Part shown: positions 1 through 35,420 of the stretch, one piece after another | How positions within the stretch are numbered: the stretch's first letter is position 1 | How the letters are laid out: every line of letters begins with the position of its first letter | The notes under the pieces: model-generated | Told to the model about the DNA's origin: nothing | Seen by the model: the letters and a program-made list of their open reading frames with translations, nothing else | The model's database searches: none | Assembly (NCBI GenBank): GCA_023268155.1 | Contig: JALNKM010000012.1 | Span: 1-35,420 of the forward strand | Origin: Candidatus Geocrenenecus huangii | Lineage (GTDB): Archaea; Thermoproteota; Nitrososphaeria_A; Caldarchaeales; Wolframiiraptoraceae | Length of the DNA stretch: 35,420 nucleotides | Reading direction: 5' to 3' | Program-made: the position numbers and the translations under genes

Positions 1-91
1 AGAAAATGGTCTCCTTAAAGAAGGCGATGTAGTTGAAGTGTGGATAGAGAAGATTGGAGCAATAAGAAACCAGCTAATATCAAGTAAATAA
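1..91 (+). CDS. C-terminal end of an FAH-family protein (partial)
   Basis: The reading frame is open from base 2 and ends at TAA 89-91. The visible 29 residues contain GDVVEVWIEKIGAIRNQL. This matches the conserved C-terminal strand and loop of the fumarylacetoacetate hydrolase family, where a GD-V-E-V-E-I-E-x-I-G-x-L-x-N pattern is typical. Family members are metal-dependent hydrolases, hydratases or decarboxylases acting on beta-diketo acids or on oxopentene- and pentenoate-type substrates. Nothing in this fragment tells which reaction applies. The gene begins outside the window. It shares its strand with the geranylgeranyl reductase-family gene 180 bases downstream, which has its own TATA-like box, so the two are probably transcribed separately. 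Confidence 0.68.
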   Translation, partial: ENGLLKEGDVVEVWIEKIGAIRNQLISSK

Positions 92-240
92 TCTGTCTCA
101 GCCCTCATCATACTCTTGAAATCTCTTAAAACCTTTTAATAGAAATGTTAGGATTAGAGAAAACGTTACTCTCAGTCTGAACTGCTGAACGACTTCATAT
201 CTTTTTTCTTCCTGATATAGCTGTGATATAGCTGGAGAAT

Positions 241-250
241 CTTTATAACT
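241..250 (+). promoter_or_regulatory. TATA box of the geranylgeranyl reductase-family gene
   Basis: The sequence ctttataact is centred 26-30 bases upstream of the GTG (272) and ATG (275) start candidates. This is the usual archaeal spacing for a leaderless or almost leaderless transcript. No Shine-Dalgarno-like sequence is seen just before the start, which agrees with a leaderless message. Confidence 0.5.
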
Positions 251-271
251 AGAATCTTCAAGTCATATGAT

Positions 272-1414
272 GTGATGAAGAGATACGATGTAATCGTTGT
301 AGGCGGCGGGCCTGCAGGCGTCTCAGCCGCTAAAGCATCTGGGAAGACAGGTGCTAAAACTCTTCTCCTAGAGAAGGCTCCAGCTATTATGGCTAATAAG
401 CCGTGTGGTCAAGCCGTCAGCCAGGAGACTCTTCAGACAGCCGAGGTTAAGCCTGACCCTACCATAGTCCTTCACAGAGCCTACGCTATAGTTTATGCTC
501 CAAATCTTAACTACGTAAAGATAGATAGGATAGGGTTCTTAGTAGATAAGTCTAGGCTTCTACAGTACATAGCTGCACAAGCAGCAGAATATGGAGTCGA
601 GATCCATGTTAGGGAAGAAGCTCTAGATGTTAAAGTTGAAGATGGTAGCGTCAAGGTTAAAACCAACAGAGGGGAGTACGAAGCAAATGTAGTGGTCGGG
701 GCAGATGGATACAATTCTACAGTAGCTAGAAGTCTTGGAGTAACCGAGAAGTCTGAGCCCATACCTACACTACAATATGTTATGGTTAACTGTAGTATAA
801 GGTATCCCGACGCGGTAAGGTTCTTCCTCGGAAACAATGTTGCTCCTGGAGGGTATGCATGGATATTCCCACAGAACGAGAAGATAGCTGAAGTAGGCAT
901 AGGTGTTAGAGGCGCACCGGCGAAAGAGTACCTAGACGCATTCGTCAAGCGATTTAGTGATGAATTAGGTAAAGCGCAGATAATAGATTATAGAGGTGCT
1001 CCCGTACCCATAGGTGGATTGATCGGCGAGCTTGTTAGAGATAGAGTAGTATTGATCGGGGATGCGGCTGGAACAGTTATACCGTTGACGGGGGCAGGCA
1101 TACATTCATCTATAGCTGCTGGTCTAGCAGCTGGAAAAATAGCAGCGGAGGCAGCATTGGATGGAGATGTTTCAAGAGAAAGGCTGAGCGAGTTCTACAC
1201 TCTTTATAAGCCTTGGATAGATAGGATTAAGAAGAGCCTGAAAGTTATGAGAGCTTTAGAGAAGATGAATGATAATGAATTAAACCTGCTTGCAGAGATA
1301 CTGAGCGACCAAGACATACTCGATCTAGCGAACGGCCTAGATATCCTAAGAGTAGCTAGGAAACTGGCCGCTCACCCCATCTTCGCAGTAAAACTCGTTA
1401 AAGCAATAACATGA
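272..1414 (+). CDS. Geranylgeranyl reductase-family FAD-dependent oxidoreductase
   Basis: This 380-aa flavoprotein has the length and motif order of archaeal geranylgeranyl reductases. An N-terminal Rossmann FAD motif GGGPAG lies at residues 11-16, with an acidic residue at E34 that can bind the ribose. The family's KPCG motif is at 43-46, GADGYNS is near 143-149, and the second FAD motif GDAAG is at 263-267, followed by a Gly-rich helix. Archaeal members reduce the geranylgeranyl chains of di-ether or tetra-ether lipid precursors at the membrane. The same family includes menaquinone and chlorophyll-pathway reductases, so the exact substrate is not certain. The start is GTG at 272 or ATG at 275; both fit the TATA box upstream. 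It lies outside the glycan island and looks like ordinary backbone. Confidence 0.85.
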   Translation: MMKRYDVIVVGGGPAGVSAAKASGKTGAKTLLLEKAPAIMANKPCGQAVSQETLQTAEVKPDPTIVLHRAYAIVYAPNLNYVKIDRIGFLVDKSRLLQYIAAQAAEYGVEIHVREEALDVKVEDGSVKVKTNRGEYEANVVVGADGYNSTVARSLGVTEKSEPIPTLQYVMVNCSIRYPDAVRFFLGNNVAPGGYAWIFPQNEKIAEVGIGVRGAPAKEYLDAFVKRFSDELGKAQIIDYRGAPVPIGGLIGELVRDRVVLIGDAAGTVIPLTGAGIHSSIAAGLAAGKIAAEAALDGDVSRERLSEFYTLYKPWIDRIKKSLKVMRALEKMNDNELNLLAEILSDQDILDLANGLDILRVARKLAAHPIFAVKLVKAIT

Positions 1415-1489
1415 AAAATGATAACCGCCTATGTCAGCAGTTTCTGGATAGGTGGGTTTAAATGCTAGTTGTTCCTTTTAATATCCTTA

Positions 1490-1675
1490 ATGGAGGGAGA
1501 GCTCTTACTTCCTTCTGAGGTTGCTAGGGAGTTTGATATCTCAGTTAAGACTTTGTGGAGGTGGTAGAAGAAAGTGGATATTAGAACTGTTAGGTTTCCA
1601 ACTGGTAAGCTTCGCTATTCTGAGAGCGAGGTTGAAAGACTTTGGAAGCAGTTAAGAGCTACAGAATTCCAGTAG
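1490..1675 (+). pseudogene. IS607-type TnpA, N-terminal MerR-like helix-turn-helix only
   Basis: From ATG 1490 the frame encodes a 61-codon product with the layout of the IS607 TnpA DNA-binding domain. LPSEVAREFDISVKTLWRW forms the recognition helices, and the wing ends GKLRYSESEVERL, where the family has G-[GR]-x-R-[IY]-x-x-S-E-V-E-R. Codon 26 is TAG. The frame ends at 1675 and the serine-recombinase domain that should follow is absent. It is therefore both mutated and truncated. A free-standing MerR-like regulator is the alternative, but the overlapping TnpB-like frame just downstream favours IS607. Confidence 0.65.
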
Positions 1676-1776
1676 ATGCTCCAAACGATTTAATAGAAGA
1701 ATACTTCAAAGTTAAGCAGAGAGCTTTAGAGTATATGGAGTTGAACCTAAAGCTTAGATTAGCAAAGCGCAGGTAA
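1642..1776 (+). pseudogene. Probable TnpB N-terminal fragment (IS607 orfB)
   Basis: A frame overlapping the end of the tnpA remnant opens at TTG 1642 and stops at 1776. It encodes 44 residues with the core SYRIPVDAPNDLIEEYFKVK and then RALEYMEL. The position, overlapping tnpA by about 34 bases, and the character of the sequence fit the start of an archaeal TnpB. The fragment is too short to prove this, and the RuvC-like nuclease domain is missing. Confidence 0.4.
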
Positions 1777-2159
1777 ATCGAGTTTATGAAAAACAATCTT
1801 CATGAGTCTCAAAGCGATAAAGTCGAAATACTTCCTTCAATATTATTTGGGGGAGAAGTGGTGACTGTTAGATCCGAGGTTTAGTTGAAAGACTCTAAAG
1901 GAGTTTGAGAAACATTTAGCAAATGAATATGTTAAGCCGGAAAATTTTATGAGAAGATAATGGGAGCGATAGAGCCTTAACAGCTATTACCCATCCTCAT
2001 GAAGAAAAGTACGTTTTGGATGCAAAGTCAGAACCTTAGAGGGGGAAGCTCATCGAGGAAGCTTGACCAACGAAGAGCTGATCAGCCTCTTTTTCATAGA
2101 CTTAACCTTAACCCTCTCAACGATAGAGTATAATCATTAAAAACCCAGCCCCAGAAATA

Positions 2160-2278
2160 AAGTATAGAGATTTTTCAGATATCTCAAAGAGAAGACTATA
2201 ATGTCCTATAATAAGTTAAGTGTTGGAGATTACAATAAAGGGATAAGAAAACTAAACCTATTCAAGATATATTACTAG
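2160..2278 (+). pseudogene. 3' tail of an IS6-like transposase (copy A)
   Basis: The frame reads RFFRYLKEKTIMSYNKLS and continues to KLNLFKIYY before TAG at 2276-2278. It aligns with the C-terminal segment of the better-preserved copy at 20098-20710 (RFFRYLKERTMVFHNKLN...). The residue before RFF, which should be the catalytic Glu, is a TAG here. Only the last third of the catalytic domain remains and no terminal repeat is recognisable downstream. Confidence 0.7.
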
Positions 2279-2324
2279 ACTATTATAGTAGATGTCGACA
2301 TCCAGTAATTAAAAGATAAATAAG

Positions 2325-2942
2325 ATGAGAGAGATCGTTATTCTGAAAACTATGAAGTATTTGGAGATTTTACTTCTATTTTTGGGTATACTATTAATTG
2401 TGTCAGGCACATCATTAATCACTTATCCAGGTGAAGAAAGAATCAGATTAATATTAATTGATGATAGTGTTGAATTTAGTAGTGAAAATGTTACGGTAAT
2501 ATATTTCAGGTCTGGCTTGAATCTTACTAAAACTTATGATGTTTTGATCTCGATAAAGCTTATCCCCTATTTTATACCTCCAAACTCTACTGGTACACCA
2601 ATTCTTTCTTTTATGGTGGTAGATGAAGTAGGCTTTGAGAAGATTAAAGAAGGAGGGCTACCTGAATACTCATACCTAGCATTAAAGGCAGTATATGAGA
2701 ATAGGACGTTTATCATTAAAGGTCAAGAAGGGGAGAGAAAGCTATACTTATTACTCTCTTCACCGCTTCCAGTAATGCAGAAAGCAAATATAGAAATTTA
2801 TGAAAGATTTCAGGAAGAAAATATATACAACGTAATAACTGGTAAAATAATGACATCAACGGGAATAGTGTTGGCTGTTGCAGTTTTACTTCTACGGTTG
2901 AAGAAGACAACAAGTTATAAGAAGAAATCAAAGAAACAATAG
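2325..2942 (+). CDS. Hypothetical membrane-anchored surface protein
   Basis: The product is 205 aa of no recognised family. A hydrophobic segment at about residues 12-31 is followed by a roughly 140-residue polar region rich in beta-type alternation. A second hydrophobic segment lies at about 175-191, and the tail is strongly basic (many Lys from about 192 to the end). The likely topology is two membrane spans with the middle domain outside. That domain has four N-glycosylation sequons (NVT, NLT, NST, NRT), as expected for an archaeal surface protein. An alternative ATG is at 2352. The gene is flanked on both sides by transposon debris and is the only intact reading frame between 1415 and 3361. 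Confidence 0.6.
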   Translation: MREIVILKTMKYLEILLLFLGILLIVSGTSLITYPGEERIRLILIDDSVEFSSENVTVIYFRSGLNLTKTYDVLISIKLIPYFIPPNSTGTPILSFMVVDEVGFEKIKEGGLPEYSYLALKAVYENRTFIIKGQEGERKLYLLLSSPLPVMQKANIEIYERFQEENIYNVITGKIMTSTGIVLAVAVLLLRLKKTTSYKKKSKKQ

Positions 2943-3049
2943 TGAGCCTACAAAAAATGGAATATTTTGAGACTTTGTTAAATTATGTCTTGACAGCTGA
3001 GAGACATATTCTTCTTTCATGAACTAATACTTCACCTACACTTTTTTAA

Positions 3050-3384
3050 TGAACTTATTGCAAAACTATTTAAGCCTTCTTCTTTTATACTTTCTTCATG
3101 GAGTTTCGTGAGATTAGTGATTGTGAGTGGGAGCTTATTAGACCTTTGCTTCTTCCTATGGCTAGGACTGGTAGGCCTAGGGTTAATGATAGGTTCGTGT
3201 TGAGTGGTATTTTGTACGTGCTTATTACTGGTTGTAGATGGATGGATATGCCTTCTAGGTATGGGCATTACTCAACAGCCTTTAGGAGGATAACCATAAG
3301 ATAGGAGAAGCTTGCATCAACATTCCTAGGATTCATACAAATAGCATGCATAATAATATACCTAAGGGTTTTGCAATGAGTTCA
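3050..3384. mobile_element. Internally deleted IS5-like element (335 bp, non-autonomous)
   Basis: Inverted ends tgaacttattgcaaaac (3050-3066) and the complement of 3368-3384, tgaactcattgcaaaac, match at 16 of 17 positions. Between them is a transposase gene reduced to its two ends (see the pseudogene at 3098-3379). The element is far shorter than a usual IS5-type element of about 0.9-1.2 kb, so it could move only with a transposase supplied in trans. Its right end lies inside the 3' end of the neighbouring glycan gene. No clear target duplication is seen. Confidence 0.72.
3098..3379 (+). pseudogene. IS5-family transposase, N- and C-terminal ends only
   Basis: From ATG 3098 the frame gives the typical IS5 N-terminal domain: ISDCEWELIRPLLLP, then GRPRVNDRFVLSGILYVL and GCRWMDMP. 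It runs to a TAG at 3302-3304. The same frame continues after the stop with EKLASTFLGFIQIACIIIYL and ends at TGA 3377-3379, which is the usual C-terminal helix of these transposases. The central catalytic part carrying the DDE residues is gone and the two ends sit in the same frame, joined near the TAG. Confidence 0.75.
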
Positions 3385-4858
3385 ATGATAACGCATATAC
3401 TAGACCCCAATACTTAAGAGATGTTATGGAGAATGATGTTAATAGTAGAATTAGGATCATTATTCCTATAAGAAAACTCAAATGACGGCGGGTACTCTGC
3501 TTAATTGCAAAGCCAATAGCTAGTCCACTATTAATATTGTATAAAAGATTGGCTATGGCAAGCATTCTACCAGAAGTTACACCACTATATATTATATATC
3601 CATCAATTTCCTGAAAACCGAGAACATAGAAATTAATATAATCGATTAGGGAGGCGGCGCACACAAACGGAAACGGTAATAACATACAGATCCATGATAG
3701 TATTATCGCATTATAATCTTTTACAAATAATAATGTACCAGAGATTAGTACCGGCCCTATACCAATAATAACGGGATAAAGCAAGATTGGCGTAGGCTGA
3801 ACCATTAAACTCCATGCATTAAGTTCCTCTAGAGTAGAAACTGAAAATAAGCTGAAAATCCAAATACATGCTATAAATAAGAAAAATAGGTATTTAAGAT
3901 TTGTAGTACTGAAGTTATAGAGTTTACGAATTATATACATAATGGAGTTTACTCTCTTCAAAAAGAATAATACAAAAAAGGATACTATTACGTTCAATGT
4001 ACAAAAAGTTAAGGATTGGAATCTATATGTCTGACTAGCATTAGGTGAAATATAAGCAATAAGAGCAGGAATAAATCCAGCAGCCATAATCCAAAGTATT
4101 AAATTATTAACATATTGTAGAGTGATCTTCCTTTCTACAATATAATTTCTTACCAGAATTAAGAGTAGGAGTAGAATAAGAATTAGAAATGCATACAACG
4201 GATGGAGTAGATATATAATAAAAATAGAAAAAATTATTAAACCACGTCTTGTAATAAAAGCTCTCATATTTTTATGATAGTTATCTGTTATAATACATAA
4301 TAGAGAAAGGCAGATTAATGTAAATGATATGGAGAAAGGAAAAAACTGTATCAAAATATAGCTTACTATGTTATATCTACTATCGAACAACAATGGCATT
4401 ATATTAAGGATCTTGAAAACATCATTGGATATATTAGTAAAACTGTATTGAGTCACTCTATCAATAAGGAGAGTATTGTTCCCGCTTATCAGTATCAATG
4501 TTCCAAAAAAGGCAGGAAAAACTGAAGAAAACAATCTTTTTAAAAATGTGTAAGCCGTGGCTCCTAGTAAGATATTTAGGAAAACTAGTAGACTTGCTAC
4601 TTGATAAACGGTTTCTCGATTAAACAATATGTATAATGGAGAGAGAATGAGATGAAATCCTAGATAGGGATATGCATTATATGTTAATGGGTTTGATAGT
4701 AGTGTCTCTGTATATTCTAAGTGGATTGATATATCTGACCTTATCTGTGGGAGAATCTTCCCAATGACTAAATAATGTAACAGGATCATACCTAGAAAAT
4801 AAAAAACTACAATGAGTCTAAGAGGATCCCTTATGTAAAGTTTCAAGGATATCTCCAT
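3362..4858 (-). CDS. GT-C-like polytopic membrane protein (glycan island)
   Basis: The 498-aa product is almost entirely membrane spans, about 11-13 by eye. After the first span, an outside loop carries RSDISIHLEYT (Asp at about 42-43) and then YPYLGFHLILSPLY. This resembles the first catalytic loop of GT-C glycosyltransferases that use polyprenyl-phosphate sugars, and a Wzy-like polymerase is the main alternative. No soluble C-terminal domain follows. It is the last gene of the minus-strand island, 32 bases after the GT4 gene at 4891. The last codons (NSLQNP and stop) lie in the right end of the IS5-like element, so the native C-terminus has probably been replaced by IS sequence. Confidence 0.6.
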   Translation of the reverse strand: MEISLKLYIRDPLRLIVVFYFLGMILLHYLVIGKILPQIRSDISIHLEYTETLLSNPLTYNAYPYLGFHLILSPLYILFNRETVYQVASLLVFLNILLGATAYTFLKRLFSSVFPAFFGTLILISGNNTLLIDRVTQYSFTNISNDVFKILNIMPLLFDSRYNIVSYILIQFFPFSISFTLICLSLLCIITDNYHKNMRAFITRRGLIIFSIFIIYLLHPLYAFLILILLLLLILVRNYIVERKITLQYVNNLILWIMAAGFIPALIAYISPNASQTYRFQSLTFCTLNVIVSFFVLFFLKRVNSIMYIIRKLYNFSTTNLKYLFFLFIACIWIFSLFSVSTLEELNAWSLMVQPTPILLYPVIIGIGPVLISGTLLFVKDYNAIILSWICMLLPFPFVCAASLIDYINFYVLGFQEIDGYIIYSGVTSGRMLAIANLLYNINSGLAIGFAIKQSTRRHLSFLIGIMILILLLTSFSITSLKYWGLVYALSLNSLQNP

Positions 4859-4890
4859 GATTTCAATAATTTAATTAGGACTGCAAAAAC

Positions 4891-6015
4891 TCAAGCATCA
4901 TTCTCAATCATGCTTCTATACAGATCTATTACCCTCAATATACGTTTTCTTAAATCTAGATGAGATTCGGCAAACACTCTTGCATTACAAGACATCCTCT
5001 TTCGAACATCATCGTCTTGTATCAGAGTCTGTATCCTATCTGCCAAGCTTAAGAAGTCTCGAGAGGGTACTAGAAAGCCATTAAAGCCATCTATAACTTG
5101 ATCTAAGATACCACCTACTGAAGTACCGATCACAGGTCTTCCACATGCTAAAGATTCTGCTACAACTAATCCAAAGCCTTCAACCATCGAAGGAACCACT
5201 GTAAAATCGCATATATTATAAAATAACGGCATAATTTTTCTTGGTACTAAATTGAAAAATATTACATTTTCAGATAGGCCAAGCTGATTGACTAGTGACA
5301 GATAGTTCTTAAACTGGTTGCCTCCGCCCACGAATATAGTCCGGAAATTTTTTACTCCCTTATTAATCAGTACTTTAATTGCCTTTATCAAGTACTCTAT
5401 ACCATAGATTTTTTCTAATCGTTTCGCGCATAGAATGTTAACATAACTTTCTCGTTCCTTAAAGATCCTCATTAAATTAGCTGGCAACTTTTCCTCCAAT
5501 TCACTATTAGACATAGGGTAAAACATTTGTATATTAACCCCGTAAGGAATCACAACAACTTTTGAGGGGGGGACACCATGTCTCACGCATTCTCTCTTAA
5601 GCGCAAGACTATTAGCGATAACTTTACAGCTTTTGCTTAGAATAAACCTCGTTAAACGCCTCATGATACTGAATCTATTAATGCCATAGCCTAATTGTTT
5701 ATCCATCAGAATATCGAAACCATGAACTGTAATAATTAAGGGTCTTCTTAAGATTCTGGCAACAGTATTCCCGACGAGCCCATAGGGAACTGCAAAGTGG
5801 GCATGCACTATTTCTATCGAATTATTGACAGTAACCACTCTTAGAAGTTGAGTAAGAGCGTTAAAGAGTTCCTCATAATTAAAATTAAACACTATACCAT
5901 TTATGTACCCGCTTTTTCTTAACTCTTCTATTTCTTCCTTGATAAAAACGTAGAATACTTCACTATCTTTTTTTGGTAACTTTGGAGTTATGAAGAGAAT
6001 ATTGATACTTGACAA
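4891..6015 (-). CDS. GT4-family glycosyltransferase
   Basis: This 374-aa protein has the GT-B fold layout of family GT4. An N-terminal Rossmann domain includes the HAHFAVPYGLVG and ITVHGFDI signatures. A C-terminal nucleotide-sugar domain carries the EX7E pair E279/E287 in VEGFGLVVAESLACGRPVI, followed by GTSVGG. There is no membrane span, so it should act on the cytoplasmic face on a lipid-linked acceptor. The donor sugar cannot be told from sequence. The start is TTG at 6015, chosen because no in-frame ATG lies nearby and a TATA-like box lies about 34 bases upstream. A 176-base gap to the epimerase gene upstream suggests its own promoter. Confidence 0.85.
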   Translation of the reverse strand: MSSINILFITPKLPKKDSEVFYVFIKEEIEELRKSGYINGIVFNFNYEELFNALTQLLRVVTVNNSIEIVHAHFAVPYGLVGNTVARILRRPLIITVHGFDILMDKQLGYGINRFSIMRRLTRFILSKSCKVIANSLALKRECVRHGVPPSKVVVIPYGVNIQMFYPMSNSELEEKLPANLMRIFKERESYVNILCAKRLEKIYGIEYLIKAIKVLINKGVKNFRTIFVGGGNQFKNYLSLVNQLGLSENVIFFNLVPRKIMPLFYNICDFTVVPSMVEGFGLVVAESLACGRPVIGTSVGGILDQVIDGFNGFLVPSRDFLSLADRIQTLIQDDDVRKRMSCNARVFAESHLDLRKRILRVIDLYRSMIENDA

Positions 6016-6041
6016 TAGTATCCGTATGTAAAGCTATTTCT

Positions 6042-6060
6042 AAGCTATTTAAGCTTAATC
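6042..6060 (-). promoter_or_regulatory. Putative promoter of the GT4 gene at 4891-6015
   Basis: On the minus strand this reads gattaagcttaaatagctt. The TATA-like core cttaaatag is centred about 34 bases before the TTG start at 6015, inside a 176-base AT-rich intergenic gap. Confidence 0.35.
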
Positions 6061-6191
6061 ATTTTATATTTCCACTTAGAAATAATGAATAATAAAAATA
6101 TGCGAATATGTGACGCATGTTAGAAACAGTACTTTGAAAATCCATAATTTAACATAATAATTATGCGAGAACGATTAGAAATTGAATGGAC

Positions 6192-7274
6192 TTATTTTTT
6201 GACGCAGTCTTCTAAGATATCAACTATCCTTTCAGATGCTCTACCATCTCCGAAGGGATTGTCGTTATAAATAGTCTTTATTCTGTAATAGCTATCTTCA
6301 ACATAGTTTAGTGCTTGAGTTATTTTAATTGGATCTGAGCCGACTAAGAAGTTAACACCCATTTTAACAGTCTCGATCCATTCCGTTCTATCTCTTAAGG
6401 TTATACAAGGAATCTTCGCCCAGAAAGCTTCTTTCTGTAGACCGCCTGAATCAGTTATCAATAATCTGGCATGTTTTAGTAAAGTAAGCATCTCAGCATA
6501 ACCCAGAGGATTAATAGGGTGGATGTTTCTAGGTAAACCTAATCTATATTCTATCAGTTTGTCTCGTGTCCTCGGATGCATTGGGAATACTATGTCTAAT
6601 TCAGCTTCTTTTAACCCATTGAATATATTTCTTAATGTTGTTAAGTTATCTACATTTTCAGCTCTATGAATAGTTAATACAGCATATTTTCCCTCTGCCA
6701 ATCTTAGTTCGCTAAGTATCTCTCTACTTTTAATTTTACATCCAAAATTGAGATATACGTCATACATCGTATCTCCAACTAGATATATATCGCCAAGTAC
6801 ATTTTCTTTTTCTAGGTTTATTTTACAGTTAAGTGTCGGCGCAAAAAGTATTTTGGAAACATGGTCGATCAATCTTCTATTGATTTCTTCTGCCATTTTC
6901 ATGTCGTAGCTTCTAGCCCCAGATTCTATGTGAGCCACAGGGATTCCAATCTTAGCAGATGTTAATGCTCCAGCTAAAGCAGAGTTTGTATCCCCCGGAA
7001 TTACCACTATGCATGGACTAGAGTCGATAAGCTTTTTCTCAAGTCTAATCATGATTTCCCCTGTTTGATAAGCATGAGTGCCAGATCCTACCCCTAGAAT
7101 AACGTTGGGCTGTGGAAGATTAAATTCTTCTAGAAATACTTGTGAAAGTGTATACTCATAATGCTGGCCTGTGTGTATTATTTCTATTTCTAAACCTCTT
7201 CTTAGACATTCATGTATAACTAGGGCTGACTTGATTATCTGAGGCCTAGTGCCTAAAACTATGGATATCTCCAT
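6192..7274 (-). CDS. wecB: UDP-N-acetylglucosamine 2-epimerase (non-hydrolysing)
   Basis: The 360-aa product matches the WecB/MnaA family over its full length. It interconverts UDP-GlcNAc and UDP-ManNAc in the cytoplasm, feeding ManNAc-type sugars to the surface glycan. Motifs in order are GTRPQIIK near the N-terminus (usually GTRPE), HTGQHY, PGDTNSALAGAL, HIESGARS, EEINRRLIDH with the conserved Glu residues, HRAENVD, FPMHPRT, TDSGGLQKEAFWAK and LRDRTEWIETV. All usual catalytic motifs are present, so the enzyme should be active. No UDP-ManNAc dehydrogenase lies beside it, so conversion to ManNAc uronate would need a gene elsewhere. It sits in the glycan island between two GT4 genes. Confidence 0.95.
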   Translation of the reverse strand: MEISIVLGTRPQIIKSALVIHECLRRGLEIEIIHTGQHYEYTLSQVFLEEFNLPQPNVILGVGSGTHAYQTGEIMIRLEKKLIDSSPCIVVIPGDTNSALAGALTSAKIGIPVAHIESGARSYDMKMAEEINRRLIDHVSKILFAPTLNCKINLEKENVLGDIYLVGDTMYDVYLNFGCKIKSREILSELRLAEGKYAVLTIHRAENVDNLTTLRNIFNGLKEAELDIVFPMHPRTRDKLIEYRLGLPRNIHPINPLGYAEMLTLLKHARLLITDSGGLQKEAFWAKIPCITLRDRTEWIETVKMGVNFLVGSDPIKITQALNYVEDSYYRIKTIYNDNPFGDGRASERIVDILEDCVKK

Positions 7275-7334
7275 AGATTATATACTTCTAGGCATGGATA
7301 AAGTCGTCTTGGTGATTTATTTAGAAATCAAATT

Positions 7335-8543
7335 TTAAGAGAATATTATTCCCTCTAAGACTTTAGCAACATTATCTATGGAAAATAACTCTTCAGCCAT
7401 TTTTCTGGCATTTTTTCCTAAAGCTTTTCTCATCCGCTCATCTTCCCTCATAGATATAATAATTTTCACTACATCATCCATCTTTTCAGGATCAAACCAA
7501 TAGCCCGCACCCCATTCTAGACAGAGACTTGATGCAATGCATGGAGGAGTAACGCATAATATCGGTTTCCCGCATGCTGCATATTCTATGAACTTTTTTG
7601 GAACCGCATTGCTCAGGAAGCTGTTTTTCCTCAGAGTGAAGATGAAGACGTCAGCTAAGCCATAGATTAATGGCATCTTCTCATGTGGTTGACTTCCTAA
7701 GAAAACCACATTTTTCAGTTTAAGCTTTTCTACATCCAGCTCCATTTGCCGTCTTAAAGAACCGGCCCCAACAATGAGGAATAAAACATCCTCTATGTTA
7801 ATTCTTTTAGCTAATTCTATGATTATTGCGGGATCCTGAAAGTATCCAAGGAGACCAGCGTATAAGATAACGAACTTACCGGCTATTTTATCACGAAGGT
7901 TTTTCGGCATTAAACTTAAAGCTTCTTTCTTATCTAAAGGTTTAAAACTATCTAAGTCGATAGCGCCATGAATAATGTATACATCTTTTCTAAATCTGTT
8001 TTTAAGAACTCTGGCCATCATCTCATTCAATGTAACTATTGCATCAACATTAGCATAGCATATTCTGTTTAATACATGTCCGAGAAGTATCAGAAAATTC
8101 TTAGCGGTATCACTCATTTCAATATATTTTAAAGCGTCAGGCCATATATCCGTCGTATCAGAAATTATCTTCACATCACGGTTAAGCAACTTATATATTG
8201 AGCATACTAATTCGGTGAATGGATTTGGTCCTCTAGAGTAGATCAGCTGTGGGCGAGGTTTTTCAACCATAATTCTTAAAAAAGATAAGAGGCTAAACAT
8301 TAGGTAAAAGATAAGTCTCCCAAGAATGAGGTTGTACAAAACTTTAGGTAACGGTATCTTGACCTTAACGATCTCAACATCAGGATCAATATTTTTTAGA
8401 GAAGAATTACCAGATGTATAGACAGGTTCATTTGTAATCACAACAACATTTAAACCTAAACGTGAAAGTGCTTTAGCTATATATAGACCTCTTCCTAAAC
8501 CAAAGTCAGAGAATTGTATTAGTAGTATTTTCCGAGCCCTCAT
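7335..8543 (-). CDS. GT4-family glycosyltransferase (WbuB/WcaI-like)
   Basis: A 402-aa GT-B enzyme. The N-terminal domain starts with a short Rossmann strand and FGLGRGLYIAKALSRLG. Residues about 50-95 contain hydrophobic stretches that may touch the membrane. The donor-binding domain contains NAVPKKFIEYAACGKPIL at about 313-330, the form of the acceptor/donor motif seen in WbuB- and WcaI-like enzymes, which often transfer N-acetylated amino sugars. The upstream neighbour in the transcript (8559) is 15 bases away, so the two are co-transcribed. Specificity is not determined. Confidence 0.82.
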   Translation of the reverse strand: MRARKILLIQFSDFGLGRGLYIAKALSRLGLNVVVITNEPVYTSGNSSLKNIDPDVEIVKVKIPLPKVLYNLILGRLIFYLMFSLLSFLRIMVEKPRPQLIYSRGPNPFTELVCSIYKLLNRDVKIISDTTDIWPDALKYIEMSDTAKNFLILLGHVLNRICYANVDAIVTLNEMMARVLKNRFRKDVYIIHGAIDLDSFKPLDKKEALSLMPKNLRDKIAGKFVILYAGLLGYFQDPAIIIELAKRINIEDVLFLIVGAGSLRRQMELDVEKLKLKNVVFLGSQPHEKMPLIYGLADVFIFTLRKNSFLSNAVPKKFIEYAACGKPILCVTPPCIASSLCLEWGAGYWFDPEKMDDVVKIIISMREDERMRKALGKNARKMAEELFSIDNVAKVLEGIIFS

Positions 8544-8558
8544 GTTACTTCATACTTC

Positions 8559-9755
8559 CTAGACTAATTCTTTATATATAGATACCAGGTCTTCAGCTAT
8601 CTTAAACCAGTTGTATTTGTCCCTAATAATTTTTAAAGCACCCATTGAGAATTCTTCTATATCATTAGTCGTAACTAGTTCCAAAATAGCTTCAGCATAT
8701 TTTTCAGAATCAAATTCAGAAGTCTTGCCAGCATGATACTCTTCTATAATGTTAGACCACCACATACCTTTAATGCTAACTACAGGGAGACCTACTGATA
8801 GGTATTCAAAAAGCTTCAGAGGCGAAGCATATCTTTTCCTTGTTGGGACTACACCAACTAAGCTTTGAGCTAGGATTGGGATTAGTTCACCCCTCTTAAT
8901 GAAGCCTTTAAAGATGGAATTTGGTAAACCTAACCTTTTAGCTAGTTTTTTCAATCTAGGCTCTTCTGAACCTTTCCCATAAATTAGAATCTCTAGATCA
9001 TTTTCTTCCCTTAAGATATGGGGTGCTGACTCTAGGAAGAAGTCAACAAATTCGTAGGGTTCAAAGTTTCCAGCATATATAATTCTCTTCCTTCTTTCCC
9101 CATATTTCTCTAGTTTATGTAGCTCTCCACCATTAGGAGATACTACAATCCTGCTAGACTTAATGGAGAATCTTGATTCAATGATTTTTTTCATCAATTC
9201 ATTCCCTACTAATACTAAGTCACTCTCCTCTACAGCTTTCCGAGTAATATTGTTAATTACTTCACATGCACTACTCCTAGGGCTGATCCTCGAAGACAAA
9301 AATTCCTCATCTGCCCATAGGTCGTGAACATCAGCAACTATGGGCGACCCTATATGGTTTCTAACTATATTAGCTGCCGCAGCCGGAATATCCTGCTCAG
9401 CCTGTAATATTTCTACGGGATATTTTATTAATTCTTCTTTTAATGAATTAGCTAGACTATGAATAATTCTATTAAGCGTATAAGACTTATAGATTAAGCT
9501 ATTTACGAAAATTCTCTTCTTAAACATAGCACGTGAACATTTATAGATTACCTCGTTAAGCCTACCGGAAGCAAAAGTTCTCAATTTATGGAAGTAGACT
9601 TTCTTAAGCCCCCCTACTACCTCATTAAAAGGAGTAAAGACATGAACTTCCACTTCATCATTTAATGAAAGATATTTTATTAGCATATATGGACGAAGAC
9701 TGAATCCTAAGCTTTCGGTCAATGGATTAATTAGGAAGAAACCAATCCTTAACAT
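8559..9755 (-). CDS. GT4-family glycosyltransferase
   Basis: A 398-aa GT-B protein. The N-terminal domain has IVADVHDLWADEEFLSS in the acceptor half. The C-terminal half contains GNFEPYEFVDFFL, the phosphate-binding YGKGSEEPRLKKLAKRLG stretch, and VVPTRKRYASPLKLFEYLSV with GLPVVSIKG at about 302-330. It is cytoplasmic with no clear membrane span. The start is ATG at 9755, 24 bases after the deacetylase-like gene upstream, and the downstream GT4 gene follows after 15 bases, so 10502 to 7335 is probably one transcript. The sugar is unknown. Confidence 0.82.
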   Translation of the reverse strand: MLRIGFFLINPLTESLGFSLRPYMLIKYLSLNDEVEVHVFTPFNEVVGGLKKVYFHKLRTFASGRLNEVIYKCSRAMFKKRIFVNSLIYKSYTLNRIIHSLANSLKEELIKYPVEILQAEQDIPAAAANIVRNHIGSPIVADVHDLWADEEFLSSRISPRSSACEVINNITRKAVEESDLVLVGNELMKKIIESRFSIKSSRIVVSPNGGELHKLEKYGERRKRIIYAGNFEPYEFVDFFLESAPHILREENDLEILIYGKGSEEPRLKKLAKRLGLPNSIFKGFIKRGELIPILAQSLVGVVPTRKRYASPLKLFEYLSVGLPVVSIKGMWWSNIIEEYHAGKTSEFDSEKYAEAILELVTTNDIEEFSMGALKIIRDKYNWFKIAEDLVSIYKELV

Positions 9756-9779
9756 ATCTTCATTATAGTACTAACTATA

Positions 9780-10502
9780 TCATATTTTCGTAGTGATATT
9801 ACTTTCTGAAGATAGTATAGAGTCTACGGAGAGTATCGGGATCTCTAATTCTTCGAGTGTCTCTATTAATTGAGCGAATTGTTTCTTTGGCATATCAAAT
9901 AGACTTGGAATCATGCTAACATTATGTGTGTAAAGGATAAACCATTGAGTAGCGTTGGATGACTTCATTGATGATATTTTGCGAATTAATTCTCTGAAAA
10001 AGTATCTTCCTTGCATAAAAAATCTAGCTATTTCATAAAGACTTATCTCGGTTCTGGTTAAAAGACCTCTGAATGGTGGAAGATTGCTTACTATCTTACT
10101 AGTACCTGTGAAAGCATAAGCATAATTTTTTAAGATAAAAGATATCTGTTCAGCTCTCGCTTTACTTTTTGGAAATATGAAATAGTACAGTCTATATCCA
10201 AACTTCCTCTCGGCGAGAACTTGGTTTCTCTTAATTTCATAATAGAGTCTTTCTATTGAAATATTATACATGTTTGGATGGGTAAAAGTGTGGTCTCCCA
10301 TCGACCATCCTCTCTCTAAGAGTTCACTCAACTGTTCAGACATTAAATAACCTTTCTTGTCAATGTATGATCCAACAAATGCTATACTTCCAACAATATT
10401 ATTGCTCTCAAATAGTGGGAAAACCACATCATATATAGATGAGCGCCCATCATCAAACATGAACGAAACAAAAACATTTAGGTCGCTGCAATTTAACCTC
10501 AT
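9780..10502 (-). CDS. Polysaccharide deacetylase (NodB-like)
   Basis: This 240-aa protein has the carbohydrate esterase 4 fold signatures. The catalytic and metal Asp pair is D17-D18 in SFMFDDGRS. The metal histidines H71 and H75 lie in GDHTFTHP. A third motif, YFIFPKSKARAE, stands in for the RxPY strand. LYTHNVS near residue 200 can supply the C-terminal His. Such enzymes remove N-acetyl groups from GlcNAc-type residues, which fits next to a UDP-GlcNAc epimerase. No signal peptide is seen, so it may act on a cytoplasmic lipid-linked precursor. The start is ATG 10502, with a gggtga ribosome-binding stretch about 7 bases upstream. It heads the second half of the island. Confidence 0.8.
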   Translation of the reverse strand: MRLNCSDLNVFVSFMFDDGRSSIYDVVFPLFESNNIVGSIAFVGSYIDKKGYLMSEQLSELLERGWSMGDHTFTHPNMYNISIERLYYEIKRNQVLAERKFGYRLYYFIFPKSKARAEQISFILKNYAYAFTGTSKIVSNLPPFRGLLTRTEISLYEIARFFMQGRYFFRELIRKISSMKSSNATQWFILYTHNVSMIPSLFDMPKKQFAQLIETLEELEIPILSVDSILSSESNITTKI

Positions 10503-10683
10503 CTTTTTTCACCCTACTTGAATTTTCATCCTAATTCTTTTTAGTTTTAGTCATTTAAGATAGCCGCATTCTAGTAAATTTTTATGTTCTGCCACTTAAT
10601 TTTTCACATATTCTAAGGATAATTGATTTAAAGAGAATGTTTACATTACCTAAATAAGATGCTCATTGACGATAGGTTGATAT

Positions 10684-11574
10684 CTACTCCTTCATCTCTC
10701 TTATCAAAGACACTAGTATCCATAGAATTATCGCCGTTGAGCATAGTACTATACCTATTAATGAAAACCCTACCGTTAATATTGCTAATGGTAAACTAAA
10801 GTATCTTGATTCATTAAATATCTGAACCAACAATAATCCAGTTGTTAACGCTGTTACTATCGAGACGGCCCCTGGGCCTCCATAGAACATAAGCGGATGT
10901 CTTATCGATTTATGCTTTAAAGTGGTTAATATTACATCTAGTGCATGAACTACTGGGTTTACTTTTGAGGGTTGCTCAACTTTGTAATATATTCTTATCG
11001 GTATCTCTTTTATTCTTAGCTTATTCTGCTCAGCTTTTAATAAGATTTCAACACTTGCCCCCATCCCACTCTCAATAGGTCTTACAAGAGATAAAGCTTT
11101 AATAGAATATGCTCTGTAACCTGATTGTGTGTCAGAGATCTTTTTAGCGCCGGCTCTAAAGATGGAATTTATTATCTTGACACCTATTCTCCTATAGGCA
11201 GGCATCTTAGACCTAGATGATAGAAATCTTGATCCTATAACTATATCTGCCTCACCTCTTAATATTGGCTCAATAATTCTTGGAATATCTTCTGGATTAT
11301 GTTGTCCATCAGCATCCAGAGTCACCACTATGTCAGCCCTGATATCTAAAGCTCTTCTAAATAGAGATTCTAGTGCAGCTCCATACCCCATATTCTTATG
11401 ATGCCTAATTACTTCTGCACCGAGAGCTTCTGCAATCTCTCCGGTCATGTCTGTGGAGCCATCATCACATACAATGACTTTATCAACATACTTGCGAGAT
11501 TTTAAGACTACCTTAGCTATAGATTTTTCTTCATTATATGCAGGTATACAGGCAACAATTAATCGCTTATTCAA
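10684..11574 (-). CDS. GT2 glycosyltransferase, DPM1-like with two C-terminal membrane spans
   Basis: A 296-aa GT-A protein that resembles polyprenyl-phosphate mannose/glucose synthases. IPAYNEE is at 10-16, DDGSTD at 37-42, and the DXD-type metal motif is LDADGQH at 86-92. QSGYRAYS follows near 150 and IKEIPIRIYY near 190. Two hydrophobic helices at about 230-290 anchor it in the membrane. Such enzymes make the polyprenyl-phosphate sugar donors used by GT-C transferases such as those encoded just upstream. The start is TTG at 11574, and a TATA box about 36 bases upstream makes this gene the head of its own transcript. Confidence 0.88.
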   Translation of the reverse strand: MNKRLIVACIPAYNEEKSIAKVVLKSRKYVDKVIVCDDGSTDMTGEIAEALGAEVIRHHKNMGYGAALESLFRRALDIRADIVVTLDADGQHNPEDIPRIIEPILRGEADIVIGSRFLSSRSKMPAYRRIGVKIINSIFRAGAKKISDTQSGYRAYSIKALSLVRPIESGMGASVEILLKAEQNKLRIKEIPIRIYYKVEQPSKVNPVVHALDVILTTLKHKSIRHPLMFYGGPGAVSIVTALTTGLLLVQIFNESRYFSLPLAILTVGFSLIGIVLCSTAIILWILVSLIREMKE

Positions 11575-11604
11575 AGCCTACATCACTAAAGCATTAAACA
11601 AAAA

Positions 11605-11615
11605 TAATATTTATC
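11605..11615 (-). promoter_or_regulatory. TATA box of the DPM1-like gene
   Basis: On the minus strand the gap between 11574 and 11645 contains agataaatatt, centred about 36 bases before the TTG start. The gap is 70 bases, whereas the genes upstream overlap, so a separate transcript start here is plausible. Confidence 0.4.
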
Positions 11616-11644
11616 TTAAACTCTAGTTCTATGAAGAATCTTTC

Positions 11645-13075
11645 TCACTTTACTGTTTGAACTCTATACAATCCCAGCTCATTACCTTTTGATATCAGTT
11701 CCCCATTTACTTGACCCTTAAACCATATTACATATATTTCGTTGCATTCCTCTGTTTCTGCCTCAGAGATAGCTGGATCTGGACCTGTTTTTGAGAATGT
11801 GTAGATTTTGAGGTCTGTTAAGTACTGAACCCAATAGCTAAACCATGGATCATGTGTTACTATGCATGCATTTCCCCAAGAGAGATTTTTTATAACTCTT
11901 GTAAATTCTATAACTTCCTCTACATGCTCAGGCTTCGAGGTTGAGAAGACCATCGTAGAAGGTATGAATCCTATATAGAGTTCTGATGGGAGTCTGAATG
12001 GTTGGATAATCCCAAGCATACCGAAGCCGTTTAAAGATATTATTGTCAGTGCTATGAATACTGGGACTTTACGGTTTAATGAAGTACTTAGCTTGCGTAA
12101 GGCGTTTGAAGCATAGAATGCTAATGGGACCATCATATAAAGCATCCATCTCTCCGCCATCTTTATACTCATAAAGGGCGTTAACACTTCTGACAAATAT
12201 GCGGAGAGTGTTAGGAGTAACCATGGAGATAAGTGTCGATCATGGAAAAAACCGAGCGGTGAGAGAGGCAAAATATACCAGAAGGTAGCTACTAGTATGC
12301 CGACAGCATGACTAACCACATTCTGATAACCGCTTGGCTCAAACCTACTCAGGAGATCCTCAAAGATGTCGGTCAGAAGCGCAAACTTGGAGTATGATGC
12401 GTACATAGCTAGCTCATAAATCATCACTGGAGCCGACACTAATGTTAAGAAAGCTATGGTTTTCTTAAAAGACCTCTCCTTAACAGATAACAACATTAAG
12501 TAAATGTTCATTATACTTAAAACAGCTAAGACAATTTCATGTAAGAGGCTAACTAATATGACTAATATGAATGATGTAACGAATGCCCTCTTACTAAAGT
12601 ATACAAATAGGTCTATATTCATGTAAAGGATTAGAAAGAGGGTAGCTAGAGATTGTCTGTGTAAATCCCATGATGCCCTAAGCATGGCTGTGGAGAAACT
12701 CATCACTAGGCACAAAATTATTATCTCGCTTCTCCTCCATCCAAGTCTTCTCCAAGCATAGAGGCATGAAAGGAAAACTATGAGAGTAAAGACTATTACT
12801 GGAATTATCTTCATAAGTAGCATTAAGTCTATGCCGGATAAATATAGTATGCTTAGGATCTTTGAGAAGAATGGGAGCATTGAAGGAGTTGAGGAGAGCT
12901 GCTTTGCTTGAACTAAGTATATAACTGTATCGAACCCTATAGGAGGCTTCGACAATAATTCTGGAATAGACCTAACTATAAGAGGTATTATAAAGCAAGT
13001 TAAGTAGAAGATTCTAGTCTTAGCTGGATTTGAGGTAATAAGTGTATTGATAAGGTATCTATCTCGGATATTCAA
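11645..13075 (-). CDS. GT-C-like polytopic membrane protein
   Basis: A 476-aa protein with about 9-11 predicted membrane spans. After the first span an outer loop holds PPIGFDTVIYLVQAK with Asp49 and further on MLPFFSKILSILYL. This is the arrangement of the first catalytic loop in GT-C enzymes. A roughly 110-residue, mostly soluble C-terminal part contains WFSYWVQYLTDLKIYTF and ends without a further span. It starts at TTG 13075 and overlaps the preceding 933-aa gene by 17 bases, so the two are translationally coupled. It is the last gene of the six-gene operon beginning at 20033. It could also be a polymerase; the substrate is unknown. Confidence 0.6.
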   Translation of the reverse strand: MNIRDRYLINTLITSNPAKTRIFYLTCFIIPLIVRSIPELLSKPPIGFDTVIYLVQAKQLSSTPSMLPFFSKILSILYLSGIDLMLLMKIIPVIVFTLIVFLSCLYAWRRLGWRRSEIIILCLVMSFSTAMLRASWDLHRQSLATLFLILYMNIDLFVYFSKRAFVTSFILVILVSLLHEIVLAVLSIMNIYLMLLSVKERSFKKTIAFLTLVSAPVMIYELAMYASYSKFALLTDIFEDLLSRFEPSGYQNVVSHAVGILVATFWYILPLSPLGFFHDRHLSPWLLLTLSAYLSEVLTPFMSIKMAERWMLYMMVPLAFYASNALRKLSTSLNRKVPVFIALTIISLNGFGMLGIIQPFRLPSELYIGFIPSTMVFSTSKPEHVEEVIEFTRVIKNLSWGNACIVTHDPWFSYWVQYLTDLKIYTFSKTGPDPAISEAETEECNEIYVIWFKGQVNGELISKGNELGLYRVQTVK

Positions 13076-15860
13076 TTCTGTAGATTACTAGATTCTCTGT
13101 TTCAAAAACTGGAACGGATTTTACAATTTCGTTAAGTATGTCAACTCTATCCCCACCCTCCATGATCGGCCTCGTAGTCGAAGTATACTTATAATTGAGG
13201 TGGGATAAATAATTTAGAGGCTTAAACTCTATCAATATATCTATAGCTTCATCTACAGTCTTCTTCTTAATGAGTACTCTCTGAGCCTTAAATTCCGGGT
13301 CTAATCCATAATCGATGCTTGCACCTTCATCAGCTTTGATTATAATACTGCCGGCATCAGTGACGAGGATAATCTGATTTCCTGTTCCATTAGCATACGA
13401 AATGCTTCTACCCCAAGATATCCAGATAGGTACTTCTATCTCGACTATCTCAACTCCAGGCTTAGGCTCAGCCTTATAGTAAATAGTAAGACTATCTCCT
13501 TTATCTGTAATTTCCTTATAGATATTTAATGCAATGGTTTCGTATACTACTCTATGGAAGGTTGTTAGATTTTCCTCATCTATAACCTTGGCTTTATATG
13601 GGGCTTCTCTCCATAATGCTCCAGCCTTAAAGAATGATACCCTTGCAAAAGCATCATCGATATAGATTATTTCACCTTCAGGGTATGATGGGGCCAGGCT
13701 CCTAGTCTTATGGAACAAGTGTTCTTTAAATGTGACGATATATCTTGGCCTAAAATCTTCTAAAGCTTTCTTAAAACTAGTAAACCAATTCTGTGGATAA
13801 AAAGAAGATGTGTCCGGATTTCTAAATATGATCGTAAATGAGTCTCCACTAGAGTTTAAAGGCAACTTAACATAAACTCTATGCTGATTAAATTCTTCAT
13901 AAACTCCTGCCTCAACAAGCGATACATTCTTATTAAACTCAACTATGATCTCAGAACTCTGTGTAGACAGCCTGAAACCGTTCCCCTTTCTGTAAATTTC
14001 TTTTATAATCTTCCCCCACGCTAGGAAGAAAGATATCTCAGCTTCTCTTAATGCTATTCCAGCGTTTGGCACTATATCGTATCTGAGGGTAAAGTATGGT
14101 ACTCCTGCACCTATTTCTAAGGTCTTATTTATTCTTAAAGCATGTGTCTGATAAGTTAGCTTGAACTTCTTAACCCCACTTTCTTCACTTACATCTAGAT
14201 GTGACAACCATGATTTGAAAGGCGCTTCTATCCATCCTCTCCCGCCTCTAGTAAAATTAAATCTAACGAATGAATCATCAAGGTAGATTATCTGGTCATA
14301 CCCCCACTTATGCGATACAGAGATTAATGGAGCAAAGGTTGGAGCAATAGGAGACTGGTCGGCTATAAAGAAATATCCGTTTGCAACTTCATAATTTGAT
14401 TGGAGTATAGCCTGAGCAGTAAGCGACCTATAGAATTCATCTCTCACAGCTATAGAACTTAACGGAATATCCATCAAAACTCTTCTAACAGCATACCCCT
14501 CAATCCATCTACCTAAATGGTATCCAGAGACAATAACATCATCTATAGAGGTGTTTTCTCGAATCCAATCTAGAATTTTCATCCTTTCACCGTCTAAGTA
14601 TCTTCCATAATCTCTTGAGAGCCATTCATAGTAGTCGTAGGCTGCCTGATTTGTAGATAATGCAGTTACTGGACATAGAACTAATGCTGTAGCCATGAGT
14701 ATTACTGGCAAGACTTTACCAACGTCTATCTCGGCAGAGTATTCCTGTTCATCCTCCTTCTTTACTATTCTCCCAAGCTCAGTAAGCCTCGGCATAATTA
14801 TTGTTGATGAGATTACCATTGGAACGCCTAAGAACAGCATTATTCTTCCCACATCTAAGCCTATACCAATATATTGAGAAGATGCGATAATCAATGGTGA
14901 TAATATCCATGCAGATAATGTTATGGCTGTAATATATCTCCAACTAACTACTAATACAATTATACCTAGTACTGACGACGACGACAACGTGTACAATATT
15001 ATTGGGTTCTTAAAACCCCATAGCATCCTCTCATATAGATCTGGGTGGGCTATGGTTGGATTATTTATAAGATAGCCAAACTTAATTAGATATGTAATGT
15101 ATGCCGCTATAATAGTTATAGAAGTAATAGCTCCTAGCCCAAATCTAATTGATAGCATCCTCATTAGCATGAGAAGAACGCATAATATAACTAGGGTACA
15201 TGCGAAGACAACTGCCGATATATGGTGGGTTAAAGCTATAGCAGATGATGCTAGAACCATCAGTAGGATGTTCTTGAGAGTTGAACCCGATTCCAAAACC
15301 ATGCTCACAATATATAGTGTTACCGGGAGAAGCGCCATCCCCAGTAAATTCGGATAAGCCCCCCACCATATCATCTCATAATGCATTGGGAGGAAAGAAG
15401 TTATCAATGATGCTGCTGCAGCAGCCTCCTTCCTATTAGATAACTTAAAAGCAAACCATCCTGAAGTAATCGGTATAGAAGAGAAAACTACTAAGGTTAA
15501 AACCTTTAAACCGGTGACAGCATCACCAAATATTAATGAAAATACTGCACCTATGAGATGGAATAGAGGTGGATACGATAACAGGTTCTCATTCCATAGC
15601 GGCTTTAAATTTCCCATGAATGCATTTATCCTCTTAAGCCAGTTCCCAGGATCATCTCCTACTGGAAGATATGTAGAGAACATTTTTGATCCAACGATAA
15701 TTCCAGAGGCTACTGGCCCTATTAGGAAAACTATTATGAAGACCCAGTCTATCAACTTTATTGAATTCAATTTATGAAGCCTAGCCCTCACAAAATGTCC
15801 ATACTGCACATTTAACATGTTTAGACCATATAAGGGTTTAACAAGATTTTTCTGCAACAT
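13059..15860 (-). CDS. Large GT-C/AglB-like membrane protein with a duplicated ectodomain
   Basis: A 933-aa protein. Residues 35-400 hold about 11-13 membrane spans. The first outer loop has YLPVGDDPGNWLK (Asp69-Asp70) and SYPPLFH, and the next has FLPMHYEMIWWGAYPN. After the last span comes ILDWIRENTSIDDVIVSGYH followed by LGRWIEGYAVRR. This is the place where AglB/STT3 carries WWDYG, which is absent here. Residues 524-690 and 731-884 are two copies of a beta-rich domain: IIYLDDSFVRF/WIEAPFK and IIYIDDAFARV/WREAPYK. It overlaps the GT4 gene upstream by 23 bases and the next GT-C gene by 17. The overall layout resembles the 729-aa paralogue at 17672. It probably transfers a sugar from a polyprenyl carrier outside the cell; the acceptor is unknown. 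Confidence 0.7.
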   Translation of the reverse strand: MLQKNLVKPLYGLNMLNVQYGHFVRARLHKLNSIKLIDWVFIIVFLIGPVASGIIVGSKMFSTYLPVGDDPGNWLKRINAFMGNLKPLWNENLLSYPPLFHLIGAVFSLIFGDAVTGLKVLTLVVFSSIPITSGWFAFKLSNRKEAAAAASLITSFLPMHYEMIWWGAYPNLLGMALLPVTLYIVSMVLESGSTLKNILLMVLASSAIALTHHISAVVFACTLVILCVLLMLMRMLSIRFGLGAITSITIIAAYITYLIKFGYLINNPTIAHPDLYERMLWGFKNPIILYTLSSSSVLGIIVLVVSWRYITAITLSAWILSPLIIASSQYIGIGLDVGRIMLFLGVPMVISSTIIMPRLTELGRIVKKEDEQEYSAEIDVGKVLPVILMATALVLCPVTALSTNQAAYDYYEWLSRDYGRYLDGERMKILDWIRENTSIDDVIVSGYHLGRWIEGYAVRRVLMDIPLSSIAVRDEFYRSLTAQAILQSNYEVANGYFFIADQSPIAPTFAPLISVSHKWGYDQIIYLDDSFVRFNFTRGGRGWIEAPFKSWLSHLDVSEESGVKKFKLTYQTHALRINKTLEIGAGVPYFTLRYDIVPNAGIALREAEISFFLAWGKIIKEIYRKGNGFRLSTQSSEIIVEFNKNVSLVEAGVYEEFNQHRVYVKLPLNSSGDSFTIIFRNPDTSSFYPQNWFTSFKKALEDFRPRYIVTFKEHLFHKTRSLAPSYPEGEIIYIDDAFARVSFFKAGALWREAPYKAKVIDEENLTTFHRVVYETIALNIYKEITDKGDSLTIYYKAEPKPGVEIVEIEVPIWISWGRSISYANGTGNQIILVTDAGSIIIKADEGASIDYGLDPEFKAQRVLIKKKTVDEAIDILIEFKPLNYLSHLNYKYTSTTRPIMEGGDRVDILNEIVKSVPVFETENLVIYRIEYPR

Positions 15861-16995
15861 CGTTAATTACTTTCTCCATTTCTATATATGTTTTTTCCCA
15901 AGTAAAATTTGATGCAAACCTCATACCTCTAAGAGATAAGTTTCTCCATAGTTCCTCATCTTTCAACAACCTTACAATTGAGGCTGCAAGCGAGTTCGGA
16001 GTAGGCTCTGCAATAAGTGCTTCTTCACCATCTTTCACCATACTTGAAAATGCGTTAAGTTGACTTCTTATAGATATTACGGGCGTCCCTGCAGCCATCG
16101 CCTCAATGTATGAAATGCCTTGGCCCTCTCTAGAGGAAGGTATCGCTACAATCCATGAACTTTTAATATGTTCTATTAGCTGCCTACGTGGTAAAGCTAT
16201 ATGGACATGAACTCCATACACCTTTGAAGCCAAATACTTAATATGGTCTCTTAATGGACCATCGCCTATTATGTGGAGAGATACTTCCATAAACTCGTTC
16301 CTGACGATTTCGTATGCTTGTATAAGTTTATCGATATTTTTGTGCGGCACAAAACGTCCAAAAAAGACTATCTTTCCATATTCACGTTCGGTATTTTGTA
16401 ATCCTTCATATTCTTTAAAATCAACACCATTCCATACAACGGGTATATTTCTATGTACCCTCAGGATCTTGTATAGCCGCTGTCTTGTAAAGTCGGAGAC
16501 AGCGATATGTTTTACTTCCTTAAGTCTAGCAGTGAGTTTTTCAAAAATATAGCCTCCCAAACCCTTTAGACCAAAACCAAAATAATATCTTCCCCAAACC
16601 TCATGCCAATCTACTATCATTCTTTTCCTTGAATCGACGTCATGACGGTATAAGTATATTATGTGTAGTAATGGCCACTCACTCAATAACATTGCATCAT
16701 ATTCATGTCTTAATACATGCTCCCTACATTTAGCGCTGAAATTCATTACACCTTTAAGCGACCTAGTCCCATCTTTTGAAAAATAATTCCTGCCAACATC
16801 GACTCTATGAATACTTAGATTACCCTGCTCTTCTTTTTCCGGTATCTTATCTACTCCTGCAGGTATATTATTATGCAGGATCGTTAAAACATCAACATAA
16901 TGCTTTGCTGCTAACGCCTCAGCAAGCCTAACATATCTAGTCTCAACCCCTCCAATGTATGGTTTAAAGCCTTCAGTGACGATAAGGATGTTCAT
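15838..16995 (-). CDS. GT4-family glycosyltransferase
   Basis: A 385-aa GT-B enzyme. The N-terminus has the classic GGVE loop (EGFKPYIGGVETRYVRLAEA), which binds the donor phosphate in many GT4 proteins. The C-terminal domain has FFGRFVPHKNIDKLIQAY and HIIGDGPLRDHIKYLA. The EX7E pair E290/E298 is in REGQGISYIEAMAAGTPVIS. All usual GT4 elements are intact. The gene overlaps the GT2 gene upstream by 4 bases and the 933-aa GT-C gene downstream by 23, in the middle of the six-gene operon. Sugar and acceptor are unknown. Confidence 0.9.
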   Translation of the reverse strand: MNILIVTEGFKPYIGGVETRYVRLAEALAAKHYVDVLTILHNNIPAGVDKIPEKEEQGNLSIHRVDVGRNYFSKDGTRSLKGVMNFSAKCREHVLRHEYDAMLLSEWPLLHIIYLYRHDVDSRKRMIVDWHEVWGRYYFGFGLKGLGGYIFEKLTARLKEVKHIAVSDFTRQRLYKILRVHRNIPVVWNGVDFKEYEGLQNTEREYGKIVFFGRFVPHKNIDKLIQAYEIVRNEFMEVSLHIIGDGPLRDHIKYLASKVYGVHVHIALPRRQLIEHIKSSWIVAIPSSREGQGISYIEAMAAGTPVISIRSQLNAFSSMVKDGEEALIAEPTPNSLAASIVRLLKDEELWRNLSLRGMRFASNFTWEKTYIEMEKVINDVAEKSC

Positions 16996-17669
16996 GGTGT
17001 AAATGGAAAACGACGTAACGTTCTTATTATTGGTATAGCGTCCCTTATTTTAAGCTTCTTCTTCCCGATTCTTCTTCTATAATTGATCGGGACCTCCATT
17101 ATTCTCCAACCTTTAGACAATATGTATAAATTCATCTCGGTCTCAATCTCGAAACCTTTTGAAAAAGGTTTCCAGTCTGAAATAGCTCTCCATCTAACAA
17201 CTCGGAGACCTGAAAGTGGGTCTCTAAGATTAATCGATCTCCAATAACGGTAGAGGCCTCGTATAAGAAAGTTTCCAAAAAAGTAGATATCTGTTAAGTA
17301 TTTCGAACGAGGTGCATTAGATAGCCTGTCACCTAGGACTGCTCCAACAGATTTATCAGACTCAATCAACTTAATCATTTTAGGTAAATAATCAGCAGGA
17401 TAAGAATGGTCACCATCAGTAAATATGACGAATTCAGGGTTATAGCTCTTTCTAAGATATTCCAACGCTGCAGCTACTGCAACACCTTTCCCTTTTTTAT
17501 TAAGATGCAATACTCTGGCTCCAGCATTTAAAGCATAGTCTCTAGTCTTATCAATACTTCCACCATCAATTATAAGTATCTCTAAATCTGGCATGACTCT
17601 TCTATACTCTTTTATCGTAGGCATTATGCCCTCCTCCTCGTTAAGTGTTGGGATCACCAAGATGAACAT
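16992..17669 (-). CDS. GT2 glycosyltransferase, soluble DPM1-like
   Basis: A 225-aa GT-A enzyme with IPTLNEEEGI at 6-15, DGGSIDKT at about 35-42, FTDGDHSYP with the metal-binding DXD at about 88-95, and DPLSGLR near 150. It lacks the C-terminal membrane helices of the other GT2 protein in this island, like the short form of dolichyl-phosphate mannose synthase. It probably loads a sugar onto polyprenyl phosphate at the cytoplasmic face for the GT-C enzymes on either side in the operon. The stop of the 729-aa gene lies 2 bases upstream, and the next gene overlaps by 4 bases (ATGA-type coupling). Confidence 0.88.
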   Translation of the reverse strand: MFILVIPTLNEEEGIMPTIKEYRRVMPDLEILIIDGGSIDKTRDYALNAGARVLHLNKKGKGVAVAAALEYLRKSYNPEFVIFTDGDHSYPADYLPKMIKLIESDKSVGAVLGDRLSNAPRSKYLTDIYFFGNFLIRGLYRYWRSINLRDPLSGLRVVRWRAISDWKPFSKGFEIETEMNLYILSKGWRIMEVPINYRRRIGKKKLKIRDAIPIIRTLRRFPFTP

Positions 17670-17671
17670 TA

Positions 17672-19861
17672 TTATTCCACCATCTTTAAAATTATAACCC
17701 TCTCATTCTGATATACTACGATGTATGCTGGATCATGAAGTAAGTGAAGATATTCATGCTTAGTTATGGGTTCAAGTGAGATATATCTGTTATGGGGTTT
17801 TACATGTTGTATCCTTGGAATTACAATATATTGTCCCCCGACTTCCTTCAAAATGTCTGCTGAGCGTATGACCTTGACTGAACCTACATTTTCCACTTCT
17901 CCGTCAGGCGATATCTTAATGAAACCTAAGATAGAATCGTTGTCATGAGCTGTTTTAAAGATGAATGGCATAGCGGTCATAGAATTCGTATCTATGAGAA
18001 ATCTTCCAATACTTGTGATCAATGTTAATCTACCAAATGTGCCAGCTCTGACATCCCATAGAGTTATTGAAGGCCACATCTTTAACTCTATAGCTAGCTT
18101 ATAGATGTTAACCTTATTTCTTAACGGCTCAGCCTTGAAAGATAAAATAACCTCGGCAGAATTACTGGTAACAGATAGAGTTTTCTCAACTATGCTATGC
18201 TCTAAAAAATATCTAATTATTAGTTTATCTTCCTTCTCTAATACCTCGATCTTTTGAGCATCTGATAGAAAATCTCTAAAATAGCCTGCCTCAGATACTC
18301 CTTCAACATAACTCGAGTTTGCTTCAAGATATAAGAGCTCTTCTAATGCTCCAAAAGCTTTCAAGGCAACCCTAGTAGACATGTTCTCACTAGGGTTTCT
18401 AGGCTCATATAGAGCTGCAAGATTGTTTGTTAAAGCTATTGATGAAAGTAGTATCGTCTTCGCCATATAAGCTCTCTCAAGCTCCCCCTGAACAAACAGA
18501 TACATTGGATGAGCAAGCATGAGTACACGCCTCGATGATAAACCCTCAATCCACCTAGCAATCTCTTCTTCAGCAACGATAACAACTCTTTCAGGAATAT
18601 TCTCTTCAATCCATTTAACTGCCTCGAGTTTCTCTCTGTCACCATACTTATCACGAAAATTATACCATTCGTTGAGATTATTAAAAGTTTGGATGCCATA
18701 GAAGATTGAAGAACAACATGATACAACTACGACTACCAGTATTATAATCTTAGCAAATCCGCTAAACTTAATTGACAGGAGAATCCTCAATAATTCTCGA
18801 AGTTTATCATATTTACCTATTCTAGATATAGAAGTATGCAGAGTATCAAATAGAAAAGATGTCGAGCCGGCTGCTAGAAAAATAAATGGATCCACAAAGA
18901 AGAAAAATACTCTATAATAGTCTAATGCAATCCCTAGCTTATGCATATTCAGTAGAAGGATCGGTGCCGAGGCCCAGGCAACTAATACAGAGACTTCAAG
19001 CAATCTCTTCTTAATGAAAATCGACATAACTATCGTTGAAGCGAATAGAAAGTATAGTGAAAACATTAGGATAGGGCTCTTAAAAATCCATGTTAATAAC
19101 CCACTCGAAATGACTGGCTCTAAATGATAGTAAGCAGCCTCATTATTTAAGACATATTGTGAAGACCGGAGAAATATTATACTGTAGATAAGATAACCAC
19201 CTATTGATGAGGAAGCTATAAGCGAAGTCTTCTTTACTATATTAGGCTTCTTTAAAAAAATAGATGATGCCAAGAGTAAGAGTAGGGTAGATGAATAGGC
19301 AAGGAAGGTAATATTATGTCCTATTGCTATAATTATCGAGAAAAGAAGTAAGAATGCTACCGTCTTAGAGAAACCCTTGTTAAGCCATGATACCAATAAG
19401 CTCATGGAGATGTTCATGAACGATAATGTTAGGAGGTTTGGATAACCTCCCCAACCAAGCATTTCTACATGAATAGGAAGAAACATAAACATTAATGCTG
19501 TCAAAAATGCGGTAAGTCTATTACCAAATATCATTATGGAAGATATGTAGGCTATTGCTGGTCTTATAGAGAAGACGAGCGTCGCCAAGAGTTTTACTGC
19601 TATTACAGGATCTAATTTGAGAAAGATTGCCACAGCTAGAATTGAGGGGAAGAGAGGTGGATAGTTAAGAGTTTTCTCTTCCCACATTGGCCAAGTTATG
19701 CCTAGGTAAGCTTTTGCATACTTTAACCATAAACCTCCATCAACCCACCAGGGTAAAGCCCTAGATCCGAGAAAACCCCAAGTAACTGCAAAAGTAATTA
19801 AGAAGATTATTAATGGAACTATATGGTCTAAAGGAAAACTTCTATATCTGGACTTTAACAT
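17672..19861 (-). CDS. GT-C/AglB-like membrane protein with a C-terminal ectodomain
   Basis: A 729-aa protein. About 11-13 spans occupy residues 12-385. The first outer loop has ALPWWVDGGLWLKYAK (Asp41) and NYPPLFPS; FLPIHVEMLGWGGYPN comes next. These match the corresponding loops of the 933-aa protein, so the two are paralogues. After the last span, VKWIEENIPERVVIVAEEE leads into IARWIEGLSSRRVLM, where AglB would have WWDYG. One beta-rich outer domain follows, ending DPAYIVVYQNERVIILKM. It is the second gene of the operon, 37 bases after the 44-aa protein gene. It should transfer sugar from a polyprenyl carrier outside the membrane, but it is not a canonical oligosaccharyltransferase. Confidence 0.7.
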   Translation of the reverse strand: MLKSRYRSFPLDHIVPLIIFLITFAVTWGFLGSRALPWWVDGGLWLKYAKAYLGITWPMWEEKTLNYPPLFPSILAVAIFLKLDPVIAVKLLATLVFSIRPAIAYISSIMIFGNRLTAFLTALMFMFLPIHVEMLGWGGYPNLLTLSFMNISMSLLVSWLNKGFSKTVAFLLLFSIIIAIGHNITFLAYSSTLLLLLASSIFLKKPNIVKKTSLIASSSIGGYLIYSIIFLRSSQYVLNNEAAYYHLEPVISSGLLTWIFKSPILMFSLYFLFASTIVMSIFIKKRLLEVSVLVAWASAPILLLNMHKLGIALDYYRVFFFFVDPFIFLAAGSTSFLFDTLHTSISRIGKYDKLRELLRILLSIKFSGFAKIIILVVVVVSCCSSIFYGIQTFNNLNEWYNFRDKYGDREKLEAVKWIEENIPERVVIVAEEEIARWIEGLSSRRVLMLAHPMYLFVQGELERAYMAKTILLSSIALTNNLAALYEPRNPSENMSTRVALKAFGALEELLYLEANSSYVEGVSEAGYFRDFLSDAQKIEVLEKEDKLIIRYFLEHSIVEKTLSVTSNSAEVILSFKAEPLRNKVNIYKLAIELKMWPSITLWDVRAGTFGRLTLITSIGRFLIDTNSMTAMPFIFKTAHDNDSILGFIKISPDGEVENVGSVKVIRSADILKEVGGQYIVIPRIQHVKPHNRYISLEPITKHEYLHLLHDPAYIVVYQNERVIILKMVE

Positions 19862-19898
19862 GCACTATGCATCTATCTAAAAAGATGAAGGTTCTCTG

Positions 19899-20033
19899 TT
19901 AGCCAATGTAAGGTGGCGGCGCCGGAGGTAAGAATGCACTCACTATCAATACTATAGCAACTCCAAGCAGTAGTAAGACTATCAACCATTCCCACGGAAA
20001 CCTTCTTCTACCTGATCTCTCTTCTCTAACCAT
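19899..20033 (-). CDS. 44-aa single-span membrane protein with a proline-rich tail (operon leader)
   Basis: The ATG at 20033 opens a 44-codon frame ending at TAA 19899-19901. The start MVREERSGRRRFPWEW is strongly basic. One hydrophobic helix spans about residues 16-34 (LIVLLLLGVAIVLIVSAF), and the tail is LPPAPPPYIG. Basic residues before the helix predict the N-terminus inside and the proline tail outside. GGTGG (20038-20042) lies 4 bases before ATG, a good archaeal ribosome-binding site, and a TATA box lies at 20071-20080. It is therefore the first gene of the glycan operon. The family is not recognised. It may be a small partner subunit of the 729-aa GT-C protein encoded 37 bases downstream; that role is inference. 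Confidence 0.65.
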   Translation of the reverse strand: MVREERSGRRRFPWEWLIVLLLLGVAIVLIVSAFLPPAPPPYIG

Positions 20034-20070
20034 AATCCCACCATATCGTGACTAAACATATAACTGGCTG

Positions 20071-20080
20071 TATAAATATT
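20071..20080 (-). promoter_or_regulatory. TATA box of the six-gene glycan operon
   Basis: The minus strand reads aatatttata, centred 42 bases before ATG 20033, which predicts a short leader carrying the GGTGG ribosome-binding site. The left end of the IS6-like element begins only 18 bases upstream of this box. Confidence 0.5.
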
Positions 20081-20097
20081 TTTTTGTGAAGTTATCA

Positions 20098-20710
20098 GTA
20101 GTGTCCGGATAAGCATTGTATTTAAAGGGATATGTTTCATGGTAGTTGTAGGAAGGTCTTCGAAGGTTCTAATCCTTGCCCTTGAGCCTATAAGTAAGTC
20201 CACGGTAAACGAGCTTGCTGGGAAGTTCTCCTCAATAGTTAAGATCTCTCTAGATTCTAAGATTAGGAGGTGTATAGCTGTTGATGAGACGAAGCTCAAG
20301 GTTAAGGGTGTTATAGTATATGTATGGTCTGCAGTAGACGTGGATTCAGGCGAATTACTAACTCTAGAAGCTTCATATTGTAGGAGCTGCCTGAACACTC
20401 TACTATTCCTTAAGAAGACCTTGAGGCTATGCATGAACAGCCTAAGATTATAGTTGATAGGGATCCATGGTATCTATAGGCTCTAGAGAGGCTTGGCCTA
20501 GAGTATGAGCATTAAAGGTTCGGAGTGAGGAGTAGGGTTGAGAGATTCTTCAGATACCTTAAGGAGAGGACCATGGTGTTCCATAACAAGCTAAACGCAA
20601 GAGAATATATGCAGGGAATAACTAACCTAAACATATTCCTCAAACTATTCACTCTATACTACCAGGTCATGAAGGGTGGAGGTGGTTAAACATGCTTATC
20701 CTGACACTAC
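20098..20710. mobile_element. IS6-like insertion sequence, decayed (copy B)
   Basis: Inverted ends are gtagtgtccggataagcat (20098-20116) and the complement of 20692-20710, gtagtgtcaggataagcat, 18 of 19 identical. The element is 613 bp and holds one DDE transposase pseudogene. The same ends occur in a 106-bp MITE (25485-25590), at 28129-28143 and at 32031-32045, so this is the reference copy of the family in the window. No convincing target duplication is seen. The assignment to IS6 rests on the transposase. Confidence 0.8.
20139..20689 (+). pseudogene. IS6-like (ISPfu/IS240-like) DDE transposase pseudogene
   Basis: The frame from ATG 20139 gives CIAVDETKLKVKG and VYVWSAVDVDSGELL, with the first catalytic Asp in VDET. 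A frameshift near 20437 moves the reading to PKIIVDRDPWYL, with the second Asp. A TAG precedes ALERLGLEYEH and a TAA follows it, and then RFGVRSRVERFFRYLKERT supplies the catalytic Glu. It ends MKGGGG at TAA 20687-20689. Order and spacing match IS6-family transposases of archaea. One frameshift and two stops make it inactive. The N-terminus before VDET is short and probably has an internal deletion, judging by the different N-terminus of the copy at 31914-31994. Confidence 0.8.
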
Positions 20711-20751
20711 CTAATTATTATGGTCTCCACATAGAAGCATGTCTCGTACCG

Positions 20752-21237
20752 CTAAATTGTCTTACTAAGTCTTTTCAAATAATCATTAAATCGAGCATCT
20801 TCTATTATATTCTTAAAGTCTTCCATCTCTTCAACCAATATTCTTCTAAGCGTAACCCTAGCAGCTTGTAAGCTGGTTAAACCACAGTAGAATATGTAAG
20901 TGGGGTCTCTCCTCCATTCCTCAGCATCATTATTCCCCCATCTTGATGCAAGCCTACTGTTGCGCCAAGCAATCAATGTACCGATCCTTGACAACAGCTT
21001 CACAGGACTAAGTAAGAGTTGCAGCTTCTTTATTATATTAACTAGTATTGATAGAACAGCCTGACTCCTAAATTTTATAGTCTTTAACCTTAAGGCAAGC
21101 TCGATCCAATCTCTAACATGACGTTCAACATAATACCAGAGCCCATTTAGCTTTAATTTCTTTACTAACTCTGAAAGCCGGCTCCTAATATATGAAGCAT
21201 CAATTCCTAAAAACGTGTTAATGTAATTCTGCATCAT
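20752..21237 (-). CDS. Hypothetical basic protein, 161 aa
   Basis: No family is recognised. The product is basic and helix-rich, with long amphipathic stretches (SILVNIIKKLQLLLSPVKLL, residues about 64-83) and no clear membrane span or signal peptide. A TATA-like box at 21261-21270 lies 29 bases upstream of the ATG, which is good support for a leaderless real gene. The start may be ATG 21237 or the adjacent ATG 21234. It is divergent from the secreted-protein gene across 198 bases and convergent with the IS copy. A role linked to either neighbour cannot be argued from sequence. Confidence 0.5.
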   Translation of the reverse strand: MMQNYINTFLGIDASYIRSRLSELVKKLKLNGLWYYVERHVRDWIELALRLKTIKFRSQAVLSILVNIIKKLQLLLSPVKLLSRIGTLIAWRNSRLASRWGNNDAEEWRRDPTYIFYCGLTSLQAARVTLRRILVEEMEDFKNIIEDARFNDYLKRLSKTI

Positions 21238-21260
21238 TCAGTAGTTTCATAATCTCGACT

Positions 21261-21270
21261 TTTTATTAAG
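21261..21270 (-). promoter_or_regulatory. TATA box of the 161-aa gene
   Basis: The minus-strand sequence cttaataaaa is centred 29 bases before ATG 21237. It shares the 198-base divergent intergenic region with the promoter of the secreted-protein gene. Confidence 0.4.
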
Positions 21271-21400
21271 TATTGCTAATACCTTATTTAATCTTCAGGG
21301 TACGCAATATACATTTGATTAATTTATAATCATTACGAATATTCTAACGATTCTAAATACAATTCTAGATATTATCAGGCTTTTTTTAGAACTAAGAAGT

Positions 21401-21409
21401 TAAATATTA
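21401..21409 (+). promoter_or_regulatory. TATA box of the S-layer-like gene
   Basis: The sequence taaatatta is centred 31 bases before ATG 21436. The predicted transcript start falls around 21431-21436, so the message would be leaderless or nearly so. Confidence 0.5.
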
Positions 21410-21435
21410 GTAATCGATCAAAGTTATGAGCAAAA

Positions 21436-24102
21436 ATGAGTTTGGAAAATAATAAGTTTGCAGGAAAAGTAAAAAACGTCATAGCCATAGGCTTAATCGC
21501 AGCGCTTCTATTGACTAGTTTTGCAGTAGGATTCAGTCTGGTGAGCCTTAAAGAAGAAGTTGAAGTCGTTTGGTGGCCAGACCCAGCGACATGGTACATG
21601 AATGTTGATGGGACTTTATCAAGCGACGATTTTCCATACTTCCCATACAATACAACGAATCTAAATATAGGATTCTCCAAGTTTGGCGAAATGATCGATA
21701 TGGTTCATAAGAAAGGTTTGGAATTCGGTGCAGTTGATCCATTTGCTCCACCAGGCGGCCCAAGCATAGGTTCAGTACCAGAGTATACTTGGCTGAACGG
21801 CTGGACCATAAATATAACATATAGTTATAGGATATTGCCTGGAGTAGTTACGAGGAATGTTTGGGCAGTAGCGATTTACTCTGATAGGGCAGGCGTTAGA
21901 GGACCATGGCTAAGAGTAGACTTTCCTGCTGGAGATTGTGCTGGGACCTCAGCTGACGGAGACAGCCCCTTCGGATACAAACATGGATGCGAAGACCCAA
22001 TAGATAGAGGACACGTAATCTGGGATGAACACTATACTCAAGCAGCTTATCCATACAATGCTCTACATAATGGTGGAAGAAAGACCAATGGAACCGTCAT
22101 AACAGAACCCATCAATGTACTCTATGAAGATAATAGAAGATTCGTAGCAGTACTGGTAAACCATGTATACGACCATCCAGAGCCAGGACCATCAACTGAA
22201 GGAGACATACACTTAGTAGACGTAGTCTTCACAATAGACTTCTACAAAGATAAACATCAAGTAATAGTACTCAAGGATATTAAGTCAAAGATAAGTGAGA
22301 AAGAGCTTGAAGGAAGAATGAATATACAGTTTAGCAATAGAGGAGAATGGGACCTTGGAACAGAGCAAGCCGGCTACGCAAGCTACTACCACTTCTACAC
22401 AGAAGGAAATTGTTCTGGTTTTGATACTTCTTCTGAGTCATTCCCAACAGAATACACTGAAGACTACCATCTCTTACTAAGAGATATCTACCCGTTTGAC
22501 ACTAGTGTGTCAGAACCTGGAAAGACCTGCTACGCGAGATATAGACTAGGTGGAGAAGACGATGGCTGGGATAGATTTGACCTCTTCCAAGCTATAAATC
22601 CAGGAGCAGATGTTGTAGGCTATGCAGCTTTCTGGCCTCCATTAAGCGATTGGTCTGCATATGGCTGGGCTTACGCTCTCAGGTCTATGGATGCTGGAGA
22701 CCCCCACTACATCGATGCACCAACACCACCAGGTGAGCCATCGATACCATACGTAATCGGTGAATGGGACTTTGAATTAAGCCACAAAGATGCTCCAGAC
22801 AATGCATTCAGAGGAGTAACAGTATATGGAGTAACAGAGCTTGTTGAAGCTGATGATCAAAACATAGGTATTGGACATAGTAACATCCCTGAAGATGAAG
22901 TATTAAACTATACGTTGCAAGAAGTCTTCAACCCATGGGACCTTCGGGATGCATCACGTAAAGATACATTTAGATGGGCATATATAGCCCATGTGCCAGT
23001 TGGCCTCCAAATAAATCTAACGAATGTAGCTGAAGAAATTATCCCAGAAGAGAATTGGCGTACAATTCACATCGTGCCTGACGATGAGTGGGATGATTAT
23101 AGCGTCTTCGCTGAAAGAATCTTCGATTTGACAACTGGAAAACTACTAGTGAGAGGCGTTAACTACAATATATCAGGTACAATAATATACTTCGAGTCTG
23201 AATTAAAAGGGCATCTTGTTAAGATACTGTTCAGTACAGTGGGAGAACCTTTTGGTAGATATGAGTGGATAATTGTTGGTAGAGACTCGAACCCGATAGA
23301 CTCAGCTGGAGCAGCAATGGTTGCAGCAGCATTGAAGAATAAGGATTGCGCTACGATAACATTAGAAGATGAAGATATATTCCTATGTACGCCTATTGAG
23401 GTTGGTTTAGCGGGCTTCGATATGTGGAATCCAGGGTATCCAACGGCTGCATCTGTGATGAAGAGGTTTGGCCCTGGAACGACTGTATTTGACTTCATGT
23501 TCAATCCAGCTGGTGGAGACTATAGAACAGCATTCTTAAACCATTGGCCCAACAACCTTAACTGGTCTGTGAAGACATCGAATATAATCGCTGTCGGCGG
23601 ACCTGGAGCAAACCTCGTATCAGATTACTTCAACTCATTCAGCCAAGCAATATTCAGGAGCAGTAGTGGAATGTACTGGCGTATAGGCGGACCACCATAT
23701 GATTGGCTAATACCATCTGACTGGGGTGCAAATAGAATACATCCATATCCAGATAGGGCTGCTGGAGAAGGCTTAGCCGTGATAACGACATACAAGGACC
23801 TGGATGGAACAGTTGGACTGGTAGTCTACGGAGCAACTGGAGAAGATACATGGTGGGCAACTCACTGGCTATACGATATACACGGTGATCATGTCTGCTT
23901 CACCTACTACAACTTGACCGCTGGTCAGAATATTGAAGTGTGTGGAGAGAATGGTCTTAGACTCCTACAAAATATGAATCCTGGAGTAACTACGATAGTT
24001 CTATCGATAAAGTATCCAAGCACCATGCCGCCGTTTACTCCAGATATAGAGGTAATAAAGCTTTTAGGAACAATAAGTACAAAGACTCCGAAGGACCCAT
24101 AA
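21436..24102 (+). CDS. Large secreted glycoprotein, probable S-layer or S-layer-associated protein
   Basis: An 888-aa protein. Residues 12-36 form a signal peptide or anchor. The rest is polar and aromatic-rich, with nine N-X-S/T sequons (NTT, NIT, NGT, NCS, NYT, NLT, NIS, NWS, NLT) and eight cysteines spaced as four likely disulfides. The C-terminal region holds IIVGRDSNPIDSAGAAMVAA (612-631), NIIAVGGPGANLVSDYFNS (716-734) and GLVVYGATGEDT (794-805). These resemble the GGP-N and D-AA-IAAAL elements of archaeal S-layer outer domains. They also match the C-terminal domain of the subtilase at 25802. No C-terminal membrane span is present, so anchoring would be through the N-terminal helix or partner proteins. 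Size, promoter and neighbouring glycan genes suggest an abundant surface protein; S-layer identity is inferred. Confidence 0.65.
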   Translation: MSLENNKFAGKVKNVIAIGLIAALLLTSFAVGFSLVSLKEEVEVVWWPDPATWYMNVDGTLSSDDFPYFPYNTTNLNIGFSKFGEMIDMVHKKGLEFGAVDPFAPPGGPSIGSVPEYTWLNGWTINITYSYRILPGVVTRNVWAVAIYSDRAGVRGPWLRVDFPAGDCAGTSADGDSPFGYKHGCEDPIDRGHVIWDEHYTQAAYPYNALHNGGRKTNGTVITEPINVLYEDNRRFVAVLVNHVYDHPEPGPSTEGDIHLVDVVFTIDFYKDKHQVIVLKDIKSKISEKELEGRMNIQFSNRGEWDLGTEQAGYASYYHFYTEGNCSGFDTSSESFPTEYTEDYHLLLRDIYPFDTSVSEPGKTCYARYRLGGEDDGWDRFDLFQAINPGADVVGYAAFWPPLSDWSAYGWAYALRSMDAGDPHYIDAPTPPGEPSIPYVIGEWDFELSHKDAPDNAFRGVTVYGVTELVEADDQNIGIGHSNIPEDEVLNYTLQEVFNPWDLRDASRKDTFRWAYIAHVPVGLQINLTNVAEEIIPEENWRTIHIVPDDEWDDYSVFAERIFDLTTGKLLVRGVNYNISGTIIYFESELKGHLVKILFSTVGEPFGRYEWIIVGRDSNPIDSAGAAMVAAALKNKDCATITLEDEDIFLCTPIEVGLAGFDMWNPGYPTAASVMKRFGPGTTVFDFMFNPAGGDYRTAFLNHWPNNLNWSVKTSNIIAVGGPGANLVSDYFNSFSQAIFRSSSGMYWRIGGPPYDWLIPSDWGANRIHPYPDRAAGEGLAVITTYKDLDGTVGLVVYGATGEDTWWATHWLYDIHGDHVCFTYYNLTAGQNIEVCGENGLRLLQNMNPGVTTIVLSIKYPSTMPPFTPDIEVIKLLGTISTKTPKDP

Positions 24103-24113
24103 AACCCCCTGCA

Positions 24114-24158
24114 TATTTTTATAAAACCAATCTTTATTTTTTAATTTCTTGAATTTTT
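24114..24158 (+). terminator. T-rich transcription terminator of the secreted-protein gene
   Basis: Starting about 11 bases after the stop codon are three T-runs in 45 bases (atattttta, ctttattttttaattt, gaattttta). This is the normal archaeal intrinsic termination signal. No strong hairpin is visible. Confidence 0.5.
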
Positions 24159-24584
24159 AGATATGTTTTCTGAAGATCTATCTAGAATACGTACTATGAA
24201 AATATCTTAATCTATACCATGCAATCTATCTCCACACCATTTGCAACTGCCCTCATAATAGATGGACTTAAATAAACATTGGTAGAAATAGCTTCTGATG
24301 GAGGGAGTTCCTCAAAGCTCAAAGATCTTCGAGGGCTGATGAAGACCTGGAGAGAGTTACTCTGACCAGGGCATGGGGCCATGAGAGCGTTATGGGCTAT
24401 GGAAGGCCCAGATACTTCATGCTCAAAGTATCAGGCGCTAATACGGTAGAATAGTAAGCATGGGTTGATGAAGCTTCTTCGAGGCAAAGATACCTAAAAG
24501 GCCCTTACAAATAAAAACTTAAAGAAACGCAAAATATACTTAGTATTTAAAGTCTAGCCTTCTTCTAGGTAGTCTTAAGCAGAC
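24159..24584. other. Intergenic stretch without recognisable gene
   Basis: No open frame with coding character is seen. A run from about 24298 to 24450 reads partly open (GYGRPRYFMLKVSGANTVE) but is interrupted and matches nothing recognised. It is probably a decayed mobile gene, given the debris that follows. Confidence 0.4.
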
Positions 24585-24967
24585 TTACATAGCTCTGGAG
24601 ATTCGCCAGCCTCGGAGTGCCCTGAGTTCATCGCCTCCAATCGAGCTCATGCATCTCTCCATAGCCTTTCCAATATATTTGACTGTCCTCCTTCTTATTT
24701 CTTCTTTGCTTAAGCCGAGCATCGCCTCGACATACTGGTGCATGACAGCATCGAAGGTTATTGCTCTAAGGCATAGCTTTGGGTCTTCGAAGTACTTGTG
24801 GAGCTGCTCATCTATGTACCTGTTCAGGAAGGCTATCAGCGGGCTGCGTCGACCCATCTCCACAGTATATGGTCTCCGCCAGCTAAAAAGCTTAACACTC
24901 CACGGCTCCATTGACCGCATCCTTATGGCTGGAGGAGGATGAAGGCTGGAAGCCTCGTTCCTCCTCC
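24585..24967 (-). pseudogene. Cassette gene 2, unknown protein, copy 1 (frameshifted)
   Basis: An ATG at 24967 lies 3 bases after the stop of the HTH pseudogene. The opening frame runs into a stop, and the conserved part resumes in another frame: SPLIAFLNRYIDEQLHKYFE, then DPKLCLRAI, HQYVEAMLGLSKEEIRRRT and YIGKAMERCMSS. It aligns along about 85 residues with the product of 28942-29319, and the shared residues (PLIAF-N, HK-F-DP--CL-AI, HQY-E, GLS--EI-RRT--Y-GKAME-CM-S) define a family that I cannot name. It is Cys- and charge-containing, helical and soluble. The function is unknown. Confidence 0.6.
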
Positions 24968-24970
24968 ATC

Positions 24971-25266
24971 CTCTATGATCTCTCGACGATTAGCCTGAAG
25001 ACAGCTCTCATCAAAACCTTCACATCTTCTTCAAGCTTCTTAATCCTCTCCTCAAATCTGGCCTTCAACAGCCTTCTTTATCTCCTCATACTTTTCCAGC
25101 TTCTTCGACAGCCTCTTCATATGGATGGAGATATTTGGAGTTAGATACTCCGAGGCGCTTTAGCCGCTTTCGTCACGCTTACACCTTCTGCGATTAGGTT
25201 GTAGACTTCGATCTGTCTCTCAGTGAGACCAGCAGCCCTCAACTCCTTAAGGCTATACCTCTTCAT
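24971..25266 (-). pseudogene. Cassette gene 1, HTH DNA-binding protein, copy 1 (broken)
   Basis: From ATG 25266 the frame reads MKRYSLKELRAAGLTERQIE and VYNLIAEGVSVTKAAKA. It then breaks with several frameshifts and stops, and resumes as RFEERIKKLEEDVKVLMRAV to the TAG at 24971-24973. The intact homologue at 29323-29620 shows that the lost part is the second helix of a helix-turn-helix like those of sigma-70 region 4 or Tfx proteins, followed by a coiled coil. It is upstream of, and 3 bases from, the partner gene. Confidence 0.65.
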
Positions 25267-25484
25267 AGACCTCTTTATAGACTCTAATAGCTTTGGCGGT
25301 TAAAAGATCTTCAATATCGTTATACAAGTGTTTAGCTAGTGTGCTTAACCTGTGGCCCAGTAGATGAAGAGGGCTGAGGATTCAAGGGGGCCGCAGCATT
25401 AATGTCAGATACTCTATGCAGCCTCTCTAGCCTTCGCATGAGACTCTGAGGGGGTGTATGGCAGCCGTAGTTAGCAGTTTCTGG

Positions 25485-25590
25485 GTAGTGTCCGGATAAC
25501 GCTTTAAATAGTATGAGACCTGGACTCAAGCTTGTGATATCTAGGAAGAAAGTGGTTCAGACTTTAAATACCATCTTATCCGGACACTAC
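25485..25590. mobile_element. 106-bp MITE derived from the IS6-like family
   Basis: The ends gtagtgtccggataa (25485-25499) and the complement of 25576-25590 are identical over 15 bases and match the termini of the IS copy at 20098-20710. On the right side the similarity continues inward: gataagatggtatttaaag against gataagcattgtatttaaag at the IS left end. It has no coding capacity. The element looks like an IS end copied in inverted orientation around a short filler. Confidence 0.85.
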
Positions 25591-25801
25591 CTCAACCCAA
25601 GACATAAAACAAATATAGATGGTAGGCCATAAACCTTCTTAAGTTGACAAGCCCCTAGAAAGGAGAAAGTGAAGAAATATTATTTTAGAGCTGCCTTGAA
25701 CATATTACTTGTGACAGCGAACATTATCACTCTCAAATTGATATAGTATTCCTAGATTTGCATTTTAAAATCTTATAGGTGAGAATATTCTCTCATGAGT
25801 A

Positions 25802-28078
25802 TTAGCCTTCCCAGAACTCGATCAAAGATATTATATCTCTGTAATCTACTCTATTATTAGCATTTGAATCCTCCCACTTAATTATAACTGCCCTACCTAC
25901 AAGTATGCTTCTATACTGGTCGTAACGCGCTAAAACCATGCTTCCAGCTAACGTTCCATAACCTGTTAGACCCCAGACTAATAAGATAGGCTTCCCAGAT
26001 TCTTGGTCAACTATTGTTTGGATTATAGAATAATCGCTAGACTCCCAAATAGAGTTATAGAACCTCTGGGTCAGCTCACTATATATCGATGAACCATATC
26101 CCAGTCTATAAATCCATTTGAATGGTGATGAAGAATTATATCTGTAGGCTACCATATTGACTCCTGGTCCACCAACCGAAATAATAGATGAAGAATCAAT
26201 TTTACTCCAATTGATCTCCAGCACCCCGTTGACGCAGTAGGAGATTCCGGTATCGAGATAGAGTTCCGGCAAGCCTTCTTCACTCTCCAACCCTATCCTC
26301 GCTGAGATTATAGATGAACCTAAAGCATCTATGGTTCTTGCTTGGAGACTGAAGCATCCATGGCTGAAACTATCTCCTAGAACGATTGCATAGTCTGCAA
26401 TTCCATCTCTTACGAATGGTGATGGAAAATCTGTCAAAGTTAGGTATACTTCTCCAGTAAAGATTTTAGATCCTTCTTGAAGTCCTTCTTTAGATGCTGT
26501 AATTAATATCTGGGTTTTTCCAGGAAATCCTACTCTAATCTGTCCTACATATATTCCATCATCTCCCATGTTATCTGGAGGGAAGCCATCATCACTCAGC
26601 CTTATCTCCTTCAACAAAATCTGGTTAACATATATGGCTGCTGATACATTGGCATCGATTACAGGGTTGGGCCCAGCTATAACTTCAACCTTAAGAATCA
26701 CATTATCGCTTATACTCCATTTAAAATTTTGAGAAATCGTTATTGGTAGAATCTTAATTTTATCACCTTGATTTCTAAGAGAATTATATGCATTTAATCT
26801 TCCACCGCTTCTGAAAAGGTTAATTAGTGAGGGATACTCATCCACAGAGCTTAGAATCAACCTCTTTACCTCCAGATAACTATATGATGGGTGCTTGGAG
26901 AGTATTAGAGCAGCAACTCCAGAAACATGAGGGGCCGCCATAGAGGTACCTGAGAGCCACTGATAAGAATCTTGGAGAAATGTGCTAAGAATGTATTGAC
27001 CAGGCGCTGCTAGGTCTACTGAGAGCTGACCCCAATTAGAGAACCAAGCCAGTTCATCTCTATCATCCGTAGCGGCTACCGAGATTATGTTTGACAGGTT
27101 ATATGAAGATGGATAATGAGGTTCTAGATCATTATTCTTTGCTTGATTTCCTGCAGCAGCAACAAACAATATGTCTTCATTCTCTAATGCTCTTATAGCA
27201 TCGTATAATGATCTAGAAAAGGAGCCGCCACCCCAACTATTATTGGTTATCCTGATATTGATGCCTCTCCTCTTCATACCTATAACGTATTCTATGGCCT
27301 CTATTGCATCACTTGTATATCCCGAGCCAGTTGCATCTGCAAATTTTAGAGCCATGATCTTGATCCTCCAATTAATCCCCGTAACCCCTAATCCATTATT
27401 TCCTAATGCTCCTATAACTCCAGCAACGGCTGTTCCATGTCCATGATCATCCATCGGATCTCCATCATCGTTACATGTATCAGCACCGTATATGTCGTCT
27501 ACATATCCATTACCATCATCATCTACTCCATTAACAGTCTCAAATGGATTGATCCAAATATTTCCAGCAAGGTCTGGATGCCTATAGTCTATTCCTGTAT
27601 CTATAACAGCTATGATGATAGATTCTGTACCTACAGTCTCGGTCCATGCCTCAGGGGCATCAATATCAGCATCAGTTAATCCACCTATCTGACCAGTATT
27701 ATGTAGACTCCACTGATACTGAAACATTGGGTCGTTTGGGAATACTTCCTCCACCCAAATTCTATAATCTGGTTCAGCATATTCTATAGATGGGATCCTC
27801 GAAAGCTCACTTAAAACCTTACTGACCTCCAACCCCTCTCTAACTTTGAGCAAGCTGATATTAACTATCCCATAGTGTTTTAATTCTCTATCGATAAGCT
27901 GGGATAGCCTACTTGCCTCAGTAACATAGCTTCTTCCTAGCTTAAACTTAACTAAGACCCGCCCAGGAGCATGCTCAGACTCTGAAGAGCTATTGAAACC
28001 TACAACCACGAGTGTAGTAGATAAAGTATTGAACAGTATTGATAATATGATTAGATAAACTAATCTCTTACGAAGCAT
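25802..28078 (-). CDS. Secreted subtilisin-like serine protease with S-layer-type C-terminal domain
   Basis: Numbering is from the TTG at 28093; I prefer the ATG at 28078 (residue 6), because the TATA box lies 29 bases before it and only 14 before the TTG. The protein has a signal peptide (about 9-31) and an inhibitor I9-like propeptide (42-113). The S8 domain has D165 (AVIDTGID), H219 (DDHGHGT), N316 and S384 (SGTSMAAPH), plus a calcium loop DDDGNGYVDD. A beta-sandwich (445-555) with DDGFPPDNMGDDGIY follows. The domain at about 565-735 shares ISVGGPGVN and LLVWGLTG elements with the 888-aa secreted protein. The tail DSNANNRVDYRDIISLIEF resembles a dockerin/EF-hand calcium loop. It is probably a cell-surface protease that matures or turns over surface proteins. 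All catalytic residues are present. Confidence 0.9.
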   Translation of the reverse strand: MLRKRLVYLIILSILFNTLSTTLVVVGFNSSSESEHAPGRVLVKFKLGRSYVTEASRLSQLIDRELKHYGIVNISLLKVREGLEVSKVLSELSRIPSIEYAEPDYRIWVEEVFPNDPMFQYQWSLHNTGQIGGLTDADIDAPEAWTETVGTESIIIAVIDTGIDYRHPDLAGNIWINPFETVNGVDDDGNGYVDDIYGADTCNDDGDPMDDHGHGTAVAGVIGALGNNGLGVTGINWRIKIMALKFADATGSGYTSDAIEAIEYVIGMKRRGINIRITNNSWGGGSFSRSLYDAIRALENEDILFVAAAGNQAKNNDLEPHYPSSYNLSNIISVAATDDRDELAWFSNWGQLSVDLAAPGQYILSTFLQDSYQWLSGTSMAAPHVSGVAALILSKHPSYSYLEVKRLILSSVDEYPSLINLFRSGGRLNAYNSLRNQGDKIKILPITISQNFKWSISDNVILKVEVIAGPNPVIDANVSAAIYVNQILLKEIRLSDDGFPPDNMGDDGIYVGQIRVGFPGKTQILITASKEGLQEGSKIFTGEVYLTLTDFPSPFVRDGIADYAIVLGDSFSHGCFSLQARTIDALGSSIISARIGLESEEGLPELYLDTGISYCVNGVLEINWSKIDSSSIISVGGPGVNMVAYRYNSSSPFKWIYRLGYGSSIYSELTQRFYNSIWESSDYSIIQTIVDQESGKPILLVWGLTGYGTLAGSMVLARYDQYRSILVGRAVIIKWEDSNANNRVDYRDIISLIEFWEG

Positions 28079-28100
28079 CTTATGAGAGATCAATTTTTCA

Positions 28101-28113
28101 CCGATATATAAAG
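28101..28113 (-). promoter_or_regulatory. TATA box of the subtilase gene
   Basis: The minus strand reads ctttatatatcgg, centred 29 bases before ATG 28078. This spacing supports the ATG rather than the upstream TTG (28093) as the start. Confidence 0.55.
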
Positions 28114-28128
28114 AATTGCTTTTCTGGA

Positions 28129-28143
28129 TAGTGTCAGGATAAG
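28129..28143 (+). repeat. Solo terminus of the IS6-like family
   Basis: The sequence tagtgtcaggataag equals the end of the IS at 20098-20710 (same a-variant as its right end). No transposase lies directly inside it. It points right, opposite to the end at 32031-32045, leaving about 3.9 kb between the two. Confidence 0.6.
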
Positions 28144-28193
28144 GATATTATTCTCTTTTTGTCGGATTAATCTATTGATGATCTTCCCAGTAA

Positions 28194-28930
28194 GTGCTTA
28201 ACCATAATTTACGACTAAGAGAAGACATTATCCTCTTTATAAGGCTTTGGAGATCTTTCCCATCTTTATCAAGCTGGAAGTGTTGGGGAGCTTTGGAGAA
28301 GGCTAGGAGTGGTAATGATCTCCACCGAGTTTTCCAATCATTTATCAGTAGGCTTGAATCCGAGGGTTCTAAGCCTAAGACTATCTACTACTATCTATGT
28401 TCTAACTTCCTTCCTAAGGTTTTATAATATTACATACCAGAATGCTTTGAAGAAGGTTCGGAAACCGAAGAAGGCTCCTGTCAGGGTTGATAGGCTTCCA
28501 CCGATTGGAGACCTCCAGAAGATGATCCTCTCCAGTAAGAGTTTACGCTTGTCAATGCTTATCCAGCTTCGAGCCCAGATTGGTATGAGGCTTAACGAAG
28601 CATTAAACTTGTAGGTGGAGTATATTGATTTCGAGAATAACGTGATAAGTCTTCCAGGAGCCATAACCAAGAATGGTAAGCCTAGGCAGATCCCATTGAT
28701 AAGTGAACTTAAGACAACTCTACAAAACTATCTCAAGAAGATGAAGATCGAACATAGATACCTTTCCCCAAGTGAAGAAGATCGTGAGAGGCCATGTAGG
28801 GTAGAACGGGTCTACGATAGATGCTATGCTCTGCTTAAAAGACTGGCCTCTCAATGTAAGAGGCCACATCATAGAGGCTATAAGGATTGGAGGAGATCAT
28901 CTAATAGTGTGGATGGGTCTACGGGTAGCG
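28194..28930 (+). pseudogene. Tyrosine integrase/recombinase pseudogene 1
   Basis: The N-terminal SAM-like core-binding domain is in one frame (LHRVFQSFISRLESEGSKPK, then TIYYYL). A frameshift near 28405 moves the reading to FLRFYNITYQNALKKVRKPK, LPPIGDLQKMIL and QLRAQIGMRLNEALNL with the first catalytic Arg. A TAG follows, then VEYIDFENNVISLPGA and TKNGKPRQIPLI, all typical of archaeal XerA-like or viral integrases. The second half with H-x-x-R and the Tyr nucleophile is not recognisable; reading degrades near 28760-28930 where the HTH cassette copy 2 begins. At least one frameshift, one stop and a 3' truncation are present. Confidence 0.75.
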
Positions 28931-28941
28931 GTCATACTCGG

Positions 28942-29319
28942 CTAAGACTTAAAGATATTCTTGAGCATCGATCTCATACACGTCTCCATGGCCTTCCCCA
29001 CGTATCTAGCCGTCCTCCTCTCTATCTCATCTCTACTCAAGCCGAAGATGATCTCAAGATACTGATGGAGGAGCGTGTCGAGATATATCGCTTCTAGACA
29101 GCGGTTAGGATCCTTGAAGTGTTTGTGGAAGCGCTTGTCGACCAGCTTATTCATGAAAGCTATCAGTGGATCGTGTCTGTTCATCCTCCATGATATGTGG
29201 CCCCACTGGGTTAAAAAGCTTAACAGCTCCATGAGTCCACATAATGGAGTAATAGAGAAGTCGGCTAGCTGGATAGTGGTCGAAGCATGTGGAAAGCTTC
29301 TACTTCGATCTGTCCCCAT
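28942..29319 (-). CDS. Cassette gene 2, unknown protein, copy 2 (possibly intact)
   Basis: The 125-aa product is of no recognised family. Its conserved core, RHDPLIAFMNKLVDKRFHKH through DPNRCLEAIYLDTLLHQYLE, GLSRDEIERRT and YVGKAMETCMRS, aligns with the frameshifted copy at 24585-24967. It is predicted to be helical and cytoplasmic. The ATG at 29319 follows the stop of the HTH gene by 3 bases, so the two were translated together. The first 40 residues are not similar to copy 1 and may themselves be shifted. Because its HTH partner carries a frameshift, this gene may be expressed poorly or be on the way to loss. Confidence 0.5.
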   Translation of the reverse strand: MGTDRSRSFPHASTTIQLADFSITPLCGLMELLSFLTQWGHISWRMNRHDPLIAFMNKLVDKRFHKHFKDPNRCLEAIYLDTLLHQYLEIIFGLSRDEIERRTARYVGKAMETCMRSMLKNIFKS

Positions 29320-29322
29320 CCT

Positions 29323-29620
29323 TTAAGACCTCTCTATTATCAGTAGGAGGACAGCTCTCATGAGTATATCTACATTCTCTTCAATCTTCTTAATCCTCTT
29401 CTCGAACTCTTCTTGAACCGCCTTCTCTACTTCCTCATATCTTCTAAGCTTCCTCATGGCCTTCTTCAAGTGGATCGAAATGTTCGACTTCGATGTCCCA
29501 AGAGCCTCCGCTACTTCTCTCATAGTCTTCCCTTTAGCTATCATATTGTAGACCTGGATCTGTCTTTCCGTTAGCCCAGCCCCTTAATTCTCCTAGGCTA
29601 TACCTCTTTGTGAAAGGCAT
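29323..29620 (-). pseudogene. Cassette gene 1, Tfx/sigma-region-4-like HTH protein, copy 2 (one frameshift)
   Basis: From ATG 29620 the frame reads MPFTKRYSLGELRG. A shift near 29580 restores GLTERQIQVYN and then MIAKGKTMREVAEALGTSKS with NISIHLKKAMRKL. This is a helix-turn-helix with the LTERQ...SNISI pattern of Tfx and sigma-70 region 4 proteins. A coiled-coil region EVEKAVQEEFEKRIKKIEEN follows, and the protein ends MRAVLLLIIERS. The part from 29544 down is open and could still be made as a 73-aa product. It is paired with the unknown gene 3 bases downstream, exactly as in copy 1. Confidence 0.65.
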
Positions 29621-29964
29621 TCTATACTTGCCTTCTATACTTCTTTTGACTCCATTAGTTTAAGAATTTAACGTCTGATTAACATGGTCTTCACGATAGT
29701 TAGCTGGATCGATGGACTCCTTCAGCCTAGTTGGTTTCTTCAAACCAGCCTGTACGTCATAATATTTAAAGTTTAGCCCGAGCAAAGATGACCGCTATTG
29801 AAGATAGGTTACGGGCTTAATGTATCTTGGACTTCTAGAGTCTCGGGAGAAGTTGGGGATGGAGTAATCTAAATCTATGGGGGCATCGTGAAGCTATCTA
29901 GCTCTCGAGGCATGAACTCATAGAGTTCAGTAGGTCAGAGCTCAACGTCTCTCTAGCTGGAAGC
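29621..29964. other. Intergenic stretch without recognisable gene
   Basis: All frames are interrupted. A short TATA-like run at about 29762-29770 (atatttaaa) could be a relic promoter. Nothing else is recognised until the integrase remnant. Confidence 0.4.
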
Positions 29965-30195
29965 TTCTTCTATTTCTACAACGTCGAGATAAACTTGAAG
30001 AAGATCAAGATACCAGGAAAATCTAGTGGAAGTGGAATTGATCGAGTTCCATCATTGGCTGAATTGCAAAGAATATTGACGGGTGCAAAGTCGAGTCGAA
30101 TGCGTTTAGCATTAATGTTCGTGGCCCTATGCGGTCTATAACTAAGTGAGGCGTTAAGCATTCGAAAAGAAGGTGAAGTCGATTCAGAAACATGA
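29965..30195 (+). pseudogene. Tyrosine integrase remnant 2
   Basis: The frame reads FFYFYNVEINLKKIKIPGKS, then DRVPSLAELQRILTGAKSSR and LALMFVALCGL, a TAA, and LSEALSI. The pattern FVALCGLRLSEAL is the box containing the first catalytic Arg of tyrosine recombinases; here that Arg codon has become TAA. It is a different sequence from remnant 1, so it is not a copy of it. About 75 residues remain. Downstream (30196-30450) may be a more decayed continuation. Confidence 0.65.
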
Positions 30196-30656
30196 AAGAT
30201 TCCGAGGAGTCCTTACAATATGAATTAGGAAGATCGTTTAAAACTAGAGAGATATAAGCATGATGAAGCATAACGGAGATACGTGATTAACGGAGTAGTC
30301 TCAGAACTATACAGAATAATAAACACTTGATCAAGCCCATCATGAAAATCTTTGAAAGGCTAGAAAAGGACACGAAGTCATTGCTTAAAGAAACTTATTC
30401 AAGCCCTAGGATCTTCAGGAGCCTTGATCGTTTTTCGAAGCGTGGCCTATGAACGCTTCTAGAATTCTAGCCTAATCCATGGTCTCAATGGTCTACCTCA
30501 CCTAGAATGATACACCTATTTCTTATACCCGATCCTTTAAGAAAGTTTTGTAGTGTTTTCTATGACGCTCTAATCTAAGGTACTCTAAACGAGATTCTTC
30601 ATGAGAGTTTTCTTTCTAAGGTGCTTTAGTGATAGAACGCTACTTTATACATTATT
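30196..30656. other. Decayed region downstream of the integrase remnant
   Basis: Frames are broken by stops every few dozen codons. Short readable pieces such as IIKPIMKIFERLEKDTKS-like stretches (about 30330-30390) could be the helical C-terminal part of an integrase, but this is not secure. Confidence 0.35.
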
Positions 30657-30990
30657 TTATCTTTTCTTTCTTAAGATTAATGTTATTATTAATGTGAGAA
30701 GGCCTAGATGATTATCGGTATTCCCATCCAGATAAATGGAAAAGCTGTTATTTGGGTTGGTTGAATAATTTGTCAGTGGTCTCATTTCGATTACATCCCA
30801 TATAGTATCAAGCTTGTATCATATAGTGGTTAGTTCATTTCCTCTATCTCTAATTCTAATGTATTTCACCTCACTTACGTCTATCCTGAGGGTCTCACTA
30901 TATCTGGCCTAACTACTACTATGTCTAGCTCTTTCACTGATTTCTATGCCGAGCAGTCCCTTTAGGCTTCTCCTCTCCAAACACTTTTCT
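30657..30990 (-). pseudogene. C-terminal fragment of a membrane-anchored surface protein
   Basis: One minus-strand frame stays readable for about 110 codons with only two in-frame stops: LLGIEISERARHSSS, TAG, ARYSETLRIDVSEVKYIRIR, ELTTI, TGA, YKLDTIWDVIEM, LTNYSTNPNNSFSIYLDGN. It ends in a hydrophobic helix and basic tail, HLGLLTLIITLILRKKR, with TAA at 30657-30659. The helix plus basic tail is a classic C-terminal anchor of an archaeal outside-facing protein. The upstream part of the gene is lost. The family is not recognised. Confidence 0.55.
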
Positions 30991-31100
30991 AAGGTAACGT
31001 AAAAATATTGTTCATCTTTGAGCCTTTAACATGCCAGTCTATGAAGCGTTAAGCTGATAGAGTCTTCGTAAGTATCTAAAAATAATAGTAAGCTAGATGT

Positions 31101-31110
31101 GTTATATAGT
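31101..31110 (+). promoter_or_regulatory. TATA box of the gene at 31133
   Basis: The sequence gttatatagt is centred about 28 bases before ATG 31133, the usual spacing for a leaderless archaeal transcript. Confidence 0.5.
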
Positions 31111-31132
31111 GTAGGGTTGGAGTTGTCTACGT

Positions 31133-31807
31133 ATGTTTTCAGATTCTAGAAATGATCCTGTAGAGGATAAACATCGTGGTCGTGTTAGGCATTCGTCTAA
31201 GAAGGCATATCAAGCTAGTTTCTGGCGTAGAGCAGATGAGTGGGTTGTTAAGAACTGGAAGAAAGTATCCGTAGTACTTATCATAATAATAAATCTGCTG
31301 GGCGGTATAGTCTATACTATTAAATCCCAGAATATCCGGCCCTCAGAAGAATGCTATTACCAAACCTTTACCAAATACAGCACCACTACCACCTCAATAA
31401 TAAGTTATCAACAGACTCAATCCCATATACTGAGGGAGAGAATGGTAGTGCCTCCAGGCTACTACATCTACCATCCTTTTAAAGCTATTAGAGAAATAAG
31501 CTTGAAAGGGTACTTCACATCTGAAGATAGAGATGGTGAGATAGTATTGATTATTTTAGATGACCTAGGGTTTGCTAACTTCATTAACCGTAAAGCATTC
31601 GCATCTTATTATGATTCTGGTAGAGTGGCAAGAGGGGAGCTTAACATAATCCTTCCAGCGGGAGAATATTATCTTGTAATATCTAATCTATTCTCAGAAT
31701 CTAGAAAGATTGTTAATTTAGAAGTGATAGCTGAATGGCTAGAGCCTACAACACAAACTTTAGAGTACTTAGGTACCTATAGTCAGGTAACATACATATG
31801 TGGTTAG
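31133..31807 (+). CDS. Single-span surface protein with beta-sandwich outer domain
   Basis: A 224-aa protein. A 40-residue basic, polar N-terminus is followed by one hydrophobic span (about 45-63) and a Ser/Thr/Gln-rich linker. The outer domain has VPPGYYIYHPF, ISLKGYFTSED, the aromatic FASYYDSGRV stretch, NIILPAGEYYLVISN and VNLEVIAEW. The pattern of a PPG-YY start, G-F strand and PAG-YYLV-SN ending recurs in uncharacterised archaeal and bacterial exported proteins with a jelly-roll or GOLD-like sandwich, thought to bind lipids or sugars; this is a weak family impression. It sits between a dead surface-protein fragment and IS debris and looks intact, with its own TATA box. Confidence 0.65.
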   Translation: MFSDSRNDPVEDKHRGRVRHSSKKAYQASFWRRADEWVVKNWKKVSVVLIIIINLLGGIVYTIKSQNIRPSEECYYQTFTKYSTTTTSIISYQQTQSHILRERMVVPPGYYIYHPFKAIREISLKGYFTSEDRDGEIVLIILDDLGFANFINRKAFASYYDSGRVARGELNIILPAGEYYLVISNLFSESRKIVNLEVIAEWLEPTTQTLEYLGTYSQVTYICG

Positions 31808-32102
31808 AAATATCAGAAGTAGCCCATTGAGATGAGCTTCACGGCATACTGCCTATAGACTTCTCCAGCATCTATCTTTCCCTCCCTCCCCCTCTATCAG
31901 CTTATCGAGGTCATCATACTTTTAGATTAAACCTTAACCTCATTACTTCTTTATTCCTCTTAAAACAGCTGGAGACCAAGGCTACAATATCCATAACAAT
32001 AGAAGAAAAACACCCCTTCAAATACCCTACTTATCCGGACACTACCCTTTCATGATCACTGATTTTGGACATATTTTTATAAAAATGGTGTTTTGTTTAA
32101 TA
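31808..32102. other. Intergenic stretch with IS6-like debris
   Basis: Most of the stretch is the 5' fragment of an IS6-like element on the minus strand (31914-32045). From 31808 to 31913 nothing is recognised, and 32046-32102 is the AT-rich end of the flippase transcript. Confidence 0.5.
31914..32045 (-). mobile_element. 5' fragment of an IS6-like element (copy D)
   Basis: Read on the minus strand from 32045, the sequence begins gtagtgtccggataag. It continues tagggtatttgaagggg, which parallels the left end of the copy at 20098 through its promoter region. An ATG at 31994 opens 26 codons (MDIVALVSSCFKRNKEVMRL..., stop 31914-31916). This is probably the true N-terminus of the transposase, part of which is missing in copy B. 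The rest of the element is gone. Confidence 0.65.
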
Positions 32103-33587
32103 TCAGTAGATTAATGAGAGTATTGGTCTCAGATACGGGTATAGTTTTTCTAGGAACTGTCTTGATGCTATTGATTCTCCTATCTCTCTTAGATCTTCTT
32201 TCGTGATTATTCTTAGCTTAGCATAAATGAAGTAGGATACAGAGAGAATCATTAAACCTATTACCCAGTATGCTTCAAAGAATTTTAGTAGTACAGATAA
32301 GGCTGAAGGTATCATGATTATTTTTAGATATTCTTTGAATTGGAGATTATAGTTCATTTTACGAGCAAGTATAATGACCATCAACAATGTTGTTATATTC
32401 CCTAGCGAGAATGTTACTGCTGCACCTATATCTCCATAGAGATTTATCAAGAGGGGATAGAGTAGCAATCTAGGGATAGTTCCAGCGAGACCTATTGCTA
32501 AGACATGGCTATAATTTCCGATAGCATACGCATAGTACGTGTAGCCTGCATTAATAGGCGATATCAAGTATCCAAGTGTTAAGAGTCTTATTGGCTCAGA
32601 AGCTCCAGTATATGCTTCTCCAAGGAATTTAGGTAAAATTGATGAATAGAGTATTAAGAAGAAGGCTATCGGAGCGATGAGCGATGCGGAGATCTTTACA
32701 GCTCTATACATAGCTCTCTTCCTACCGTCATGCATCCCGCTAATAGTTGGGAAAGAGAGTGTTAAGATAGATTGTGGAAAACTCATAACCGCAGATGTTA
32801 TTGTAAATGCAATAAAGTATAGGCCTGTCTCTGCTAACCCGCCTATAGAGTATACTCCTAGAACGCCGGCACACTGACTAAGGAGTGTTAAGATATCTGG
32901 AATCCATGAAGATACTCCTGCTCTTAGAGAATCTCTTATAGAATTGATGGAGAAGGAGAAACTTGTTCTAGTCTTTGTCAGTATATACATCGGAAGAGTT
33001 AACATCAAGATTGATGTTGTTAATCCAGCAACTACATACCCCATCATCAACCCTATAAAACTATAGCCTAGATAGATCAGTAGTAGACTTACGGCTAGTC
33101 TAATTAGGGATGAAGATATTTGTGTTAAAGCAGTATACTCTGTCTTGAGCGTAGCATTAAAGAATGATTGACCGATAATCGACCATCCATTAAATCCGCA
33201 GATGATTAATATGCATAGGAAGATTATTGAAAGAAGGTCTAGTGAGAACAGTCCATTGTACATTAAAGAAAGAACTATTAAGATTATATCAGCCGATAAG
33301 CTCAAAATAAATAGTAGGATCATAGGTGAGTAGTAGTATTGAGATAGCTTCTCGTAGTCTCTCCTACTGTACATTGCACCCATAAATCTTTGAACACCAA
33401 TTGGGATTCCAAGATTTATAAAAGCCGTAATTAAAGCTTCTACACTAAGTATTGCCGCAGCCCTCCCAACAACATCTACTTCAACAAACTTAGACATTAC
33501 AAGCCAGTAGATGAATCCGAAGAAGTTTGAGAAAACTACTCCGATGCTTAACCACAAAGCTCCTCTGAATACCCGGCCAAGACTCAA
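32103..33587 (-). CDS. Wzx-type polysaccharide flippase (MOP superfamily)
   Basis: This 494-aa protein has about 14 membrane spans and the N-terminal pattern of polysaccharide exporters: RGALWLSIGVVFSNFFGFIYW with WLVMSKFVEVDVVGRAA, then LGIPIGVQRFMG in the second span pair. The length matches the family. Such proteins move lipid-linked oligosaccharides from the cytoplasmic to the outer face. It lies about 12 kb from the glycan island, yet is the only exporter in the window, so it is a good candidate for flipping the product. The start is TTG at 33587, since no nearby in-frame ATG exists. The neighbours are IS fragments on both sides. Confidence 0.88.
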   Translation of the reverse strand: MSLGRVFRGALWLSIGVVFSNFFGFIYWLVMSKFVEVDVVGRAAAILSVEALITAFINLGIPIGVQRFMGAMYSRRDYEKLSQYYYSPMILLFILSLSADIILIVLSLMYNGLFSLDLLSIIFLCILIICGFNGWSIIGQSFFNATLKTEYTALTQISSSLIRLAVSLLLIYLGYSFIGLMMGYVVAGLTTSILMLTLPMYILTKTRTSFSFSINSIRDSLRAGVSSWIPDILTLLSQCAGVLGVYSIGGLAETGLYFIAFTITSAVMSFPQSILTLSFPTISGMHDGRKRAMYRAVKISASLIAPIAFFLILYSSILPKFLGEAYTGASEPIRLLTLGYLISPINAGYTYYAYAIGNYSHVLAIGLAGTIPRLLLYPLLINLYGDIGAAVTFSLGNITTLLMVIILARKMNYNLQFKEYLKIIMIPSALSVLLKFFEAYWVIGLMILSVSYFIYAKLRIITKEDLREIGESIASRQFLEKLYPYLRPILSLIY

Positions 33588-33735
33588 TCTGATTCTATAA
33601 AATGTTAGAATAGTAAGGGAAATACTTTACCTTATGCTTGATATTATCCAGCTAAGATAGATTTTATGACCCAGCCCCTCCTACTGTTCACTATGGATAT
33701 TATATCCTTTGTCTCAGGATGCTTCCTGAAAGAAT

Positions 33736-33893
33736 AGGATGGAGAGATTCTTCAAATATTTAGAGAGAGGACTATAATCTTCAACCATAAGCTTAGTACA
33801 AGAGACCATGTAAAAGGGTTTAAGGAATCTAAACTTATTCCAAAGTCTATTTACACTCTATTACCATACTATGAAAAATAGAGGTGTTAAGAA
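33736..33893 (+). pseudogene. 3' tail of an IS6-like transposase (copy C)
   Basis: The reading RMERFFKYL, then in another frame ERTIIFNHKLSTRDHVKG, then NLNLFQSLFTLYYHTMK, reproduces the C-terminal part of the transposase at 20139-20689 (RVERFFRYLKERT, FHNKLNAREYMQG, FLKLFTLYYQVMK). At least two frameshifts separate the pieces. It contains the catalytic Glu region only. The expected right terminal repeat is not recognisable after 33893. Confidence 0.65.
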
Positions 33894-34566
33894 TACTTGT
33901 TTGGCCGGCGTCTGAGAGCTGGAGCATTAACCCTAAGTCTAGTTCTTTCTCATATAGTGCTCAGGTAGACCCCAGCTTACCATGAAGTTTGGAATTTTTA
34001 GTGCAGATTAGAGCTGCCCAGACAGCTCTTAGGGAGAGTCCCAACTCCCTCTTGTTTTTATATTTGAACTTATCTCAAATTCCTTCGTACCTTGAGTGTA
34101 TTATTATTGCATATTATGTTTACAATACCCTATACGTTGTTACTAGTCTCTCTTACATAGCGAGAATCTGTCTAAAGACTTCAATCATACGAAGAACTTC
34201 TCTACAGCAGACCTCATCCTCCTATTAGAGCTCTAAGTCATTCGGTCTCATCTTCTCACTATTCCTAAGATCCACAGGCATGTTAGGCTCCACATCCATG
34301 GATATAACTTATTCCTAATATCCCCTATATCCTATGCAGAATCTGAGTAAAGTTCTTGGCCTCCCACTCAAGTATTTTAACAATCTCTATAATCTTCCTG
34401 CTATAGTGCTCACTTCTAGGACCTATTATGAAGCTTAATGGCACCGAGCTCCTGACAACTCTTGAACCTCTTCTAGCAAGTCTTGTAGGATTCATATACC
34501 ACGGGCATATCCGTCCACCTACAACTTTTTATAGTATGGATAGTCATAGCATAAAGAGGGTAAGTT
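33894..34566. other. Gene-free stretch with a decayed minus-strand reading frame
   Basis: No intact gene. On the minus strand a broken frame can be followed from about 34535 to 34260 with shifts: VDGYARGIYESYKT, LGAIKLHN, YSRKIIEIVKILEWEAKNFT and then RNKLYPWMW. It looks like the helical part of a lost protein, perhaps a mobile-element gene, but no family is recognised. A 79-codon plus-strand frame at 33989 lacks coding character. The last 45 bases hold the promoter of the next gene. Confidence 0.4.
34524..34560 (+). promoter_or_regulatory. TATA box and ribosome-binding site of the nicotinamidase-like gene
   Basis: The sequence ctttttatagt (34524-34534) is a TATA-like box 37 bases before ATG 34567. 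The run agaggg (34555-34560) ends 6 bases before the ATG and is a plausible Shine-Dalgarno site, so this transcript should have a short leader. Confidence 0.45.
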
Positions 34567-35169
34567 ATGTTCCCTGACCATGTTAAGATTCCGGAGAAGT
34601 TTGAAGTCAAGCCCGCTAGATTAGAAGCATCAAAGACCGCCCTAATAATTGTCGATATGCAGAATGCTTTCGCCCACGAGAAAGGCAGGTTATTCGTTCC
34701 GGAATCTAGGAAGACGATTGAGCCTATAAAGAAGCTGCTAGAGAAAGCCCGCTCAAAGAATGTCCTACTAGTATATACGCAGGATTGGCATCAGAAAGAT
34801 GATCCGGAATTTAACATCTGGGGCGAGCATGCAGTTGCAGGTACTTGGGAGGCTGAGATAGTAGATGAGCTTAAACCCTCGGACAGAGATGTACTGGTAA
34901 AGAAGCTGAGATACGATGGATTTTATGGAACATATCTAGACGATGTTTTAAGAATGAAGAAGATTGAGAAGACTGTTATCGCAGGCACCGTTGCAAACAT
35001 CTGTGTCCTCCATACAGCGGGTAGTGCAGCTATAAGAGGATACGAGGTATTCATCCCAATTGATTGTATCTCAGCTTTATACGAGTTTGATTACATGTCG
35101 ACTCTTAGGCAGGCAACATTCCTATACAGAGCTATACTAACTACTCATGATAAGATAGACTTCATATAA
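34567..35169 (+). CDS. pncA: Nicotinamidase-like isochorismatase-family hydrolase
   Basis: This 200-aa protein has all key residues of the cysteine hydrolase family. The catalytic Asp is D30 in IIVDMQNAF, the Lys is K113 in KKLRYDGFYGT, and the Cys nucleophile is C146 in VANICVLHTA. The metal site is D73 and H75 in TQDWH, with H88 in WGEHAV. Nicotinamidase converts nicotinamide to nicotinate for NAD salvage. The gene directly downstream begins like nicotinate phosphoribosyltransferase, the next enzyme of the same pathway, which supports that substrate over isochorismate or other amides. It is cytoplasmic. The 115-base gap to the next gene holds a T-rich stretch and a ribosome-binding site, so the two may or may not be one transcript. 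Confidence 0.82.
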   Translation: MFPDHVKIPEKFEVKPARLEASKTALIIVDMQNAFAHEKGRLFVPESRKTIEPIKKLLEKARSKNVLLVYTQDWHQKDDPEFNIWGEHAVAGTWEAEIVDELKPSDRDVLVKKLRYDGFYGTYLDDVLRMKKIEKTVIAGTVANICVLHTAGSAAIRGYEVFIPIDCISALYEFDYMSTLRQATFLYRAILTTHDKIDFI

Positions 35170-35271
35170 GATTTAGCTTAGGATGACGGTTTGATGATTC
35201 GATATCTTTAACATAATTATTTTATCCAAAAAGTTGAATAATAAGGATATTGAATAACTCTTGAAAGCCGT

Positions 35272-35278
35272 GGAGGTG
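35272..35278 (+). promoter_or_regulatory. Ribosome-binding site of the phosphoribosyltransferase gene
   Basis: The sequence ggaggtg ends 6 bases before ATG 35285 and is a strong Shine-Dalgarno match, which fixes that ATG as the start. Confidence 0.65.
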
Positions 35279-35284
35279 TTGTTA

Positions 35285-35420
35285 ATGAGGAAGCTATCTA
35301 TAGCCAGTGAAGAAGAAATTTTTAGAGGAGAATCAACCGACATATACTTTACTAGGAGTAGGGAAGTTCTAAAGAAGGCGGGTGTCGATAGAGAAGTCTA
35401 TGCGGAGATACATGCTTATT
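35285..35420 (+). CDS. pncB: Nicotinate phosphoribosyltransferase, N-terminal part (partial)
   Basis: The frame is open from ATG 35285 to the window edge (45 codons). IASEEEIFRGESTDIYFTRS followed by EVLKKAGVDREVYAEIHAY is the start seen in archaeal nicotinate phosphoribosyltransferases, where an EEI-x-G-x-[AS]-TD-[IV]-YF-x-R pattern is conserved. The enzyme joins nicotinate to phosphoribosyl pyrophosphate to make nicotinate mononucleotide in NAD salvage. The upstream nicotinamidase-like gene would supply its substrate. The catalytic part lies outside the window. A quinolinate phosphoribosyltransferase is less likely given this opening. Confidence 0.78.
   Translation, partial: MRKLSIASEEEIFRGESTDIYFTRSREVLKKAGVDREVYAEIHAY

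Follow-up and report, generated by a model that had tools for sequence, protein, structure and literature searches.

Two genes for secreted proteins face each other in the window, by which we mean the whole stretch of 35,420 nucleotides from Candidatus Geocrenenecus huangii that was analysed. One, on the forward strand (21436-24102), encodes a protein of 888 residues; the other, on the reverse strand (25802-28078, with its ATG at 28078), encodes a subtilase, and the two convergent genes are separated by a gap of 1.7 kb. A sequence-only reading of this DNA had placed the genes in this way and had proposed that their products share a C-terminal domain. All the strings that it quoted are present: DSAGAAMVAAAL at residue 622, IIAVGGPGANLV at 717, VITTYKDLDG at 782 and GLVVYGATG at 794 of the 888-residue protein, and ARTIDALGSSII at 580, IISVGGPGVNMV at about 631-632, IIQTIVDQESG at 685 and LLVWGLTG at 699 of the subtilase. 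In both proteins, hydropathy places a hydrophobic span solely at the N-terminal signal.

The 888-residue protein and its family

The predicted signal peptide of the 888-residue protein (residues about 1-36; 21436-21543, forward strand, as are all its features) is followed by a region that family alignments define as conserved and that has no Pfam match (residues about 40-514; 21553-22977). An S_layer_C-like domain, delimited by Pfam, profile alignments and a structural model, makes up the C-terminal part (residues about 608-865; 23257-24030), and the IIAVGGPGANLV motif lies within it at residues 717-728 (23584-23619), as located by the family alignment and the sequence. Apart from the single N-terminal hydrophobic segment there is no membrane span by hydropathy, at the C-terminus or elsewhere. 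With its signal segment, its 888 residues and its nine N-glycosylation sequons, the protein is secreted and large in the manner of S-layer proteins; we take it to be a probable surface-layer (coat) protein, which as such would form a lattice. With no C-terminal membrane span, its attachment to the cell would require a partner.

When an alignment was used as the query against genome contigs, 22 named records related to this protein were found, mostly in Bathyarchaeota MAGs; the protein used as a single-sequence query retrieved zero relatives from the genome contigs, and none was found in a scan of viral contigs. Within a sample of 398 genomes of the phylum, relatives occur in 17 other genomes. 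The gene is absent from all other genomes of the order (43 of 43, four congeners included), and it was likely acquired horizontally. Contig mis-binning is an unlikely explanation for this absence, because three congeners have orthologues, 82-88% identical, of a geranylgeranyl-reductase-like gene from this contig. Almost all complete family members end exactly in D-P, usually as H-D-P or H-x-D-P; this ending was seen in 14 of the 15 complete relatives checked (for example those at L100-L120) and is encoded in the window at 24094-24099. The ending may act as a signal for assembly or sorting. One relative of 1048 residues (L056, 8470-11613) carries, ahead of its S_layer_C-like domain, an insert that is likely to be a von Willebrand type A domain.

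Glycosyltransferases, a polysaccharide deacetylase, large membrane proteins and a polysaccharide flippase are encoded at 9780-19861 and 32103-33587, which are probably parts of a surface glycan cluster adjoining the coat-protein gene. Closer to the pair, an IS240-type DDE transposase and a tyrosine recombinase have left fragments at 20139-20453 and 28615-29097, and the subtilase gene is flanked by two diverged (65%) direct copies of about 640 bp (24640-25264 and 28967-29608), which are remnants of a helix-turn-helix gene with frameshifts; further copies of this remnant were not found in the whole genome.

The subtilase and the shared C-terminal domain

The subtilase has 758 residues, and its features all lie on the reverse strand. 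Behind a signal peptide region predicted from hydropathy (27989-28078) come a fervidolysin-type prodomain (residues 28-104; 27767-27997; PF22148, E 1.4e-7), the S8 catalytic domain (residues 114-434; 26777-27739; PF00082, E 2.4e-59) and a linker domain (residues about 436-545; 26444-26773), which is common to the subtilase of a Bathyarchaeota locus described below and is probably a beta-sandwich. The protein belongs to Peptidase S8 by both domain and triad: D160, H214 and S379 are in place together with the oxyanion residue N311 and the motifs DTG, HGT and GTSMA; judged from these residues, the catalytic apparatus is intact. The closest solved relative of the catalytic domain is deseasin MCP-01 (3vv3; phmmer E 3.3e-111). 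The likeness to this and other S8 subtilases is confined to the catalytic domain; the deseasin match spans residues 114-434 only, and the C-terminal domain is unmatched among the matches listed. The other two subtilases of this genome have no S_layer_C-like domain.

This C-terminal domain occupies residues 563-758 (25805-26392) according to Pfam, profile alignments and a model, with the IISVGGPGVNMV motif at residues about 631-642 (26153-26188), placed by family alignment and sequence, and a terminal VIIKWEDSNANNRVDYRDI element as its last part (25838-25903), placed by alignment with relatives. The sequence-only reading had taken the end of the protein for a separate dockerin tail, and this did not hold. 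In alignments with relatives, the stretch DSNANNRVDYRDI falls on the terminal element of the domain, Pfam gives no dockerin match in the subtilase at E<=1, and AVIIKWEDSNANNRVDYRDI corresponds to the final domain element of relatives, such as AMIIQWIDSNNNAKVDADD, AVVEGLDLNGDGKIDS and YVFHWVDKGKRDGVPQSGE; we therefore rejected a dockerin.

Compared directly by BLASTP, the 888-residue protein and the subtilase align over the GGPG motif alone (E 0.043), which is what one would see if a short GGP motif had given two unrelated domains a superficial likeness. Relatives were gathered for profiles because the Pfam match of both window proteins fell below the cut-off, and two alignments were built from non-overlapping sequence sets, one of the subtilase type (A1) and one of the coat type (A2). 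Aligned with each other by hhalign, they match with 97.4% probability over 127 columns (E 1.1e-11) and a score of 79; the scores of 12 column-shuffled controls were 10-15, with probabilities of <=0.3%. Together with other parts of the coat protein, the controls ranged from 9 to 21, and the 21 came from a block that contains the start of the S_layer_C-like domain itself. With GGPG cut out, the N-terminal half still scored 24.3 (maximum of 60 shuffles, 14.4) and the C-terminal half 26.1 (shuffle maximum, 13.2). The outcome named beforehand as fatal to the idea, a profile alignment covering the motif alone, thus did not arise; the halves on either side match, and a likeness limited to GGPG is ruled out at the sequence level. 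In addition, the A1 profile, which holds no sequences of the 888-residue type, finds two places in the whole genome, the subtilase and the 888-residue protein (E 4.1e-7), and both families match PF05124 and the solved structure 9FSA. A superficial likeness is thus highly improbable, and on this sequence evidence the two C-terminal domains are homologous. The 1.7-Mb genome has no third copy of the domain, and the two lie in neighbouring genes. The disulfide pair that had been proposed as a shared landmark does not belong to the domain: C638 and C651 of the 888-residue protein lie in an insertion missing from its aligned relatives, and C575 and C615 are private to the window subtilase.

The kinship to archaeal S-layer domains that the same reading had suggested is borne out. 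Both families include members that match PF05124 (S_layer_C), with a best E of 7.2e-8 in relatives of the subtilase domain; the window proteins themselves fall below the curated cut-off of 23.9 bits, at 11.6 bits (E 0.22) for the 888-residue protein and 13.3 bits (E 0.068) for the subtilase. Considering that the relatives of the subtilase domain score better, the window domain is, by profile comparison, a divergent relative of PF05124 and not a listed member. The best PDB sequence match of the A1 profile, and the sole relevant solved relative of the domain, is 9FSA (E 0.0024), whereas PDB sequence searches with the coat-family profiles gave zero matches. For the coat domain, an AlphaFold2 model (pLDDT 73, pTM 0.75) has 9FSA as its top Foldseek match (probability 0.94, E 0.06), and the matches of the weak model of the subtilase domain (pLDDT 61, pTM 0.65), whose core elements follow in the same order, include it as well (probability 0.89, E 0.10); both E-values are above 0.001, and the second match is supporting only, not independent, since the alignment behind that model contained coat-protein rows.

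The crystal structure 9FSA shows the domain that anchors the S-layer protein of Methanococcus voltae, with residues 24-75 joined to 484-576, and this domain is described as responsible for anchor dimerisation (PMC11410804). The weak sequence and fold evidence places it in the same domain family as the two domains here. There are two differences: in M. voltae the domain is split, its parts being separated by the remaining sequence, whereas here it forms an uninterrupted C-terminal unit, and one of the two copies here sits on a protease.

Carriers of the domain across genomes

The pairing of a domain-bearing protease with a coat-protein gene recurs in other genomes, as the co-occurrence check proposed for the original idea found. 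A Bathyarchaeota genome (PFL2; L113) has a domain-bearing subtilase beside its coat gene, 47% identical to the window subtilase across propeptide, catalytic domain and linker, and in Bathyarchaeota A05DMB-4 (L120) such a subtilase lies 213 bp downstream of the coat gene on the same strand. Three genomes of one genus (G052, G094 and G100), probably Pyrobaculum to judge by their size and genes, encode secreted metzincin-like proteases (HExxHxxGxxH), each with two tandem copies of the domain, at distances of 0.6 kb, at most 10 kb and at most about 17 kb, respectively, from a coat-family gene. The domain is also carried by a C25 gingipain-like protease (L190; PF01364, E 3.9e-50) and by further S8 proteins (L090 and L188). 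The domain is absent from all 13 subtilases that, among those of the phylum without an adjacent coat gene, are most similar to this one. Coat-family genes are present in 6 of the 11 genomes with secreted domain carriers and in 4 of 69 others (Fisher p 2.5e-4; p 1.1e-3 with this genome excluded), in a test with small numbers, non-independent lineages and control genomes picked by identifier number.

The secreted carriers at L090 (23-5734), L188, L190, L189, L191 and L094 comprise large S8, C25 gingipain-like, HExxH and DUF3131 proteins; their domain is at the C-terminus, except in L191, where it is near the N-terminus.

Several observations speak against a strict coupling of protease and coat. 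Four genomes (G098, G223, G339 and G382) encode secreted domain carriers, and no coat-family gene was detected in them; at another locus (L100), the subtilase adjoining the coat gene lacks the S_layer_C-like domain. Moreover, a protein of about 320 residues that combines a winged helix at its N-terminus with an S_layer_C-like domain at its C-terminus is widespread in the phylum and accounts for most of the 57 to 81 domain-positive genomes among the 398 sampled (for example L099, 4159-5130, where PF05124 scores just over its cut-off, and L062, L063, L064, L093 and L096-L098). Because these winged-helix proteins have no obvious signal, the domain seems to work inside cells there, perhaps as a dimeriser or sensor.

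Proposed docking on the cell coat and its alternatives

We propose the following for the window pair. The C-terminal domain of the coat protein would be a dimerising anchor or assembly domain of the S_layer_C kind. The subtilase would be exported by the Sec pathway and then lose its propeptide; having no membrane anchor of its own, it would be kept at the cell surface through its S_layer_C-like domain, which would pair with that of the coat protein or bind the same partner. The result would be proteolysis at the cell coat, which may serve peptide acquisition or coat processing. That the subtilase is docked to the surface lattice through this domain, by whatever route, strikes us as somewhat the likelier state of affairs, and the route is probably that its domain pairs with the anchor domain of the coat protein. 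Docking by domain pairing is the most economical reading, since the domain dimerises an S-layer anchor and the subtilase lacks an anchor of its own.

Sharing a domain is by itself no proof of docking, however, given the winged-helix carriers and the secreted carriers in genomes without a detected coat-family gene. Indeed, the presence of the domain in winged-helix proteins of many genomes means that it may be a general dimerisation fold, and the main rival to docking is a role in homodimerisation only. The domain would then be a general homodimerising or ligand-binding alpha/beta fold through which the subtilase self-dimerises or gains stability, the neighbour's copy being coincidental; 9FSA, itself a dimerisation domain, fits this as well as the intracellular-looking and coat-less carriers do. 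A coincidence sits poorly, though, with a genome whose only two copies are neighbours and with domain-bearing proteases of unrelated classes that cluster with the coat family in several lineages, and we regard this explanation as a serious but minority prospect. It is also conceivable that the subtilase matures or turns over the coat protein, its domain serving to locate the substrate. The gene neighbourhood would suit such a role, and the protease STABLE has been proposed to cleave the precursor of tetrabrachion (PMC5744192); however, a protease of this kind was seen in the flank at only 3 of 22 loci of coat relatives, with flanks that are often cut short, and this role appears improbable.

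Protease docking on a coat as proposed here resembles a known archaeal system. In Staphylothermus marinus, STABLE, a subtilisin-family protease, is bound to the S-layer protein tetrabrachion (PMC5744192), so that in both cases a protease of this family would be attached to an archaeal surface-layer protein. As far as that review goes, STABLE is described as bound to the coiled-coil stalk, with no mention of a shared anchor domain, whereas the protease here has a C-terminal domain homologous to that of the coat protein.

Taken across the carriers, the domain may have a wider use. In Thermoproteota, this domain, homologous to the S-layer anchor, may serve as an exchangeable tag at the C-terminus, which would plug unrelated secreted enzymes (subtilases, gingipain-like C25 proteases and metzincin-like metalloproteases) into the lattice through the coat's anchor domain; we hold this broader proposal tentatively, as somewhat short of an even prospect. 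Bacterial SLH-domain enzymes offer a parallel, in that an anchoring domain reused from an S-layer protein holds them at the cell surface. The SLH domain binds a cell-wall polymer and is unrelated to the archaeal S_layer_C-like domain, and peptidoglycan is absent in Archaea.

A shared anchor domain would give a concrete rule by which lattice-bound enzymes could be spotted from sequence, and a domain-pair interaction that is open to in vitro testing. The same pairing of protease and domain in other genomes suggests a way of fixing digestive enzymes onto the archaeal cell coat. Bathyarchaeota and their relatives have been discussed as degraders of detrital protein (PMC6752024), and the present finding provides a lead on how they might hold peptidases at the cell surface.
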